From Pseudolabrys sp. (lineage in GTDB: Bacteria > Pseudomonadota > Alphaproteobacteria > Rhizobiales > Xanthobacteraceae), in contig JALHRB010000012.1 in NCBI GenBank assembly GCA_022841665.1, forward strand, positions 1 through 64,000: 64,000 bases of DNA. Reading direction: 5' to 3'. Under the pieces are notes generated by a model. The model did no database searches and had not been told where the DNA came from. It saw nothing but the letters and a program-made list of their open reading frames with translations. The position numbers and the translations under genes were made by a program. Positions within the stretch are counted from its first letter, which is position 1. Each line of letters opens with the position of its first letter. Positions 1 through 64,000 of this stretch are shown here, piece after piece.

Positions 1-1
1 T

Positions 2-898
2 GACGCCTTCGCGGCGATGCGCCCGCGCGCGGCGCAACCCGGCCGCTGGCGCGCCTGGGCGCTCGGCTTCGGCGGCACCCGCACCGCCGACGGCGAGTCC
101 TCCACCGGCAGTGCCGACAAGACCACGCACAGCTATGGCGGCGCTTTCGGCATAGACCGTCAACTGGCGGACGACCTGCTGATCGGCGTCGCCGCCGGCG
201 GCACCGGCTCGAGCTTCTCGGTGTCGAGCCTCTCGACCAGCGGCAATGCCGACGGCGGCCATGTCGGCGTCTATGCGGTCAAATCCTTCGGCGCGTCCTA
301 CCTTGCGGCCACGCTGAACTACGCGCGGCTCGACAACAGGACCGAGCGCACCATCACCGGTGTCGGCCCGACCGAGACCGCCACCGGGCGCTTCCACAGC
401 GACCAGCTCGGCGGGCGCATCGAGATTGGCCGGCGTTACCGCTTCGCGGGCTACACCGTCACGCCCTTCGCGGCCGTCGAGCCTTCCGTGCTGTGGCAGC
501 GCGCCTACACCGAAACCTCCACCGTCAGCGGCGGCGGCAACGGCCTGTTGGGATTGAGCTACGCCGCCAACACCACCACGTCGCTGCCGCTGTTCCTCGG
601 CGCGCAGGTGGACACGCGCTATTTTCTCCGCAGCGGCGCAACCCTGTCGCCGTCGCTGCGCGCCGCCTGGGTGCATGAGTTCAAGCCGGAGCGCCAGATC
701 GAGGCGAGCTTCATTACCGTGCCGTCGGCGAGCTTCACGGTCGACGGCGCCCGCGCCGCGCGCGACGCCGTGCGGCTCGATGCCGGCGCGACGCTGGCGC
801 TCAACCGCGCGACGGCGCTGTTCGCCAATCTCAGCGGCGAGCTCGCGAGCAACAGCCGCATGGCGACGGCCACCGGCGGCGCTACGATTACCTGGTAA
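2..898 (+). CDS. Autotransporter beta-barrel domain protein (5' end outside window)
   Basis: The reading frame is open from the first base, so the gene begins upstream and only about 298 C-terminal codons are seen. They have alternating polar/hydrophobic strands rich in Gly, Ala, Thr and Tyr and end in ITW, an aromatic C-terminus as expected for a BAM-assembled outer-membrane barrel. The block from YGGAFGIDRQL to GRRYRFAGYTVTPFAAVEPS resembles Pfam autotransporter beta-domains. The passenger domain is not visible, so the exported function is unknown. The gene is convergent with phbB, with only 9 bp between the stops and no clear hairpin there. An internal ATG at 17 is available but is unlikely to be the true start. 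Confidence 0.85.
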   Translation, partial: DAFAAMRPRAAQPGRWRAWALGFGGTRTADGESSTGSADKTTHSYGGAFGIDRQLADDLLIGVAAGGTGSSFSVSSLSTSGNADGGHVGVYAVKSFGASYLAATLNYARLDNRTERTITGVGPTETATGRFHSDQLGGRIEIGRRYRFAGYTVTPFAAVEPSVLWQRAYTETSTVSGGGNGLLGLSYAANTTTSLPLFLGAQVDTRYFLRSGATLSPSLRAAWVHEFKPERQIEASFITVPSASFTVDGARAARDAVRLDAGATLALNRATALFANLSGELASNSRMATATGGATITW

Positions 899-907
899 AG
901 CGTAGGC

Positions 908-1633
908 CTAGGCGATGTACTGCCCGCCATTGGCGGTCAGCGTCGAGCCGGTGATCAGCCCGGCGTCGTCGGCGGCGAGGAACACCACGCAGCGCGCGAT
1001 CTCCTCCGGCTCGCCCAAGCGCCCGATCGGGATCTGCGGCAGGATCGACTTCTCCAGCACGTCCTTCGGCACCGCCTGCACCATCTCTGTGTTGATGTAG
1101 CCTGGGCAGATCGCGTTCACGGTGACGCCGGCCTTGGCGCTTTCCTGCGCCAGCGCCTTGGTGAAGCCGATCTCGCCCGCCTTGGCGGCGGAATAGTTGG
1201 TCTGGCCGATCTGGCCCTTCTGGCCGTTGATCGAGGAGATGTTGACGATGCGGCCGAACTTGCGCTCGCGCATGCCTTCGATGACGTTGCGGCACATGTT
1301 GAACAGCGAGTTGAGGTTGGTGTTGATCACCGCCGTCCACTGCTCCGGCTTCATGCGGTGCAAGGTGGCATCGCGGGTGATGCCCGCATTGTTGACCAGC
1401 ACCTCGACGGGGCCAAGCTCGGCCTCGACCTGCTTGATGCCGGCGGCGCAGGCCTCGAAAGAGGACACGTCCCACTTGAAGACCGGGATGCCGGTCTCGG
1501 CCTTGAACTTCTGCGCGGCCTCGTCGTTGCCGCCATAGTTGGCCGCTACATTGTAGCCGGCCGCCTTCAGCGCCTTGCAGATAGCGGCTCCGATCCCACG
1601 AGTCCCGCCGGTGACCAATGCAACGCGCGCCAT
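908..1633 (-). CDS. phbB: Acetoacetyl-CoA reductase
   Basis: Short-chain dehydrogenase of 241 aa that reduces acetoacetyl-CoA to (R)-3-hydroxybutyryl-CoA with NADPH, the second step of PHB synthesis. Seen: the cofactor motif TGGTRGIG at residues 8-15, NNAG at 81-84, and the catalytic Ser134, Tyr147 and Lys151. The ending ITGSTLTANGGQYIA matches the PhaB family closely. The start MARVALV is preceded by GGGAGGAG at suitable spacing; a longer open frame upstream has no support. It lies downstream of phbA on the same strand, 190 bp away, with an intervening palindrome, so it is probably the second gene of a phbAB operon. Confidence 0.95.
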   Translation of the reverse strand: MARVALVTGGTRGIGAAICKALKAAGYNVAANYGGNDEAAQKFKAETGIPVFKWDVSSFEACAAGIKQVEAELGPVEVLVNNAGITRDATLHRMKPEQWTAVINTNLNSLFNMCRNVIEGMRERKFGRIVNISSINGQKGQIGQTNYSAAKAGEIGFTKALAQESAKAGVTVNAICPGYINTEMVQAVPKDVLEKSILPQIPIGRLGEPEEIARCVVFLAADDAGLITGSTLTANGGQYIA

Positions 1634-1709
1634 GCCCCATTCTCCTCCCTGGCTGCACCCCGACTTCCGCCGGGCGTCCACGCTTGTTGATGACAGCTTA
1701 GAGACGTAA

Positions 1710-1733
1710 ATGGCCGGCACAAGTGCCGGCCAT
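1710..1733. repeat. Palindrome between phbA and phbB
   Basis: Perfect inverted repeat with 11-bp arms (ATGGCCGGCAC and GTGCCGGCCAT) and a 2-bp centre. It lies between phbA and phbB on the transcribed strand. It has no T-run on either side, so it is more likely a processing or mRNA-stability hairpin, or a fragment of a dispersed repeat, than a Rho-independent terminator. Confidence 0.6.
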
Positions 1734-1823
1734 GACGCAGGTCAAATCCGCCTATGCGGCGAAAGTCGTAGAGCGGCGACCCGCCGCGCTCAACGCGGCT
1801 TTACCTGGTGCGTGTTCGCGCTT

Positions 1824-2999
<1,176 letters not shown>

Positions 3000-3046
3000 T
3001 CCAGACTCCTATGGCAGGCGATGGCGGGGCTCTCTGGCAGTGCCGC

Positions 3047-3075
3047 ATCCTCGGCAGGGCAAGCCCCCCTGTCAA
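3047..3075 (-). promoter_or_regulatory. Predicted promoter of phbA
   Basis: On the minus strand a perfect TTGACA (3075-3070) is followed after 17 bp by GAGGAT (3052-3047), about 47 bp before the phbA start. The -10 matches the consensus only partly. This is a pattern match without experimental support. Confidence 0.4.
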
Positions 3076-3236
3076 TAATGCGGACCCCATGGATACCCCC
3101 GAGAACTGGCGCTTTTTTTACATTTTCGCAAGGGTGCCGCAGCGCCCCTAAGCCCTCCCGCGCCGCCACAAAACGGTGGCCCGCACCGCCGGAATGCGGC
3201 TATGCTCACGGCCTGGGCAGGGGGAACGTGATCGCC

Positions 3237-3830
3237 ATGGCAGACCAGAAAGAGCCGATCAAAATCAAGAAGTACGCCAACCGGCGGCTCTACAATACCG
3301 GCACGAGCACTTACGTCACACTCGAAGACCTCGCGGTCATGGTGAAGGACGGCGAGGATTTCGCCGTCGAGGACGCCAAGTCCGGCGAGGACATCACCCG
3401 CTCGGTGCTGGCGCAGATCATCTTCGAGCAGGAGAACAAGGAAGGGCAAAGCCTTTTGCCCATCACCTTCCTGCGGCAACTCATCCGCTTCTACGGCGAC
3501 AGCATGCAGATGCTGGTGCCGCGCTTCCTCGAGCAGTCGATGTCCTCGCTCACCAAGGAGCAGGGCAAATTCCGCGAGCAGATGGCGCAGGCCTTCGGCG
3601 TCGGCGGCTTCGGCGCCATGGAAGACCAGGTGCGGCGGAACATGGAGATGTTCGAGAAGACCTTCGCCATGTTCGCGCCCTTCGCGCGCGGCGCCGGCCA
3701 GGCCAAGCCCGCGGGCGACAAGCCGGCCGGCGAAGGCAGCAGCGGCGGCGGCGGCGGCGAGATGGACGAGCTCAAGCGCCAGCTCGCCGATATGCAGAAG
3801 CGGCTCGATAAGCTGGGCGGGAAGGAATGA
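3237..3830 (+). CDS. phaR: Polyhydroxyalkanoate synthesis repressor PhaR
   Basis: Protein of 197 aa. The N-terminal PHB/PHA accumulation regulator DNA-binding domain (about residues 8-70) contains the signature IKKYANRRLYNT followed by TYVTLEDLA. A helical region binds PHB granules in characterised relatives, and the tail is rich in Gly and Lys with a short coiled-coil-like end (MDELKRQLADMQKRLDKL). PhaR represses phasin and PHA genes and is released when PHB is present. The ATG at 3237 follows an AGGGGG Shine-Dalgarno; an in-frame GTG at 3228 is possible. Its divergent position beside phbAB is the classic arrangement. Confidence 0.93.
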   Translation: MADQKEPIKIKKYANRRLYNTGTSTYVTLEDLAVMVKDGEDFAVEDAKSGEDITRSVLAQIIFEQENKEGQSLLPITFLRQLIRFYGDSMQMLVPRFLEQSMSSLTKEQGKFREQMAQAFGVGGFGAMEDQVRRNMEMFEKTFAMFAPFARGAGQAKPAGDKPAGEGSSGGGGGEMDELKRQLADMQKRLDKLGGKE

Positions 3831-3836
3831 GCGGCT

Positions 3837-3928
3837 GTCGTCCCCGCGAAGGCGGGGACCCAGTACTCCCGGTTTCGCAATAGGCGACAGATTGTGTTTA
3901 CTGGATGCCCGCCTTTGCGGGGCATGAC
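3837..3928. repeat. Dispersed palindromic repeat, family A copy 1
   Basis: Element with terminal hairpins: GTCCCCGC...GCGGGGAC then CCAGTACT on the left, and TACTGGATGC then CCCGCC...GGCATGAC on the right. It fills the gap between convergent phaR and the EAL gene, where it could stop transcription from both sides. Six further copies of the same design occur in the window. Confidence 0.8.
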
Positions 3929-3936
3929 ACGCGCCG

Positions 3937-5634
3937 CTACGCGCTCGCCACTTTGCCGTTTCCGTTCATCCACGGCCTGTCGCGCGTGGCGAGCCCGATC
4001 AGCGCGCCTTGCAGATGATCGCAGCCCCAGCTTGACAGCAGCTTGGCGGCCTCCTCGTCCTGCACCCATTCGGCCACGGTCTTGAGGCCGAGCCGGCGCG
4101 CAAGATCGATCAGCGTCTGCACGAAGGCGCGGTCGTCCTCCGACTTCACGATGTTCTGCACGAAGGCGCCGTCGATTTTCACGATGTCCACGCCCAGCTT
4201 GCGCAAGTTGCGGAACGAGGTGTGGCCGGCGCCGAAATCGTCGATGGCGATGCGGCAGCCGAGGTCCTTCACGCGCGTGACGAATCCGCGCGCGTCGTCC
4301 ACGTCCTGAATGGCCGCGGTTTCCGTGATTTCAAGGATCAGCCTGTTGGCAACGCCGGCATTGGCGCGCAGCAGGCCGCCGAGACCCGACCACCAGTCGG
4401 GCGACATGGCGGAGGCCGGCGACACGTTGACGCTCGCCTGCAGCGCCGGCGCGGCGGCCAATTCCGCCACCACCAGTTCGAGCACGCGGTAGTCGAGCAT
4501 GCGCACGAGGCCGACGCGCTCCGCCACCGGGATGATCTCGTTGGCGTGAGCGATGGCTCCGTCGGCGCGATAGACGCGCATCAGGCATTCGAAAAAGGCC
4601 GTGCGACGGCTCTGCGCCTCGACTACCGGCTCGAAGGCGAGCGCGATGCGCCGCTCGTTGAGCGCGGCCACGATTTCGTCGGTAGCGCGCAGGCTGTCGC
4701 GGCGCATGGCGTCGCGCTCGACGCTCGGCCGGTAGGCGAGGAACGAGCCGTGGCGTTTGGCGCGCGCGGCCTGCAGCGAATCCATTGCGCGGTTGAAGAT
4801 CTCCGGCACGGTGCGCGCGTGGCGCGGCGCGGTGACGCCGCCGATGGTGACAGTCGCCGCCACCGGGCCGGCCGCCGTCGGAATGGTCTCGTCGCGCACG
4901 CCGGCCAGCAAGCGCTCGGCCGCGATCGCCAATTCGTCGGGCGTGCATTGCGTCAGGATCACGCCGAACTTGTTGCCGGAGAAACGGCCGAGATGATCCT
5001 TGCCGCGCAGGCGTGTGCGGATGCGTTTTGAGACCTGCGCTATGATTTCCTCGGTGACGTCGAAGCCATAGGCTTCGTTGAGGCGGCCGAGATGATCGAT
5101 GGAGATGAGCAGGAACCCGCAGGAGCCGCGGAAGCGCACCGTTTCGTCGAGCGTCGACGTCAGCACCTCGGTGAGGAAGCCGCGGTTCAGTTCGCCGGTG
5201 AGCGGATCGTATTTGGCAAGCTGCGTGAGCTTGAGCTCGCGCGCATGGCGCTCGCCGACGGCGCGAACCACGCCGTGCGCGCGCTGCGGCTTGCCGTCGG
5301 GTCCGGCGAACCAGCGGCCGGTGTCTTCCAGCCACAGCGCCTCGCTGCCGCGCTTGAAGGCGTATTCGACCTGATAGGGCACGCCGGCGCCGGTATCACG
5401 CTCGGCTGATTTCTGGATGGCATCGATGCGGGTCTGGCCCGCCTCGGCGATGATGCGCTGGGCGTAGGCGCGGCCGCTGGCGATCTCGGAAGGCTCGGCA
5501 CCAAGCACGGCGTAAGCGTTCGGGCTCCAGCTCAAGGTGTCGGTATCGAGCCGCCATTCGTAAACGGCGTCGCCGAGCGACCGGAGAACTGCCGCGGCGT
5601 CCGGACCACCAGCCGGTTGATCGATATGGGTCAC
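3937..5634 (-). CDS. PAS-GGDEF-EAL signalling protein (probable c-di-GMP phosphodiesterase)
   Basis: Protein of 565 aa with no signal peptide or membrane segment. A PAS-like sensor covers about residues 15-130, a GGDEF domain 140-305 and an EAL domain 320-555. The GGDEF signature is replaced by SGNKF (219-223), so cyclase activity is unlikely. In the EAL domain the signature reads ECL (349-351), but the metal and catalytic residues appear kept: Glu349, Asn403, Glu435, Asp465/Asp466, Lys487, Glu522 and Gln542. The likely role is c-di-GMP hydrolysis modulated by the PAS domain, with the GGDEF remnant perhaps binding GTP. It stands alone and is divergent from a small ORF. Confidence 0.9.
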   Translation of the reverse strand: MTHIDQPAGGPDAAAVLRSLGDAVYEWRLDTDTLSWSPNAYAVLGAEPSEIASGRAYAQRIIAEAGQTRIDAIQKSAERDTGAGVPYQVEYAFKRGSEALWLEDTGRWFAGPDGKPQRAHGVVRAVGERHARELKLTQLAKYDPLTGELNRGFLTEVLTSTLDETVRFRGSCGFLLISIDHLGRLNEAYGFDVTEEIIAQVSKRIRTRLRGKDHLGRFSGNKFGVILTQCTPDELAIAAERLLAGVRDETIPTAAGPVAATVTIGGVTAPRHARTVPEIFNRAMDSLQAARAKRHGSFLAYRPSVERDAMRRDSLRATDEIVAALNERRIALAFEPVVEAQSRRTAFFECLMRVYRADGAIAHANEIIPVAERVGLVRMLDYRVLELVVAELAAAPALQASVNVSPASAMSPDWWSGLGGLLRANAGVANRLILEITETAAIQDVDDARGFVTRVKDLGCRIAIDDFGAGHTSFRNLRKLGVDIVKIDGAFVQNIVKSEDDRAFVQTLIDLARRLGLKTVAEWVQDEEAAKLLSSWGCDHLQGALIGLATRDRPWMNGNGKVASA

Positions 5635-5813
5635 GATCGCCCCTTTTTGGGAACGTCACGCCGCGCGCGACGTTGCTCAGGCGGTTGGAGTCGCGCGGAC
5701 GCTACCGGCAAAGCATTAAACAATTAGGAAAAGCCGCTGATTGCGCGGCAAAGCGGGCACTTTGCGCCGGTCGGCACGGGCCTTGCGATATTCGGGGGAG
5801 AGCGACGCTAGTT

Positions 5814-5828
5814 GTCCCGATTCGAGAC
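5814..5828. promoter_or_regulatory. Imperfect palindrome upstream of the small ORF
   Basis: A 15-bp near-palindrome (GTCCCGATTCGAGAC, three mismatched positions) ends 9 bp before the ATG at 5838. It could be an operator in the gap between the divergent EAL gene and the small ORF. No regulator is known for it. Confidence 0.25.
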
Positions 5829-5837
5829 AGGTCAGGC

Positions 5838-6122
5838 ATGCGAGTTGGCACCATCAGAGAGGGATTGTCGGGCCAGACCGGCTGGACGCCGCGGGAAGCC
5901 GTGGCGGCCCCGGCCGCCGCGGTCGCGCATGAGAGCCGCGCGCTGGTGGTGGTCGAACCGCCGGCCGAGCGCCCGCGGCGCGCGATCCACCGCGAAGCAC
6001 CGTTTCTGGCCCAACTGATCGCCACCAAGGCGCAGCACCCGCAGACCCGCGTCCGCCGCCGCGCCGAGCCGGACGAGGCGATCGCGGCCTATCGGGCCAC
6101 TGCCGAACTTGTGGAGCGCTGA
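5838..6122 (+). CDS. Small hypothetical protein
   Basis: Protein of 94 aa, not recognised as a named family. The C-terminal half has a patterned, low-complexity but ordered look: PFLAQLIATKAQHPQTRVRR then RAEPDEAIAAYRATAEL. From memory this style of ending occurs in small uncharacterised Hyphomicrobiales proteins. No signal peptide, membrane helix or cysteine is present. The ATG at 5838 is chosen because the preceding open frame is non-coding in composition; the Shine-Dalgarno is weak. Real but functionally unknown is the best call. Confidence 0.6.
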   Translation: MRVGTIREGLSGQTGWTPREAVAAPAAAVAHESRALVVVEPPAERPRRAIHREAPFLAQLIATKAQHPQTRVRRRAEPDEAIAAYRATAELVER

Positions 6123-6284
6123 TCGCGCTTGCGACGATGCGCACGAGTTGCGCCAAATTTCACTGAAAGATGCCTCGCTTTTTTGGGCAAAGACGGCTCG
6201 GTCGCACGATTTCCGAACCGGAGCGCGTAAGGTGCGCCGATTCGATCTATTATGCATTGCAAGTCGAAACGACCGAGAGCCGCC

Positions 6285-7751
6285 ATGAACCCGTTGAATG
6301 CAGGCCAGGCGAAAGCCGGCACCTCGCTCCGCCTCACGCTTTGCGACGGCCTGCTCATCGAGGTGCCGCCCTCGCTGTCGGCGATCACGACATACGTACT
6401 GCTGGAGCAGGAGGCATGGTTCGAGAAGGAGGTTGGCTTTCTCCGCCATTTCCTCAAGCCGGGAATGACCGCGATCGACGTCGGGGCGAACCTTGGCGTG
6501 TATAGCCTGCCGATGGCGCGCCTGGTCGGGCCGGACGGCCGCGTCTTCGCCTACGAGCCTGGGGGCGAAGCGCGCGCGCTACTGGAGAAGAGCCGTAGCG
6601 AAAACCGCCTCGCCAACCTCGAAATCGCCGGCTCCGCCGTATCCGACGGTGCGCGCGAGGGCTATCTCGCCGCCGCTAGCTCGACCGAGCTTCGGGCGCT
6701 GAGTGCCGCGGACTCCGGTGAACCCGTCCACATCACCTCGCTCGATATCGAGTACGCCGCGCATGGCTGGACATCGATCGATTTCGTCAAGATCGATGCC
6801 GAAGGTGAGGAGGAGAGAATACTGGCCGGCGCGAAGAGCTTCTTCGCTGCCCATTCGCCGCTCGTGATGTTCGAGATCAAGGCCGGCGATGCGGTAAATG
6901 AACGGCTGCGGGATCTATTTCCAGCCCTCGGCTACAGGACCTTCCGCCAGCTCGGCGGCGCACCCATTCTCGTTCCCGATGACCGCACGACGCAGCTTGA
7001 TCGCTTCGAGCTCAACTTATTCGCGGCCAAAGCGGATCGCGCGCAGGCGCTGGCGCAACAGGGCCTGCTCGTCGAAACGATCCCGGACTGGACGCCGGGC
7101 ACCACCGATTACGCCGATGCAGCTTCATTCTGGCAAGCCCAGGCCTTCGCGACCCTGGTGCCGCCACGCGCGGATGGCCTGCTGTCGGGCGATGCCGATT
7201 ATCAGAACGCACTCACCGGCTACGCCGCATGGCGCGCGACCGGCCGCACTACTGCCGTGCGGTGCGCGGCGCTCGCCTTCGCATTGAAAAGCATTCGCGC
7301 CGCCTGTGCGCTGGCCTGCACAGCGGAGCGCGCATCGACTTGGGCCCGTATCGCCGCGGAATGGGGCGAGCGCACCGAAAGCTGCGGCGCACTGAACCGG
7401 CTGAAGCGGCTCATCAACAATGTATCCTTTCAGGAGCCTTTTTTGCCTGCGGCTCCGCGCTTTGACGGGATCCCTGTAGGACCACGGCCGGTCGAGTGGT
7501 TCGCCGCGGCCACCGCCGAGCAGCTCGAACATGCGCTCAGCTTCTCATCGATGTTCAGCGGCCTATCGTCGGTGCTGCCGTGGATATGCAGTCATCCCTT
7601 CGCGACCGCCGAGATGGAGCGCCGGCGCGTCCTCATTGCCGCGCGAAGGGGAGCTCGTCCGAAAGTGCCGCCACGCCTCTGCGAGCCGGCGCCCGACCAC
7701 CTCAACGCGGAGATCTGGCGTAGCGGGATGGTTCCTGGAACGGTGCCCTGA
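6285..7751 (+). CDS. FkbM-family methyltransferase with extra C-terminal region
   Basis: SAM-dependent methyltransferase of about 488 aa. The FkbM domain lies in the first half: motif I AIDVGANLGVYS, the acidic end of the next strand FAYEPGG, and later IDFVKIDAEGEEERILAGA, a strong FkbM signature. FkbM enzymes usually O-methylate sugars or polyketides, often in surface glycan or glycosylation loci. The C-terminal ~250 residues are not assignable by eye. The ATG at 6285 has GAGAG upstream; an earlier in-frame ATG at 6252 lacks a ribosome site. No glycan genes flank it, so the substrate is unknown. Confidence 0.8.
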   Translation: MNPLNAGQAKAGTSLRLTLCDGLLIEVPPSLSAITTYVLLEQEAWFEKEVGFLRHFLKPGMTAIDVGANLGVYSLPMARLVGPDGRVFAYEPGGEARALLEKSRSENRLANLEIAGSAVSDGAREGYLAAASSTELRALSAADSGEPVHITSLDIEYAAHGWTSIDFVKIDAEGEEERILAGAKSFFAAHSPLVMFEIKAGDAVNERLRDLFPALGYRTFRQLGGAPILVPDDRTTQLDRFELNLFAAKADRAQALAQQGLLVETIPDWTPGTTDYADAASFWQAQAFATLVPPRADGLLSGDADYQNALTGYAAWRATGRTTAVRCAALAFALKSIRAACALACTAERASTWARIAAEWGERTESCGALNRLKRLINNVSFQEPFLPAAPRFDGIPVGPRPVEWFAAATAEQLEHALSFSSMFSGLSSVLPWICSHPFATAEMERRRVLIAARRGARPKVPPRLCEPAPDHLNAEIWRSGMVPGTVP

Positions 7752-7766
7752 GACCAAATTTCTTTG

Positions 7767-9347
7767 TCAGTACCCCAGCGCGCAGCCGTCCTTGCGCGGC
7801 TCCGAGCCCGCGATCAGCACGCCGCGATCCCAATCGATCTTGATGGTCTGCGCGCCGCCCCACGGCTGGTCGGCCATCGCGACCGTGTGCCCGCGCACCT
7901 TCAGCCCTTCGATAGTCGCCTTCGGCGTGCCGGTCTCGACGATCGTCTGCTCGCCTTCGAAGAAGAAGCGCGGGCAATCAATCGCCTGCTGCACATCCAT
8001 GCCGTAGTCGAGCATGTTGAGGACGATCTGCACGTGGCCCATCGGCTGATAGTGCGCGCCCATGACGCCGAAGCTCATGTCGCAGCGGCCGCCGCGCATG
8101 GTCATAGCCGGAATGATGGTGTGCATCGGCCGTTTGCCCGGGCCGAAGGTATTCGGGTGATCGGGCTCGAGGGTGAAGCAGGCGCCGCGGTTGGTCAGCA
8201 GGATGCCGGACTTTTCCGTGCAGATGCCGGTGCCGAACGCCGAATAGAGCGAATTGATGAACGACACCGCCATGCGGTCGCGGTCGACCACGGTGAGGTA
8301 GACCGTGTTGCTGCCCGGTGCGGGATGCGCCGGTAGCTTCGCGCGCTTGTTCATGTCGATGAGCGAGGCGAGCTTCTTGCCCCAGGCTTTGTCGAGCAGA
8401 TCGCCGACCGGGGTGCGCATATGCGTGTCGTCGGCGATGTGGGTATCGCGCACCGCGTAGCCGAGACGCGCGGCTTCGAGCACGAGATGGAAACGCTCGG
8501 GGCCGTAGGGGTCGAGCGACTTGAGATCGAAGTTCTCCAGGATGTTGAGCATCACCAGCGCGGTGAGCCCCTGCCCGTTCGGCGGAATTTCGACTAGATC
8601 GAGCCCGCGGTAGTTTGTTGAGATCGGCTTCACCACCTCGCCTTTGTGCCGGGCGAAGTCTTCGGCGGTGAGAAACGAGCCGCGCGCGCCGACGGTCGCC
8701 GCCATCTCCGCGCCGATCTCGCCCTCGTAGAAGCCCCGCGCGCCCTTGGCAGAAATCGTGCGCAAGGTCTGCGCCAGCGCCGGAAAGCGGATGACGTCGC
8801 CTTCCTTCGGGGCCTTGCCGTCGAACAGGTAATGTTTGGACGCGCCGGGTTCGGCGGCGAGCTTGCCGACGTAACGCTGCCAGTCCCAGGCCACGCGCGG
8901 CGCTACCGGGAAACCGTTCTCGGCGTAATGGATGGCGCGTTGCAGCGCGCGGTCGAGCCCGAAGCGCCCGTGCGTCTTCAGGATCTGCTCCCAGGCGTCG
9001 ATGGCGCCGGGCACGGTGACGGCGTGGATCGAATTGCCGATCTCCTTCATGCCCTTGGCGGTCAGCGCTTCGTAGGAGGCCGTGACGCCCGAGCGGCCGG
9101 AGCCGTTGTAGCCCCACACATCCTTGCCCGGCTGCGACACCAGCGCGTAGCAGTCGCCGCCGATACCGGTCATGTGCGGCTCGACCACGCAGAGCGTCGC
9201 CACGGCAGCGACGGCAGCGTCGGCAGCGGTGCCGCCCGCGCGCAGCGCATCGACCGCCGCCAAGGTGGCGAGCGGATGCGAGGTCGCCGCCATGCCGTCG
9301 CAGGCGATGACGGGGGAGCGGCCGGGCAGCTGGAAATCGCGGCTCAT
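7767..9347 (-). CDS. ggt: Gamma-glutamyltransferase family protein
   Basis: Protein of 526 aa of the Ntn-hydrolase GGT family, which cleaves or transfers gamma-glutamyl groups (glutathione and related compounds) after autocatalytic splitting. The expected processing site and nucleophile is Thr348 in SNTVYLTVVD. Other family blocks are EPHMTGIGGDCY near the N-terminus, NGSGRS, and FGVMGAHYQPMGHVQ near the end. There is no evident signal peptide, so this may be a cytoplasmic GGT-like acylase rather than classic periplasmic GGT. It is convergent with the FkbM gene, 15 bp apart. Confidence 0.88.
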   Translation of the reverse strand: MSRDFQLPGRSPVIACDGMAATSHPLATLAAVDALRAGGTAADAAVAAVATLCVVEPHMTGIGGDCYALVSQPGKDVWGYNGSGRSGVTASYEALTAKGMKEIGNSIHAVTVPGAIDAWEQILKTHGRFGLDRALQRAIHYAENGFPVAPRVAWDWQRYVGKLAAEPGASKHYLFDGKAPKEGDVIRFPALAQTLRTISAKGARGFYEGEIGAEMAATVGARGSFLTAEDFARHKGEVVKPISTNYRGLDLVEIPPNGQGLTALVMLNILENFDLKSLDPYGPERFHLVLEAARLGYAVRDTHIADDTHMRTPVGDLLDKAWGKKLASLIDMNKRAKLPAHPAPGSNTVYLTVVDRDRMAVSFINSLYSAFGTGICTEKSGILLTNRGACFTLEPDHPNTFGPGKRPMHTIIPAMTMRGGRCDMSFGVMGAHYQPMGHVQIVLNMLDYGMDVQQAIDCPRFFFEGEQTIVETGTPKATIEGLKVRGHTVAMADQPWGGAQTIKIDWDRGVLIAGSEPRKDGCALGY

Positions 9348-9372
9348 TGAAATTCCGGAATGGCTGGAGGGG

Positions 9373-9792
9373 TCAGGAGCTGGCGGCGGGCCCGATGCCT
9401 TCGACGGTAAGATCGCGCTGCGCCGTGCGCAAGGTCACCGCGAAACCGCCGAGCACGTCGACGAAGCTGATGATGACGAGGAGGAAGAAGGTCGCGGTCG
9501 CCGCCTGCTGAACCAGCAGGAATTCGACCAGGATGGCGAGGAACAGGAGCAGCGAGAGGCCGTGATCGACCACGCTGCGCACGCCGATGCGCGTCGACTT
9601 CATCAGCTCGCCGAACAGCAGCAGGATCGACAGCGTGATGAGCAGGTCGCCGGCCGACATGGTCCAGTCGGCGCCGGAGACCATGTGCACGGTCGTGAGC
9701 GCGGACGACCAGCTCACGCCGGGCATCAGGAAGGCGATAATGTTGTAGATCGCGAACGGAACGAGCAGCAGGGGAAAGCCGAGCATGAACAT
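9373..9792 (-). CDS. Conserved membrane protein of unknown function
   Basis: Protein of 139 aa with about four hydrophobic helices (near residues 1-25, 45-70, 78-98 and 100-122) and a short polar C-terminus. No enzymatic motif is seen. The start has GGGAGG 7 nt upstream. It lies between ggt and rpmF on the same strand; rpmF ends 24 bp before its start. A linked rpmF transcript is possible. Confidence 0.75.
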   Translation of the reverse strand: MFMLGFPLLLVPFAIYNIIAFLMPGVSWSSALTTVHMVSGADWTMSAGDLLITLSILLLFGELMKSTRIGVRSVVDHGLSLLLFLAILVEFLLVQQAATATFFLLVIISFVDVLGGFAVTLRTAQRDLTVEGIGPAASS

Positions 9793-9816
9793 GGCTTCCC
9801 TCCCGGCCCCGGCGCG

Positions 9817-10002
9817 TTACGCCTCGGTCTTCACCTTCAGGACCTGGCGGCCTTTGTACATGCCGGTCTTCAGGTCGATGTGGTGCGGGCGGCGCAGTTC
9901 GCCGGAGTCCTTGTCCTCGACGTAGGTCGGGCGCTTGAGCGCGTCGGCCGAGCGGCGCATGCCGCGGCGCGACGGCGAGGTTTTTCTTTTCGGCACAGCC
10001 AT
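9817..10002 (-). CDS. rpmF: 50S ribosomal protein L32
   Basis: Very basic 61-aa protein beginning [20 protein letters not shown], the L32 signature, with [18 protein letters not shown]. It lacks the zinc-binding cysteine pairs found in some L32 proteins, as is usual in this group. It is a component of the large ribosomal subunit. The start is unambiguous. Confidence 0.98.
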
Positions 10003-10088
10003 GGGTCGGAACTCCTGAAAGGCGCGGATATGCGGGTTTGGCCGGGCTTATAGAGGATGGGTTGCGGCAAGGCTAGGGGCTTACAGCC

Positions 10089-10820
10089 TTAACGGGCCCG
10101 CAGGCAGGCGGCCGCGCCGGGCGTGCGGCCGGAGCGCCCCACATAGAGCCCGGCCAGCCGCCGCAGGCCGGGCCCGGGTGACTTGGCGTCGCGTTTGAGC
10201 GGGTTGGGCAGCGTGGCGGCGAGCAGGGCAGCCTCATAGCGGGAAAGGTCGCCGGATCGCTTGCCGAAGGCCCTCCGGCTGGCGGCCTCGGCCCCGAATT
10301 CCCCGTTCGGACCCCATTCGGCGATGTTGAGGTAGATTTCCATGATCCGGCGCTTGGACAGGACGAGGTCGATCCAGAGCGCCAGCGGCATTTCCAGCGC
10401 CTTGCGGACGTAGCTGCGGCCGGGCCAGAGGAACAGGTTCTTGGCCACCTGCTGGGTTAGGGTGGAGCCGCCGCGCAGGTCGTCGAGGTCCTCGGCGTCC
10501 TCGATCGCGTCGCGGATGCCCGCGAAATCGACGCCGTAATGCTCGCAGAAGCGGCCGTCCTCGGCCACGATCACCGCCAGAGGCAGGTTGTTCGAGATGC
10601 GCGCAAGCGGCACGTAAATCCGCTCGACCCGCTCCCCGGCCATCCGCCGCCAGATCATGACCGTGGAGACCGGGTCCACCACCGCATAAAGCGGCGTGAG
10701 GACATAGGGCAGCAAGAACAGGACAAGCAGCGCAACAAGCACCGCGCGCACCGGGCGCGAAAATCGCGGCAACCGCAGCATGTCGTGGGCAACGCTCAGC
10801 TTGTGCGGGGCGCGGATCAT
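10089..10820 (-). CDS. mtgA: Monofunctional biosynthetic peptidoglycan transglycosylase
   Basis: Glycosyltransferase family 51 enzyme that polymerises lipid II into glycan strands at the inner membrane. One N-terminal membrane segment (VLVALLVLFLLPYVL) is followed by the GT51 motifs AEDGRFCEHYGVD (catalytic Glu), RGGSTLTQQVAKNLFL and RRIMEIYLNIAEWG. The start is uncertain: ATG codons at 10886, 10838, 10820 and 10781 are in frame and none has a clear ribosome site. 10886 would fully overlap the start of divergent ispA, so 10820 is preferred. It is short on cytoplasmic extras, as usual for MtgA. Confidence 0.9.
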   Translation of the reverse strand: MIRAPHKLSVAHDMLRLPRFSRPVRAVLVALLVLFLLPYVLTPLYAVVDPVSTVMIWRRMAGERVERIYVPLARISNNLPLAVIVAEDGRFCEHYGVDFAGIRDAIEDAEDLDDLRGGSTLTQQVAKNLFLWPGRSYVRKALEMPLALWIDLVLSKRRIMEIYLNIAEWGPNGEFGAEAASRRAFGKRSGDLSRYEAALLAATLPNPLKRDAKSPGPGLRRLAGLYVGRSGRTPGAAACLRAR

Positions 10821-10884
10821 GCCGGCAGGATAGCCCATCCGCGCTGCATTTGCGGCAGACGCGCCGCTAAGGCTAATTAACCCC

Positions 10885-11817
10885 ATGGATGCCGGTTCCC
10901 ATCACGGCTTTGCCGCGCGCCTGGCCGCAGTCGCCTCCGAGACGGAGGCGCTGCTCGCGCGCCTGCTCGACGATGCTCCGCTGCCGGGCGAGCCCATGCG
11001 TCCCAAGCGGCTCATCTCGGCCATGCGGCACGCCGTGCTCGGCGGCGGCAAAAGGCTGCGGCCATTTTTGCTGGTGGAGAGCGCCGCGCTGTTCGGCGCG
11101 TCACGCGCCGGCGCTTTAATGGCCGGCACCGCGCTCGAATGCCTGCATTGCTACTCGCTGGTGCACGACGACCTGCCGGCGATGGACAATGACGACCTGC
11201 GGCGCGGGCAGCCGACCGTACACAAGGCCTTCGACGAGGCGACTGCGATCCTGGCCGGCGATGCGTTGCTGACGCTCGCCTTCGACATCGTCGCGCGCGG
11301 CGACGTGCATGCCGACGCCAATGTGCGCAGCGCGCTGGTGCTGGAGCTGGCGCGCGCGGCTGGGCTGGGCGGCATGGCGGGAGGGCAGATGCTCGACCTC
11401 GCCGCCGAAGGCCGCTTCGAACCAAAGCGCATGCTGAGCGAAAGCGAGATCGTCACCTTGCAGGCGATGAAGACCGGCGCGCTCATCCGCTTCGCCTGCC
11501 GCGCCGGCGCCATTCTCGGCAAGGCCGACGACAAGGCTCGCACCGCAATCGACCGCTATGGCGCGGCCATCGGCCAGGCTTTCCAGATCGCCGACGACCT
11601 GCTCGACGTCGAAGGCGACGCCGCCGCGCTTGGCAAGGCGGCGCACAAGGACGCCGCCGCCGGCAAGGCCACGCTGGTCGCCGTGCTCGGCGTCGCCCGC
11701 ACGCGGGCGCGGCTCGACGCGCTGGTCGCGGAGGCCGAGGATGCGCTGGCGCCCTTCGGCGCCAAAGCCGATACTCTGCGCGCCGCCGCGCACTTCATCG
11801 CCGAGCGGCGGAGCTGA
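10885..11817 (+). CDS. ispA: Farnesyl / polyprenyl diphosphate synthase
   Basis: Trans-prenyltransferase of 310 aa that condenses IPP with allylic diphosphates for quinones, undecaprenol and hopanoids. Seen: GGGKRLRPF, the first Asp-rich motif DDLPAMDND (Asp95, Asp96, Asp101), and the second motif DDLLDVEGD. The two extra residues between aspartates in the first motif are typical of bacterial farnesyl diphosphate synthase. Chain length could instead be geranylgeranyl. It is followed 6 bp later by a DUF1345 gene and shares the window with ispG, another isoprenoid gene. Confidence 0.92.
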   Translation: MDAGSHHGFAARLAAVASETEALLARLLDDAPLPGEPMRPKRLISAMRHAVLGGGKRLRPFLLVESAALFGASRAGALMAGTALECLHCYSLVHDDLPAMDNDDLRRGQPTVHKAFDEATAILAGDALLTLAFDIVARGDVHADANVRSALVLELARAAGLGGMAGGQMLDLAAEGRFEPKRMLSESEIVTLQAMKTGALIRFACRAGAILGKADDKARTAIDRYGAAIGQAFQIADDLLDVEGDAAALGKAAHKDAAAGKATLVAVLGVARTRARLDALVAEAEDALAPFGAKADTLRAAAHFIAERRS

Positions 11818-11823
11818 GGCGCG

Positions 11824-12504
11824 ATGGCGAAACGCAAGCGACTCCCGCTCGTCACGCTGCCGCTCCGCATCGCCCGCCTGCACGGCAAACTTCTGCTGTC
11901 GGCACTCGTCGGCGTCGGCGTGGTTGTTTTCGAACCGTACGACATACGCTTGGCCGCCCGCCTCCTGATCGGCTGGGACGTCGGAGTCGCGCTCTATCTC
12001 GCCCTCACTTATCCGATGATGGTGCGGACCGAAGTCGCGGGCATCCGCAGGCGCGCGGCCGAGGAGGATGAGGGCGGATTCGCGATCCTGCTGCTGACCA
12101 TCATCGCCACGTCGGCAAGCTTCGTCGCCATCGTGTTCGAGCTGGGCGCGGCGAAGGAGACGACCGGCGCCGATGCGCTGGGCCATGTGCTGGTGGCGAT
12201 GACGACGATCGTGTTGTCGTGGCTGTTCGTGCACACGATCTTCTCGCTGCATTATGCGCACGAGTATTACGGCGAGCGCAGCGACGGGAAGATCGGCGGG
12301 CTCAAGTTCCCCAGCAATGCCGACCCGGATTATCGGGATTTTCTCTACTTCTCGCTGGTCATCGGCATGACCTCGCAGGTCTCCGACGTCGCCATCACCA
12401 GCAAGGCAATCCGCCGCGTCGCCGCCATCCACGGCGTGCTGTCGTTCTTTTTCAATTTGACGGTGCTGGCCCTGACGGTGAACATGGTCTCGACTTTGAT
12501 TTGA
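11824..12504 (+). CDS. DUF1345 membrane protein
   Basis: Protein of 226 aa with five or so hydrophobic helices. The C-terminal block GLKFPSNADPDYRDF, YFSLVIGMTSQVSDVAITS and HGVLSFFFNLTVLALTVN is the characteristic DUF1345 core. Function is unknown; members are inner-membrane proteins. It starts 6 bp after ispA and is likely cotranscribed with it. Confidence 0.9.
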   Translation: MAKRKRLPLVTLPLRIARLHGKLLLSALVGVGVVVFEPYDIRLAARLLIGWDVGVALYLALTYPMMVRTEVAGIRRRAAEEDEGGFAILLLTIIATSASFVAIVFELGAAKETTGADALGHVLVAMTTIVLSWLFVHTIFSLHYAHEYYGERSDGKIGGLKFPSNADPDYRDFLYFSLVIGMTSQVSDVAITSKAIRRVAAIHGVLSFFFNLTVLALTVNMVSTLI

Positions 12505-12531
12505 GCGGCGAATGGCACGGGACAACACTCC

Positions 12532-12639
12532 CGTCATTCCGGGACGCGAGTGAAACGAGCGGGCCCGGAATCCATACGCCGCAGCGTTGAGGGTTATGGA
12601 TTCCAGGCTCGCGGCCTGATGGCCGCGCCCCGGAATGAC
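12532..12639. repeat. Dispersed palindromic repeat, family C
   Basis: The ends GTCATTCCGGG and CCCCGGAATGAC are inverted copies, with internal arms GGAATCCATA and TATGGATTCC. It sits between the DUF1345 gene and the antiporter gene. The design (hairpin ends, about 108 bp) is like family A but the sequence differs. Confidence 0.75.
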
Positions 12640-12647
12640 GGTGGCAA

Positions 12648-14255
12648 ATGACCGCGATCGTGCAGACGGTGCTGTTCATGCTGGCGGTGCTGGCCGCGGT
12701 TGCGGTCGCCGCCAAGCGGCTGAACGTGGCGCCGTCGATCCTGCTGGTTGTCGCCGGCGTGGGCATGGCACTCATTCCGGGGCTGCCCGCCATACGGCTG
12801 GCGCCGGAAGTGGTGCTGCTCGTCATCCTGCCGCCGCTGATCTACTCGGCCGGCGTGTCGATGAGCTGGCGCGAATTCCGCTTCAACCTGCGGCCGATCG
12901 GGCTGCTCGCCTTCGGCTGCGTGGTGTTCACCACCTGCGCCGTGGCGGCTGCCGCGCACTACCTGCTCGGTTTCCCCTGGGCGGTCGGCTTCGTGCTGGG
13001 CGCGATCATCGCGCCGCCGGACGTGGTGGCGCCGCTCGCCATCGCGCGCCGGCTCGGCCTGCCGCGACGGCTGGTGGTGGTGCTGGAAGGCGAAGGGCTC
13101 GCCAACGACGCCACCGCGCTGATCCTCTACCGCTTCGCGGTGGCCGCGGTGGCCACCGGCACGTTCTCACTTGAAAAAGCCGCCGGCACCTTCGCGCTGA
13201 TCGTGGTCGGCGAGATCGTCTGGGGCATCGGCGCCGGCTGGCTGAGCCTGCGCTTAAGGCAATGGGCGCACGACCCGCGCGTCGAGATCACGCTGTCGCT
13301 GATGACGCCCTATTTCGCGTTCTGGATCCCCGAGCATCTCGGCGGCTCCGGCGTGCTCGCCACCGTCGCCTGCGGACTCTATGTGAGCTGGAACGGCCCG
13401 CGGCTGATCTCGTCGGCGACGCGGCTGCAAGGCATCTTCTTCTGGGACCTCATCGTCTACCTGATCGAAGGCATGGTGTTCCTGCTCACCGGCCTGCAGG
13501 CGCGCGGCCTGATCGAGCAGGCGCAGACTTTCTCGATCCGCGAGCTTCTGATCGCGACCGCGTGGACGACGCTGATCGTCATTGCGGCGCGCTTCGTCTG
13601 GGTGTTTCCGGCGACCTACATTCCGCGCTGGGTCAGCCCGTCGCTGCGAAAGCGCGATCCGGCGCCACCCTGGCAGGGCCCGTTCCTGCTGTCGTTTACC
13701 GGCGTGCGCGGCGTCGTCTCGCTGGCGGCGGCGCTGGCCATTCCCTACACCATCGCCAACGGGCAGCCGTTTCCGCACCGCGACCTGATCCTGTTCATCA
13801 CCTTCGGCGTCATCGTCTTCACGCTGGTCGGGCAAGGACTGATGCTGCCCGCCGTCGTGCGCGCGCTCGGCTTGAGCGAGCGCGGCCAGCAGGAGCGCGT
13901 CGGCGAGATCGAAGCCGAGCTCCTGGCGCGGCAGGCGGCGCTCGAGGAAGTGAAGAAGCGGCTGGACAAGTTCATCGACGAGCGCGAATTGCCGGACGAG
14001 GTCATCGCGCTGCTGCGCACGCGCAACGAAAGCCGTGTGCAGATATTGCCGCGCGACATGAACGACGGGCTCAACACGATGCGGCTGTCGGCTGAGATCA
14101 AGCGCGAGCTGATCGAGGCCGAGCGCAATTTCATCCACCAGCTCCTGCGCGAGGGCAAGATCACCGACGAGGCGCGCCGGCGCATCGAATACGAGCTGGA
14201 CCTGGAGGAAGCGTCGGTTGCCAACCGCGGCAGGGACGGCGGCGGGTGGATGTAG
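12648..14255 (+). CDS. Na+/H+ antiporter, CPA1 family
   Basis: Protein of 535 aa with about 12 transmembrane helices in the first 400 residues and a cytoplasmic, charged helical tail (about 415-530). Family features: the PPLIYSAGVSMSW block, GAIIAPPDVVAPLAI, and LEGEGLANDATALI, equivalent to the ion-binding region of NhaP/SynNhaP-type exchangers, plus FTGVRGVVSLAAALAIP. It probably exchanges protons for Na+ or K+ in pH and salt homeostasis. Its start lies at the edge of a repeat element. The tail EEVKKRLDKFIDE may be a regulatory coiled coil. Confidence 0.9.
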   Translation: MTAIVQTVLFMLAVLAAVAVAAKRLNVAPSILLVVAGVGMALIPGLPAIRLAPEVVLLVILPPLIYSAGVSMSWREFRFNLRPIGLLAFGCVVFTTCAVAAAAHYLLGFPWAVGFVLGAIIAPPDVVAPLAIARRLGLPRRLVVVLEGEGLANDATALILYRFAVAAVATGTFSLEKAAGTFALIVVGEIVWGIGAGWLSLRLRQWAHDPRVEITLSLMTPYFAFWIPEHLGGSGVLATVACGLYVSWNGPRLISSATRLQGIFFWDLIVYLIEGMVFLLTGLQARGLIEQAQTFSIRELLIATAWTTLIVIAARFVWVFPATYIPRWVSPSLRKRDPAPPWQGPFLLSFTGVRGVVSLAAALAIPYTIANGQPFPHRDLILFITFGVIVFTLVGQGLMLPAVVRALGLSERGQQERVGEIEAELLARQAALEEVKKRLDKFIDERELPDEVIALLRTRNESRVQILPRDMNDGLNTMRLSAEIKRELIEAERNFIHQLLREGKITDEARRRIEYELDLEEASVANRGRDGGGWM

Positions 14256-14260
14256 CGCTT

Positions 14261-14388
14261 ACCCCCCCCCCGCTGGCGGGGGAGGGCAGCCGCCGAAGGC
14301 GGCGGGTGGGGGTATTTCAAACTGAAACAGCGACCCCACCCCGATCGCGCTAACGCGCGATCGACCCTCCCCTTTCAGGGGAGGGATA
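14261..14388. repeat. Dispersed palindromic repeat, family B copy 1
   Basis: Element framed by a CCCCCCGCTGGCGGGGGAGG hairpin on the left and CCCTCCCCTTTCAGGGGAGG on the right. Inner parts are GGCGGGTGGGGGT and ACCCCACCCCGATCGCG. It separates the convergent antiporter and the hypothetical gene at 14394 and may terminate both. Confidence 0.75.
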
Positions 14389-14393
14389 AGCAG

Positions 14394-14816
14394 TCACTTC
14401 TGCTCGTTGAACAGAATCTTCACCGTGTTCGTCACGTCGATGCGGCGCTTGCGCGGGTCGCCAGCGCCGGTCGGGCGGAAGGTGATGCGCATTTCCCTAT
14501 CCGACACCCATTCGAACTTCGGCATGTTGGTGCGGTCGGACTTGTCGCAGGGCGCGTTGAAGACTTCGTAGGTCCTGCCTTTCTCCGCGAACATCTCGGG
14601 ATAGACCGCGAGCATCACCGAGATGCTGTCAGTGCAGAAGGGCATATCCCCGCCGCCGGCGATCGAAACCCGAACGGCGCGGAAATGCTTGTCGGGCGAA
14701 ACGAGCGACGTAACGCGCTTGTCGGCCTGCGGCACGGTCGCCGCCAGCCATGCGGAAAAGGCCCCGACGGCGACCACGATGCAGCCCGCAAGAATGATGA
14801 AGGATTTGGACTTCAC
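14394..14816 (-). CDS. Hypothetical membrane-anchored protein
   Basis: Protein of 140 aa with an N-terminal hydrophobic segment (about residues 5-27) that is a signal anchor or uncleaved signal peptide, then a soluble domain with two cysteines (PFCTDS and NAPCDKS) that could form a disulfide in the periplasm. No known family recognised. The start is GTG, overlapping the TGA stop of ispG by 3 bases (GTGA), so translation is probably coupled to ispG. Confidence 0.75.
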
Positions 14817-16051
14817 TCGGCGGCCGTGCGTGTGCCCTGGCCGAAGCGGCGCTCGATGTAGTCGATCACCATCTGCTTGAAGTCGGCGCTCACGGTCGGC
14901 CCACGCAAAGTGGCGGCCTTCTTGCCGTCGATGAACACCGGCGCGGTCGGCTGCTCGCCGGTGCCGGGCAGCGAGATGCCGATGTCGGCGTGCTTGCTCT
15001 CACCCGGGCCGTTGACGATGCAGCCCATCACCGCGACGTTGAGCGTCTCGACGCCGGGATAGCGCGTCTTCCACGCCGGCATCGAGTCGCGGATGAAATT
15101 CTGGATGTCGGCCGCCAGCTCCTGGAACGTGGTCGAGGTGGTGCGGCCGCAGCCCGGGCAGGCCGCCACCAGCGGCACGAAGGTGCGCAGGCCCATGGTC
15201 TGCAGCAGCTCCTGCGCCACCTGCACCTCCTTGGTGCGGTCGCCGCCCGGTTCGGGCGTGAGCGAGATGCGGACGGTGTCGCCGATGCCCTGCTGCAAGA
15301 GCACGCCCATGGCGGCGGACGAGGCGACGATGCCCTTCGAGCCCATGCCGGCTTCGGTCAATCCGAGATGCAGCGCGTAGTCGGAGCGGCCGGCCAGCTC
15401 GGCATAGACCGCGATCAGGTCCTGCACCGCCGAGACCTTGGCCGAGAGGATGATGCGGTTCTTCGGCAGCCCGATCTCTTCGGCGCGCGCGGCCGACAAC
15501 AGCGCCGACTGCACCATGGCCTCGTGCGTCACCGCGCGCGCATCGCGCGGCTGCGCGCTCTTCGAGTTCTCGTCCATCAGCCGCGTCAGCAGCTCCTGGT
15601 CGAGTGAGCCCCAGTTGACGCCGATGCGCACCGGCTTGCCGTAGCGGATCGCCATTTCGACGATCTGGGTGAACTGCGGATCGCGCTTGTCGCGGAAGCC
15701 GACATTGCCGGGATTGATGCGGTATTTGTCGAGGGCCTCGGCGCAGGCCGGATGATCGGCCAGGAGCTTGTGGCCGATGTAATGGAAATCGCCGACCAGC
15801 GGCACCGTCACGCCCATGCGCGCCAGCCGGTCGCGGATATGCGGCACGGCCGCGGCCGCCTCGTCGCGGTCGACCGTGATGCGCACGAGTTCCGAGCCGG
15901 CGCGCGCCAGCGCCGCCACCTGCGCCGCCGTCCCCTCCACGTCGGCGGTGTCGGTGTTGGTCATCGACTGCACGACGATGGGCGCACCGCCGCCGACGGC
16001 GATGCCGCCGACGTCGACCGGAACCGTTTTATGCCGTGCGCCTGGGCTCAT
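14813..16051 (-). CDS. ispG: 4-hydroxy-3-methylbut-2-enyl diphosphate synthase (flavodoxin)
   Basis: Fe-S enzyme of the MEP isoprenoid pathway (GcpE) that converts MEcPP to HMBPP. Seen: N-terminal [32 protein letters not shown], the [13 protein letters not shown] block, and the 4Fe-4S ligands in ACPGCGR plus the later Cys in [10 protein letters not shown]. The start MSPGARHKT (412 aa) is chosen because the 23 further upstream codons are simply translation of a family B repeat. A downstream hypothetical gene overlaps its stop. Confidence 0.95.
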
Positions 16052-16066
16052 CTCACATCGCTTTTT

Positions 16067-16186
16067 ACCTCCCCCTGAAAGGCGGAGGTCGGCACGCAAA
16101 GCGTGCCGGGTGGGGGTCATATAGCGCTTAACCCGCGGCGATCAAATGACCCCCACCCCGACCCTCCCCCTTCCAGGGGGAGGGAG
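16067..16186. repeat. Dispersed palindromic repeat, family B copy 2
   Basis: The left arm ACCTCCCCCTGAAAGGCGGA with GGTCGGCACGC and the right arm CCCCCACCCCGACC with CCCTTCCAGGGGGAGGG are inverted relative to each other. It lies between ispG and the EamA gene, on the leader side of ispG. Confidence 0.8.
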
Positions 16187-16193
16187 AAGGAAA

Positions 16194-17105
16194 TCATTTC
16201 GCGCGGTTCACCAGCACCAGACCGAGCGCAACCAGCGCCACCGCGGCGGCGAAGGCCGGCGTGAGCGGCTCGTTCAGCACCAGATGGCCGGCGGCGACGC
16301 CGAACAAAGGCGTCAGGAAGCTGAAGGCCGACAGCCGGTTGGCCGAATAGCGCACCACCAGCGCGAACCAGACGACGAAGGTGACGCTGACCACCCAGAC
16401 GGTCTGGTAGGCGAGCGAGCCGAGCGAGAGGGCGGACGGTATGTGCGCGAGGCGCTCGCCGGCGAAGAGCGCGGCGGCGGCCAGCATCGGCGCCGACACG
16501 ACGAGCTGGTAGAGCATCACTTTTTCGGACGACACGCGGTTGAGCCTGCTCGCCTTGATGATCAGCGTGGTGACCGCCCAGAACAACGCGCCGCCCACCA
16601 TCATGACGTCGCCGGTCATCTGACGCGGATCGAGCGCCGGCGTCGGCACGCCGAACGCAATCAGCATGCCGGCAAAGGACAAGAGCAGGCCGAGCCACTG
16701 GTGAAGGCCGAAGCGGTCGGCGGGCAGGAAGATGCGCGTGCCGAGCACGACGAAGAACGGCGCGAGGTAGAGGAACAACACGGCGCGCGTGGCCGTGGTG
16801 TAGGCCAGCCCCTGGTAGATCAGGATGAACTCGAGGCCGAAGAAGGCGCCGGCCGCGAGCCCGGGTGCCAGCGTGCCGTCGCGCGAAAGCAGCGGAATGC
16901 CGCGCAGCCAGCACCAGGCCGCCACGATCAGGGTCGCACCGAACGAGCGGATCGCGCCCTGGATGAGCGGCGGCACGTCGTGGATGGCGAGCTTCACCGC
17001 CACCTGATTGAAACCCCAGGACAGGCACAGCACCACGGTGATGGCGGCGGCCAGCGCGTCGAGCGGGCGCGTGGTGGACGTGTGGACGGGCGGCGGATTG
17101 GACAT
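16194..17105 (-). CDS. EamA/DMT-family transporter
   Basis: Protein of 303 aa with ten hydrophobic helices in two EamA repeats (about 20-145 and 165-300), the usual drug/metabolite exporter architecture. Motifs: CLSWGFNQVAVKLA at the first helix and FLTPLFGVAAGHLVLNE in the second repeat. The substrate cannot be told from sequence. It lies 24 bp downstream of zur, so it may be cotranscribed with that regulator, but nothing shows it to be a metal exporter. Confidence 0.88.
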   Translation of the reverse strand: MSNPPPVHTSTTRPLDALAAAITVVLCLSWGFNQVAVKLAIHDVPPLIQGAIRSFGATLIVAAWCWLRGIPLLSRDGTLAPGLAAGAFFGLEFILIYQGLAYTTATRAVLFLYLAPFFVVLGTRIFLPADRFGLHQWLGLLLSFAGMLIAFGVPTPALDPRQMTGDVMMVGGALFWAVTTLIIKASRLNRVSSEKVMLYQLVVSAPMLAAAALFAGERLAHIPSALSLGSLAYQTVWVVSVTFVVWFALVVRYSANRLSAFSFLTPLFGVAAGHLVLNEPLTPAFAAAVALVALGLVLVNRAK

Positions 17106-17129
17106 TCCAGGGAGTTCCGGCGGCGGGGC

Positions 17130-17627
17130 TCACGCCGCCTTGCAATGCGCGCAGACGCCGGAGATTTCAATGACTGGCGTCTTCGGCGTGAAGCCGGCCG
17201 TGCGCGACGCTGTCCTGATGGTGTCGGCGACCGCGGCCGAGGCGGCCTCGCCGACGGCGCCGCATTTCTCGCAGATCAGGAACACGACCGGGTCGCCGCT
17301 CTCGTGGTTGTGCACGCAGGCGATGAAGGCGTTGCGGCTCTCGATGCGGTGGACGAGCCCTTGCGCGCGCAGGAAGTCGAGCGCGCGGTAGATCGTGATC
17401 GGCGCCGGCCGTGCGCCGCCTTTGGCCAGGCGGTCGATCAGCTCATAGGCGCCGAGCGGCTGGTGGCTGGCGAGCAGCGCCTCCAGCACCCGGCGGCGGA
17501 TCGGCGTCAACCGCTCCCTGCGCGCCGCGCAGATGGCCTCGGCGTGCTTGAGCCCGTCGCTTTCGCAGCGCGCGTGGTCGTGGCCGGGCGTCGGGAATAC
17601 GGCGTGGGAATGAGACTTTCGGACCAA
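17130..17627 (-). CDS. zur: Zinc uptake regulator, Fur family
   Basis: Protein of 165 aa with a winged-helix domain (RLTPIRRRVLEALLASHQPLGAYEL, then APITIYRALDFL) and a metal-binding half with HNHESG, CEKC and CAHC pairs, the structural zinc site of Fur/Zur proteins. The His-rich N-terminus (KSHSHAV...GHDHARC) and the domain order fit Zur rather than Fur. The start is a TTG with GGAG upstream and an in-frame stop two codons before it, so no longer start exists. It represses zinc uptake genes when zinc is sufficient; none of those lie in the window. Confidence 0.88.
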   Translation of the reverse strand: MVRKSHSHAVFPTPGHDHARCESDGLKHAEAICAARRERLTPIRRRVLEALLASHQPLGAYELIDRLAKGGARPAPITIYRALDFLRAQGLVHRIESRNAFIACVHNHESGDPVVFLICEKCGAVGEAASAAVADTIRTASRTAGFTPKTPVIEISGVCAHCKAA

Positions 17628-17705
17628 GGGCTACTCCATTCGCCGCAAGTCTAACGTGATCGCGGCGAAATCGCGAAAAAGCCTCACAGCCGCCTCTTGA
17701 GATAG

Positions 17706-17725
17706 ATATTGCACTGCAACAATAT
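17706..17725. promoter_or_regulatory. Nested palindrome in the zur-bdhA intergenic region
   Basis: Outer arms ATATTG and CAATAT surround TTGCACTGCAA, itself a palindrome with a 1-bp centre. The core fits TGC-N3-GCA, similar to sites reported for PhaR, and PhaR is encoded in this window. The outer AT-rich arms could instead suit Zur. It lies 71 bp before the bdhA start and 79 bp before the zur start. Confidence 0.4.
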
Positions 17726-17795
17726 TAGGGGCAGGGTCCGGAGCGTTTCCAGCCCCCAGCTGTGCAATACGGCTGCGATCTGCACGAGGAACAGC

Positions 17796-18578
17796 ATGCT
17801 CAAAGGCAAGACCGCATTGGTCACCGGCTCTACTTCCGGCATCGGGCTGGCGATCGCCCGTGCCCTCGCTGCCGAAGGCGCACATCTGATGCTCAACGGC
17901 TTCGGCGACGCGGGCGCGATCGAGACCTTGCGCGCCGGCCTCGAGAAGGAATTCGGCATCAAGGCGCGCTACTCCGGCGCCGACATGTCGAAGCCCGATC
18001 AGATCGCCGAGATGGTGCGCGCGGCCGAGAAGGAATTCGGCGCGCTCGACGTGCTGGTCAACAACGCCGGCATCCAGCACGTCGCCAACATCGAGGATTT
18101 CCCGGTCGAGCGCTGGGACGCGATCATCGCCATCAACCTGTCGTCGGCCTTCCACACCATCCGCGCCGCCGTGTCCGGCATGAAGAAGCGCAAGTGGGGC
18201 CGCATCATCAACATCGCCTCGGCGCACGGCCTGGTGGCAAGCGGGCAGAAGGCGGCCTACGTCGCCGCCAAGCACGGCATCGTCGGCCTCACCAAAGTGG
18301 TGGCGATCGAGGCGGCCAACGCCGGCGTCACCTGCAACGCGATCTGCCCGGGCTGGGTGATGACGCCGCTGGTCGAGCAGCAGATCAACGCGCGCGCCAA
18401 GGCGGCGGGCCAGACCTTCGACGAAGCCAAGGTGCAGCTCGTCGCCGAGAAGCAGCCGATGCATGAATTCACCAGGCCGGAGAACATCGGCGCATTGGCC
18501 GTCTTCCTGTGCAGCGACGGCGCGGCGACCATCACCGGCTCGGCCTATTCGATCGACGGCGGCTGGGTGGCGCAGTAG
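17796..18578 (+). CDS. bdhA: 3-hydroxybutyrate dehydrogenase
   Basis: SDR enzyme of 260 aa that oxidises (R)-3-hydroxybutyrate to acetoacetate with NAD+, the re-entry step after PHB depolymerisation. Seen: TGSTSGIG at 10-17, NNAGIQHV, the Ser/Tyr/Lys triad in NIASAHG and AAYVAAKHG, and the long substrate loop VEQQINARAKAAG typical of HBDH. The start MLKGKT has GAGGAA upstream; the earlier ATG at 17709 would include the intergenic palindrome. The stop overlaps the next gene by one base. Confidence 0.95.
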   Translation: MLKGKTALVTGSTSGIGLAIARALAAEGAHLMLNGFGDAGAIETLRAGLEKEFGIKARYSGADMSKPDQIAEMVRAAEKEFGALDVLVNNAGIQHVANIEDFPVERWDAIIAINLSSAFHTIRAAVSGMKKRKWGRIINIASAHGLVASGQKAAYVAAKHGIVGLTKVVAIEAANAGVTCNAICPGWVMTPLVEQQINARAKAAGQTFDEAKVQLVAEKQPMHEFTRPENIGALAVFLCSDGAATITGSAYSIDGGWVAQ

Positions 18579-19669
18579 TGATCGACTTCCTCGCGCGCGC
18601 ATTCGGAGGCGACAAAGGCGGCAAGCCGGAGAAGCCCGGCGGCGGCAAGAGCATCAATCTGGCGCTGCAGGGCGGCGGCGCGCACGGCGCCTTCACCTGG
18701 GGCGTGCTCGACTATCTGCTTGAGGACGGGCGGCTGAAGGTCGACGGCATCTCCGGCACGTCCGCCGGCGCGGTCAACGCCGTGATGCTGGCGGATGGCT
18801 TGCGCACCGGCGCGGACGAAGCGCGCAAGCGGCTCGCCGATTTCTGGCGCGCGACCAGCCTGGGCGGCGACCTGCCGGCGATGCAGCGCGCGGTGCTCAA
18901 CCGGCTGTTCTCGCTGCTGCCGAGCCAGGGTTCGCCGACGCTCGACTGGCTGACGGCGTGGTCACGGCATCTCTCCCCCTATGACGTCAACCCGCTCAAC
19001 ATCAATCCGCTCAAGGACCTGATCGAGCGCTTCGTCGATTTCGAGGCGCTGCGCGCCGACCCGCGGCAATTGTTCATCGCCGCCACCAATGTGCAGACCG
19101 GCCGCCTGCACATTTTCGGGCGCGACAAGATTTCCGCCGAGGCGGTGATGGCTTCGGCCTGCCTGCCCGCCGTGTTCCGCGCGGTCGAGATCGACGGCGT
19201 GTCCTATTGGGACGGCGGCTATCTCGGCAATCCGGTGCTGTACCCGTTCTTCCGCTCGACCGCGACCGAGGACGTGCTGATCGTCCAGATCAACCCGCTG
19301 ATGCGCAAGAAAATTCCCACCTCGACGCGCGAGATCATGAGCCGCGTGAACGAGATCACGTTCAACTCGGCGCTGATGGCGGAACTGCGCGCGATCGAGT
19401 TCGTCAACCGGCAGATCGACCAGGGAAGGCTGCCGCGCGGCACCAGGCCTGACGAATACCGGCAGATCAAGGTGCACCGCATCGTGCTGGAAGGACTGGG
19501 CGAGCGTTTCTCGACATCGAGCAAGCTGCGCAACGATTTCGAATCCTTCGAGCTTTTGCGCAAGCTCGGCCAGCGCGCGGCGCGGCGTTTCCTCGACGCG
19601 CATTACGCGGATATCGGCGTGCAAAGCAGCGTGGATTTGAAGGCCGAGGTTTATTCGGAACGGGGGTAA
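18578..19669 (+). CDS. Patatin-like phospholipase / lipid hydrolase
   Basis: Protein of 363 aa with a patatin fold: oxyanion loop QGGGAHGAFTWG (32-42), nucleophile Ser62 in GTSAG, and catalytic Asp near 212 in DGG. It is a Ser-Asp dyad hydrolase acting on acyl esters. The GTG start lies on the last base of the bdhA stop codon, so translation is probably coupled. This coupling suggests a role in PHB or granule-lipid turnover, releasing 3-hydroxybutyrate for BdhA, but that is inference. The C-terminus has no membrane segment; cytoplasmic location is likely. Confidence 0.88.
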   Translation: MIDFLARAFGGDKGGKPEKPGGGKSINLALQGGGAHGAFTWGVLDYLLEDGRLKVDGISGTSAGAVNAVMLADGLRTGADEARKRLADFWRATSLGGDLPAMQRAVLNRLFSLLPSQGSPTLDWLTAWSRHLSPYDVNPLNINPLKDLIERFVDFEALRADPRQLFIAATNVQTGRLHIFGRDKISAEAVMASACLPAVFRAVEIDGVSYWDGGYLGNPVLYPFFRSTATEDVLIVQINPLMRKKIPTSTREIMSRVNEITFNSALMAELRAIEFVNRQIDQGRLPRGTRPDEYRQIKVHRIVLEGLGERFSTSSKLRNDFESFELLRKLGQRAARRFLDAHYADIGVQSSVDLKAEVYSERG

Positions 19670-19678
19670 TCCCGCTGC

Positions 19679-19783
19679 CGTCGTCCCCGCGAAAGCGGGG
19701 ACCCAGTACGCCGCAGCCTATCGAGAGGGCACGGGTTACTGGATTCCGGCTCGCGCTCGCTTCGCTCGCTTGGCCGGAATGAC
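19679..19783. repeat. Dispersed palindromic repeat, family A copy 2
   Basis: Ends CGTCCCCGCGAAAGCGGGGA and GGCCGGAATGAC, inner arms CCAGTACGCCGCAG and TACTGGATTCCGGC. The copy at 20366-20463 is its inverted counterpart; together they bracket the macro-domain gene. Confidence 0.8.
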
Positions 19784-19807
19784 AGCCGAGGTATATTAAT
19801 TAAAGTC

Positions 19808-20356
19808 ATGACCGCCCTCACCGCCGAAGTCGGCAACACGCATCTGCACATCGTCGTCGCCGACATCACCACGCTCGATGTCGATGCCATCGTGAATGCC
19901 GCTAACAGCGCACTCCGCGGCGGTGGCGGGGTGGACGGCGCCATTCATCGCGCCGCCGGGCCGGAGCTGCTGGAAGAATGTAGAACGCTCGGCGGCTGCG
20001 ATACCGGCTCGGCTAAGATCACGCGCGGCTACCGGCTCAAAGCGCGCCACGTCATCCACGCCGTCGGGCCGGTCTGGCACGGCGGCACCCAGAACGAAGA
20101 GGCGCTGCTGGCAAGCTGCTATCGCACCGCGCTCGACCTCGCCGCCGCGCACCGGCTGACGTCGATCGCGTTTCCGGCGATCTCGACCGGCGTCTACCGC
20201 TTTCCGCCCGACCTCGCCGCCCGCATCGCGGTCGGCACGGTGGCGTCGGAAGTCGCCGCGCAGCCGCGCGGCATGGCGGCGGTGACGTTCTGCTGCTTCT
20301 CGGAGGAGAGCGCGGAGCATCACAAGGAAGCGTTCGCGGAGTTGGGGTTGGTGTAA
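19808..20356 (+). CDS. Macro domain protein (O-acetyl-ADP-ribose deacetylase type)
   Basis: Protein of 182 aa made of one macro domain. Seen: VVADITTLDVDAIVNAANS, the loop GGGGVDGAIHRAAG, ARHVIHAVGPVW and FPAISTGVYRFP, all matching MacroD/YmdB-type enzymes that hydrolyse O-acetyl-ADP-ribose or mono-ADP-ribose. It could modulate RNase III as in E. coli YmdB, or reverse ADP-ribosylation. No partner ADP-ribosyltransferase is nearby. Unusually, it stands alone between two inverted copies of repeat family A. Confidence 0.9.
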   Translation: MTALTAEVGNTHLHIVVADITTLDVDAIVNAANSALRGGGGVDGAIHRAAGPELLEECRTLGGCDTGSAKITRGYRLKARHVIHAVGPVWHGGTQNEEALLASCYRTALDLAAAHRLTSIAFPAISTGVYRFPPDLAARIAVGTVASEVAAQPRGMAAVTFCCFSEESAEHHKEAFAELGLV

Positions 20357-20365
20357 ATTTCGGCC

Positions 20366-20463
20366 GTCATCCCGGCCGAGCGAAGCGAGAGCCGGGATCC
20401 AGTACTCCGTGCCCTCTCGATAGACTGCGGCGTACTGGGTCCCCGCTTTCGCGGGGACGACGA
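20366..20463. repeat. Dispersed palindromic repeat, family A copy 3 (inverted)
   Basis: Reads GTCATCCCGGCC...GGATCCAGTACT on the left and CGTACTGGGTCCCCGC...GGGGACGAC on the right, the reverse complement of the layout at 19679-19783. It separates the convergent macro-domain and lactonase-like genes. Confidence 0.8.
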
Positions 20464-21261
20464 CTAGATTTTCGGCTCCACATCCAGCCGCACGACCCAG
20501 TTCTCCAGGCCCGCCTTCGCGGCCGGATAAAGCGAGGTCACCAGCGGATCGTGGCCGGGCACCATGTGGTGGCGCGACGACGACAGCTTGAGCAGCTTCT
20601 TGTAGCCCTCCAGCGTGTCGCCGACGCTGTAGGTGATCGGGAACACGCGGCCCTCGTCGATATGCGAGTAGAGGTGGCAGCAGTCGGAGGCGACCACGAC
20701 ATAGCCGCGCTTGGTCTTCACGCGCACGCATTGCAGGCCCTTCGAATGGCCGCCGATCTTGTGCACGGTGATGCCGGGCGCGAGCTCTTCGTCGCCGTCG
20801 TGGAACTCGACGCGGTCGGCGAAGACCTTGCTCACCATCGCGTGCACGTCGCTCTCCGAGAACGGAATGCGCAGCATCTTGTGGCACATGCAGCGGCCGG
20901 TAGCGTAGGCCATCTCGGTGTCCTGGATGTGATAGCGCGCATTGGGAAACAGGTCGTAATTGCCGGCGTGGTCCCAATGCATGTGCGTGGCGATGACGTG
21001 ATCGACATGATCGGGCTCGATGCCGAGCGCTTTCAGCCCCTCGCCCACCGGCTTGATGATCTTGCGGCCGCGCTCCGTGGCCGCCGCCTCGTCGAAGCCG
21101 GTGTCGCAGACGAAGGTGCCGTGCGGGCCCTTGATGACCCAGACGTAATAGGCGATCGAGGTTATCTCGTCGTGCGGGTCGCCGAAGATGTAGTTCTCGG
21201 CGCGCTTGCGCGCGTGGCTGGCGTAGCGGACGGCATAGACCTCGTGGACGTCGTCGCTCAT
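20464..21261 (-). CDS. Metallo-beta-lactamase fold hydrolase (AHL-lactonase-like)
   Basis: Protein of 265 aa with the dinuclear zinc site THMHWDHAG (His93, His95, Asp97, His98), a later His in GGHSKG, a bridging Asp in ASDCCH and His in VPGHDP. Overall resemblance is to N-acyl homoserine lactonase-type proteins (AttM/AiiB group), but many such proteins hydrolyse other lactones or thioesters. Its ATG overlaps the stop of the upstream dehydrogenase gene (ATGA), and it is last in a catabolic run, so hydrolysis of a pathway lactone or ester is as likely as quorum quenching. Confidence 0.82.
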   Translation of the reverse strand: MSDDVHEVYAVRYASHARKRAENYIFGDPHDEITSIAYYVWVIKGPHGTFVCDTGFDEAAATERGRKIIKPVGEGLKALGIEPDHVDHVIATHMHWDHAGNYDLFPNARYHIQDTEMAYATGRCMCHKMLRIPFSESDVHAMVSKVFADRVEFHDGDEELAPGITVHKIGGHSKGLQCVRVKTKRGYVVVASDCCHLYSHIDEGRVFPITYSVGDTLEGYKKLLKLSSSRHHMVPGHDPLVTSLYPAAKAGLENWVVRLDVEPKI

Positions 21262-22154
21262 GGCTTTTTCTCCCGGCCGATGGTCACGCCGGCGCGGCCT
21301 TCGACCATCTTGACGATCACCGTGAAATCGCTGTCGCCGCCGAACTCCTTATTGGTCGCCTCCCATTGGTCGAGCACGGTTGCCATCACCTGGCTCGGCG
21401 AATTGAGCCCCTTGGCTTCCTCAAAGCACAGCCGCACGTCCTTGAGCATCAGGGCGGTGCCGAAGCCGTAGTTGAACGTGCGCGGCAGGATGGCCTGCGG
21501 GAATTTGCCGTCCGAGGCGGTGGTGCGGCCGGAGCCGGCATTGATCACGTCGATCATCACGGCAGGATCGAGCCCGGCTTTGACGCCCATCGCCACCGCT
21601 TCGGCGGTGGCCGCCATGGCCGTGGCCGAAAGGAAATTGTTGGCAAGCTTCATGGTCTGCGCCATGCCGGGCTTTTCGCCAATGACGAAGACCTTGCCGA
21701 ACACGGCGAGTGCGTCCTTCACCTGGTCGATCTCGGCGCGCGGGCCGGAGACCATGACGGCGAGCGTGCCTTTGGTGGCGCCGCCGACGCCGCCCGAAAC
21801 CGGGCTGTCAATCTGCACGATGTTCTTCTTGGCGAGCGTGGCGGCGATGTCGGCGGCCACGCGCGAGCCGGTGGTCGAAAGATCGATGAAGCGCTTGATA
21901 CGCTTGCCGTGGATGACGCCGCCCTCGCCGGTCGCCACTTTGCGGGAGATCTCGACCGAGGGCAGGCTCGCCATCACGGTCTCGACCCGGTCGGCGACGT
22001 CTTGCGGCGAGGAGGCGAGCTGAGCTCCAAGCGCAACGAGCGGCGCGACTGCATCGTTGCGGGTGTCATAGACGACCAGCTTGTGCCCGGCCTCGATCAG
22101 CCGGCGCGCCATCGGCTGCCCCATATTGCCCAAACCGATAAAGCCGATGTCCAT
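21258..22154 (-). CDS. NAD(P)-dependent 3-hydroxyacid dehydrogenase (HIBADH family)
   Basis: Protein of 298 aa in the 3-hydroxyisobutyrate dehydrogenase / tartronate semialdehyde reductase family. N-terminal Rossmann motif IGFIGLGNMGQPMARRL; substrate loop DSPVSGGVGGA; catalytic Lys in KLANNFLSA; cofactor-side motif near the C-terminus. It oxidises a short 3-hydroxyacid or reduces its semialdehyde. The frame stays open far upstream, but the start MDIGFIG is fixed by the fold. It overlaps the downstream lactonase-like gene by 4 bases and follows the CoA-transferase gene after 83 bp. Confidence 0.88.
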   Translation of the reverse strand: MDIGFIGLGNMGQPMARRLIEAGHKLVVYDTRNDAVAPLVALGAQLASSPQDVADRVETVMASLPSVEISRKVATGEGGVIHGKRIKRFIDLSTTGSRVAADIAATLAKKNIVQIDSPVSGGVGGATKGTLAVMVSGPRAEIDQVKDALAVFGKVFVIGEKPGMAQTMKLANNFLSATAMAATAEAVAMGVKAGLDPAVMIDVINAGSGRTTASDGKFPQAILPRTFNYGFGTALMLKDVRLCFEEAKGLNSPSQVMATVLDQWEATNKEFGGDSDFTVIVKMVEGRAGVTIGREKKP

Positions 22155-22237
22155 GGTCGCTTCCTTCCTGTTGCAGTCTTTTTGCAGGGCGTAACTTTGC
22201 CTCACCGCGGCGACGGCGTCACGCCCCCGAACAGGCG

Positions 22238-23362
22238 CTAGCGGGTCGAAAATTCCTTGCGCACCTTGTCGCTGTGCTCGCCGAGCGCGGGGATCGGCCC
22301 GTAGGCGCGCTCCTGCCCGGCGCGGATCGGCGCCGGCGCCGGCATCGATACCGGACCGGTGGGCGCGCCCACCGTGATGCGGCGCAGGTGCGGATGCTTC
22401 GACAGCAGCTCCCAGTCGTTGACGCGGGCAAAGCCGATCTCGGCGCGGTCGAGCAGCGCCATCAGTGGCGCGACGTCGGTCCGCGCGAACACCGCGCCGA
22501 CAATGGCGTCGGTGTCGTGCCTGTTGGCCACGCGCTTTGGATTGGTGGCGAAGCGCGCATCGGCGGCAAGCGACGCATCGCCCAGCACTTTCTCGGCCAG
22601 CACGCGCCATTCGCGGTCGTTCTGGATGGCGATCAGGATGTCGGCGTCGTCGCGCGTCTTGAACACGCCGTAGGGCGCGATGGCCGCATGCGCGAGCCCG
22701 ATGCGCTTGAACGGCGTGCCGCCCTCGCCGTGCAAGAGCGGCACCGTCATCCATTCCGCCATGGCGTCGAACATGGAGACGGAAATCTCGGCGCCCTCGC
22801 CGCTGCGGCCGCGCGCGATCAGCGCTTCGAGAATGGCCTCGTAGGCGTTCACGCCGGCGGCGATGTCCACGATGGAGACGCCGACGCGCGCCGGCCCGTC
22901 CGGACCGCCGGTGACGGAGGCGACGCCCGACTCCGCCTGGATCAGCAGGTCGTAGGCCTTGCGCTGCGCATAAGGCCCGCTCTCGCCGTAGCCGGAAATC
23001 GAGCAGCAGATCAGGCGCGGATAGTCCTTGCGCAGCCGCGCCATGGCGAAGCCGAGCTTGGCGAGCGCGCCGGGCTTCAGGTTCTGCACGAACACGTCGG
23101 CCTTGGCGAGCATGGCTTCGAGCAGCGCCTTGTCCTCGGCCTTGCCGAGGTCGAGCACCACCGACTCCTTGCCGCGGTTGAGCCAGACAAAATTGGCGCT
23201 CTCGCCGTGCACGACATGATCGTATTGGCGGGCGAAGTCGCCTTCCGGGCGCTCGACCTTGATGACGCGCGCGCCGGCATCCGCCAGCCGGCAGGTGCAC
23301 TGCGGCGCCGCGACCGCCTGCTCAATGGAAACGACGAGGAGGCCTGAGAGGGGGAGGGTCAT
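22238..23362 (-). CDS. CaiB/BaiF-family CoA-transferase
   Basis: Class III CoA-transferase of 374 aa. It moves CoA between carboxylic acids through an aspartyl-CoA intermediate; the catalytic Asp is Asp138 in KAYDLLIQAESG. Other features: an early GARVIKVERPEGDFAR, NLKPGALAKLG, and SISGYGESGPY, all family hallmarks. The substrate is unknown. Position between an acyl-CoA dehydrogenase and a 3-hydroxyacid dehydrogenase suggests activation of an organic acid before oxidation. Confidence 0.88.
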   Translation of the reverse strand: MTLPLSGLLVVSIEQAVAAPQCTCRLADAGARVIKVERPEGDFARQYDHVVHGESANFVWLNRGKESVVLDLGKAEDKALLEAMLAKADVFVQNLKPGALAKLGFAMARLRKDYPRLICCSISGYGESGPYAQRKAYDLLIQAESGVASVTGGPDGPARVGVSIVDIAAGVNAYEAILEALIARGRSGEGAEISVSMFDAMAEWMTVPLLHGEGGTPFKRIGLAHAAIAPYGVFKTRDDADILIAIQNDREWRVLAEKVLGDASLAADARFATNPKRVANRHDTDAIVGAVFARTDVAPLMALLDRAEIGFARVNDWELLSKHPHLRRITVGAPTGPVSMPAPAPIRAGQERAYGPIPALGEHSDKVRKEFSTR

Positions 23363-23376
23363 GCTGCTTCTCTACT

Positions 23377-23509
23377 TTTCCCGGGCGCAGCGCAGCACGA
23401 AGTGGTGCGCTGCAGACCCGGGATCGTCAAAGATTCCAAGTTTTGGGCGGTCCCGGCTCTGCGGTGCAACACTCCGCTACGCTCCGTGCTGCACCGCGTC
23501 CGGGACACG
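23377..23509. repeat. Palindromic repeats between CoA-transferase and acyl-CoA dehydrogenase, family F
   Basis: Two hairpins: 23377-23425 (TTCCCGGGCGCAGCGCAGCA paired with GTGGTGCGCTGC and CCCGGGATC) and 23449-23508 (GGTCCCGGCTCTGCGGTGCA paired with TGCACCGCGTCCGGGAC). They occupy nearly the whole gap between two same-strand genes. Confidence 0.65.
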
Positions 23510-23515
23510 AGATAC

Positions 23516-24685
23516 TCAATACGACCGCGGCAACCCGAGCACGTGCTCGGCGAGATAAGACAGGATCATGTTGGTCGAGATCGGCGCCACCTGGTAGAGC
23601 CGCGCCTCGCGGAACTTGCGCTCGACGTCGTACTCCTCGGCGAAGCCGAAGCCGCCATGCGTCTGCACGCACATGTCGGCGGCCGCCCAGGAAGCGTCGC
23701 CGGCCAGGAGCTTGGCCATGTTGGCCTCGGCGCCGATGTCGCCGCCGGCCTCGTACTTGCGCGCGGCTTCGCGCACCATCAATTCGGCGGCGCGCATCTG
23801 CGCGTAGCAGCGCGCGATCGGGAACTGCACGCCCTGGTTCTGGCCGATCGGCCGGCCGAACAACTCGCGCTCCTTGGCGTAGCGCGTCGCCTTGTCGATG
23901 AACCACTTGGCGTCACCGATGCACTCGGCCGCGATCAGGATGCGTTCGGCATTCATGCCGGAGAGGATGTAGCGGAAGCCCTTGCCTTCCTCGCCGATCA
24001 GATTCTCCGCCGGCACGCGCAGGTCGTCGAAAAAGATTTGCGTGGTGGCGTGATTCATCATGGTGCGGATCGGCGTGATGGTCATGCTGGTGCCCTGCGC
24101 CAGCCGCATGTCCACCAGGAAAACCGAGAGGCCGTCGGTGCGCTTTTGCGCCTGCTCGCGCGGCGTGGTGCGCGCGAGCAGAAGCATCAGGTCGGAATGC
24201 TCCGCGCGCGAGGTCCAGATCTTCTGGCCGTTGATGACGTAATGGTCGCCCTCGCGCCGCGCGACGGTGCGCAAGGCGAGGGTGTCGGTGCCCGAGGTCG
24301 GCTCGGTGACGCCGAAAGCCTGCAACCGCAATTCGCCGGACGCGATCTTCGGCAGGTAGCGCTGCTTCTGCGCGTCGCTGCCGTGGCGCAGGATCGTGCC
24401 CATGATGTACATCTGCGCATGGCAGGCCGCGCCATTGCCGCCGGAGGCGTGCACTTCTTCCAGGATCGCCGCCGCCGCGCTGATCGTCAGCCCGCTGCCG
24501 CCGAACTCCTCGGGGATGAGCGCGGCGAGATAGCCGGCCTCGGTCAGCGCCGCGACGAAGGCGGTCGGATAGGCGCGCTCGCGGTCGAGGGAACGCCAAT
24601 AATCGCCCGGGAATTTGGCGCAAAGCGCGCGCACGCCGTCGCGGATGTCGGCAAACGGATCGGGCTCGGCGTGGCCTTTGGTCAT
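23516..24685 (-). CDS. Acyl-CoA dehydrogenase family protein
   Basis: FAD enzyme of 389 aa with the usual layout: helical N-domain (LIPEEFGGSGLTISAAAAIL), beta middle domain (AFGVTEPTSGTD, ITPIRTMM) and helical C-domain (THGGFGFAEEYDVER). Oxidises an acyl-CoA at the alpha-beta bond. At the position where MCAD-type enzymes carry the catalytic Glu (YEGTSQ) this protein reads YQVAPISTNM, so the base may be elsewhere, as in isovaleryl-CoA-type enzymes, or the chemistry may differ. It sits in the minus-strand catabolic run next to a CoA-transferase. Confidence 0.88.
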   Translation of the reverse strand: MTKGHAEPDPFADIRDGVRALCAKFPGDYWRSLDRERAYPTAFVAALTEAGYLAALIPEEFGGSGLTISAAAAILEEVHASGGNGAACHAQMYIMGTILRHGSDAQKQRYLPKIASGELRLQAFGVTEPTSGTDTLALRTVARREGDHYVINGQKIWTSRAEHSDLMLLLARTTPREQAQKRTDGLSVFLVDMRLAQGTSMTITPIRTMMNHATTQIFFDDLRVPAENLIGEEGKGFRYILSGMNAERILIAAECIGDAKWFIDKATRYAKERELFGRPIGQNQGVQFPIARCYAQMRAAELMVREAARKYEAGGDIGAEANMAKLLAGDASWAAADMCVQTHGGFGFAEEYDVERKFREARLYQVAPISTNMILSYLAEHVLGLPRSY

Positions 24686-24719
24686 GGGGCACTTCTCTAG
24701 CGCGCAGCCGCGGAGGAGA

Positions 24720-25823
24720 CTAGCCCCACACTTCCTGCGCCAGATCCACGATCATGCGCAGCTTCGCCCATTGCTCCTCCTCGGCCAGCGTGTTGCCTTC
24801 CTCGGTGGAGGCGAAGCCGCATTGCGGCGACAGGCAAAGCTGGTCGAGGGCCACGAATTTTGCGGCCTCCTCGATGCGGCGCTTGAGCTCGTCCTTGGAT
24901 TCGAGGCGGCCGGTCTTCGAGGTGACGAGGCCGAGCACGGCGGTGCGGTCCTTCGGCAGCATGCGCAGCGGCTCGAAGCCGCCGGCGCGGTCGGAATCGT
25001 ACTCCATGAAGAAGCCGTGCACCTTGATCTTGTCGAACAGGATCTCCTGCACCTTCTCGTAGCCGCCGGCGCCCATGTAAGTGGACTTATAGTTGCCGCG
25101 GCACATGTGCATGGTGACGGTCATGTCCGGCGGGATGTCCGACATCGCCGTGTTGATGAGGTCGCCGTAAAGCGCGCCGAGTTGCTCGGGATCGTCGCCG
25201 CGGTCGCGCATCTTCTGCCGGTAGCCGTCGTCGCACAGCATGGCGATGAAGACTTCGTCGAGCTGGAGATAGCGGCAGCCGGCGTCGGCGAAGGCGCGCA
25301 CCGCTTTTTTGTAGGCCTGGCCGAGATCCTCGAACATCGGCTCGAGCGCCGGATAGACCGCGCGGTCGATCGGCGGCAGCGCCGGCCGGCCGTACAGCGC
25401 CGACGGCGACGGGATCGTGATCTTGGGCGTGCGCTTGGTGCGCGCGGCGACAAACTTGAAATGCTCGATCATCGGATGCGCAGAAAAGCCGATCTTGCCG
25501 GTTACCTTGACGCCCTCGTTGCGCGTGGTGACGGCGGCAAAGGCGACGCCGGTGTCCATCACGTGCTTCTCGATGCCGTCGAGGCCCCAGAGGAAGTCGA
25601 GATGCCACCAGGAGCGGCGGAATTCGCCGTCGGTGATCGATTGCAGGCCGACATCTTCTTGCTGCCTGATGACGCGCTCGATCTCGCGGTCCTCGACCGC
25701 TTTCAGCGCCGCGGCGTCGATCCCGCCTTTGGCGAATTGCGCGCGCGCCTCTTTCAGCGCGGCCGGGCGCAACAGGCTGCCGACATGGTCGGCGCGGAAC
25801 GGCGGTTTTGTGCGTTTCGTCAT
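24720..25823 (-). CDS. MetE-like zinc methyltransferase, paralogue 1
   Basis: Protein of 367 aa equivalent to the C-terminal catalytic barrel of cobalamin-independent methionine synthase, without the N-terminal folate-binding half. Predicted zinc ligands: His239 and Cys241 (MHMCRGN), Glu274 (FFMEYDSDRAGGFEPL) and Cys335 (LSPQCGFAS). Such stand-alone proteins include folate-independent methionine synthases and epoxyalkane:CoM transferase, all activating a thiol on zinc. The start MTKRTKPPFR is shared with two neighbours; the upstream codons are translation of a repeat. It is separated from the other two paralogues by an ABC receptor gene. Confidence 0.88.
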   Translation of the reverse strand: MTKRTKPPFRADHVGSLLRPAALKEARAQFAKGGIDAAALKAVEDREIERVIRQQEDVGLQSITDGEFRRSWWHLDFLWGLDGIEKHVMDTGVAFAAVTTRNEGVKVTGKIGFSAHPMIEHFKFVAARTKRTPKITIPSPSALYGRPALPPIDRAVYPALEPMFEDLGQAYKKAVRAFADAGCRYLQLDEVFIAMLCDDGYRQKMRDRGDDPEQLGALYGDLINTAMSDIPPDMTVTMHMCRGNYKSTYMGAGGYEKVQEILFDKIKVHGFFMEYDSDRAGGFEPLRMLPKDRTAVLGLVTSKTGRLESKDELKRRIEEAAKFVALDQLCLSPQCGFASTEEGNTLAEEEQWAKLRMIVDLAQEVWG

Positions 25824-25840
25824 GTTACTCACCCTGCAGA

Positions 25841-25946
25841 TTGTCATGGCCGGGCTTGTCCCGGCCATCCCGCTTAGGTGAACACATCCTCTCCTAAGCG
25901 AGATCACCGGGACACGGCGCTGACGCGCCGGCCCGGTGATGACAAG
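25841..25946. repeat. Dispersed palindromic repeat, family D
   Basis: Three nested or adjacent hairpins: GGCCGGGCTTGTCCCGGCC, CGCTTAGG...CCTAAGCG, and ATCACCGGG...GCCCGGTGAT. It fills the gap between the ABC receptor gene and MetE-like paralogue 1. Its minus-strand translation gives MAGTSPAMT, a peptide often mis-annotated as an N-terminus. Confidence 0.75.
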
Positions 25947-25967
25947 GTTGCAAATAGGCGCCGCGCC

Positions 25968-27242
25968 TTACTTCGCGAGCGCCTTTTCGTAGGGGTAGAT
26001 CACGTCGCCGCTCTTGTACTGCGGCGGATAGATGATCGGCAGCGTGTCGAGCTTGCGGAACTCCTCGATGCTGTTGCCTTTGACGTTCTGGAACTGCGCC
26101 GCCATCACCCGTTCAGTCGCCCATTCGCCGTTCGGCCCAAACTTGACCTTGCCGACCGTGGTGTCGAACGTCGTTTTGCGGAGGTAGTCGGCGAGCTTGG
26201 CGTCGTCGAGGCTCTTGGTGGCGTTGACGGCGTCGCCCAGCACCTGGAGATAGGCATAGGCCCAGACCGGCATGTAGTAGCCGAGCGGATCGACGCCCTC
26301 GGCGGCCGCGCGGGCCTGGTACTTTTTCAGCAGGTCCATCGAGCCCGGAAACTCCATGGTCTTGTGCGGCAGCCACGTCTCGAAATTGACGAGGCCGTTA
26401 AGCAGCGGTCCGAGCTGGGTCTTGAACACGGTCGCCTGCAGGCCGACCATCGCGCCGCCCCACATCTTCGGCTTGAAGCCGACTTCGTTCATCGCCTTGA
26501 CCATGCCGACGGAGTCGAGCGGATAGGAGCAGACCACCAGCAGGTCCGGATTGGTCGCCTGGATCGCACGCACGATCGGCGCGAAGTCGGTCGTCGCCGG
26601 CGGATAGCGCCGCTCGTAGACGATCTTGAAGCCCGCCGCCTTGGCGTTCTCCGCCGCGCCCTCGCAGGCGTTGCGGCCGAACTCCGCGTCGGCCATCGCG
26701 ATCGCAATGGTCTGCGGCTTCGGGTTCTGCGCTTCGGCCACCTTGAAGAAGCCGCGGGTGAAGGCCGGCTTCGGCGTCGGCCCGTTCGGGATCATCGAGA
26801 AGTAGCGGTCGTATTTGAATTCGTCGTTGATGCCGGTGCCGAACAGGCTGATGAACACCTTCTTCTTCTGAATCGCGATCGGCATCGCCGGGGCGATCTG
26901 GCCCGAGGCGTAGCCGCTGACGATCAGGTCCACCTTGTCGACGTCGAGCAGCTTGGTATAGATGCCCGGCACCGTTGAGGGATTGCTCTGGTCGTCGAAG
27001 TAGACGAGCTTCACCGGCCGGCCCATCAGGCCGCCCTTGGCATTGGTATCCTCTTCCCAAATCTTCATCGCCAGCAGGGAGCTTTTGCCGTTGGCGGCAA
27101 GTGGCCCGGTGAGCGACATGCCGAAGCCGATCTTGATCGGCTCCTTGGCCGGGGCCTGCGCTTGCGCCGGCGCGATGGCGAACAGCAGTGCGCCTGCGGC
27201 GGCCGAACAGGCCAGCTTGATCCAGTTTGATTTTGTAGTCAT
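25968..27242 (-). CDS. ABC transporter substrate-binding protein, branched-chain amino acid type
   Basis: Periplasmic receptor of 424 aa. A signal peptide (about residues 1-28: KLACSAAAGALLFAIAPAQAQA) is followed by a Leu/Ile/Val-binding-like domain (PIKIGFGMSLTGPLAANGK, DDQSNPSTVPGIYTKLLD). The start after GGGGGAGG is clear. The ligand may be an amide, aromatic or other organic acid; this family is very broad. No permease or ATPase genes lie beside it, so it must use a transporter encoded elsewhere. It is embedded between MetE-like paralogues, hinting that its ligand is their substrate. Confidence 0.88.
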   Translation of the reverse strand: MTTKSNWIKLACSAAAGALLFAIAPAQAQAPAKEPIKIGFGMSLTGPLAANGKSSLLAMKIWEEDTNAKGGLMGRPVKLVYFDDQSNPSTVPGIYTKLLDVDKVDLIVSGYASGQIAPAMPIAIQKKKVFISLFGTGINDEFKYDRYFSMIPNGPTPKPAFTRGFFKVAEAQNPKPQTIAIAMADAEFGRNACEGAAENAKAAGFKIVYERRYPPATTDFAPIVRAIQATNPDLLVVCSYPLDSVGMVKAMNEVGFKPKMWGGAMVGLQATVFKTQLGPLLNGLVNFETWLPHKTMEFPGSMDLLKKYQARAAAEGVDPLGYYMPVWAYAYLQVLGDAVNATKSLDDAKLADYLRKTTFDTTVGKVKFGPNGEWATERVMAAQFQNVKGNSIEEFRKLDTLPIIYPPQYKSGDVIYPYEKALAK

Positions 27243-27341
27243 TTCCTCCCCCTTCGGGTTTTGGACGCGGGGCGAAAACCCGCGCCATGGTGACGGCATG
27301 CTATTGGTCTTGAGGGCCGGCGCAAATGCAAAAACGTCGCG

Positions 27342-28445
27342 TCAGCCCCACACTTCCCGCGAGAGTTCGACGATCATGGAAAGCTTTGCCCACTGCTCTT
27401 CTTCCGCGAGCACGTTGCCCTCCTCGGTCGAGGCGAAGCCGCATTGCGGCGAAAGACAGAGCTGCTCGAGCGCGACGTATTTCGACGCCTCGTCGATGCG
27501 CCGCCTGATCTCGTTCTTGGGTTCCAGCCGCCCACTCTTGGAGGTGACGAGGCCGAGCACGAGCTGCTTGCTGCCCTTCGGGAAATAGCGCAACGGCTCG
27601 AAGCCGCCGGCGCGGTCGCTATCGTATTCGAGGAAATAGCCGTCGAGATTGGTGTGGCCGAGCAGGTGTTCGGCGACGAACTCGTAGCCGCCCTGCGCAA
27701 TCCAGGTGGAGCGGAAATTGCCGCGGCAGGAGTGCATGGTGATCGCCATGTCCGCGGGCTTGCCTTCGAGCGCCGCATTGGTCACGCGCGCATAGATCGC
27801 CGGCAGCTTGTTCGGGTCGTCGCCGCGCTTCTGCGATTCCTCGCGCTCGTGCGGATCGCACATCATCGCCCAGGCGGTATCGTCGAGCTGCAGATAACGG
27901 CAGCCGGCGTCGTAGAAGGCGCGAATCGCCTTGCGCCAGGCCGCCGAGACGTCGGCGAAGAACGCATCCATGTCGGGATAGACGTCCTTGCTGACCTTGG
28001 CGCGGCCTTGCCGGAAATGGAATGTCGACGGCGCCGGGATCGTCATCTTCGGCGTGACGTTGCAATGCGCCTTCAGGAACTTGAAATGCTCGATCATCGC
28101 ATGGCCGTCGAAATCGACCTTGCCGTCGATCAGGATGCCTTCGCTCTTGGTTTCGACGCCGTGAAACTTGATCGCCGGCATCTGCACCATCGAGACGCCC
28201 TTCAAGCCGCGGAAGAAATCGAAATGCCACCAGGAGCGGCGGAATTCGCCATCGGTGGCGAGCTGGAGGCCTATCTCCTCCTGCTTCCTGACGACCTTCT
28301 CGATCTCGCGGTCTTCCACCGCCTTCAACGCGGCCGCGTCGATCTCGCCCTTGGCGCGCCTGGCGCGCGCGTCCTTCAACGCGGCGGGACGCAACAGGCT
28401 GCCGACATGGTCGGCGCGGAACGGCGGCTTGGTGCGTTGAGACAT
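27342..28445 (-). CDS. MetE-like zinc methyltransferase, paralogue 2
   Basis: Protein of 367 aa, colinear with paralogues 1 and 3. Predicted zinc ligands His238, Cys240 (MHSCRGN), Glu273 (FLEYDSDRAGGFEPL) and Cys335 (LSPQCGFAS). The N-terminus MSQRTKPPFRADHVGSLLRP and the C-terminus EEEQWAKLSMIVELSREVWG are nearly the same in all three. The middle (residues about 84-160) differs most, which is where substrate specificity would be expected. The upstream repeat (family A copy 4) makes longer open frames spurious. Confidence 0.88.
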   Translation of the reverse strand: MSQRTKPPFRADHVGSLLRPAALKDARARRAKGEIDAAALKAVEDREIEKVVRKQEEIGLQLATDGEFRRSWWHFDFFRGLKGVSMVQMPAIKFHGVETKSEGILIDGKVDFDGHAMIEHFKFLKAHCNVTPKMTIPAPSTFHFRQGRAKVSKDVYPDMDAFFADVSAAWRKAIRAFYDAGCRYLQLDDTAWAMMCDPHEREESQKRGDDPNKLPAIYARVTNAALEGKPADMAITMHSCRGNFRSTWIAQGGYEFVAEHLLGHTNLDGYFLEYDSDRAGGFEPLRYFPKGSKQLVLGLVTSKSGRLEPKNEIRRRIDEASKYVALEQLCLSPQCGFASTEEGNVLAEEEQWAKLSMIVELSREVWG

Positions 28446-28469
28446 TGACGCGTCGCTCCCTACTCGGCC

Positions 28470-28562
28470 GTCATGCCCGCGAAAGCGGGCATCCAGTAAA
28501 CACCGTCTTGGCGATTGAGCCGCGACACAGAGAGTACTGGGTCCCCGCTTTCGCGGGGTCGA
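28470..28562. repeat. Dispersed palindromic repeat, family A copy 4
   Basis: Left hairpin GTCATGCCCGCGAAAGCGGG with CATCCAGTA; right TACTGGGTCCCCGC with GGGGTCGAC. Lies between MetE-like paralogues 2 and 3. Confidence 0.8.
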
Positions 28563-28577
28563 CAGCTTCATATGCTG

Positions 28578-29690
28578 CTATTTCCCCCAAACCTCCTGGG
28601 ACAGATCGACGATCATCTTCAGCTTGGCCCACTGCTCTTCTTCCGCGAGCACGTTGCCTTCCTCGGTCGAGGCAAAGCCGCATTGCGGCGACAGGCAAAG
28701 CTGGTCGAGCGCGACGAACTTGGTCGCCTCGTCGATGCGCTTCTTCACGTCGGCTTTTTTCTCGAGCGTGCCGCTCTTGGAGGTGACCAGGCCGAGCACC
28801 ACGATCTTGTTGCCCTTGGGCAGGAAGCGCAGCGGCTCGAAGCCGCCGGCGCGGTCGGTGTCGTACTCCAGGAAGTAGCCGTCGTAGTTGCACTTGGAAA
28901 GCAGGCTTTCGGCGACCGGCTCATAGCCGCCGGACGAAATGAACGTCGAGCGGAAGTTGCCGCGGCAGACATGCGTGGTGATCGTCATGTCGGCGGGCTT
29001 GGCTTCCAATGCCTTGTTGATGCACTTGGTGTAGGTGTCCTGCAGGTGATCGACGTCGAGGCCGCGTTCGCGCGCCTTCTTCAGCTCCTCCTGCGAGCAG
29101 AGATAGGCCCAGGCGGTGTCGTCGAACTGGAGATAGCGGCAGCCGGCGGCATAAAACGCCTTCACAGCGTTCTGATAGGCGATTGCGAGATCGTCGAAGA
29201 TAGCGTCGCGGTCGGCGTAAGCATCCTTGCTCACCGAGCCCGGCTCCAGACGGAAGTGCATGACCGTCGGCGAGGGGATCGTCATCTTCGGCGTGCGGGT
29301 CGTATGCTGCTTCAGAAACTTGAAATGCTCGAGCATCGGATGGTTGGCGGAAAAGCCGATCTTGCTGCCGACCCGCAGCACCTTCATCTTGGTCTGCATG
29401 CCCTGGAACTGGATGCCGTGGTCCGAGTCCACCACCGAGACGCCGTCGAGCATGCCGAAAAAGTCGAAATGCCACCAAGCGCGGCGGAATTCTCCATCGG
29501 TGATCGATTGCAGGCCGATCTCTTCCTGCTTCTTGATGATCTTGATGATCTCGCGATCCTCGACTTCTTTCAGTTGAGCCGCGGTGATCTCTCCCTTCTC
29601 ACGCTTGGCGCGCGCTTCCTTGACCGGCGCGGTGCGCAGGATGCTGCCGACCTGATCGGCGCGAAAAGGCGGTTTGGTTCTTTGGGTCAT
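28578..29690 (-). CDS. MetE-like zinc methyltransferase, paralogue 3
   Basis: Protein of 370 aa with the same fold and ligands as its neighbours: His240, Cys242 (THVCRGN), Glu275 (FLEYDTDRAGGFEPL) and Cys337 (LSPQCGFAS). The start MTQRTKPPFR has GGAGGA upstream. It follows the MTHFR-like gene by 37 bp, which is the strongest link in the cluster to one-carbon chemistry. Like the others it lacks the N-terminal MetE half, so it is not an ordinary methyl-THF-dependent methionine synthase. Confidence 0.88.
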   Translation of the reverse strand: MTQRTKPPFRADQVGSILRTAPVKEARAKREKGEITAAQLKEVEDREIIKIIKKQEEIGLQSITDGEFRRAWWHFDFFGMLDGVSVVDSDHGIQFQGMQTKMKVLRVGSKIGFSANHPMLEHFKFLKQHTTRTPKMTIPSPTVMHFRLEPGSVSKDAYADRDAIFDDLAIAYQNAVKAFYAAGCRYLQFDDTAWAYLCSQEELKKARERGLDVDHLQDTYTKCINKALEAKPADMTITTHVCRGNFRSTFISSGGYEPVAESLLSKCNYDGYFLEYDTDRAGGFEPLRFLPKGNKIVVLGLVTSKSGTLEKKADVKKRIDEATKFVALDQLCLSPQCGFASTEEGNVLAEEEQWAKLKMIVDLSQEVWGK

Positions 29691-29727
29691 CGATTCCTCC
29701 GCAGGGTACAGCCGCCTTGGGCGGGTC

Positions 29728-30579
29728 TTAGTTGTGGTGAGCCATAGCACGGCCGGCGCCGAGCGTTCCACGCGCGACTTCGCATGCGTAACGTGCGGTT
29801 TCAACGGTGCCGCCGAATGAAAAATAATGGGGCGCGGCATCGCCCAAGCCGTCGGCGGCCGCAAGTGCTTCGAGGATGCGGTCGGGGCCGACATGCCCGA
29901 TCAGGGAGGCGGCCGCCCCCGACATCAGCCCGCGCATGGAGGCCGAGACGCCGCAACGTTTTGCATACCGGAATAGGGCCGGCATGCTGGTCGGCCCCGC
30001 CATGCCGACTTTGACCGGGCAGTTGATGCCGGACACCCGCAATTGCTTGAGCCAAGCCAGGATGCGTTCAGGGGAAAACGAGAATTGGCTGACGATATGA
30101 ACCTTGAGCCCCTGCGCCCGGGCGGCAGCGATCTTCTCGTCGAGCGCCGCTTCCAGCCGGCCGGGCGGGATGCGCGGATGACCTTCGGGATAGGCGCCGA
30201 TGCCGATCTCGGCGATGCCGGCCTCGCGCAGGCGGCCCTTCTGGATCACCGCCAGCGCGTCGTGAAATGGGCCCGCCGCCTCGACATCGCCGCCGATCAC
30301 CAGCAGGCGGCGCACGTCGGCCTCGTTGCGCAGGCCGGACAGCAATGCACGCAGGTCCTCGGCGGACGCGATGCGCCGCGCGGCGACATGGACCACCGGC
30401 TCCAGTCCCGCCTTGCGCAGCGACCCGGCCGCGGCCACCAGCTCGTGCGGCGCGACCGTCGGCACCGCCGAGAAATAGACCGGCGTGCCGGCCGGCAGCA
30501 GGTCGGCAAGCGCGCCGATCTCGGCCGCGTTCGGCCGCGTGGCTTCGATGGAGAATTGCCGAGAAAGTCCGGCGTGCAT
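29728..30579 (-). CDS. Methylenetetrahydrofolate reductase family protein
   Basis: Protein of 283 aa, a divergent MetF-like flavin barrel. Seen: FSIEATRP near the N-terminus (position of the catalytic Glu of MetF), PVVHVAARR, and LLVIGGDVEAAGPFHDAL (equivalent to the LRGD Asp that contacts flavin), then GIGAYPEGHPRIP and the C-terminal GINCPVKVGMAGP. Expected chemistry is interconversion of 5-methyl- and 5,10-methylene-THF. Placed directly upstream of MetE-like paralogue 3, it may recycle methyl-THF formed by methyl-group removal from a substrate, rather than serving methionine synthesis. Confidence 0.82.
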   Translation of the reverse strand: MHAGLSRQFSIEATRPNAAEIGALADLLPAGTPVYFSAVPTVAPHELVAAAGSLRKAGLEPVVHVAARRIASAEDLRALLSGLRNEADVRRLLVIGGDVEAAGPFHDALAVIQKGRLREAGIAEIGIGAYPEGHPRIPPGRLEAALDEKIAAARAQGLKVHIVSQFSFSPERILAWLKQLRVSGINCPVKVGMAGPTSMPALFRYAKRCGVSASMRGLMSGAAASLIGHVGPDRILEALAAADGLGDAAPHYFSFGGTVETARYACEVARGTLGAGRAMAHHN

Positions 30580-30590
30580 CTCTCACCCGT

Positions 30591-30676
30591 TCGTCCCCGC
30601 GCAAGCGGGGACCCAGCAATGCAAACCGTGAAATTCGTAACGACAGAACTGGATTCCCGCTTGCGCGGGAATGAAC
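30591..30676. repeat. Dispersed palindromic repeat, family A copy 5
   Basis: Left GTCCCCGCGCAAGCGGGGAC with CCAGCA, right ACTGGATTCCCGCTTGCGCG with GGAATGA. It lies between the MTHFR-like gene and the upstream methyltransferase gene on the same strand. Confidence 0.75.
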
Positions 30677-30702
30677 GGAGTGTGTTGCCGGCGCACCATT
30701 GA

Positions 30703-32109
30703 TTATTCGCGCCGGTGCGAGATGACGAAGGACTCGTCGTAGAACCACAGGCCGCCGTGCTGTTGCAGCACGTCGCGCGTGGCCTCGACGAAGCGCCGGT
30801 CGCTGTTGACGTCGGAGAGCCGGTCGTCCTCGACCTGCGCCACATAGATCGCCGCGTTCCAGGCCGCCAGCAGCGTGGAGGTGCCGATCGACGAGGAGAT
30901 TTCCGACGGCAGCGTGTGCATTTCATAGCGGAACAGCGAGCGCTGGTCGGAATAGGCGTTGAAGTTGAGGTCGCGGCCGGCCGCGCCCAGTTCCTGCTTC
31001 ACCGCCTTGAGCAGATCGTGGCGGCTGTGCATGAACGGGTTGTCGTTCGGCCAGACCTTGTGGATGATCTCCATGCCGGGATCGTTGCCGTAGGAGTGGA
31101 TCGCGATCATGCGCCCGCCGGGACCGAGTGCGCGGGCAAGCGGGGCCAGCACGCGCTTGGCCTTGAACTCGAGCGAGGCGCGCGCGCGATAGGGCTGCGA
31201 GGCGATGACCAGATCGTAATCGGCGACGGTGCCGCCGGGCTTGGGCACGATCTGGTCGAGCAGGAATTTGTGGTCGTTGCGGTAGAGCACCAGGATGACC
31301 GGCCGCTCGTAGACCGGGTTGCCGCTCTTGGCCGACACGCGCGCCTTCCAGTTCTCGGCGAGGAATGGCTCAAGCGCCGTGATCTGCTGCTCGAAGCTGT
31401 GCGCGGTGTTGCCGTCCATCGCCACTTCCTTCCAGACCAGGCTGGTGGCGGCGCTCAGCGATTTCGCCGCGAGCCATGGCGCATCCGCATAAGCAAGATT
31501 GGTCAGCACGACGACGCTGGAGGGATGCTCGACGAAACGGTCGGGCAGCTTCTGCAAGGTCAGCCGGATGTCCTCGAGGCTGATCTCCTTGCCGACGATG
31601 TAAAACGGCATGGTCGGGAAGCGGTCGTGCATCGAACGCATCACGCGCGCGAGCACGGTGCCGTCGCCGACGCCGGCGTCGAACAGGCGCACCGCCGGCG
31701 GGCGCGGATGGATGTTGGCGAGCTCGAGGCTGACGCGATTGGCGACTTCCCACTTCTCGCTGCAGGTATTCACGAACAGCAGATATTTCTGCCGGTTGTC
31801 GAAGAAGCGGAAATTGCGCTGCGGATCGTCATTGGCCTGGCCGGAGGCGACCGGCGGCGCCGGCGGCTTCACCACCGGCAGCGCCGACGGCGGCGCATCG
31901 AACAGCACGCGGCGGCGACCGGGCGCTTCGTCGGCGCTCTGCGACATGAAGGCGCGAATGCGTTCCAGCGTGTCGGTGGTGATGCGGCCGCCGTTGCGCA
32001 GCCGGCTGGCGAGCTTGCCGTCGTTGACGGCGCGGCGGCCGAAGGTGGATTCGGCCAGGCCGCGCTGGCGGCAGAATTCGCTGATCTCCTGGAGAATCTG
32101 TTCGTTCAT
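30703..32109 (-). CDS. SAM-dependent methyltransferase-like protein, unknown substrate
   Basis: Protein of 468 aa. The first ~60 residues look like a helix-turn-helix-like segment (EISEFCRQRGLAESTFGRRA, VNDGKLASRLRNGGRITTDT). After a Pro/Ala linker comes a class I methyltransferase core with motif I VRLFDAGVGDGTVLARVM (about residue 147) and later LARALGPGGRMIAIHS. The substrate is unknown. The start has AAGGAAG upstream. It is a single gene, transcribed toward the MTHFR-like gene but separated from it by a repeat. Alternative: a regulator that has lost DNA binding. Fold confidence is good, function open. Confidence 0.7.
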   Translation of the reverse strand: MNEQILQEISEFCRQRGLAESTFGRRAVNDGKLASRLRNGGRITTDTLERIRAFMSQSADEAPGRRRVLFDAPPSALPVVKPPAPPVASGQANDDPQRNFRFFDNRQKYLLFVNTCSEKWEVANRVSLELANIHPRPPAVRLFDAGVGDGTVLARVMRSMHDRFPTMPFYIVGKEISLEDIRLTLQKLPDRFVEHPSSVVVLTNLAYADAPWLAAKSLSAATSLVWKEVAMDGNTAHSFEQQITALEPFLAENWKARVSAKSGNPVYERPVILVLYRNDHKFLLDQIVPKPGGTVADYDLVIASQPYRARASLEFKAKRVLAPLARALGPGGRMIAIHSYGNDPGMEIIHKVWPNDNPFMHSRHDLLKAVKQELGAAGRDLNFNAYSDQRSLFRYEMHTLPSEISSSIGTSTLLAAWNAAIYVAQVEDDRLSDVNSDRRFVEATRDVLQQHGGLWFYDESFVISHRRE

Positions 32110-32267
32110 GACGCTTCCTTGGAACACGCGTTTCCTGTCCAGCTCTGACGGCCGGTGATTGGCGAAAGCGAACCAAGCCGCCCCGTTTGCGTCAACCACA
32201 AAACAGCATTGGGAAAGATGGGCGGAGTGGGTGGGCAGATCAAATCTGGTCGAAACAGGGAGTTTTA

Positions 32268-32289
32268 CGCTTAATCATGGGGTTAAGCG
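32268..32289. promoter_or_regulatory. Inverted repeat upstream of the methyltransferase gene
   Basis: Arms CGCTTAA and TTAAGCG separated by 8 bp, perfect over 7 bp each side. It is AT-rich relative to its surroundings and about 160 bp before the start at 32109; it may be an operator. No partner regulator is known. Confidence 0.3.
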
Positions 32290-32351
32290 CCAGTGCTGCC
32301 GGCAACGCCAGTTCGTTGGTGGGATTTTGCCCACAAATGCGGACACGAAAA

Positions 32352-32387
32352 CGGGCGGGAGTGGGCATGCCGCCGCGCTCCCGCCCG
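32352..32387 (-). terminator. Rho-independent terminator after pcaG
   Basis: Perfect 10-bp stem (CGGGCGGGAG and CTCCCGCCCG) with a 16-nt loop; on the minus strand the stem is followed by TTTTCG. It lies 43 bp beyond the pcaG stop codon and ends the pcaF-pcaH-pcaG transcript. Confidence 0.7.
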
Positions 32388-32429
32388 CCAAAAACGCCGT
32401 GCGATACCGGCAAATCGCCGGCCGCCCGC

Positions 32430-33044
32430 TCAGACCTGGAAGAAAACCGTCTCGTTCTCGCCCTGCACGCGGATGTCGAAACGATAGACCGGCAGGTCGC
32501 CCTTCATCGTCTTGTGGGCAACGAGGGTCCCGCGCCGGTCCTCCGGCACCAGCGCCAGGATGGGATCGGCGGCGTTGGCGCCTTCGTCCGAGAAGTACAT
32601 GCGGGTGTAGATCTGCCGCAGCATGCCGCGCGAGAAGATGCAGAACACGATGTGCGGCGCCTGGGTCTTGCCGTTCGGTCCCGGCACCGCGCCCGGCTTG
32701 ATGGTGTCGAAGCCGAAGACGCCGTCCTTGTCGGTGGCCGAGCGGCCGAAGCCCTTGAACTGGGTGTTCGGGCGGGCGCGGTTGTCGGCCGGGCTGGCGT
32801 AGCGGCCCTGCGCGTCCGCCTGCCAGATCTCCAGCATGGCGTCGTTGATCGGCATGCCGTCGCCGTCGGTGATGCGCCCCTCGATGTGGATCTTCTGGCC
32901 GGTGGCGTCCGGCGTGACCAGATTGTCGCCGACGGTTTCCTTCCAGCTATAGCTGCCGTTCGGATCCCAGTGGCAGCGCCCTTTGGGCGCGAGGCCGTAA
33001 GCGAAGAACGGGCCGACGGTCTGCGATGGCGTGATGTCCGACAT
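32430..33044 (-). CDS. pcaG: Protocatechuate 3,4-dioxygenase, alpha subunit
   Basis: Protein of 204 aa beginning ITPSQTVGPFFAYGL, the family signature. It contains EIWQADAQGRYASP and the C-terminal LVAHKTMKGDLPVYRFDIRVQGENETVFF. The alpha subunit pairs with PcaH; it carries a degenerate site without the iron ligands. The complex opens protocatechuate between C3 and C4 (intradiol) to beta-carboxymuconate in the beta-ketoadipate pathway. It follows pcaH after 62 bp that contain a palindromic repeat and ends at a strong terminator. Confidence 0.95.
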   Translation of the reverse strand: MSDITPSQTVGPFFAYGLAPKGRCHWDPNGSYSWKETVGDNLVTPDATGQKIHIEGRITDGDGMPINDAMLEIWQADAQGRYASPADNRARPNTQFKGFGRSATDKDGVFGFDTIKPGAVPGPNGKTQAPHIVFCIFSRGMLRQIYTRMYFSDEGANAADPILALVPEDRRGTLVAHKTMKGDLPVYRFDIRVQGENETVFFQV

Positions 33045-33058
33045 TAGTCTTTTCCTTT

Positions 33059-33107
33059 GCGCATGATCTTGTCCGAAAACCGGTGTCCACTTTTCGGGAT
33101 CATGCGC
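33059..33107. repeat. Hyphomicrobiales-type palindromic element between pcaH and pcaG
   Basis: A 49-bp palindrome: GCGCATGATC...GATCATGCGC at the ends and CCGAAAACCGG...CCACTTTTCGG inside. Elements of this sequence are widespread in rhizobial genomes. The last base overlaps the pcaH stop codon, so it lies in the transcribed gap between two subunit genes. Confidence 0.85.
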
Positions 33108-33814
33108 TAGTGCTTGTCCGTGTCGAGGGGAGTGGCCTCACGTCCGCGCAGCACGATGTCGAAGCGGAAGCAGAGCGCCCAATCGGGAATGGTGTTTTCG
33201 AGGTCGAAGGTCGAGACCATGCGGTTGCGGGCCTTCTCGTCCGTGACCGAATTGAAGATCGGGTCGAACGGGAAAAGGTAGTCGCCCGGGAAGTACATCT
33301 GGGTGACCAGCCGCGACAGGAACGAGTGGCCGAACACCGAGAAGTGAATGTGGTTCGGCCGCCAGGCGTTGTGGTGGTTGCCCCAGGGGTAGGCGCCCGG
33401 CTTCACGGTGATGAACTTGTAGTAGCCGTGCTTGTCGGTGACCGCGCGGCCGGCGCCGGTGAAGTTCGGATCGAGCGGCGCCGGGTGCTGGTCGACGTTG
33501 TGCACGTAGCGGCCGCAGGCATTGGCCTGCCAGATCTCCACCAGCGTATCCGGCACCGGGCGCTTGTCCTCGTCCAGCACGTGGCCGTGCACGATGATGC
33601 GCTCGCCCAGCGGCTCGCCCTTGTGCTGCTTGGTGAGGTCGTTGTCGCCTTCCTGTACCGCGTCGTGGCCATAGACCGGCCCGCTCAGCTCAGACAGCGT
33701 GTGCGGCATGATGATCAGCGGCTTAGACGGCGACCGCTTCACCGTGCTGCGGTACTCCGGCGACAGATGCTTGGGATAGGCGTCCAAGCTCTTGACTGGG
33801 TAGATGAGCGACAT
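33107..33814 (-). CDS. pcaH: Protocatechuate 3,4-dioxygenase, beta subunit
   Basis: Protein of 235 aa carrying the catalytic Fe(III). The expected ligands are a Tyr in CGRYVHNVD, a Tyr in GAYPWGNHHN and two His in WRPNHIHFSVFG. The PcaH-specific N-terminus (YPKHLSPEYRSTVKRSPSKP) marks it as beta rather than a catechol dioxygenase. It forms (alpha-beta)n with PcaG. It starts 22 bp after the pcaF stop, so the order pcaF-pcaH-pcaG is an operon. Confidence 0.95.
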   Translation of the reverse strand: MSLIYPVKSLDAYPKHLSPEYRSTVKRSPSKPLIIMPHTLSELSGPVYGHDAVQEGDNDLTKQHKGEPLGERIIVHGHVLDEDKRPVPDTLVEIWQANACGRYVHNVDQHPAPLDPNFTGAGRAVTDKHGYYKFITVKPGAYPWGNHHNAWRPNHIHFSVFGHSFLSRLVTQMYFPGDYLFPFDPIFNSVTDEKARNRMVSTFDLENTIPDWALCFRFDIVLRGREATPLDTDKH

Positions 33815-33836
33815 TGTTGTTCCTTCTCGGCTCCGT

Positions 33837-35045
33837 TCAGGAAACGCGTTCGAGCGCCAGCGAAACACCCTGGCCTACGCCGACGCACATGGTGGCAAGC
33901 GCCAGCCTGCCGCCCCTCTCCTCCAGGCCATGCGTGGCTGTCAGCGCCAAGCGCGCGCCCGACATCCCGAGCGGATGCCCGAGCGCGATCGCCCCGCCAT
34001 GCGGGTTGACGTGCTCGGCATCGTCGGCAAGCCCGAGCTGTCGCAGGCAGGCTAGCGACTGCGAGGCGAAGGCTTCGTTGATCTCGATCAAATCGTAGTC
34101 GGCGATCTTATGCTGGAGGCGCGCCATCAGCTTCTGCGTCGCTGGCACCGGGCCGATGCCCATGATGCGCGGCGGTACCGCCGCCGAGGCCATGCCGAGA
34201 ATACGGGCGCGGGGAGTGAGGCCGTGCGCCTTCACCGCCGCTTCCGAGGCGACGATGAGCGCGGCCGCGCCATCGTTGACGCCGGAGGCGTTGCCGGCGG
34301 TGACCGTGCCGGGATTGCGAAACGGTGTCTTCAGCTTGGCCAGCTGCTCGAGCGTGGTGTCAGGACGCGGATGCTCGTCGGTGTCGATCTTGACGCTCTC
34401 GCCCTTGCGGCCGGCGATTTCGACCGGGACGATCTCCTTGGCGAAGTAGCCGGCGGCAATGGCCTTGCCGGCGCGCTGCTGCGAGCGCACCGCAAAGGCG
34501 TCCTGGTCGGCGCGCGTCACCTGGAATTCCTCGGCCACGTTCTCGCCGGTCTCCGGCATCGAATCGACGCCATATTGCGCCTTCATCAGCGGGTTGACGA
34601 AGCGCCAGCCAATGGTGGTGTCGTAGATTTCCACCGAACGCGAGAAGGCTTCCTGCGCCTTGCCCTGCACGAAGGGCGCGCGCGTCATGGATTCGACGCC
34701 GCCGGCGATGGCGAAATCCATCTCGCCGGCGCGGATGGCGCGCGCCGCGGTGCCGACCGCCTCCAGCCCGGAGGCGCATAGCCGGTTGAGCGTGACGCCC
34801 GGCACATGGCCCGGCAGCCCGGCCAGCAGCAGCGCCATGCGGGCGACGTTGCGATTGTCCTCGCCGGCCTGGTTGGCGCAGCCGTAGAACACCTCGTCGA
34901 GCTTCTCCCAATTGGCCTTCGGGTTGCGCGCCACCAGCGCCTTGATCGGCACCGCGGCGAGATCGTCGGCGCGCACCTTAGCGAGCGCGCCGGCATAGCG
35001 GCCGATCGGCGTGCGCACCCCGTCGCAGATGAAAACGTCACGCAT
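33837..35045 (-). CDS. pcaF: 3-oxoadipyl-CoA thiolase
   Basis: Thiolase of 402 aa for the last step of the beta-ketoadipate pathway (beta-ketoadipyl-CoA to succinyl-CoA and acetyl-CoA). Seen: MRDVFICDGVRTPIGRYAGA, nucleophile in NRLCASGLEAV, the GHPLGMSGAR histidine and CVGVGQG near the end. The insert EIYDTTIGWRFVNPLM is typical of PcaF. It is directly preceded by a stump of a CoA-transferase gene and followed by pcaH. The start MRDVF has AGGATG upstream. Confidence 0.93.
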   Translation of the reverse strand: MRDVFICDGVRTPIGRYAGALAKVRADDLAAVPIKALVARNPKANWEKLDEVFYGCANQAGEDNRNVARMALLLAGLPGHVPGVTLNRLCASGLEAVGTAARAIRAGEMDFAIAGGVESMTRAPFVQGKAQEAFSRSVEIYDTTIGWRFVNPLMKAQYGVDSMPETGENVAEEFQVTRADQDAFAVRSQQRAGKAIAAGYFAKEIVPVEIAGRKGESVKIDTDEHPRPDTTLEQLAKLKTPFRNPGTVTAGNASGVNDGAAALIVASEAAVKAHGLTPRARILGMASAAVPPRIMGIGPVPATQKLMARLQHKIADYDLIEINEAFASQSLACLRQLGLADDAEHVNPHGGAIALGHPLGMSGARLALTATHGLEERGGRLALATMCVGVGQGVSLALERVS

Positions 35046-35110
35046 GGTCACATCCTGTTCCCGGCCTTTGGCATAGACAGACTTCATACAATATAGGCAC
35101 GCGAACTTGC

Positions 35111-35209
35111 CTACGCCGCCATAAGGTGCGTGAACCCTTCCAGGGCCACCTTATCGCCGTCGTGGACGGCGGCTTTGATGGCCTCGGCAAGCGACGTAAA
35201 CTGCGCCAT
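35111..35209 (-). pseudogene. Truncated 3-oxoacid CoA-transferase alpha-subunit gene (32 codons left)
   Basis: A 32-codon frame MAQFTSLAEAIKAAVHDGD... continuing VALEGFTHLMAA matches only the N-terminus of CoA-transferase alpha subunits (PcaI/CatI-like, normally about 230-290 aa). After FTHL the homology stops and a TAG follows; 65 bp later pcaF begins. The rest of the alpha gene and the beta gene are missing, as in a deletion. The stump keeps its own ATG and a strong promoter, and may act as a leader peptide. The succinyl-CoA:3-oxoadipate transferase step must be encoded elsewhere. Confidence 0.75.
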
Positions 35210-35237
35210 GCGTACATTCGTCCCGGTTTGCGGCCCG

Positions 35238-35266
35238 TATTTACGGCGGGCCACCGGCAGGGTCAA
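35238..35266 (-). promoter_or_regulatory. Predicted promoter of the pcaFHG transcript
   Basis: On the minus strand TTGACC (35266-35261), a 17-bp spacer and TAAATA (35243-35238), near consensus for sigma-70. It lies 29 bp before the stump ATG and would drive stump, pcaF, pcaH and pcaG. Confidence 0.55.
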
Positions 35267-35283
35267 ATGCATTGGCCTCGTCT

Positions 35284-35297
35284 GTTGGGGCCCCAAC
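35284..35297. promoter_or_regulatory. 14-bp perfect palindrome in the divergent pca / DUF3237 region
   Basis: GTTGGGGCCCCAAC, perfect over 14 bp, lies upstream of the minus-strand -35 box and 13 bp before the DUF3237 start. Position fits an operator for one or both divergent transcripts. The regulator is unknown. Confidence 0.4.
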
Positions 35298-35309
35298 GAA
35301 CGGCGATCC

Positions 35310-35762
35310 ATGTTGACGGCACAGCCCATTTTTACCATCCACGCCGAGCTCGCGGCGATCATGAACCTCGGGCAAACCCCCGTGGGCGAGCGGCGCATCA
35401 TCGGCATCACCGGCGGCACGGTGCGGGGAAAAAAGCTCCAGGGTCGCGTCCTGCCGGGCGGCGCCGACTGGCAGATCATCCGCGCCGACGGCGCCGCCGA
35501 CATCGAGGCCCGTTACACCATCGAGACCGACGCCGGGGCCCGCATCCTGGTCTTCAGCGAGGGTTTGCGGCATGGTCCGCCGGCCGTGATGGCGAGCCTG
35601 GCGCGAGGCGACAGCGTCGACCCGGCTCTCTATTATTTCCGCACGGCGATGCGGTTTGAGACCGCCGACCCCGCGGTCGACTGGATGAACCGCATCCTGG
35701 CAATCGCGCGCGGCACGCGCGAGGCGCGCAGCGTCCGGCTCGACGTTTACGAGGTGGAATAG
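35310..35762 (+). CDS. DUF3237 domain protein
   Basis: Protein of 150 aa, soluble, with the DUF3237 pattern: IFTIHAELAAIMNLGQTPVG then ERRIIGITGGTVRG, GRVLPGGADWQ and an ending with YYFRTAMRFETADPAVDW. Catalytic role unknown; DUF3237 genes often accompany aromatic or ester catabolism. The ATG at 35310 is chosen because the earlier in-frame codons lie within the divergent promoter region. The stop codon abuts the crotonase start without any gap, so it is the first gene of the hydroxycinnamate operon. Confidence 0.82.
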   Translation: MLTAQPIFTIHAELAAIMNLGQTPVGERRIIGITGGTVRGKKLQGRVLPGGADWQIIRADGAADIEARYTIETDAGARILVFSEGLRHGPPAVMASLARGDSVDPALYYFRTAMRFETADPAVDWMNRILAIARGTREARSVRLDVYEVE

Positions 35763-36554
35763 ATGGCCTTGATGACCATGAAACTCCCCGCTTCGCTGGT
35801 CGCGGAGCAGCAGGGCCCGGTCGCCATCCTGCGGCTCAACCGCCCGCACAAGCGCAATGCGCTCGACGACGAGACCATTCTCGGCATCGAAACTTTCTTC
35901 ACATCGCTGCCCGACGATGTCGGCGCCGTGCTGCTGTGCGGCGAAGGCGAGCATTTCTCCGCCGGCCTCGATCTCTCCGAACTGGAAGAGCGCGACCTCA
36001 CGCAGGGCATCGCACATTCGCGGCTGTGGCACCGCGCTTTCGAGAAGATCCAATTCGGCAAGGCGCCGGTGGTGGCGGTCCTGCACGGAGCCGTGGTCGG
36101 CGGCGGGCTGGAACTCGCCGCTGCCGCGCATGTGCGCGTGGCCGAGCGCTCCGCCTATTACGCGCTGCCGGAAGGCAGCCGCGGCATCTATGTGGGCGGC
36201 GGCGGCTCGGTGCGGCTGCCACGCCTGATCGGCGTCGCGCGCATGATGGACATGATGCTGACCGGCCGCACCTATTCGGCCGAGGAAGGCCAGACCATCG
36301 GGCTGACCACCTACCTCGCCGAGCAGGGCAAGGGCTACGCCAAGGGCTTCGAATTGGCCCAACGCATCGCCGGCAACACCGGGCTGACCAACTTCGCCAT
36401 CATGCAGGCGCTGCCGCGCATCGCCGAGATGGACCCCGGTAGCGGTTATGCGGTGGAAGCGCTGATGGCGTCGATCGCGCAGGCCGACCCGGAGGCGAAA
36501 AGCCGCCTGAAGGACTTCCTCGAGAAGCGTGGGCCGAAGGTGACCCGCTCTTGA
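35763..36554 (+). CDS. Enoyl-CoA hydratase/isomerase (crotonase) family protein
   Basis: Protein of 263 aa with the crotonase fold: LRLNRPHKRNALDDE, the oxyanion-hole block GEHFSAGLDLSELEE and HGAVVGGGLELAAAAHVRVA. Next to feruloyl-CoA synthetase, thiolase and SDR genes, it most likely hydrates feruloyl- or coumaroyl-CoA to the 3-hydroxy intermediate. A hydratase-lyase giving vanillin and acetyl-CoA is the alternative, but the thiolase and dehydrogenase in the same operon favour the hydratase role. Start has GAGGTGG 7 nt upstream. Confidence 0.85.
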   Translation: MALMTMKLPASLVAEQQGPVAILRLNRPHKRNALDDETILGIETFFTSLPDDVGAVLLCGEGEHFSAGLDLSELEERDLTQGIAHSRLWHRAFEKIQFGKAPVVAVLHGAVVGGGLELAAAAHVRVAERSAYYALPEGSRGIYVGGGGSVRLPRLIGVARMMDMMLTGRTYSAEEGQTIGLTTYLAEQGKGYAKGFELAQRIAGNTGLTNFAIMQALPRIAEMDPGSGYAVEALMASIAQADPEAKSRLKDFLEKRGPKVTRS

Positions 36555-36580
36555 GGCTGGGCGGGCGGGCGGCCTATTGT
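36551..36580 (+). promoter_or_regulatory. Predicted internal promoter before the feruloyl-CoA synthetase gene
   Basis: TTGAGG (36551-36556), 18-bp spacer, TATTGT (36575-36580). The -35 overlaps the crotonase stop codon and the -10 overlaps the left arm of the operator at 36576-36596. Prediction from pattern only. Confidence 0.35.
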
Positions 36581-36596
36581 TGTCGAGGACAACAAT
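36576..36596. promoter_or_regulatory. Candidate MarR-type operator before the feruloyl-CoA synthetase gene
   Basis: A perfect inverted repeat with 9-bp arms ATTGTTGTC and GACAACAAT and a 3-bp centre. It lies 20 bp before the fcs start codon. AT-rich symmetrical sites of this size are typical for MarR dimers, and a MarR gene closes the operon at 40950-41444. Confidence 0.55.
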
Positions 36597-36615
36597 TAAG
36601 AACACCAGGGACGAG

Positions 36616-38493
36616 ATGCCCGAGCCGATCCGCAGATCCGAAAAAACGGTCGCCCCGCCGCTGCGCGCCGTGCGTCTCGGTGCGCCGGGCGCCGTGGTGG
36701 AAACGCGCGCCGACGGCAGTGTCGTCATCCGCGCCGGCCAGCCGCTCGGCCGCTATCACGACAAGCTGAGCGAGGCGCTGGAGCGCTGGGCGCGCGCAAC
36801 GCCCGACCGTGTCTTTCTCGCACAACGCGACCCCGACGGCCGCTGGCGCGAACTCACCTATGCGCAAGTGCTCGAACAGGTGAAGCGCATCGCCGCCGCC
36901 CTGTTGCGCCGCGGGCTGTCGGCCGAGCGGCCGATCGCCGTCCTGTCCGGCAACGACATCGAGCAGGCGCTGCTCGGCCTCGCCGCCACCTATGTCGGCA
37001 TCCCCTATGCGCCGATCTCGCCGGCCTATTCGCTGATGTCCAGCGACTTCGGCAAGCTGCGCGGCATCGTCGAACTGCTCACGCCCGGCCTGGTCTTCGC
37101 CAATGACGGCATGCCGTTCGCGCGCGCCATCTACGCCACCGTGCCCGACGGCATCGAGCTCGTGGTGACGCGCAATCCGCTGGGCGACCGGCCGACCACG
37201 ATGTTCGCCGATCTGCTCGGCGCCGAAGACGCGGGCGGTGTTGCGGCGGCGCACGGCGCCGTCACGCCGGACACCATTGCCAAATTCCTGTTCACGTCCG
37301 GCTCGACCGGGACGCCGAAGGCGGTGATCAACACCCAGCGCATGCTGTGCGCCAACCAAGCGATGCTGAACGCCGGCCTGCGCTTCGCCACCGATGAGCC
37401 GCCGACGCTGGTGGACTGGCTGCCGTGGAGCCACACCTTCGGCAGCAACCACAATTTCAACTTCGTGCTGGTCAACGGCGGCTCGCTCTACATCGACGAC
37501 GGCAATCCCACGCCTCCCGGCGTGCCGAAGACCGTGCGCAATCTGCGCGACATCGCGCCGACCATCTATTTCAACGTGCCGAAAGGCTTCGAGGCGCTGG
37601 TGCCGCATCTGCGCGCCGACGCCGGCTTGCGCAACACGTTCTTCAGCCGGCTCAAGGTCCTGTTCTATGCCGGCGCCGGGCTCAGCCACGCGACCTGGGA
37701 AGCGCTGACCGAACTGGCCGTCGAATCGACCGGCGAGCGCATCATCTTCATCACCTCGCTCGGCTCGACCGAGACCGCGCCGGCGTCGCTCGCCTGCACC
37801 TGGGACTTCGACCGGCCCGGCAATATCGGCCTGCCAATGGCGGGCTCCGAGCTCAAGCTGGTGCCGAACGAAGGCAAGCTGGAAGCGCGGCTGCGCGGCC
37901 CGCACATCACGCCCGGCTACTGGCGGCAGGAAGACCTGACGCGCGAGGCCTTCGACGAGGAAGGCTTCTACAAGATCGGCGACGCGCTGAAATATGTCGA
38001 TCCTGACGACCCGACCAAAGGCCTGTTGTTCGACGGCCGCATCGCCGAGGACTTCAAGCTCTCGACCGGCACTTGGGTGAGCGTCGGTCCCCTGCGCGGC
38101 CGGTTCGTCGATCATTTCGCGCCTTATGTGCGCGATGTCGTGTTCGCCGGTCCCGACCAAGACGAGATCGCGGCATTGGTGTTTCCCGACGTCGAAGCCT
38201 GCCGCAAGCTTGCCGGCCTCGACGCCGATACCACGCCCGCCGCGATTGTCGCGCATGAGAAGGTGCGCGCCCTCTTCGCCGAGCGGCTGGCGGCGCTCGC
38301 CGCCGAAAGCCGCGGCTCCTCGACGCGCGTCACGCGCGCGCTGCTGATGGCGGAGCCGCCGTCGATGGACAAAGGCGAGGCGACCGACAAGGGCTCGATC
38401 AACCAGCGCGCCGTGCTGCGCAACCGCGCCGCGCTGGTGGAGGAGCTCTATGCCGATGCGAGATCGGCCCGCGTGATTGGGGTCGAGGGGTGA
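36616..38493 (+). CDS. fcs: Feruloyl-CoA synthetase (hydroxycinnamate CoA ligase)
   Basis: ANL-family ligase of 625 aa. AMP-binding motif LFTSGSTGTPKAVINTQRM; LPWSHTFGSNHNFNFV and the C-terminal FDGRIAEDFKLSTGTWVSVG match feruloyl-CoA synthases rather than benzoate or fatty-acid ligases. It activates ferulate, p-coumarate or caffeate with ATP and CoA. Start ATG at 36616 has AGGGA upstream. A 61-bp gap after the crotonase gene holds a palindrome and a possible promoter, unusual inside such a tight operon. The stop lies just before the thiolase GTG. Confidence 0.9.
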   Translation: MPEPIRRSEKTVAPPLRAVRLGAPGAVVETRADGSVVIRAGQPLGRYHDKLSEALERWARATPDRVFLAQRDPDGRWRELTYAQVLEQVKRIAAALLRRGLSAERPIAVLSGNDIEQALLGLAATYVGIPYAPISPAYSLMSSDFGKLRGIVELLTPGLVFANDGMPFARAIYATVPDGIELVVTRNPLGDRPTTMFADLLGAEDAGGVAAAHGAVTPDTIAKFLFTSGSTGTPKAVINTQRMLCANQAMLNAGLRFATDEPPTLVDWLPWSHTFGSNHNFNFVLVNGGSLYIDDGNPTPPGVPKTVRNLRDIAPTIYFNVPKGFEALVPHLRADAGLRNTFFSRLKVLFYAGAGLSHATWEALTELAVESTGERIIFITSLGSTETAPASLACTWDFDRPGNIGLPMAGSELKLVPNEGKLEARLRGPHITPGYWRQEDLTREAFDEEGFYKIGDALKYVDPDDPTKGLLFDGRIAEDFKLSTGTWVSVGPLRGRFVDHFAPYVRDVVFAGPDQDEIAALVFPDVEACRKLAGLDADTTPAAIVAHEKVRALFAERLAALAAESRGSSTRVTRALLMAEPPSMDKGEATDKGSINQRAVLRNRAALVEELYADARSARVIGVEG

Positions 38494-38497
38494 ACCG

Positions 38498-39748
38498 GTG
38501 AACGAGAAAACCGCCGGTCTCGGCGCAACCTTCGGCGATGCCTGGCTGATCCACGGCGTGCGCACGCCGTTCGCCGACTACAACGGCGCGCTGGCGCAGG
38601 TCTCGCCCATCGACCTCGGCATCAAGGCCGCGCGCGCGGCTTTCGCCAAGACCGGAGCAAACCCGCAAGACGTGGGCACCGTCATCGCCGGCTCGATGGC
38701 GCAGGCGAGCTTCGACGCCTACATGCTGCCGCGCCATGTCGGCCTCTATGCCGGCGTGCCGACGGAGACGCCCGCGCATATGGTGCAGCGGGTATGCGGC
38801 ACCGGCATCGAGGTGCTGGCGCAGGCCTCCGACGCGGTCTCGCTCGGGCGCGCAGAGCTGGCGCTGTGCGTCGGCACCGAGAGCATGAGCCGCAACCCGG
38901 TCGCCGCCTACACGCACCGCGGCGGCTTCCGCATGGGTCAGGTCGAGTTCAAGGATTTCCTCTGGGAGGCGCTGCGCGATCCCGCCGCCGACGTCACCAT
39001 GGGCGACACCGCCGAGAACCTGGCCCGGCAGTACCAGATCACGCGGCCGCAAGTGGACGCCTACGCGGCCCGCTCGTTCGAGCGCGCGGTGAAGGCGCAG
39101 GCGAGCGGCTTTTTCGCCGGCGAGATCGCGCCGGTCGCGACCGAGAAGTTCGAGGCCGACGGCCTGCACGCGCGCGGCATCCGCATCAAGGAAGAACTTG
39201 CCGCCGACACCCACATACGGCCTTCCTCGGTCGAGCAGCTTGCCAAGATCAAGCCGGCCTTCGGCGGCGTACAGACCGGCGGCAACTCCTCGGCCATCGT
39301 GGACGGCGCGGCGGCCATCCTGGTCGGCAGCGCCGGCTACGCCAAGAAGCTCGGCAAGGCGCCTCTCGCGCGCATCGTGGCGAGCGCCGCGGTCGGCGTG
39401 CCGCCCGAGATCATGGGCATCGGCCCGGTGCCGGCGATCAAGGCCGTGCTCGCCCGCGCCGGCCTCACGCTTGACGACATCGGCCGCATCGAGATCAACG
39501 AGGCCTTCGGCGCGCAGGTGATGGCCTGCGCGCGCGCGTTGTCGCTCGACGAGGACAGGCTCAACGTCAATGGCGGGGCGATCGCCATCGGCCATCCGCT
39601 CGGCGCCACCGGCATCCGCCTCGCGCTGACGCTGGCGCGCGAGCTCAAGCGCGCCGGCCTGCGCTATGGTATCGCCTCCGCCTGCATCGGCGGCGGCCAG
39701 GGCATCGCGCTGCTGATCGAAAATCCGGACTTCGACAGGAAGAACTAG
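38498..39748 (+). CDS. Thiolase (beta-keto arylpropionyl-CoA thiolase candidate)
   Basis: Thiolase of 416 aa with a GTG start preceded by GAGGGG, 4 bp after the fcs stop. Seen: WLIHGVRTPFADYNGAL, nucleophile in VQRVCGTGIEVLAQ, GHPLGATGIRLAL and SACIGGGQGIALL. In operon context it would cleave the 3-keto thioester formed from feruloyl- or coumaroyl-CoA into an aroyl-CoA (vanilloyl-CoA, 4-hydroxybenzoyl-CoA) and acetyl-CoA. It is clearly distinct from PhbA and PcaF in this window. Confidence 0.85.
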   Translation: MNEKTAGLGATFGDAWLIHGVRTPFADYNGALAQVSPIDLGIKAARAAFAKTGANPQDVGTVIAGSMAQASFDAYMLPRHVGLYAGVPTETPAHMVQRVCGTGIEVLAQASDAVSLGRAELALCVGTESMSRNPVAAYTHRGGFRMGQVEFKDFLWEALRDPAADVTMGDTAENLARQYQITRPQVDAYAARSFERAVKAQASGFFAGEIAPVATEKFEADGLHARGIRIKEELAADTHIRPSSVEQLAKIKPAFGGVQTGGNSSAIVDGAAAILVGSAGYAKKLGKAPLARIVASAAVGVPPEIMGIGPVPAIKAVLARAGLTLDDIGRIEINEAFGAQVMACARALSLDEDRLNVNGGAIAIGHPLGATGIRLALTLARELKRAGLRYGIASACIGGGQGIALLIENPDFDRKN

Positions 39749-39751
39749 GCC

Positions 39752-40513
39752 ATGGAGATCAAGGGACATTCGGCCATCGTCACGGGCGGCGCCTCCGGGC
39801 TGGGTGCCGCCAGCGCGCGCGCGCTGGCGGCGGCCGGCGCCAAGGTCGCCGTGCTCGACGTGAACGAGAAGGCGGCCGCCGACGTCGCCGCCAGCATCAA
39901 GGGCGTGGCGATCGCCTGCGACGTCGCCGACGCCGCCAGCGCCGAAGCGGCCGTCAGAAAAGCCGCCGAAGCGCACGGCCCGGCGCGCGTGCTGGTCAAC
40001 TGCGCCGGCGTCGGCCCCGCCAAGCGCATTGTCGGCAAGGACGGCCCGCAGCCGCTCGTCGACTACGAGCGCGTCATCCGCATCAACCTGATCGGCACCT
40101 TCAACATGATGCGGCTCGCCGCCGCCGCCATGCAGCCGCTCGACCCGCTCGGCGACGGCGAGCGCGGCGTCATCGTCTCGACTGCCTCCATCGCCGCCTT
40201 CGAAGGCCAGGTTGGCCAGGCCGCCTACGCCTCCTCCAAGGGCGGCGTCGCCGCACTGACGCTGCCGGCGGCGCGCGAATTCGCCCAGTTCGGCATCCGC
40301 GTGCTTGCCATCGCCCCCGGCATTTTCGGCACGCCGATGCTGAAGGCGCTGCCACAGGAGACGCAGGATTCGCTCGGCGCCTCGGTCCCCTTCCCCAAGC
40401 GCCTGGGCGAGGCGCGCGAGTTCGCCGCGCTGGTGCTGCATTGCGTTCACAACACCTACCTCAACGGCGAGGTGATCCGGCTCGACGGCGCGCTGCGCAT
40501 GGCACCACGCTGA
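39752..40513 (+). CDS. SDR 3-hydroxyacyl-CoA dehydrogenase
   Basis: Protein of 253 aa of the type II 3-hydroxyacyl-CoA dehydrogenase (HSD10-like) group. Cofactor motif [15 protein letters not shown] with an Asp after beta-2 (VLDVNEKA) favouring NAD+, NCAGVGPA, catalytic region [21 protein letters not shown], and the ending [12 protein letters not shown]. In this operon it would oxidise the 3-hydroxy-arylpropionyl-CoA to the 3-keto form ahead of the thiolase. It starts 3 bp after the thiolase stop. Confidence 0.88.
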
Positions 40514-40524
40514 ACGGGCGAGTC

Positions 40525-40944
40525 GTGACCTCCTTTACCAACACCCGCGCCGTGCGCATCGAATGGGGTGATTGCGACCCCGCCGGAATTATTTTTTATC
40601 CGCGCTATTTCGAGATCTTCGATGCCTCGACCGCGCATCTGTTCGAGGCCGCGCTGGGCATCACCAAGAACCAGATGTTCAAGAGCCTGGAGTTTTCCGG
40701 TTTTCCGCTGGTGCGCACGCAGGCGCGCTTCCTCAAGCCGACGCGCTTCGGCGACGACGTCACGGTGACGTCGACCATCACCTTCGGCCGCAGCAGCTTC
40801 GAGGTCGAGCACCGTCTCGCGCTGCACGGCGAGACTTGCGCCGAGTGCTCGGAGAAGCGCGTGTGGGTCGTGCGCGACGCCGAAGGCCGGCTCAAGTCGC
40901 ACCCGGTGCCGCCGGACGTGCTGGCGAAATTCGGCGCCGCCTGA
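40525..40944 (+). CDS. 4-hydroxybenzoyl-CoA thioesterase-like hot-dog protein
   Basis: Protein of 139 aa, single hot-dog domain. The N-terminus RIEWGDCDPAGIIFYPRYFE matches 4-hydroxybenzoyl-CoA thioesterase of Pseudomonas, with the catalytic Asp equivalent at Asp18. In the operon it would release free vanillate or 4-hydroxybenzoate from the aroyl-CoA made by the thiolase. Start GTG at 40525; the upstream in-frame codons overlap the SDR gene. Its stop is 5 bp from the convergent MarR stop. Confidence 0.88.
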   Translation: MTSFTNTRAVRIEWGDCDPAGIIFYPRYFEIFDASTAHLFEAALGITKNQMFKSLEFSGFPLVRTQARFLKPTRFGDDVTVTSTITFGRSSFEVEHRLALHGETCAECSEKRVWVVRDAEGRLKSHPVPPDVLAKFGAA

Positions 40945-40949
40945 CGCGG

Positions 40950-41444
40950 CTACTCCATCTCGGCCGCGATCCGCTTCAGGATCTGCAGAAATTTCTTGCG
41001 GTCGCGCAGGCCGATGATGCGGTCGAGATTGCGCTCGTGCCGGCGCGCGCAGCGCGTCATCAAGGCGAGCGTCTTCTTGCCGGCCGGCGTCAGGTTCAGG
41101 CGGTAGGTGCGCCGGTCGCTGTCCATGCGCTTGCGCTCGATCAGCCCACGCCGCACCAGGTCCTCGACCACCGGCGTGAGCGAGGACTTGTCGCGGCCGT
41201 TGGCGAGCGACAATTCGGTCTGGCTGATGCCCGGATTGCGCGCGATCAGCGTGAGAGTGGCAAAGCGCCCCGGGCTCTCGCCGATCTCCTGCGACCGGTG
41301 CGAGAAGGCCTGGAAGGCGGCCTCCTGCGCCATCCTCAGATTGAACCCGACCCAATAGGCGAGTGGGCCGAAATTGATCGATTTGGCAACGGTTTCGCCG
41401 TTCTTCGTGCGGCGAACCACCCCCTTGCCATTGCTTCCACGCAC
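40950..41444 (-). CDS. MarR-family transcriptional regulator
   Basis: Winged-helix repressor of about 164 aa: GPLAYWVGFNLRMAQEAAFQ, recognition region GISQTELSLANGRDKSSLTP, and the wing ERKRMDSDRRTYRLNLTPAG. Placed tail-to-tail with the hydroxycinnamate operon and divergent from a TRAP transporter, it probably senses an aroyl- or hydroxycinnamoyl-CoA, as HcaR/CouR-type MarR proteins do. Start: an ATG at 41453 directly abuts the Shine-Dalgarno GGGGAGG, too close to be used, so the GTG three codons later is preferred. Confidence 0.85.
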   Translation of the reverse strand: MRGSNGKGVVRRTKNGETVAKSINFGPLAYWVGFNLRMAQEAAFQAFSHRSQEIGESPGRFATLTLIARNPGISQTELSLANGRDKSSLTPVVEDLVRRGLIERKRMDSDRRTYRLNLTPAGKKTLALMTRCARRHERNLDRIIGLRDRKKFLQILKRIAAEME

Positions 41445-41495
41445 CGCGATCATCCTCCCCGAAAGGCGAACCTTTGCGTTTGTTGCCCTGCCCCA

Positions 41496-41513
41496 TAGTT
41501 GGGTATCAAACTA
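41496..41513. promoter_or_regulatory. Candidate operator in the MarR-TRAP divergent region
   Basis: An 18-bp imperfect palindrome with outer arms TAGTT and AACTA. It overlaps the -35 of the predicted TRAP promoter. A second inverted repeat, GTTGG...CCAAC, lies about 50 bp further toward the TRAP gene. Both are plausible MarR sites. Confidence 0.4.
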
Positions 41514-41526
41514 CATCCTTTACAAT
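41499..41526 (+). promoter_or_regulatory. Predicted promoter of the TRAP transporter operon
   Basis: TTGGGT (41499-41504), 16-bp spacer, TACAAT (41521-41526), 71 bp before the receptor gene start. The -10 is close to consensus. Confidence 0.45.
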
Positions 41527-41596
41527 CCGCGCTGCATTCGGCTGAATGCGGAAAAAGTTGGACCTGTAACCAACACCAACCGAAGGGAGGAATTCC

Positions 41597-42631
41597 ATGA
41601 AAGCCCGTTTCGCGGGATATGTCTACGCCGCCGCGCTCGCCGCCGCTCTCGGCGCGTCCACCGGCGCAGCCGCACAGGATAAGACTTTCGAACTCAAGCT
41701 GGCGCACTGGGTGCCGCCGTCGCACCCGCTGCAGAAGGCGCTGGAAGCCTGGGGCGCGTCGGTCGAGAAGGACTCCGGCGGCACCATCAAGTCCAAGGTC
41801 TATCCGTCCCAGCAGTTGGGCAAGGCCTTCGACCATTACGACATGGCGCGCGACGGCATCGCCGACCTCACCTACATCAACCCCGGCTATCAGCCCGGCC
41901 GCTTCCCGATCATCGGCGCCGGCGAACTGCCGTTCCTGATGGCCAACGGCAAGGGCGGCTCGCAGGCGATCGACGCCTGGTACCGCAAATACGCCGACAA
42001 GGAGATGAAGGACGTCAAGTTCTGCCTGGCCTTCGTGCACGATCCGGGCACCTTCCACTCCAAGGTCAAGAAGATCTCGGTGCCGGCCGACATCAAGGGC
42101 ATGAAGATCCGTCCCGCCCACGCCACCATGGCCACCTTCGTCACGCAGCTCGGCGGCACCAACGTTCAGTCCAGCGCGCCGGAAGTGCGCGACATTCTGG
42201 AGAAGGGCGTAGCCGACGCGGTCACCTTCCCGTGGGGATCGATCCCGCTGTTCGGCATCGACAAGGTGACCAAGTTCCACATGGAGGTGCCGCTCTACGT
42301 CACCACCTTCGCCTTCGTCTTCAACAAGGACAAGTACAACCAGATGTCCGCGGCGCAGAAGAAGGTGATCGACGCCCACTGCACCAACGAATGGGCGCTC
42401 AAGGTCGCGGGGCCCTGGTCCGACTTCGAGCGCAACGGCGTCGCCAAGCTGAAGGCCGAAGCCGGCCACGAGGTCTACCAGATCTCGCCGGCGCAGCTCG
42501 CCGAGTGGAGGAAGGCGGCCGAGCTGCTGGAGAAATCCTGGTCCGACAACGTCAAGAAGGCCGGCGGCAATCCCGACGTCATCATGAAGGAGCTCAAGGC
42601 CGAGCTCGCGAAGTTCAAAGCGGCCTATTGA
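41597..42631 (+). CDS. TRAP transporter substrate-binding protein (DctP family)
   Basis: Periplasmic receptor of 344 aa. Signal peptide about residues 1-27 (YVYAAALAAALGASTGAAAQ), then the DctP fold: LKLAHWVPPSHPLQKALEAW, KVYPSQQLGKAFDHYDM, GMKIRPAH and AVTFPWGSIPLFGID. TRAP receptors of this type bind organic or aromatic acids. The Shine-Dalgarno GGGAGG is strong. Given its position beside the hydroxycinnamate operon and its regulator, an aromatic acid ligand such as ferulate or vanillate is likely but unproven. Confidence 0.92.
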   Translation: MKARFAGYVYAAALAAALGASTGAAAQDKTFELKLAHWVPPSHPLQKALEAWGASVEKDSGGTIKSKVYPSQQLGKAFDHYDMARDGIADLTYINPGYQPGRFPIIGAGELPFLMANGKGGSQAIDAWYRKYADKEMKDVKFCLAFVHDPGTFHSKVKKISVPADIKGMKIRPAHATMATFVTQLGGTNVQSSAPEVRDILEKGVADAVTFPWGSIPLFGIDKVTKFHMEVPLYVTTFAFVFNKDKYNQMSAAQKKVIDAHCTNEWALKVAGPWSDFERNGVAKLKAEAGHEVYQISPAQLAEWRKAAELLEKSWSDNVKKAGGNPDVIMKELKAELAKFKAAY

Positions 42632-43155
42632 TGGATGCCGGAGCGAAACGCGGCCCTGTCGACCGCTTTATCGATCTGATCGAGGTGACGGCGGCGGGGT
42701 TTCTCGCCGTCGTCACGCTTCTCACTTTCGTCTCCGTGATCCTGCGCTACTTCTTCGCCTGGGCCATTCCCGATTCCTACGACTTCACGCGGCTGCTGCT
42801 CGGCATCCTGATCTTCTGGGGCATCGCGGTCGCCAGCTACCGGGGCGACCATATCAGCGTCGACCTGTTGTGGAGCACGTCGCCGCCCTGGGCGCAGCGC
42901 GCGATGGACGTGTTCTCGGCGCTTTTAACGCTTGTCGCGATGGCCACTTTCACCTGGATGTTCGCCGTCAAGGTGATCGGCACCCGCGCCGACAATGTCG
43001 GCACGTTCGATCTGCGCCAGCCGGTGTGGGCATACTATCTGGTCGCCTGGTTCGGCCTCGCCGCCGCCGTTGCGCTGCTGGTCATGCGTACCGTACGGCT
43101 GGTGCTCGCGCCCGAGAAACTCGCGCCGGCACACCCGCCGCAACCGGTCGAGTAG
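42631..43155 (+). CDS. TRAP transporter small permease (DctQ family)
   Basis: Membrane protein of 174 aa with four hydrophobic helices (about 18-42, 52-70, 88-112 and 130-152). Contains ILRYFFAWAIPDSYDFTRLL and YRGDHISVDLLW, typical of DctQ. It overlaps the receptor stop by one base (TGATG). It forms the membrane complex with the large subunit encoded next. Confidence 0.92.
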   Translation: MDAGAKRGPVDRFIDLIEVTAAGFLAVVTLLTFVSVILRYFFAWAIPDSYDFTRLLLGILIFWGIAVASYRGDHISVDLLWSTSPPWAQRAMDVFSALLTLVAMATFTWMFAVKVIGTRADNVGTFDLRQPVWAYYLVAWFGLAAAVALLVMRTVRLVLAPEKLAPAHPPQPVE

Positions 43156-43162
43156 TGCGTCC

Positions 43163-44464
43163 ATGAGTACCGACGCCACCGCCATTGTCGGGTTTCTGGC
43201 GATCTTTGCGCTGATGATGCTGCGCGTACCGGTCGGCATCGCCATGGGCACGGTCGGCGTGCTCGGCTTCGCATACATGATCGGCGACATCGGACCGGCC
43301 CTGAAACTGCTGGCGCAATCGCCGATCCGCACCGCCACCGACGCGGAGTTCGCCGTCATTCCGCTGTTCCTGCTGATGGGCGCGTTCGCCTCCGCCTCCG
43401 GCATGAGCCGCGAGCTGTTCCGCGCGTCGAATACCTTTCTCGGCCATTTCCGCGGCGGGCTCGGCATCGCCACCATCGCCGCCTGCGGCGGCTTTGCCGC
43501 CATCTGCGGCTCCTCGGTCGCCACCGCCGCCACGTTCTCAAAGGTCGCCTACCCGGAAATGCGCGCGCATGGCTACCCGCAGAGCTTCGCCACCGGCGTG
43601 ATCGCGGCCGGCGGCTCGCTCGGCATCATGATCCCGCCGTCGACCGTGTTCGCGGTCTATGGGCTGATCACCGAGCAGGACATCGGCAAGCTGTTCATCG
43701 CCGGCATCGTTCCCGGCATTTTGGCGGTGGCCATGTACATCCTCACCATCAACATCATCGCGATGGTGCGGCCGAACTTCCTGCCGGCGACGCCGCGCCA
43801 TTCCTGGCGCGAGCGTCTCGACGCGCTGCGCGACATCTGGGCCGTCGTTCTTCTGTTCGTCTTCATCATCGGCGGCCTCTACGCCGGCATGTTCACCGCT
43901 ACCGAAGCCGCCGGCATGGGCGCCGCCGGCGCGTTCATCATCGCGATCTTGCGGCGCAAGCTCTCGCGCGATGATTTCTGGCGCGGCCTGATCGAATCGC
44001 TGCGCACGAGCGCCTCCGTCTTCACCATCCTGATCGGCGCGCTGATCTTCGGCTATTTCCTCACCATCACCCAGACTCCGCAGAAGCTCACCGAATTCCT
44101 CACCGGCATGGGCCTCGGCCCATACGGGGTGCTGGTGCTGATCATGCTGATGTACCTGGTGCTCGGCTGCATCATGGACGCCATGGCCATGATCATCCTG
44201 ACCATCCCGATCGTGTTCCCGGTCATCAAAGCGCTCGGCTTCGACCCGATCTGGTTCGGCGTCATCATCGTGATGACCGTGGAGCTCGGCCTGATCCACC
44301 CGCCGGTCGGGATGAACGTCTTCGTCATCAAGAGCGTGATTAAAGACGTCAAGCTGTCGACCATATTCTACGGGGTGATGCCTTTCGTGATTACCGACAT
44401 CCTGCGGCTGGCCATCCTCATCGCCTTTCCCATTCTCGCGCTCTGGCTGCCCTCCCACATGTAG
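43163..44464 (+). CDS. TRAP transporter large permease (DctM family)
   Basis: Protein of 433 aa with about 12 helices, the ion-driven transport subunit. Seen: MMLRVPVGIAMGTVGVLGF, AACGGFAAICGSSVATAATF, GGSLGIMIPPSTVFAVYG and VELGLIHPPVGMNVFVI, all DctM signatures. The start ATG at 43163 lies 7 bp after the small-permease stop. It completes the three-gene sodium-coupled TRAP system. Confidence 0.93.
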   Translation: MSTDATAIVGFLAIFALMMLRVPVGIAMGTVGVLGFAYMIGDIGPALKLLAQSPIRTATDAEFAVIPLFLLMGAFASASGMSRELFRASNTFLGHFRGGLGIATIAACGGFAAICGSSVATAATFSKVAYPEMRAHGYPQSFATGVIAAGGSLGIMIPPSTVFAVYGLITEQDIGKLFIAGIVPGILAVAMYILTINIIAMVRPNFLPATPRHSWRERLDALRDIWAVVLLFVFIIGGLYAGMFTATEAAGMGAAGAFIIAILRRKLSRDDFWRGLIESLRTSASVFTILIGALIFGYFLTITQTPQKLTEFLTGMGLGPYGVLVLIMLMYLVLGCIMDAMAMIILTIPIVFPVIKALGFDPIWFGVIIVMTVELGLIHPPVGMNVFVIKSVIKDVKLSTIFYGVMPFVITDILRLAILIAFPILALWLPSHM

Positions 44465-44545
44465 CCTTTCGCCACATTCCCTCCCGGCGCAATATGAGAT
44501 AGTTGAAGGCCAAACAGTTCGGGCTACGACCAAAAGGATCGGCTT

Positions 44546-46255
44546 GTGTACACGGCGGGTACCGCATTTCTCGAGGCGCTGAAGGAGGCCGGCGTCTCCT
44601 ATATCTTCGCCAATCTCGGCAGCGACCACCCGGCGATCGTGGAATCGGTTGCCGAAGGCAACGCCAGCGGCCGCGGCTTCCCCGCCATGCTGACCTGCCC
44701 GAACGAGATGGTCGCCCTGAGCGCCGCGCACGGCTACGCGCAGGTGAGCGGGCAGGCGCAGGCCGTCATCGTCCACGTCGAGTGCGGCACGCAGGCGCTC
44801 GGCGGCGCCGTGCACAACGCGCTGCGCGGCCGCGTGCCGGTGCTGATCTTCGCCGGCGCCACGCCCTACACGCAGGAAGGCGAGCTGAAGGGGTCGCGCA
44901 ACGAATGGATCCAGTGGATCCAGGACATTTCCGACCAGCGCGGCATCATGCGCAACTACGTGAAGTTCGATTACGAATTCCGCACCGGCCGCAACGTCAA
45001 GCAGGTCGTGCACCGCGCCATGCAGCTCGCCAAGAGCGATCCCATGGGCCCGGTCTATCTGGTCGGCGCGCGCGAGGTGATGGAAGAGGACGTTTCGCCG
45101 GTCGCCATCGACATGGCCGAATGGCCGCCGATTGCGCCGGTGCCGCTGCGCAGCGAAGACGCCGCCGCGCTTGCCGCTGCGCTCGCCGGCGCCAAACGCC
45201 CGCTGATCGTGACCAGCGCCGTCGGCCGCAATCCGGCGGCGGTTGCCGAACTCACCAAGCTCTGTCGTCGCATCGGTATCGGCGTTCTGGAATCGGCGCC
45301 GATCTGCATGAATTTCTCGCCCGACGACCCGCTCTACATGGGCAACCGCTGGAGCGAGCCGCACCAGGAGCCGGTGCTGGGCGAAGCCGACGTCGTGCTG
45401 GTGCTGGACAGCGATGCGCCCTGGGTGCCGTCGGTGTCGAAGCCGAACGACAAGGCCATGGTCTTCCACATCGACGTCGATCCGCTCAAGCAGGACATCC
45501 CGCTCTGGTACATCAAGGCGCGGCGCGTCCTGCACGCCGACGGCGCCACCGCGCTCAAGCAGATCAACGCCGCGCTCGATGGCGTCAAGCTCGACGCCAA
45601 TGCGGTGAAGGAACGCACCGCCCATTACACCAAGCTGCACGAGGCGCGCGCGACGGAGTTGCGGCGACGCGAGCAGCCGAACGGCATCCTGACGCCGGAA
45701 TTTTTCACCGCGGCCCTGCGCAAGCACGTCGACGACAACACCATCGTGCTGAGCGAGACCATCACCAATTACCCGACCATCGCCAACCATCTGCGGCCGT
45801 CGCGCCCGGGCGGCTTTTTCCTGAGCGGCGGCTCTTCACTGGGCTGGAACGGCGGCGCGGCCATCGGCGCCAAGCTCGCGGCGCCCGACAAGACCGTCAT
45901 CAGCGTCTGCGGCGACGGCTCCTACATGTTCTCGGTGCCGTCCTCGGTGCACTGGATGGCGCGCAAGTACCGGACGCCCTTCTTGCAGGTCGTCTACAAC
46001 AACGGCGGCTGGCGCTCGCCCAAGCTGTCGGCGCTCGGCGTCCATCCGAAAGGCTATGCCAGCCGCGCCAAAGCGATCGGCGTCGAGTTCGATCCGGCGC
46101 CGGATCATTCCGCCATCGCCGCGGCGGCCGGCGGCGCGCATGCGCGCAGGATCGAGCGGCCGGACGACGTCGAAACGGCGTTGGCGGAAGCCATGAACGT
46201 GGTGCGCGACGAAAAGCGCTGTGCGGTGCTGGACGTCCGCCTGCCGCATCTTTGA
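44546..46255 (+). CDS. Thiamine diphosphate-dependent enzyme (2-oxoacid decarboxylase / acetolactate synthase family), copy 1
   Basis: Protein of 569 aa with three domains: N-terminal PYR domain with the cofactor-activating Glu in TCPNEMVALSAAHGYA, a central domain, and a C-terminal PP domain with GDGSYMFSVPSSVHWMARKY and the later NNGGW for Mg-ThDP. The family includes acetolactate synthase, benzoylformate decarboxylase and oxalyl-CoA decarboxylase. The next gene encodes an aldehyde dehydrogenase, so decarboxylation of an aromatic 2-oxoacid to an aldehyde is a reasonable inference. Start is GTG with AAGGAT upstream. Confidence 0.82.
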   Translation: MYTAGTAFLEALKEAGVSYIFANLGSDHPAIVESVAEGNASGRGFPAMLTCPNEMVALSAAHGYAQVSGQAQAVIVHVECGTQALGGAVHNALRGRVPVLIFAGATPYTQEGELKGSRNEWIQWIQDISDQRGIMRNYVKFDYEFRTGRNVKQVVHRAMQLAKSDPMGPVYLVGAREVMEEDVSPVAIDMAEWPPIAPVPLRSEDAAALAAALAGAKRPLIVTSAVGRNPAAVAELTKLCRRIGIGVLESAPICMNFSPDDPLYMGNRWSEPHQEPVLGEADVVLVLDSDAPWVPSVSKPNDKAMVFHIDVDPLKQDIPLWYIKARRVLHADGATALKQINAALDGVKLDANAVKERTAHYTKLHEARATELRRREQPNGILTPEFFTAALRKHVDDNTIVLSETITNYPTIANHLRPSRPGGFFLSGGSSLGWNGGAAIGAKLAAPDKTVISVCGDGSYMFSVPSSVHWMARKYRTPFLQVVYNNGGWRSPKLSALGVHPKGYASRAKAIGVEFDPAPDHSAIAAAAGGAHARRIERPDDVETALAEAMNVVRDEKRCAVLDVRLPHL

Positions 46256-46286
46256 GACACATAAACGACGAACCAGGGAGGTTGAA

Positions 46287-47729
46287 ATGAACGTAGCACT
46301 TCTGATCAACGGCGCCGATGTGCAGGCGCGCGGTAACGCGACTTTCGAGCGTAAGGACCCTGTCACCGGACAGGTGGCGAGCACGGCAGCCGCGGCAAGC
46401 GTCGAGGACGTGAACGCCGCATGCGAAGCGGCCGCCGCCGCATTTCCGGCCTGGTCGGCAACCGGGCCGAACGACCGCCGCAAGATTCTTCTCAAGGCGG
46501 CCGATATGCTGGAAGCGAAAACGCCGGACTTCATCAAGCTGGTAATGGAAGAAACCGGCGGCACGGGCCCCTGGGGCGGCTTCAACGTGTATTTCGCCGC
46601 CAAGCTGCTGCGCGAGGCGGCCTGCATGACCACGATGATCCACGGCGAGGTCATCCCATCCGACAAGCCGGGCTGCCTGGCGATGGGCTATCGCCAGCCG
46701 GTCGGCGTCTGCGTCGGCATGGCGCCGTGGAACGCGCCCGTCATCCTCGGCATGCGCGCGGTGGCGATGCCGCTGGCCTGCGGCAACACGGTGGTGATGA
46801 AGGCCTCCGAGACTTGCCCCGCCACCCACATGCTGATCGGCAAGGTGCTGCAGGAGGCCTGCCTGCCGAAAGGCGTCATCAACGTCATCACGCACGCGCG
46901 CGAGGACGCGCCGAAGGTGGTCGAGGCGCTGATCGCGCATCCGGCGGTTCGCCGCATCAACTTCACCGGCTCGAGCCATGTCGGCCGCATCGTCGCGCAG
47001 ATCGCGGCGAAATATCTCAAGCCGGTGCTGCTCGAGCTGGGAGGCAAGGCGCCGCTCCTGGTGCTCGACGATGCCAATATCGACGACGCCGTGAACGGCG
47101 CGGCCTTCGGCGCCTTCATGCACCAGGGCCAGATCTGCATGTCGACCGAGCGCATCATCGTCGACAACAAGATTGCCGACGCTTTCGTGAACAAGCTCGC
47201 CGCCAAGGCGAACGCCCTCCCCTACGGCGATCCGCGCGGCAAGGTCGTGCTCGGCTCTCTCGTGAGCATGCAGGCGGCCGACCGCATGGACGACCTGCTC
47301 AAGGATGCCGTCGGCAAAGGCGCCAAAGTCGTCGCCGGCGGCAAGCGCGACGGCACGATCTGGTCGGCCACGCTGCTCGACAACGTCAACCCGCAGATGA
47401 AGATCTACCGCGAGGAGTCGTTCGGCCCGGTGAAGAGCATCATCCGCGTCGACGGCGACGACGAGGCGGTGAGCGTCGCCAACGACACCGAGTACGGCCT
47501 CGCCTCGGCGGTGTTCAGCGAGAACATCCAGCGCGCGATGGGGGTGGCCAAGCGCATCCAGTCGGGCATCTGCCATATCAACGGCCCGACCGTGAGCGAC
47601 GAGCCGCAGATGCCGTTCGGCGGCACCAAGGATTCCGGCTACGGCCGTTTCGGCGGCACCGCCGGCATCGCCGAGTTCACCGAGCTGCGCTGGATCACCA
47701 TCGAGAGCCACCAGCACTACCCGTTCTGA
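46287..47729 (+). CDS. Aldehyde dehydrogenase (vanillin/benzaldehyde dehydrogenase-like)
   Basis: NAD(P)+-dependent ALDH of 480 aa. Catalytic Glu250 (LLELGGKAP) and Cys284 (HQGQICMST); cofactor region APWNAPVILGMRAVAMPLAC. The CMSTER block and MGYRQPVGVCVGMAPWNAP resemble salicylaldehyde/vanillin dehydrogenases. The start MNVALL has GGGAGG upstream, 31 bp after the ThDP enzyme. It may oxidise an aromatic aldehyde produced by that enzyme, or vanillin if the crotonase acts as a lyase. Confidence 0.85.
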   Translation: MNVALLINGADVQARGNATFERKDPVTGQVASTAAAASVEDVNAACEAAAAAFPAWSATGPNDRRKILLKAADMLEAKTPDFIKLVMEETGGTGPWGGFNVYFAAKLLREAACMTTMIHGEVIPSDKPGCLAMGYRQPVGVCVGMAPWNAPVILGMRAVAMPLACGNTVVMKASETCPATHMLIGKVLQEACLPKGVINVITHAREDAPKVVEALIAHPAVRRINFTGSSHVGRIVAQIAAKYLKPVLLELGGKAPLLVLDDANIDDAVNGAAFGAFMHQGQICMSTERIIVDNKIADAFVNKLAAKANALPYGDPRGKVVLGSLVSMQAADRMDDLLKDAVGKGAKVVAGGKRDGTIWSATLLDNVNPQMKIYREESFGPVKSIIRVDGDDEAVSVANDTEYGLASAVFSENIQRAMGVAKRIQSGICHINGPTVSDEPQMPFGGTKDSGYGRFGGTAGIAEFTELRWITIESHQHYPF

Positions 47730-47740
47730 GTCTTCTCTTC

Positions 47741-47849
47741 ACCTCCCCCTGAAAGGGGGAGGTCGGATCGCGCAGCGATCCGGGTGGGGGTCGCTTGCGG
47801 CGAGTGCAATAGACCCCCACCCTGACCCTCCCCCTTTCAGGGGGAGGGA
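47741..47849. repeat. Dispersed palindromic repeat, family B copy 3
   Basis: Left ACCTCCCCCTGAAAGGGGGA, GGTCGGATCGCG then CGGGTGGGGGTC; right GACCCCCACCCTGACC then CCCCCTTTCAGGGGGAGGG. It lies downstream of the aldehyde dehydrogenase gene and ends that transcription unit. The remaining ~150 bp to the next gene show nothing clear. Confidence 0.8.
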
Positions 47850-48002
47850 ACGCAAGAGCCGCCAATCTCTCCTATGTCCGAGCCTACGCGGCGGGTTGCG
47901 ACACGCGCCGTTGTAAGCCCCTGCCCCCTCGGCTAAGACTCCGCGCAACAAAAACGGCGTCCGCGCGGGGCTCCTGCGCACTTGCCGCCAGGGGTGAAAC
48001 GC

Positions 48003-49703
48003 ATGTCCGCCGCTCCCACCGCGAAGCCGACCATCGCCGCCGAAGCGTTCCTGCGCGCCCTTGCCGACCACGGCACCGACTATTTCTTCGCCAATCCCGG
48101 CACCGACTTCCCGCCCATCGTCGAAGCCTTCAGCCGCGCCCGCAAGACCAACGCCAAGGTCCCTAGGCCCGTGCTGGTGCCGCACGAGAACCTCGCGGTC
48201 GCGATGGCGCACGGCGCCTATCTGATGAACGGCCGTCCGCAGGCGGTGATGGTGCACGTCAACGTCGGCACCGCCAACACGATCAACAACCTCACCAACC
48301 TGTCGCGCGACCGCGTGCCGCTGATCCTCGCCGCCGGGCGTACGCCGATCACCGAGAAGGGTTCGTTCGGCTCGCGCACGCGCCCGATCCACTGGGCGCA
48401 GGAAATGTTCGACCAGGCCGGCATGGTGCGCGAGCTGGTGAAGTGGGATTACGAATTGCGCCAGCCCGGCCAGATTGGCGACGTCGTCGCGCGTTCGGTC
48501 GAGGTTGCAATGGCGCACCCGCGCGGGCCGGTCTATCTCGTGCTACCGCGCGAGCCCTTGTCGGCGCCGATGCCGGAGCCGGTCGGCCCGACCAAGCCGC
48601 GCCCGCAGGCGGCAGCGACCTTCCCCGATCCGCATGCGATCGCCACCTTGGCGGAGTGGATTGCCTCGGCCGAGCGCCCGCTGATCGTCGCCGCGACGCT
48701 CCCGGGCAACGCCGTTCCGGTGCTGTCGCATCTCGCCGAGCGCTGCGCCATTCCCGTCGTGACGCACAATCCGCGCACGGTGTGCCTGCCGTCGAGCCAC
48801 CCGATGCATTTCGGCTACGAGCCGGGCGCGCTGCTCGTCGATTCCGATCTCGTCATCGTGCTTGAATCCGACGTACCGTGGATCCCGCATTTGCAGCATC
48901 CGCCGGCCGGCTGCCACGTCGCGCATGTCGGCGAGGATCCCTTCTACGTGCGCTATCCCATGCGCTCGTTCCCCAGCGACCTCGCGGTGCAGGCCGGCGT
49001 CGTCAATGCGCTGGAAGCGCTGATGGCCGCGGTCGAGCCGCGCCTGCAGATGGCGGAGGCGCGCATCGCCGCCCGCCGGGCGCGGCTGACCGAGCGCATG
49101 CGCACGCGGCGCGCCCAGCTCGCCAAGGATTCCGCGGCCGGGCAGACCATCTCGCCGGAGTATCTGTCGCGCGCCATCGGCGAGGCGGTCGGCGACGACG
49201 CCGTCATCTTCAACGAGTATCCGCTGCGCTCCGACCACTGCCTGCGGGAAAAACCGAACACTTTCTTCGCGCTCGGCCCCGCCGGCGGGCTCGGCTGGGG
49301 CTTCGGCGCCGCGCTCGGCGCCAAGCTCGCTGCGCCGGATCAGTTCGTGGTCGCCACGCTCGGCGACGGTGCCTATATGTTCGGCAACCCGACCGTCGGC
49401 CATTGGGTGTCGGCCGTGCACAATCTGCCGATCCTCACCGTCGTCTTCAATAATGCCCGCTACGGCGCCGTGCGCCGCGCCACCTTGTCCATGTTCAAGG
49501 ACGGCGCCGCCGGCGAGGACGACGGCAACACGCTCGCCAACTTGAGCCCGGCGCCGCCTTACGAGGAGATGGCGCGCGCCCAAGGCGCCCACGCCGAGCG
49601 CGTCGAGAAGCCCGCCGACCTGCCCGAGGCTTTGTCGCGCGCGCGCAACGCCGTGCTCATCGACCGCAAGCAGGCGCTGCTCAACGTCATCACGCCCTAC
49701 TAG
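48003..49703 (+). CDS. Thiamine diphosphate-dependent enzyme, copy 2
   Basis: Protein of 566 aa in the same family as the enzyme at 44546, with Glu in VPHENLAVAMAHGAY and GDGAYMFGNPTVGHWVSAVH for Mg-ThDP. The middle domain is well kept (PRGPVYLVLPREPL). The two copies are only moderately alike, so specificity probably differs. The amidohydrolase gene follows 27 bp after its stop. The substrate is unknown. Start ATG 48003 has AGGGG upstream; an ATG at 47982 lacks one. Confidence 0.82.
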   Translation: MSAAPTAKPTIAAEAFLRALADHGTDYFFANPGTDFPPIVEAFSRARKTNAKVPRPVLVPHENLAVAMAHGAYLMNGRPQAVMVHVNVGTANTINNLTNLSRDRVPLILAAGRTPITEKGSFGSRTRPIHWAQEMFDQAGMVRELVKWDYELRQPGQIGDVVARSVEVAMAHPRGPVYLVLPREPLSAPMPEPVGPTKPRPQAAATFPDPHAIATLAEWIASAERPLIVAATLPGNAVPVLSHLAERCAIPVVTHNPRTVCLPSSHPMHFGYEPGALLVDSDLVIVLESDVPWIPHLQHPPAGCHVAHVGEDPFYVRYPMRSFPSDLAVQAGVVNALEALMAAVEPRLQMAEARIAARRARLTERMRTRRAQLAKDSAAGQTISPEYLSRAIGEAVGDDAVIFNEYPLRSDHCLREKPNTFFALGPAGGLGWGFGAALGAKLAAPDQFVVATLGDGAYMFGNPTVGHWVSAVHNLPILTVVFNNARYGAVRRATLSMFKDGAAGEDDGNTLANLSPAPPYEEMARAQGAHAERVEKPADLPEALSRARNAVLIDRKQALLNVITPY

Positions 49704-49730
49704 CCGACAAGAAGAAACACGGAGAAGTCC

Positions 49731-50747
49731 ATGCGTATCGACGCCTATACCCATTTCATGCCGAGCCGGATGTTCAAGCTGCTGGTCGACAGCGGCTACC
49801 CGGACATCGGCAAGCGCATGCGCGAGGTGCCCTGCATCCACGATCTCGACGAGCGCCGCCGCGTCGTCGACACGTTCAAGGACTATGCGCAGATCCTATC
49901 CTACCCGATGCCGCCGCTGGAGGCCTTCACCAAAGGCGACGGCGTCAAGGCGAATGACTGCGCCAAGCTGATCAACGACGAATTCGTCGAAATCTGCGGC
50001 AAGCACCCGGACCATTTCCCCGGCTGGGTGGCGCAGATCGCGCTGAACGCACCCGATGCCGGCGTCGGCGAGGCGCAGCGCGCCATTAAAAATGGCGCGC
50101 TCGGCGTGCAGATCTACACCAACATCGCCGGCAAGCCACTCGACGATCCGGCCTTCGAGCCGTTCTTCGCCGCCATGGAGAAGCTCGACAAGCCGATCTG
50201 GCTGCACCCGGCGCGCAACGCCGGCTTTGCCGACTACGCATCCGAGAAGAAGTCGCGCTTCGAAATCTGGTGGGCCTTTGGCTGGTCCTACGAGACAGCA
50301 GCGGCCATGGCGCGGCTGGTGTTCTCGCGCATCATGGACAAATACCCCAACCTGAAGATCATCACCCACCACTTCGGCGGCATCGTGCCGATGCTGGAAG
50401 GCCGCATCGGCCCCGGCTGGGACCAGCTTGGCGCGCGCACCTCGGACGAGGACCTCACGGTGCTGCTCAAGCAGCTCAAGAAGCGCCCGCTCGACTACTT
50501 CAAGCACGCGTTCTACGCCGACACCGCCACCTTCTCGGCCAAGCCGGCGATGGACTTAGGTTTCGCCTTCTACGATCTCGACAAGATCGTGTTCGCCTCC
50601 GACTGCCCGTTCGACCCGGAGAAGGGCACGATGTACACGCGCGACACGCTGCGCTTCATCGAGGAGCGCGACATGCCGAAGGCCGACAAGGACAAGGTCT
50701 GGCACGGCAACCTCGAGCGCATCACCGGCGTGACGTTCAAGAAGTAG
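49731..50747 (+). CDS. Amidohydrolase-2 family protein (ACMSD/resorcylate decarboxylase-like)
   Basis: Protein of 338 aa, TIM-barrel metal enzyme related to ACMSD and gamma-resorcylate decarboxylase. Seen: His in IWLHPARN, two His in KIITHHFGG, Asp in VFASDCPFD. The N-terminal HxH metal motif of the family reads Y6-T7-H8 here (DAYTHFMP), so one metal ligand is changed. It could be a decarboxylase or a hydrolase. It follows a ThDP enzyme and a repeat comes after it, so these two genes form a small operon. Confidence 0.82.
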   Translation: MRIDAYTHFMPSRMFKLLVDSGYPDIGKRMREVPCIHDLDERRRVVDTFKDYAQILSYPMPPLEAFTKGDGVKANDCAKLINDEFVEICGKHPDHFPGWVAQIALNAPDAGVGEAQRAIKNGALGVQIYTNIAGKPLDDPAFEPFFAAMEKLDKPIWLHPARNAGFADYASEKKSRFEIWWAFGWSYETAAAMARLVFSRIMDKYPNLKIITHHFGGIVPMLEGRIGPGWDQLGARTSDEDLTVLLKQLKKRPLDYFKHAFYADTATFSAKPAMDLGFAFYDLDKIVFASDCPFDPEKGTMYTRDTLRFIEERDMPKADKDKVWHGNLERITGVTFKK

Positions 50748-50773
50748 GCTTCTCCGCCAGCCCCATAACGCAC

Positions 50774-50873
50774 TGTCATGCCCCGCGAAAGCGGGGCATC
50801 CAGTAGCCCCTGCGCTTGAGACCAACTGCAAGCTCGGTGAGTACTGGATCATCCGCTTTCGCGGATGATGACA
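50774..50873. repeat. Dispersed palindromic repeat, family A copy 6
   Basis: Left GTCATGCCCCGCGAAAGCGG with GGCATCCAGTA, right GTACTGGATCATCCGC with GCGGATGATGACAG. It separates the amidohydrolase gene from mutS and lies immediately before the mutS start region. Confidence 0.8.
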
Positions 50874-50903
50874 GGGAGTGTGTGTCTGCTACCATCCGGC
50901 CCC

Positions 50904-53666
50904 ATGGCGCTGACTAACCCCATCGGCCTGTCCGAGCCGGACGAGACGCCGCCCCCTCCGCCGGAGCAGAACGGGCACGTCTCGCCCGTGATGGCGCAAT
51001 ACGTCGAGATCAAGGCCGCCAATCCGGACTGCCTGTTGTTCTACCGGATGGGAGATTTCTACGAGTTGTTCTTCGAGGACGCCGAGGTCGCCTCGCGCGC
51101 GCTCGGCATCGTGCTCACCAAGCGCGGCAAGCATTACGGCCAGGACATTCCGATGTGCGGGGTGCCGATCCACCGCGCCGACGAATATCTGCACCGGCTG
51201 ATCGCGCTCGGCCACCGCGTCGCGGTCTGCGAGCAACTGGAAGACCCGGCCGAGGCGAGGAAGCGCGGATCGAAGAGCGTGGTGCGGCGCGACGTGGTGC
51301 GCCTGGTCACGCCCGGCACGCTCACCGAAGACACGCTGCTGGACGCCAAGCGCAACAACTACCTGCTCGCCGTCGCGCGCGCGCGGCTGTCCTCCGTCGG
51401 CGAGGAAGCGCGCTTCGCGCTCGCCTGGATCGACATCTCCACCGGCGAATTCCGCCTCACTGAATGCGACCGCCTCGCGCTCGCCGCCGAGATCGCGCGC
51501 CTGGAGCCGAGCGAAATCCTCGTCTCCGACGCGCTCTATGCCGACGCCGACCTGGTGCCTTACTGGCGCTCGCTGCCGGCGGTGACGCCGCTCACCCGCG
51601 ACGTGTTCGACTCGGCCACCGCCGAGCGCCGTCTGACCTCCTTCTTTTCGGTCGCCACCAGCGAGGCCTTCGGCGCGCTGACGCGGCTGGAGCTGACCGC
51701 CGCCGCGGCTTGCGTCACGTACGTCGAGCGCACCCAGCTCGGCCAGCGGCCGCCGCTGTCGCCGCCGCTGCGCGAGAGCGCCGGCGCCACCATGGCCATC
51801 GACCAGGCGACGCGCGGCAATCTCGAACTGGTGCGCACGCTTGGCGGCGAGCGGCGCGGCTCGCTCTTGGACGCCATCGACCGCACGGTCACCTCCGCCG
51901 GCTCGCGCCTGCTGGCCCAAAGGCTGTCGGCGCCGCTCACCGATCCGGCCGCGATCGGACGCCGGCTCGACGCCGTCGGCGCTTTTGTCGCCGACATCGC
52001 CGCGCGTGCCGACACCCGCTCCCGCCTGGCGGCTGCCCCCGATATCGCGCGTTCGCTTGCCCGCCTCGCGGTCTCGCGCGGCGGACCGCGCGACCTTGCG
52101 GCCGTGCGCGACGGCATCCTGGCCGCGGCCGAGCTTGCCCGCGCCCTCGCTGCGCTGGAGGACACGCCGGCGGAGATCGCCGCCGCGCTGCAAAGCTGCC
52201 GCCGTCCCGACGGCATGCTCGCCGCCGAATTGTCCGCCGCGCTCGCCGCCGAATTGCCCGCCTTCAAGCGCGACGGCGGCTTCGTGCGCGAAGGCTATGC
52301 CGCCGCGCTCGACGAGACCCGCGCGCTGCGCGACGAATCGCGCCGCGTCATCGCCGCGCTGCAGGCGCGCTACGCCGACGAGAGCGGCGTGAAGGGCCTC
52401 AAGATCCGCCACAACAACGTGCTCGGCTATTTCGTCGAGGTCACCGCCCAGCACGGCGAGAAGCTGTTGGCGGCGCCGCTCAATGCCACCTTCATCCACC
52501 GCCAGACGCTGGCCGGCCAGGTGCGCTTCACCACCACCGAATTGGGCGAGCTGGAAGCCAAGATCGCCAGCGCGGCCGAGCGCGCGCTCGGTCTCGAACT
52601 GGAAATCTTCGACCGGCTCTCCGCCGCCGTCATCGCCGAGAGCGCCGCGCTGAAGGAATGCGCCGAGGCGCTCGCCCGCCTCGACGTCGCCAGCGCGCTC
52701 GCCCAGCTTGCCGCCGAGCGCGACTATGCGCGGCCGGTCGTCGACGACGGGCTTGCGTTCGCGGTCGAAGGCGGCCGCCACCCCGTCGTGGAGCAGGCGC
52801 TGGCGCGCGACGGCACGCCGTTCGTGGCCAACGACTGCGATCTCTCGCCGCCCGAAAGCGCGGGCGCCGGCCGCATCTGGCTGATCACCGGCCCCAACAT
52901 GGCCGGCAAATCCACGTTCCTGCGGCAGAACGCGCTGATCGCCATCCTGGCGCAGACCGGCTCCTTCGTGCCGGCCAAGACCGCGCATATCGGCGTCGTG
53001 GACCGGCTGTTCTCGCGCGTCGGCGCCGCCGACGATCTGGCGCGCGGCCGCTCGACCTTCATGGTTGAGATGGTGGAAACCGCCGCCATCCTCAACCAGG
53101 CGGGCGAGCACGCGCTCGTGATCCTCGACGAGATCGGCCGCGGCACCGCCACCTTCGACGGCCTGTCGATCGCCTGGGCCACCGTCGAGCACCTGCACGA
53201 CGTCAACAAATGCCGCGCATTGTTCGCCACGCATTTCCACGAGCTGACCGCGCTCGCCGCCCGCCTCGACCGCCTGCACAACGCGACCGTGAAAGTGAAG
53301 GAGTGGAAAGGCGACGTGGTGTTCCTGCACGAGGTCATCCCGGGCTCCGCCGACCATTCCTACGGCATCCAGGTGGCCAAGCTCGCCGGCCTGCCGTCGA
53401 GCGTGATCGAGCGCGCCAAGGTGGTGCTCGCCAAGCTCGAGCAGGAAGACCGCGCCGCGCCCAAATTCTTCAAGGACTTGGGCTTCGAGGATCTGCCGCT
53501 GTTCGCCGCGCCCTACACGCCGACGCGCGAAGTGCAGGACAGCGCGCACGAACTGGTGCTGGCCGCCGTCGCCGCGCTCAATCCCGACGACATGTCGCCG
53601 CGCGAGGCGATGGAAGCGCTCTATGCGCTGAAAGCAAAACTCACGCAGACGGAAAAGAAGACCTAG
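50904..53666 (+). CDS. mutS: DNA mismatch repair protein MutS
   Basis: Protein of 920 aa. N-terminal mismatch-recognition domain with [17 protein letters not shown] (Phe and Glu of the FxE wedge motif), connector, lever and clamp domains, and the C-terminal ATPase with Walker [10 protein letters not shown] near residue 662 and Walker [15 protein letters not shown]. It binds mispairs and starts repair with MutL. Length is usual. The first 13 codons of the longer frame (start 50865) belong to the repeat, so MALTNPIGL is preferred, although its ribosome site is weak. Confidence 0.95.
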
Positions 53667-53670
53667 TGCA

Positions 53671-55434
53671 ATGAACATCGCAGACAGAAAGCAGGCGACG
53701 GCGGTCGCCGACGCGCAAAAGTGGCTTGAGAGTTTCGAAGCGGCGCTGAAGGCGCAGAATGCGGCGGCGGCGGCGAAGCTGTTCGTCGCCCACGGCCTCT
53801 GGCGCGACGTCGTCGCCTTCACCTGGAACATCCAGACGATGAGCGGCCGGCCCGCCATCGAGGCGATGTTCGGCGAGACGCTGGCGCGCATACGCCCGGC
53901 CAATTTCCACGTGCCGGCGGCGCGCACGCCGCCGCGCTGGGTCACCCGCGCCGGGACCGAATGCATCGAGGTGCTGTTGGCGTTCGACACCACCTTCGGC
54001 AGCGGCGCCGGAGTCGTCCGCCTGGTGCCCGACCCGGACGCGCCCACGCGGCTCGCCGCCTGGACGATGGTCACGACGCTGGAGGAAATCCGCGGTCACG
54101 AAGAGCTGTTCAAGCGGCCCGAGATGCGCGAGCCGGAGAGCACGCGCGACTTCGGCGCCGAGAACTGGCTCGACCGCCGTGCCAAGGCGCGCGCCTATGC
54201 CGACCGCGATCCCGCCGTGCTCGTGGTCGGCGGCGGCCAGGCCGGTCTCGCCATCGCCGCGCGACTCACCCAGCTCGGCATCGATACGCTCATCGTCGAC
54301 CGTCACGCGCGCGTCGGCGACAACTGGCGCAAGCGCTATCATTCGCTGACGCTGCACAACGAGATGCACGTCAATCACCTACCCTATCTGCCGTTCCCGC
54401 CGACCTTCCCGACCTACATCCCGAAGGACAAGCTCGCCAACTGGTTCGAGTCCTACGTCGAGAGCATGGAGATCAATTTCTGGACCGGCACCGAGCTGAT
54501 CTCCGGCGGCTACGACGACGCGCGCAGGCAGTGGAACGTCACGTTGCGCAAGGCGGACGGCAGCGAGCGCGTGATGCATCCGCGCCATCTCATCTTCGCC
54601 ACCGGCGTGAGCAGCATTCCGTTCACGCCCGACCTGCCCGGCCTCAAGGACTTCGGCGGCCAGATCGTGCACTCAGGCTCTTTCGCCGATGCGGAGAAGT
54701 GGAGGGGCCGCAAGGCGCTGGTGCTCGGCACCGGCACCAGCGGTCACGACGTCGCGCAGGAGCTGCAGGCGCACGGCGCCGACGTCACGCTCATCCAGCG
54801 CAGCAAGACCTATGTCGTAAGCCTGAAGGAAGCGCAGAGCGTCTACGCCATCTACTCCGAAGGCATCCCCTTCGAGGACTGCGACCTGCTGGCGACCTCG
54901 TTCCCCTATCCGGTGCTGCAGCGCTCCTACCAGATCTCGACCGCCAGAGGCCGCGAGGTGGACAAGGCGCTGCTTGACGCGCTGGAGAAGAAGGGCTTCC
55001 GCCTGCATTTCGGCGAGGACGAGACCGGTTTCCAGATGATGTATCTGCGCCGCGGCGGCGGCTACTACTTCAACGTCGGCTGCTCGGAGCTGATCATCGC
55101 CGGCAAGGTCGGCCTGATGCAGTATGCCGACATCGACAAATTCGTCGCGGGAGGCGCAAAGCTCAAGGACGGCAGCGTGAAACCGGCCGAACTCCTGGTG
55201 CTGGCCACCGGCTACAAGAGCCAGCAGGAGACCGTGCGCGCCTATCTCGGCGACGACATCGCCGACCGCATCGGCCCGGTCTGGGGCTTCGACGAGGGCG
55301 GCGAATTGCGCAACATGTGGCGGCGCACCGCGCAGCCGGGCCTGTGGTTCAACGCCGGCAGCCTGGCGCAGTGCCGCATCTTCTCGCGCTATCTCGCGCT
55401 GCAGATCAAGGCACTGGAGGAGAAGCTGATCTAG
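53671..55434 (+). CDS. Flavin-dependent monooxygenase-like protein with N-terminal NTF2-like domain
   Basis: Protein of 587 aa. Residues about 10-150 resemble a SnoaL/NTF2-like alpha-beta domain (LEEIRGHEELF at its end). A two-dinucleotide flavoprotein follows: FAD motif VLVVGGGQAGLAIA (183-196), NADPH motif GTGTSGHDVAQEL (353-365) and LATGYKS near 510. The module is like YUCCA/Baeyer-Villiger-type FMOs. The FMO fingerprint is not obvious, so an oxidase function cannot be excluded. It starts 4 bp after mutS; its stop overlaps the stop of the next gene, convergent (CTAG). Confidence 0.85.
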   Translation: MNIADRKQATAVADAQKWLESFEAALKAQNAAAAAKLFVAHGLWRDVVAFTWNIQTMSGRPAIEAMFGETLARIRPANFHVPAARTPPRWVTRAGTECIEVLLAFDTTFGSGAGVVRLVPDPDAPTRLAAWTMVTTLEEIRGHEELFKRPEMREPESTRDFGAENWLDRRAKARAYADRDPAVLVVGGGQAGLAIAARLTQLGIDTLIVDRHARVGDNWRKRYHSLTLHNEMHVNHLPYLPFPPTFPTYIPKDKLANWFESYVESMEINFWTGTELISGGYDDARRQWNVTLRKADGSERVMHPRHLIFATGVSSIPFTPDLPGLKDFGGQIVHSGSFADAEKWRGRKALVLGTGTSGHDVAQELQAHGADVTLIQRSKTYVVSLKEAQSVYAIYSEGIPFEDCDLLATSFPYPVLQRSYQISTARGREVDKALLDALEKKGFRLHFGEDETGFQMMYLRRGGGYYFNVGCSELIIAGKVGLMQYADIDKFVAGGAKLKDGSVKPAELLVLATGYKSQQETVRAYLGDDIADRIGPVWGFDEGGELRNMWRRTAQPGLWFNAGSLAQCRIFSRYLALQIKALEEKLI

Positions 55435-56219
55435 GCACGCGCCCGCCGCGCGCGCAGCCCCCAGAGCATGGCGTTCCAGGCGATGCCGATGCTCAGCCCG
55501 ATCGCATAGGACCACCAGACGCCGAGCGGCACCGCCAGCAGGTGCACGGCGAGCATGCTCAGCACCAGCCCGACCAGCGGCAGCTGCACGTGCGCGGCGA
55601 CGCTCGCGGCCGCCGGCCCGCCGATGCGCGGGTGCAGGATGATGAAGTAGGAGCCCATCGCCACCGGGAAATAGACGAACAGGCCGGAGGCGAAGGAGCC
55701 GATCGAGTAGCTGGCGCTGGTGACCACGATGACACACACAGTGACCACGGCTGCGCGCCAGGCAAGATCGGTGGCGCTCGCCCGCGCCGCGCCGCGTACG
55801 CCCGCGGCCCGAAAGCGCCGGCCGGCAACGATGGTGAGCGGAAACGCAACCGCCGCGAACAGCAGCGCGCCCGCCAAGCTCCAGTCGACGAAGGTCGTGG
55901 CATAGGCGATCGCAAACCACAGCACGTAGGCGCCGGTGATGCTCACCAGCAGCGAATGGCGCTGCGCCAGCACCGCGTAGGCGAGCGCGAAGATGGCGCA
56001 GATGGAATTCGAGACGATGCTGCCGACCGCGCTGGCGGCGATGAAATCCGGCGGATGCTCGAAGGCGAGGATGATCAGCGCGGCGCCGCCGGCCGTCGGC
56101 AGCGAGGCGATCAGCGAGCCGACGAAGGGGCCGCTGCGCTCGACCACGACCGAGGCCGCGACCACGATGCCCGCCGTCATCGCGATCTTCAGCAGCAGGC
56201 CGATGAAAAAAGTACCCAT
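55431..56219 (-). CDS. Membrane protein of unknown function, tandem paralogue A
   Basis: Protein of 262 aa with about eight hydrophobic helices. N-terminal block AMTAGIVVAASVVVERSGPF and GSLIASLPTAGG is repeated in the neighbouring protein (AITAGFVLAATVTAERAGPL, GGLVATLPLGGG), so the two are tandem paralogues. No transporter motif is recognised; the helix pairs suggest a small carrier. Stop overlaps the convergent flavoprotein stop. Start is one base after the paralogue's stop. Confidence 0.78.
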   Translation of the reverse strand: MGTFFIGLLLKIAMTAGIVVAASVVVERSGPFVGSLIASLPTAGGAALIILAFEHPPDFIAASAVGSIVSNSICAIFALAYAVLAQRHSLLVSITGAYVLWFAIAYATTFVDWSLAGALLFAAVAFPLTIVAGRRFRAAGVRGAARASATDLAWRAAVVTVCVIVVTSASYSIGSFASGLFVYFPVAMGSYFIILHPRIGGPAAASVAAHVQLPLVGLVLSMLAVHLLAVPLGVWWSYAIGLSIGIAWNAMLWGLRARRARA

Positions 56220-56220
56220 G

Positions 56221-57015
56221 CTAGACCGCGATGCCGTGCCGGCGCGCGAGCAGCACCAGCAGGCTCCAGCCCACCGAGGTCGCCAGCGCGAGAGAGAGGC
56301 CGATCGCGGAGCCGAACGGCACCGCCGTGACGTGCAGCACGATGCAGGCGAAGGCGAAGCCGGTCAGCCCGAGCACCGCGTTGGCCATCACCGCCGCGCT
56401 CGGCTTGCCGCCGACCTGGCGGTGCAGAATGATCTGCACGCTGATCAATATGATCGGGAAGATCGCGAGAATGCCGCTGCCGCCGGGCCCGATGCGGAAG
56501 CTGAGCGTCACCACGACGCCGACCAGCGCCGCCACCATCGCGGCGCGCAGCACGAGATCATACCAGCGCACATAGATGCGCGGGATCGGCACATTGCGCA
56601 GCGGCCGCGCGATCGAGATGCAGGCGGCCAGCACGACCACGTTGACCAGGAGCGCGCTCGTCACCGTCCAGGGCAGCGCATAGACGACCCAGGCCAGCGC
56701 GAACCACACCAGCATGGCCAGCGTCAGGCTGACGAACAGCGAGCGCTTCTGCGCCAGCAGCGCGTAAGTGAGCGCAAAGATGACGTTGACCGCGTTGATG
56801 GCGAGGCTGTTGAGCGCGCTCGCCGCGATGAAAGCCGCGTCGTGGTCGAGCGCGAGGAACACGTAGACCGGGCCGCCGCCGAGCGGCAGCGTCGCCACCA
56901 GGCCGCCGACCAACGGGCCGGCGCGCTCGGCCGTCACCGTCGCCGCCAGCACGAAGCCGGCGGTGATCGCCATGCGGAGGATCAGGATGAGCGCAAATTG
57001 AAGGTCGGGAGACAT
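56221..57015 (-). CDS. Membrane protein of unknown function, tandem paralogue B
   Basis: Protein of 264 aa, about eight hydrophobic helices, paralogue of the gene at 55431 and transcribed first. The two probably act as a heterodimer in the inner membrane; small transporter pairs often have this form. The function is open. Family A repeat copy 7 lies just upstream. Confidence 0.78.
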   Translation of the reverse strand: MSPDLQFALILILRMAITAGFVLAATVTAERAGPLVGGLVATLPLGGGPVYVFLALDHDAAFIAASALNSLAINAVNVIFALTYALLAQKRSLFVSLTLAMLVWFALAWVVYALPWTVTSALLVNVVVLAACISIARPLRNVPIPRIYVRWYDLVLRAAMVAALVGVVVTLSFRIGPGGSGILAIFPIILISVQIILHRQVGGKPSAAVMANAVLGLTGFAFACIVLHVTAVPFGSAIGLSLALATSVGWSLLVLLARRHGIAV

Positions 57016-57038
57016 CGGCGCCCGGACATGATCATGGC

Positions 57039-57137
57039 GTCATGCCCCGCGCAAGCGGGGCATCCAGTAAGCACCGATGCCGATTTGCATCGCTGGCGCC
57101 TGCGAGGACTGGATCGCCCGCTTTCGCGGGCGATGAC
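57039..57137. repeat. Dispersed palindromic repeat, family A copy 7
   Basis: Left GTCATGCCCCGCGCAAGCGG with GGCATCCAGTA, right ACTGGATCGCCCGCTTTCGC with GGGCGATGAC. It lies between the OsmC gene and the membrane pair on the same strand. Confidence 0.8.
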
Positions 57138-57145
57138 TGCGCCTG

Positions 57146-57655
57146 CTAAACCCGCGCCAGCGTCACGTCCACCGGCGGGCCGCTCTTGATGGTCTGGTAG
57201 ACGACGCAATAGCGCTCGGTGAGCTTGAGCAACTGGTCGAGCGTCGCCTGCGGCGCGTCGGTGTCGAGATCGAAGCGCAGCCTTATCCTGGCAAAGCCGA
57301 CCGGCGCATCCTTGGCGACGCCGAGCGTGCCGCGGAAATCGAGATCGCCCTCGGCCGACACGGTGCCTGACTTGAGCGGCACCGCCAGCGCGGTCGCCAC
57401 CGCCTTCACCGTCACGCCGGCGCAGGCCACCAGCGCTTCCAGCAGCATGTCGCCCGAGCACAGCTCGAGCCCGGAGCCGCCGGTCGCGGGGTGCAGTCCC
57501 GCCACCGCCAGCGCGCGGCCGGTCTCCACCTTGCAGGCGATGCTGCTTTCGTCGAGCGTGCCCTTGGCCTTCAAGGTGATCACCGCCGCCTGCGGATCGG
57601 CCTTGTAACGCTCCTTGATCGGCGCCTGCATCGCGCGCAGCGCATCGGCATCCAT
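57146..57655 (-). CDS. OsmC/Ohr-family protein
   Basis: Protein of 169 aa. The expected redox pair is Cys78 (LLEALVACAG) and Cys150 (ERYCVVYQTI). OsmC/Ohr proteins reduce organic hydroperoxides in osmotic or oxidative stress; this sequence is nearer to the OsmC-like YhfA group. It starts 18 bp after the alcohol dehydrogenase stop and is likely in the same transcript. Confidence 0.88.
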   Translation of the reverse strand: MDADALRAMQAPIKERYKADPQAAVITLKAKGTLDESSIACKVETGRALAVAGLHPATGGSGLELCSGDMLLEALVACAGVTVKAVATALAVPLKSGTVSAEGDLDFRGTLGVAKDAPVGFARIRLRFDLDTDAPQATLDQLLKLTERYCVVYQTIKSGPPVDVTLARV

Positions 57656-57673
57656 TTTCGTCTCCTTCTTTGC

Positions 57674-58726
57674 TTAAACCGGCGTCAGCACGACGCGGCC
57701 GACAATTTTTCCGGCGCGCAGGTCGTTCATCACCGCATTGACGTCGTCGAGCGGGCGCGTGGCGACCGGCACCGGCGGCAGGCCGGTGCGGCGCACCAGA
57801 TCCATCAATTCGCGCATGTCATGCTGGCTGCCCGTGTAGGAGCCCTGGATGGTGAGTTCCCGCATCGGGATCGGCGGCAGCGATACGGTCAATTCGCCGC
57901 CATACAGGCCGACCAGGACGAGCTTGCCGCCCTTGATTAGGCTGTCGTAGCCAAGCTTGGCGCTGGCCGACGCGCCGACAAGATCGACCACGCCCCAGGC
58001 GCCGCCGTTGGTGATATCGATAATCTGCTGCGCGGCATTGGGCGCGCCGCCGTCGATGACGTGCGCGGCGCCGGCCTTTTTGGCGGCCTCGCGCTTGACC
58101 GGATCGATGTCGACAACGATCGCCGAGTGCCCGCCCATCTTCTGGTGCAGCGCCTGGCACATCAGGCCGAGGCCGCCGGCGCCGATGATGACGGTCGGCT
58201 CGCTTTGCAGCGTCGATATCTTTCTCAACGCGCGGTAGGTCGTCACGCCCGAGCAGGCGAGCGGCGCCACGCGCGCCGGATCGAGGTCGCCGATGTCGAA
58301 CAAATAGCGCGCGTGCGGCACCATGATGTGATCGGCATAGCCGCCGTTGGAGAACACGCCGAGGCTCTTCATCGCACGGCAGAGATTGTCCTCGCCGCGC
58401 AGGCAGACGGCGCAGGTGCCGCAGCCGATCCACGGGTAGGCCAGCACGCGCTGCCCGATCTTGATCCCCCTTGCGTCGGGGCCGACCGCAACCACCTCGC
58501 CCACGTTCTCATGGCCGAGCGTCACCGGCAGCTTCATGCCGCGGTCCGCCAGGCTCAGCTTCTTGCCGCCGCCGAGGTCGAAATAGCCGTCGGCGAGATG
58601 CAGGTCGCTGTGGCAGACGCCGGCCGCCAGCGTCTTCAGCAGCACCTCGCTGCCCTTCGGCTCGGGCGTGGGCGCCTGGTTGAGCTGCAACGGCTGGCCG
58701 CAGACACAGACCTGGAACATGCGCAT
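57674..58726 (-). CDS. Zinc-dependent alcohol dehydrogenase
   Basis: MDR-family enzyme of 350 aa. Catalytic zinc residues Cys38 (GVCHSD) and His72-Glu73 (GHENVG); structural zinc lobe Cys102, Cys105, Cys108 and Cys116; cofactor motif IGAGGLGLMC with VVDIDPVKR, the Asp indicating NAD+. Oxidises a primary or secondary alcohol or reduces an aldehyde. The start has GGGAG upstream. It follows the sulfonate-type ABC genes by 98 bp. The frame continues upstream, but translation there is a shadow of the ATPase gene. Confidence 0.92.
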   Translation of the reverse strand: MRMFQVCVCGQPLQLNQAPTPEPKGSEVLLKTLAAGVCHSDLHLADGYFDLGGGKKLSLADRGMKLPVTLGHENVGEVVAVGPDARGIKIGQRVLAYPWIGCGTCAVCLRGEDNLCRAMKSLGVFSNGGYADHIMVPHARYLFDIGDLDPARVAPLACSGVTTYRALRKISTLQSEPTVIIGAGGLGLMCQALHQKMGGHSAIVVDIDPVKREAAKKAGAAHVIDGGAPNAAQQIIDITNGGAWGVVDLVGASASAKLGYDSLIKGGKLVLVGLYGGELTVSLPPIPMRELTIQGSYTGSQHDMRELMDLVRRTGLPPVPVATRPLDDVNAVMNDLRAGKIVGRVVLTPV

Positions 58727-58824
58727 TTCGTTTTCTCCCGCCCACATTTTGCGGCCGTGACCAGCCCCCGCGGGCTGGATCCGTCCGCTTAGAATTGAGA
58801 CGGAAGCATAAACCGGGGCCGCAT

Positions 58825-59616
58825 TTACCACCAGTGCGCAGCGCCGGCGGCAACCGAGGTGTCGGTGTCGTCGTGGCGTACGGACCGGTTCAGGGATCGG
58901 TCGAGCGCCGCCAGAACGCGCCGCTTCACCGAGTCGAAGGCGGCGGATTGCCGGTCGCGCGGGCGCGGCAGCTTCGCGTCGATCTCCTCGAAGATACGCC
59001 CCGGACGCGGACGCATGACCAAGATCCGGTCGGCCAGCACGATCGCCTCGTCGACGTCGTGCGTGACGAGAATCAGGGTGGGCCGGCTGTCGGCCCACAG
59101 GTCGAGCAGATGATCCTGCAGGTCGATGCGGGTGAAAGCGTCGAGCGCGGAGAACGGCTCGTCGAGCAGCAGAACCGCCGGACGCGGCACCAGGGCTCGC
59201 GCGATCGCCACGCGCTGCGCCTGCCCGCCCGACAGCTCGCGGGGCCAGACCTTCGCCTTGTCGGCGAGCCCGACCCGCGACAAGGCGGCCGTCACCAGTT
59301 CGCTGCGTTCCGGCTTCGCTCGATCCTCGATACCGAAGCCGACATTCTCGGCCACCGTCAGCCAAGGCAGCAACCGCGCTTCCTGGAAGACAATCCCGAT
59401 CTTCGGATGCGGCGCGTGGATCGGCTCGCCGTCGATGAACACGCGCCCTTTCGTCGGCGTGTCGAGGCCGGCGATGCCGCGCAGCAGCGTCGACTTTCCG
59501 CAGCCGGAGCCGCCGACGACCGCGACAATCTCCCCGGGCTCGACGGAAAACGACACGGTGTCGAGCGCGTGCACGCCATTGCCGTAGAACTTGCTGACAT
59601 TGTCGAGGACCAGCAT
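58825..59616 (-). CDS. ABC transporter ATP-binding protein, nitrate/sulfonate/taurine type
   Basis: ATPase of 263 aa: Walker A GGSGCGKST, Q-loop FQEARLLPWLTVAENV, signature LSGGQAQRVAIARAL, Walker B LLLDEPFSALD and H-loop VTHDVDEA. The FQEARLLPW motif is characteristic of SsuB/TauB. It starts 2 bp after the permease stop, and the three transport genes run in order receptor, permease, ATPase. Confidence 0.93.
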   Translation of the reverse strand: MLVLDNVSKFYGNGVHALDTVSFSVEPGEIVAVVGGSGCGKSTLLRGIAGLDTPTKGRVFIDGEPIHAPHPKIGIVFQEARLLPWLTVAENVGFGIEDRAKPERSELVTAALSRVGLADKAKVWPRELSGGQAQRVAIARALVPRPAVLLLDEPFSALDAFTRIDLQDHLLDLWADSRPTLILVTHDVDEAIVLADRILVMRPRPGRIFEEIDAKLPRPRDRQSAAFDSVKRRVLAALDRSLNRSVRHDDTDTSVAAGAAHWW

Positions 59617-59618
59617 CG

Positions 59619-60464
59619 TCAGCTTCCCGTCTGTCGCGCGAAGCGGTCTTCCCAGCGCAGGAACGGCGCGGCAAGCGCGACGACGATCCAGTCGGTGAGC
59701 TTTCCGATCACGGCGAAAGCGACGATGGCGGTGACGATCTGCGCCGGCTTGCCGAGCTGCTGGCCGTCGACCAGGAGAAAGCCGAGGCCCTCGGAGGCGC
59801 CCATGAATTCAGCCGCGACCACGAACATCCAGCCGAGCCCGAGTCCCGAGCGCAGCGCGATCACATAGGCCGGCAGCACGGCCGGCAACAGAATCCGGCG
59901 AACCATCTGCGTTCCGGACAGGCGGAAAGCGCGGCCGACCTCGACGATCTTGCGGTCTACCGACATGACCGCGCCCATGACCCCGAGATAGACCGGAAAG
60001 AAGACGCCGACCGCGATCAGCGTCACTTTCGATGCTTCGAAAATGCCGAGCCAGAGGATGAACAACGGCACCCATGCGATCGACGGGATCGCACGCAACG
60101 CCTGCAAGGTTGGATCGAGCAGCCGCGAAATCAAATCGGAATAGCCGGTAAGCGCGCCGAGCACCGTGCCGGCCGCCACGCCGGCCGCGAAGCCGACGGC
60201 GACGCGTGTGAATGTCGCCAGCGCGTGACGCTGCAATTCGCCGCTGGCGGCGAGTTCGGTCAAGGTCTGCCAGATGACCGAAGGCGGCGGCACCAGCCGG
60301 CCGTCGGACAGGCCGAATTGAACCGCGAGTTCCCATCCGCCCGCGAGAACGATCGGCAAGAGCAGACCCAGAAACGGCCGCCACACGGGCAATAGACGTA
60401 TTGGCGACACCGCTTTGGCGCCCTCCCAGATTTCGGCTCGGCCGGTCACGCCGACGGCGGACAT
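59619..60464 (-). CDS. ABC transporter permease, sulfonate type
   Basis: Protein of about 281 aa with six hydrophobic helices and the coupling-helix block (RAFRLSGTQMVRRILLPAVLP), close to SsuC. The start could be GTG at 60479 or ATG at 60464; the ATG has GAGG at good spacing and is preferred. It works with the adjacent ATPase and receptor. Confidence 0.9.
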   Translation of the reverse strand: MSAVGVTGRAEIWEGAKAVSPIRLLPVWRPFLGLLLPIVLAGGWELAVQFGLSDGRLVPPPSVIWQTLTELAASGELQRHALATFTRVAVGFAAGVAAGTVLGALTGYSDLISRLLDPTLQALRAIPSIAWVPLFILWLGIFEASKVTLIAVGVFFPVYLGVMGAVMSVDRKIVEVGRAFRLSGTQMVRRILLPAVLPAYVIALRSGLGLGWMFVVAAEFMGASEGLGFLLVDGQQLGKPAQIVTAIVAFAVIGKLTDWIVVALAAPFLRWEDRFARQTGS

Positions 60465-60550
60465 GGAGACCTCGGGCACAATGACACTACACTTTTACCG
60501 GACGCAATTGCCGATCCGCGGCGCGTAGCCGCGGACCGGCGTAGTTGACG

Positions 60551-61531
60551 TCAGTTTGTGCCGGCGGCCAGATACTGAGAGTCGATCAGATCGTCGAGCG
60601 TCTTCTTCACGTCGACGTCGGCCTTGAGGACACCGGCCTGCTGCAAGGCAATGCCGGCGGCGAGGATCGATTCGCGCTGCGGCGCGCCGATCTTGCTGTG
60701 CGTCAGCTCGGTGCGCTCCTTGAGCTGCTTGTCGACCACCGCGTCCGGCAACTTGGTGACGGCGATGAAGTCGCGCTTCACTTCGTCGTAATGACCGAGC
60801 GCGTGTTTGCGCGCTTCCTCGTAGACAGCGAGTACGCGCTTGACCAGATCGGGATGCTTGCGCGCGAACTCCTCGCGCACGTTGAGAATGCCCCAGGTGT
60901 TCGCGGCCGCGTCGCGATAGAACAGCTTGGCGCCCTCTTCGACTTCCGCCTGCGCCATCATCGGATCGAGGCCCGCCCAGGCATCGACGTCGCCGCGGAT
61001 GAGCGCGGTCTTGCCGTCGGGGTGCTGCAGCAGAACGGGCTGGATGTCCTTCTCGCTCAGGCCGGCGCCGAGCAGCGCGCGCACGAGGAAGATGTGCGGA
61101 TCGGTGCCGCGCGTGACGGCGACGCGTTTGCCCTTGAGGTCGGCGACCTTCTCGATCTTGCTGTCCTTGCGGGTGACCAGCGCGGTCCATTCCGGACGCG
61201 AGTAGACGTAGATCGCCTTGATCGGGTTGCCGTTGATCCTGGCGACCAGCGCGGCGGAGCCGGCGGTCGAGCCGAAGTCGATCGAGCCGGCGTTCAGGAA
61301 CTCGAGCGCCTTGTTCGAGCCGAGCGTCTGCACCCAGCGGATGGTGATACCGTCCTTGGCGAATTCCTTCTCGAGCAGACCCTTGTTCTTGAGCAGGATC
61401 GAGACGGGATTGTAGGTCGCCCAGTCGATCCGGATTTCCTTCGGGTTGTCGGCGGCGAACAGCGCTGCGCTCGGCAACATCGCCGCCATCAAGGCGGACG
61501 CGAACAGCGAACGGCGAGAGAAGAAGTTCAT
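60551..61531 (-). CDS. ABC transporter substrate-binding protein, aliphatic sulfonate type
   Basis: Receptor of 326 aa. Signal peptide about residues 1-27 (MNFFSRRSLFASALMAAM) with a twin-arginine-like start, then the SsuA-type fold: EIRIDWATYNPVSILLKN, GSIDFGSTAGSAALVARING and VLLQHPDGKTALIRGDVDAW. The ligand is probably an alkyl or aryl sulfonate, or a related anion. The start MNFF has GGAGGG upstream. No desulfonating monooxygenase (ssuD) lies nearby, although a flavoprotein gene is 5 kb away. Confidence 0.88.
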   Translation of the reverse strand: MNFFSRRSLFASALMAAMLPSAALFAADNPKEIRIDWATYNPVSILLKNKGLLEKEFAKDGITIRWVQTLGSNKALEFLNAGSIDFGSTAGSAALVARINGNPIKAIYVYSRPEWTALVTRKDSKIEKVADLKGKRVAVTRGTDPHIFLVRALLGAGLSEKDIQPVLLQHPDGKTALIRGDVDAWAGLDPMMAQAEVEEGAKLFYRDAAANTWGILNVREEFARKHPDLVKRVLAVYEEARKHALGHYDEVKRDFIAVTKLPDAVVDKQLKERTELTHSKIGAPQRESILAAGIALQQAGVLKADVDVKKTLDDLIDSQYLAAGTN

Positions 61532-61636
61532 GTGACCCTCCAAATACGCTTCGGCGAAGGGGCACCAGTCCCCGCGCGTTAGCTGGATTTATTAAGCGCC
61601 CGCAAGCGGCGTTGCTCAAATCGGCGCTAGTTTTAT

Positions 61637-61665
61637 TCTATAAGGCGGCGCAATTTACCGGTCAA
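61637..61665 (-). promoter_or_regulatory. Predicted promoter of the sulfonate-type ABC operon
   Basis: On the minus strand TTGACC (61665-61660), 17-bp spacer, TATAGA (61642-61637), near consensus. It is 106 bp before the receptor start, in the AT-rich gap 61532-61795. A pair AGAATGA / TCATTCT upstream (61667-61673 and 61705-61711) may be a regulator site. Confidence 0.55.
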
Positions 61666-61795
61666 AAGAATGAAATTTTCTATTTATAGCGAACCCTAAG
61701 ACGATCATTCTAAAAAATCGCGTTTGGCAGTGCCCGAAATATCTTTTGCGTCAGCGGTGACTAAATCCGCGGTCTCCGCTATCCCGAATCCCGCC

Positions 61796-64000
61796 ATGGC
61801 CTCCCTCGCCCTCGACCGCGATCAGCGTGCCGCGCCCGAACCCGCCCCGCAGGGAGCGAGGGAATTGATCGATAGCCGCGCCGTTGCTGCCGATCTGGAA
61901 CAACTGGCCCGCGCCGGCGGCAGCGAGGCCGAGTTGCGCGCCGCGCTGGCGCAACGGCTGAAGGCAGCGCTCAACGAAGGCCGCGCCAAGGCCGAGCAGC
62001 TCCTGCTCAAGGACCGCCACGGCCGCCGCTGCGCCGAACGCCTGTGCCGGATGGAAGACGAAATCATCCGCCTGCTCTACGAGTTCGTGAAGAAGCACCT
62101 CTACCCGTCGCAGAACCCGTCCGAAGCCGAGCACATGGCCGTCGTCGCCACCGGCGGCTACGGCCGCGGCCTGCAGGCGCCCGGCTCCGACATCGATCTC
62201 CTCTTCCTGCTGCCCTACAAGCAGACCGCCTGGGGCGAGCAGATCGCCGAGGCGATCCTCTATTGTTTGTGGGACCTCGGCCTGAAGGTCGGCCACGCCA
62301 CCCGCTCGGTCGACGAATGCATCCGCCAGGCCAAGGCGGACATGACCATCCGCACCGCCGTCCTCGAGGCGCGCTACCTGCTCGGCGACCGCAAGCTGTT
62401 CGACGAAATGCAGACGCGCTTCGACAACGACGTCGTGCGCAACACCGGCGCCGAGTTTGTCGCCGCCAAGCTCGCCGAGCGCGAGGACCGCCACCGCCGC
62501 GCCGGCCAGTCGCGCTATCTGGTCGAGCCGAACGTCAAGGACGGCAAAGGCGGCCTGCGCGACCTGCACACCTTGTTCTGGATCGCCAAATACGTCTACC
62601 GCGTGCGCGAGCCGGACGAACTGATCAAATGCGGCGTGTTCGACAAGGAGGAGTACCAGCTCTTCCGCCGCTGCGAGGATTTTCTCTGGTCGGTGCGCTG
62701 CCACATGCACTTCCTCATGGGCCGCGCCGAGGAGCGGCTGTCCTTCGACATCCAGCGCGAGATCGCGGTACGGCTCGGCTACACCGAGCATCCCGGCCAG
62801 CAGGACGTCGAGCGCTTCATGAAGCACTACTTCCTGGTCGCCAAGGATGTCGGCGACCTCACGGCCATCCTCTGCGCCGAACTGGAAGACAGCCACGCCA
62901 AGAGCGTGCCGGTCTTGAGCCGCGTGATGGCGAAGTTACGCCCGGTGAAGAAGAAGGAGCTGACCGAAACCGACGACTTCATCGTCGACAAAAACCGCAT
63001 CCGACTCGCCGGCGCCGGCGTATTCAGGCGCGACCCCGTCAACCTCATCCGCATTTTCCACCTGGCGCAGAAGCACAATCTCGCCTTCCACCCGGACGCC
63101 ATGCGGGCGATGACGCGCTCGCTCAAGCTGATCGACGCCAAATTGCGCGAGAACGAGGAAGCCAACGCGCTCTTCCTCGAAATCCTGACCTCGAAGAACG
63201 ATCCGGAAACGGTGCTGCGGCGCATGAACGAAGCCGGCGTGCTCGGCCGCTTCGTGCCGGCCTTCGGCAAGGTCGTCGCCATGATGCAGTTCAACATGTA
63301 CCACCACTACACGGTGGACGAGCACCTGTTGCGCTGCATCGGCGTGCTGGCCGAGATCGAGCGCGGCGGCAACAACGAGACGCCGCTCGCCAACGAGATG
63401 GTCCACAAGATCCTGCCCGGCAACCGCACGGTACTCTATGTCGCGATGTTCCTGCACGACATCGCCAAGGGCCGGCCGGAGGATCATTCCATCGCCGGCG
63501 CACGCGTGGCGCGCCGCTTCTGCCCGCGGCTCGGGCTGTCGGCCGCCGACACCGAGACGGTCGCCTGGCTGATCGAGAACCACCTCGTGATGTCGAGCGT
63601 GGCGCAGTCGCGCGACCTTTCCGACCGCAAGACCATCGAGAACTTCGCGGCCGTGGTGCAGTCGGCGGAGCGGCTGAAGCTGTTGACCATCCTCACCACC
63701 GCCGACATCCGCGCGGTTGGCCCCGGCGTTTGGAACGGCTGGAAGGCGCAGCTCATCCGCACGCTCTATTACGAGACCGAGCCGGTGCTGACCGGCGGCT
63801 TCTCCGAGGTCAATCGCGCTCAGCGCGTCGCCATGGCGCAGGCCGAGTTCCGCGAGGCGATGAAAGAGTGGCCGAAGGAGGACCTCGACGCTTACGTCGC
63901 CAAGCACTACCCGGCTTACTGGCTGAAGGTCGACCTCGCCCACAAGATCGAGCACGCGAACTTCGTGCGCGAAGCCGAGCAGGCCGGCAAGACCCTCGCC
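61796..64000 (+). CDS. glnD: [Protein-PII] uridylyltransferase / uridylyl-removing enzyme (3' end outside window)
   Basis: The first 735 codons of a protein normally about 930 aa, running off the right edge. Nucleotidyltransferase motif [20 protein letters not shown], then [15 protein letters not shown] and the HD domain [18 protein letters not shown]. GlnD senses glutamine and (de)uridylylates PII, controlling nitrogen metabolism; the ACT domains lie beyond the window. Start is uncertain: the ATG at 61796 is used, but in-frame GTG codons at 61730 and 61757 are possible; none has a clear ribosome site. Confidence 0.93.

Follow-up and report, generated by a model that had tools for sequence, protein, structure and literature searches.

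Three neighbouring genes of Pseudolabrys sp., here called M1, M2 and M3, appear to be old members of one MetE-barrel family that, here and in related bacteria, takes part in breaking down methoxylated aromatics from lignin, and we tentatively regard their products as homocysteine-dependent O-demethylases. Gene order suggests the link to aromatic compounds, and the reaction is one that we infer. In several lineages M genes stand beside known demethylases, and lignin fragments may thus lose their methyl groups by a route not recognised so far.

A MetE-barrel array next to protocatechuate cleavage genes

In the window, by which we mean the whole stretch of 64,000 nucleotides that was analysed, the locus runs on directly from pcaF-pcaH-pcaG (protocatechuate cleavage), and an ACAD-CoAT-HIBDH-MBL run lies downstream (Table 1).

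Table 1. Genes of the M1–M3 locus and its flanks, by position in the window.
Gene	Product and remarks	Position	Strand
MBL	Metallo-beta-lactamase-fold lactonase-like protein	20464-21261	-
HIBDH	3-Hydroxyisobutyrate-dehydrogenase-like protein	21258-22154	-
CoAT	CoA-transferase family III	22238-23362	-
ACAD	Acyl-CoA dehydrogenase; 34 bp past M1, after M arrays in relatives too	23516-24685	-
M1	MetE-barrel paralogue no. 3, 367 aa	24720-25823	-
SBP	Branched-chain-type ABC solute receptor, variable member	25968-27242	-
M2	MetE-barrel paralogue no. 2, 367 aa	27342-28445	-
M3	MetE-barrel (PRK06520-type) methyltransferase, 370 aa; heads array	28578-29690	-
MTHFR	MTHFR homologue; nearest solved structure 7XG9 (2e-53)	29728-30579	-
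HTH-MT	HTH + class I methyltransferase-fold protein, between pcaG and MTHFR	30703-32109	-
pcaG	Protocatechuate 3,4-dioxygenase alpha	32430-33044	-
pcaH	Protocatechuate 3,4-dioxygenase beta	33107-33868	-
pcaF	3-Oxoadipyl-CoA thiolase	33837-35087	-

Open reading frames, Pfam and the alignment bear out what the preliminary description had reported, namely three colinear MetE-like genes with zinc ligands and without the folate half, and an MTHFR homologue 37 bp upstream of M3. All three proteins belong to the NCBIfam subfamily NF005085 (PRK06520; 520, 574 and 591 bits, cut-off 313), for which we take YxjG to be another name. Their sole Pfam match is PF01717, the MetE catalytic half; PF08267, the N-terminal folate-binding half of MetE, is absent from them (its top match in the genome reaches 22 bits, below the cut-off of 27), and they do not match PF01571 (GCV_T), the mark of LigM/DesA membership. 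M3 matched the solved structure 1YPX at 3e-132, so the match is not due to chance. M1–M3 are thus of the same family as the PRK06520/YxjG-type core-MetE proteins (NF005085, 1YPX), from which, taken generally, they differ in their link to aromatic catabolism and in the presence of several old paralogues. The literature searched yielded neither a proven reaction for this family nor a description linking it to methoxy-aromatics.

The active site retains zinc and homocysteine residues

M1–M3 share with MetE the zinc His-x-Cys, Glu and Cys and the homocysteine Ser, Glu and Asp, residues chosen after a published account (PMC7857596). The zinc ligands, in M3 numbering H240, C242, E275 and C337, occur in M1, M2 and M3 alike and in every one of the 109 aligned family members, as do the homocysteine contacts S16 and D190; E67 is found in 108 of the 109. 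When M1–M3 were aligned with one MetE sequence, LQWSF of MetE corresponded to HFR or YGR, which replaces the Trp that we take to be the pterin-stacking residue of the MetE catalytic half. Since the homocysteine site is retained and this Trp is lost, transfer to THF by the M proteins is not indicated. R147 and R243 have no counterpart in the MesD and MetE sequences compared, and R280 also occurs in MesD.

M1–M3 do not fall within a family of proven methionine synthases, a placement that by the preliminary description would have spoken against its view. They scored below every listed NCBIfam methionine-synthase equivalog cut-off (PRK06233, 370–409 vs. 576 bits; PRK04326, 76–84 vs. 406; PRK09121, 33–48 vs. 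392; PRK00957, 28–35 vs. 258), and in our tree they lie in one clade to which neither the MetE nor the MesD rows included there belong. The core methionine synthases MesA–MesD are likewise stand-alone MetE catalytic halves that retain the zinc and homocysteine residues, but the M proteins fall far under the curated cut-offs and off the MesD row, and the genome has its own MesD-type protein (PRK09121). It also has MetH beside MetF. These genes rule out M1–M3 as the cell's sole methionine synthase and suggest that its basic supply of methionine could be made without them.

The paralogues are old

Pairwise identity is 61% between M1 and M2, 59% between M1 and M3, and 65% between M2 and M3. In the tree, the nearest partners of M3 are M genes from two other genera (99/97). 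The sister group of the M1/M1' clade consists of M genes from family f18 and one from f34 (96/93), and gallate, LigAB or van genes occur in three of the six loci read for it; the placement of M2 is weakly supported (80/92). The M3 and M1/M1' groupings rule out a recent tandem triplication, and old paralogues would fit the earlier suggestion that three differing copies act on several substrates. M genes were found in 107 of the 149 sampled genomes of the bacterial family, with up to 12 matches per genome.

Gene order links the M genes with aromatic catabolism

Of the 13 genomes in the 149-genome sample that have LigM, 11 place it no more than 1.3 kb from an M gene (six genera), and all seven M-adjacent LigM proteins that were scored pass the LigM cut-off. 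Within the genus, pca genes, HTH-MT, MTHFR and M3 stand together in 21 of 23 loci; in the other two, L074 and L070, the contig ends too early. A locus of another genus (L237) runs from pcaI-pcaF-pcaH-pcaG straight into M3-M1-M2, without MTHFR. Across the phylum, 40 sampled M loci included VanA in seven (41–83% identity; five of the seven from one family), gallate/protocatechuate-4,5 genes in three and the same Liv-type receptor in 14, and none of these occurred in 19 controls. The difference in aromatic markers is modest (Fisher 0.022), with markers chosen after the loci were seen. Some M genes in other lineages adjoin VanA-GntR-VanB, and a Pantoea plasmid carries M beside gallate genes. M-adjacent receptors matched 4EY3/4EYG/4EYK (4e-152 and 2e-219) and are closest to aromatic-acid receptors. 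This linkage supports the methyl-transfer role proposed in the preliminary description and ties it to methoxy-aromatics.

No aromatic marker was found in 31 of the 40 phylum loci. Some M loci adjoin a urea-type transporter, one of them on a Klebsiella plasmid, others lie between unrelated genes, and an Rfam search placed an S-box upstream of a Priestia copy. The unmarked loci, the transporter neighbours and the S-box point to a family wider than an aromatic role. In favour of the aromatic role, seven of 23 congeners (drafts, 80–99% complete) have M but match neither LigM nor VanA_C. M2 is absent from four of seven LigM-bearing loci and from none of the 15 LigM-free loci that are complete there (L071, which is cut off, was excluded). 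We do not rely on M2 as a functional replacement of LigM, as there are just two M2 changes on the tree and a sign test is powerless.

The MTHFR homologue belongs mainly with HTH-MT

The MTHFR homologue is nearer to 7XG9 (2e-53; 1e-7 to the next structure), which is presumably the MTHFR from SYK-6, than to canonical MetF, and its fadh2 equivalog score was 31.5 bits against a cut-off of 293.7. It adjoins the array in 22 of 23 genus loci, with LigM intervening in some. In other genera of the family it sits with HTH-MT in 34 of 36 loci and with an M gene in none of the 36; no MTHFR was found in 12 kb of the L237 pca-M array or in the 40 M stretches sampled across the phylum. This MTHFR thus belongs mainly with its HTH-MT neighbour, not with the M genes, and the earlier view of it as the partner of the M genes is weakened. 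On a Rhizobium plasmid the gene after an MTHFR of this type encodes a LigM equivalog; on a Bosea plasmid it encodes a LigM/DesA-like protein that scores below both cut-offs; and on a Sphingobium plasmid a DesA equivalog lies nearby. Six loci from two genera have the HTH-MT gene and MetK after M. One report (PMC13001107) states that a SYK-6 subfamily favours the oxidation of methyl-THF.

A possible reaction and its alternatives

We infer the methyl donor, methionine as product and a division of substrates among the paralogues as follows. Each M protein would bind homocysteine as a zinc thiolate, which would take the methyl released in a methoxy-aromatic pathway, the simplest donor being the O-methyl of a methoxybenzoate-type substrate. 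The products would be methionine and a free phenol that passes to ring cleavage, here by PcaGH, and each paralogue would handle methylated substrates of its own. MTHFR may help to remove surplus methyl-THF. Further points count against this proposal. The reaction would need homocysteine to be regenerated. VanAB, which releases formaldehyde, and LigM, which methylates THF, already demethylate where they are neighbours, so the need for M is less evident; and the Pseudolabrys sp. genome, in which a LigM search gave no match, has one VanA_C protein, away from the array.

M1–M3 might instead serve as additional methionine synthases, with methyl-THF or some other general methyl donor, whose induction alongside aromatic catabolism would let the cell get rid of surplus one-carbon units or exploit them. 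We consider this rather unlikely. It would account for the complete homocysteine and zinc sites, the NCBIfam subfamily name (5-methyltetrahydropteroyltriglutamate--homocysteine S-methyltransferase), the S-box 5' of the Priestia member and the M genes that adjoin MetK in two genera, and an M-adjacent LigM would supply methyl-THF. However, VanAB neighbours would give none, the folate domain is absent and the MetE Trp replaced, MetH beside MetF and a MesD are already in the genome, and up to 12 matches per genome with old paralogues are hard to square with one housekeeping reaction.

The direction taken in the preliminary description, in which the M proteins would be LigM-like THF-dependent O-demethylases on a MetE fold and the adjacent MTHFR would oxidise their methyl-THF, seems to us quite improbable. 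The homocysteine residues are retained and the MetE Trp is lost; MTHFR is missing from the L237 pca-M array and from 40 of 40 phylum M stretches, and its usual partner is the HTH-MT gene. In favour of this direction are the adjoining MTHFR in 22 of 23 genus loci, its nearness to the 7XG9 enzyme, the stated preference of a SYK-6 subfamily for methyl-THF oxidation (PMC13001107) and the MTHFRs of this type near LigM/DesA-type genes on Rhizobium, Bosea and Sphingobium plasmids. Also improbable is action on another methyl or alkyl compound (e.g. methyl-sulfur), with only regulation or transport in common with aromatic catabolism: 31 of 40 loci without a marker and the copies beside a urea-type transporter would agree with it, but linkage to LigM, VanAB, gallate/LigAB and pca sets recurs in several families.

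Relation to known demethylation systems

The known routes of aryl O-demethylation are Rieske or P450 oxygenases, LigM/DesA and corrinoid systems. LigM, a vanillate/3-O-methylgallate O-demethylase, with its MTHFR shares the locus in relatives, the related MTHFR type and the proposed cleavage of an aryl methyl ether with the M system, but LigM is a THF enzyme with the GcvT fold and M a zinc-thiol enzyme on the MetE fold. A coupling of catabolic demethylation to the methylation of homocysteine has precedents in Bmt of Phaeobacter, a demethylase that also makes methionine (PMC12366255), and in MtgC/MtgD of Ruegeria, in which MtgC binds cobalamin and demethylation also yields methionine (PMC12478193). 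These are other protein families with other donors (betaine, DMSP), and the available portions of both texts contain no aromatic link.

The M family, found in 107 of the 149 genomes sampled and carrying no annotation other than methionine synthase, may hide another demethylation route, and the proposal gives a testable role to MetE-like proteins for which we found no proven function. More broadly, and in our view doubtfully, MetE-fold zinc-homocysteine O-demethylases could cleave aryl methyl ethers by an additional chemistry, free of oxygen, corrinoid and folate, that turns lignin methoxyl into methionine and S-adenosylmethionine, with tandem arrays holding one paralogue per methoxylated substrate. 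The M family might also bear on the oxygen-free demethylation of vanillate-type compounds reported for Rhodopseudomonas (PMC12366328).

Other features of the window

The embedded ABC receptor of the preliminary description is present here, but it is variable across the genus (5 of 23 loci). A role of it (P0005) as an aromatic receptor is not supported, its best structure match being 4OBB/4NQR (4e-18), not the 4EY3 type. The HTH-MT protein matches no Pfam or NCBIfam family, and its AlphaFold model is middling (pLDDT 67), so that the methyltransferase-fold match is only indicative. Rfam gave no riboswitch at gathering thresholds in the window and none in six proteobacterial M loci (L173, L180, L182, L193, L201 and L208); promoter and terminator scans returned no more than shuffles. 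Two minus-strand open reading frames (36574-38565 and 38399-40450) match no family over cut-off, while plus-strand frames there match ligase, thiolase and SDR families, and we read the two as antisense frames.

Gene order in the window

The draft genome from which the window comes totals 3.85 Mb in 125 contigs and is 95% complete; the window corresponds to contig C12. Its minus-strand genes run in the order pcaF, pcaH, pcaG, HTH-MT, MTHFR, M3, M2, receptor and M1, followed by acyl-CoA dehydrogenase, family III CoA-transferase, hydroxyisobutyrate-dehydrogenase-like and lactonase-like genes. The products of pcaF, pcaH and pcaG each exceed the curated cut-off. A plus-strand group adjoining pcaF is likely a side-chain degradation set, and because these genes lie beside pcaF, the stretch has the appearance of an island of aromatic-catabolism genes. 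Palindromic repeats built around a CTGGGTCCCCGC...GCGGGGACGA core are interspersed in intergenic gaps of the cluster, including the M3-M2 and HTH-MT/MTHFR gaps. The same genome encodes a fourth M-family member (locus L015, on contig C40; 44% identity to M3), and none of the marker genes looked for nearby was found.

Positions of the features discussed, in window coordinates
Feature	Position	Strand	Content
Palindromic repeats	20433-20462		
M1	24720-25823	minus	MetE-barrel protein
Receptor	25968-27242	minus	solute-binding protein
M2	27342-28445	minus	MetE-barrel protein
Palindromic repeats	28467-28566		
M3	28578-29690	minus	MetE-barrel protein
MTHFR	29728-30579	minus	
Palindromic repeats	30587-30678		
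HTH-MT	30703-32109	minus	HTH plus class I methyltransferase fold
Group adjoining pcaF	35130-40513	plus	DUF3237, crotonase, acyl-CoA ligase, thiolase, SDR

MTHFR and HTH-MT form a separate module

The MTHFR of the window is of the 7XG9 type, and E12, D98 and Q165, matching the Glu, Asp and Gln that catalysis should require, are invariant in 19 sequences. Of 36 loci fetched from outside the genus, 34 pair this MTHFR with HTH-MT (one ORF intervenes in two), and the thresholds applied gave no M, LigM (vanillate O-demethylase), pca, van or gallate marker in any of the 36. On plasmids, MTHFR of this type is followed by a LigM equivalog in Rhizobium and by a LigM/DesA-like protein under both cut-offs in Bosea, and in Sphingobium it lies near a DesA equivalog, before purU and folD. 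The window thus unites two modules: HTH-MT/MTHFR and the pca/M-array.

HTH-MT is 62-91% identical across 34 aligned relatives and has no match in Pfam or NCBIfam; in its modelled structure it is similar to class I methyltransferases, histamine N-methyltransferase among them (E 2e-4). It reads as a putative methyltransferase or S-adenosylmethionine-sensing regulator, and may represent a new enzyme or regulator linked to S-adenosylmethionine. A paralogue lies between M and MetK in two other genera.

LigM, where present, mostly lies close to M genes in the genus and family

Close relatives of P0003, a query protein from the window, occur in 23 of the 24 genus genomes searched, our own included (E 1e-159 or better); the 24th, G015, has distant matches only. 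Across the 23 genus loci read (20 fetched, the window and two more), HTH-MT, MTHFR and M3 occur together in 22, the exception being L070, which ends inside LigM. LigM precedes M3 on the opposite strand in seven of the 23, after MTHFR in six of these, with L070 cut off; the window's receptor is present in five. LigM orthologues (at least 70%) were found in 7 of the 24 genus genomes searched and in four further genus genomes from the family search described below; G001 holds a fragment of 154 residues (56% identity), and a search of the window's own genome gave no match. Most of the relatives read (L057-L069, L073-L075, L162) have MaoC hydratase and/or SDR genes separating the M array from the acyl-CoA dehydrogenase; the window lacks them at this position. 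In-frame stop codons interrupt an MTHFR match of G180 and a LigM match of G010 (L101 and L091), and are either assembly errors or marks of decayed copies.

Of the 149 family genomes sampled, 107 contain M relatives (E <=1e-70), the highest number of matches per genome being 12, and 13 contain LigM (E <=1e-60). In 11 of these 13, spanning six genera, a LigM gene and an M gene are no more than 1.3 kb apart (G019, G056, G073, G077, G086, G095, G108, G109, G110, G149 and G180); G043 and G148, both fragmented, showed no such pair among the M places listed. All seven LigM proteins scored from M loci exceed the LigM cut-off of 580. Five such or similar arrays were read. L233 combines pcaF-pcaH-pcaG with LigM, GntR and M genes. 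L234 has an aromatic-type receptor, a Liv transporter, LigM, M genes and an intradiol dioxygenase, the last falling under the catechol dioxygenase cut-offs. L235 contains a LigB-like gene, LigM and three M genes, and L236 has five M genes, together with SDR, MaoC and acyl-CoA dehydrogenase, next to a Liv transporter and its receptor (44%). In L237, pcaI-pcaF-pcaH-pcaG leads directly into a run of three M genes and MTHFR is absent. The M family has expanded strikingly in G056 (the source of L235, the one locus read), G072 and G053, with 9 to 12 matches per genome.

Aromatic markers near M across the phylum

M was found in 49 of 398 phylum genomes; outside our own genome 50 places were listed, of which we read 40. 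A VanA-like Rieske protein (the marker used has a VanA_C match in Pfam) is encoded at seven, five of them with a VanA-GntR-VanB arrangement whose strand is opposite that of M; three places have gallate or protocatechuate-4,5 genes. Altogether nine loci carry at least one aromatic marker (VanA or ring cleavage) and 31 carry none. A receptor at least 55% identical to that of L173 is present at 14, counting L173 itself. VanA, ring-cleavage and receptor markers were found in none of 19 control stretches drawn from other parts of 19 of these genomes. Fisher comparisons gave 0.022 for aromatic markers of any kind, 0.055 for VanA by itself, 0.30 for ring cleavage by itself and 0.0017 for the receptor, values that serve as a guide only, because the markers were picked after viewing the loci and five VanA loci come from one family. 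The nearest structures to the L182 and L173 receptors are 4EY3, 4EYG and 4EYK; p-hydroxybenzoate, vanillate and protocatechuate are the ligands in these Rhodopseudomonas receptor structures. On a Pantoea piersonii plasmid, gallate genes are followed by M.

M proteins as candidate O-demethylases

M1-M3 are 59-65% identical to one another, are assigned to NCBIfam NF005085 and fall below every cut-off of the listed NCBIfam methionine-synthase equivalogs. In an alignment of 109 family members with coverage >=90%, drawn from 68 fetched loci in addition to the window, the zinc ligands do not vary, and the homocysteine contacts, taken from those that PMC7857596 describes for MetE and Mes proteins, are unvaried save for one Glu-to-Asp. 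R243, R280 and R147 adjoin these motifs. R147 is kept in 105 of the 109; at R243, both sequences compared (MesD and MetE) have Tyr, whereas at R280 MesD likewise has Arg and MetE has Asp. In a 72-row tree, whose root is unsure because the branches to MetE and MesD are very long, M3 groups with M genes from two further genera of the family (support 99/97), with M2 weakly placed beside that group (80/92). M1 and its sister M1' form one group (100/95), neighboured by M genes of family f18 and one of f34 (96/93).

This anatomy, with zinc-bound homocysteine and no folate half, would leave space for another methyl donor, and the neighbours point to a methoxylated aromatic, or some compound of that pathway, as the most likely donor. 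We found no description of the family in aromatic catabolism in the literature searched, which covers the field in part. Seven of 23 congeners (drafts, 80-99% complete) carry M genes and neither LigM nor a VanA_C match (G005, G006, G009, G017, G018, G021 and G022); there, in a search covering LigM and VanA_C, M is the sole nameable candidate O-demethylase. Where VanAB or LigM also occurs, M would serve different substrates or conditions. Our own genome encodes one VanA_C protein, on another contig. However, some M members adjoin a urea-type transporter, others are flanked by unrelated genes, and a Gram-positive member has an S-box; these look more like ordinary methionine metabolism, which counts against the aromatic reading. 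The family is probably a set of homocysteine methyltransferases with differing donors.

Net use of the methyl group would require homocysteine regeneration. Methionine from the reaction could supply MetK, as the gene order of genus g41 suggests: in g41 and g43 (six loci), receptor, Liv transporter, M, HTH-MT and MetK follow one another in that order.
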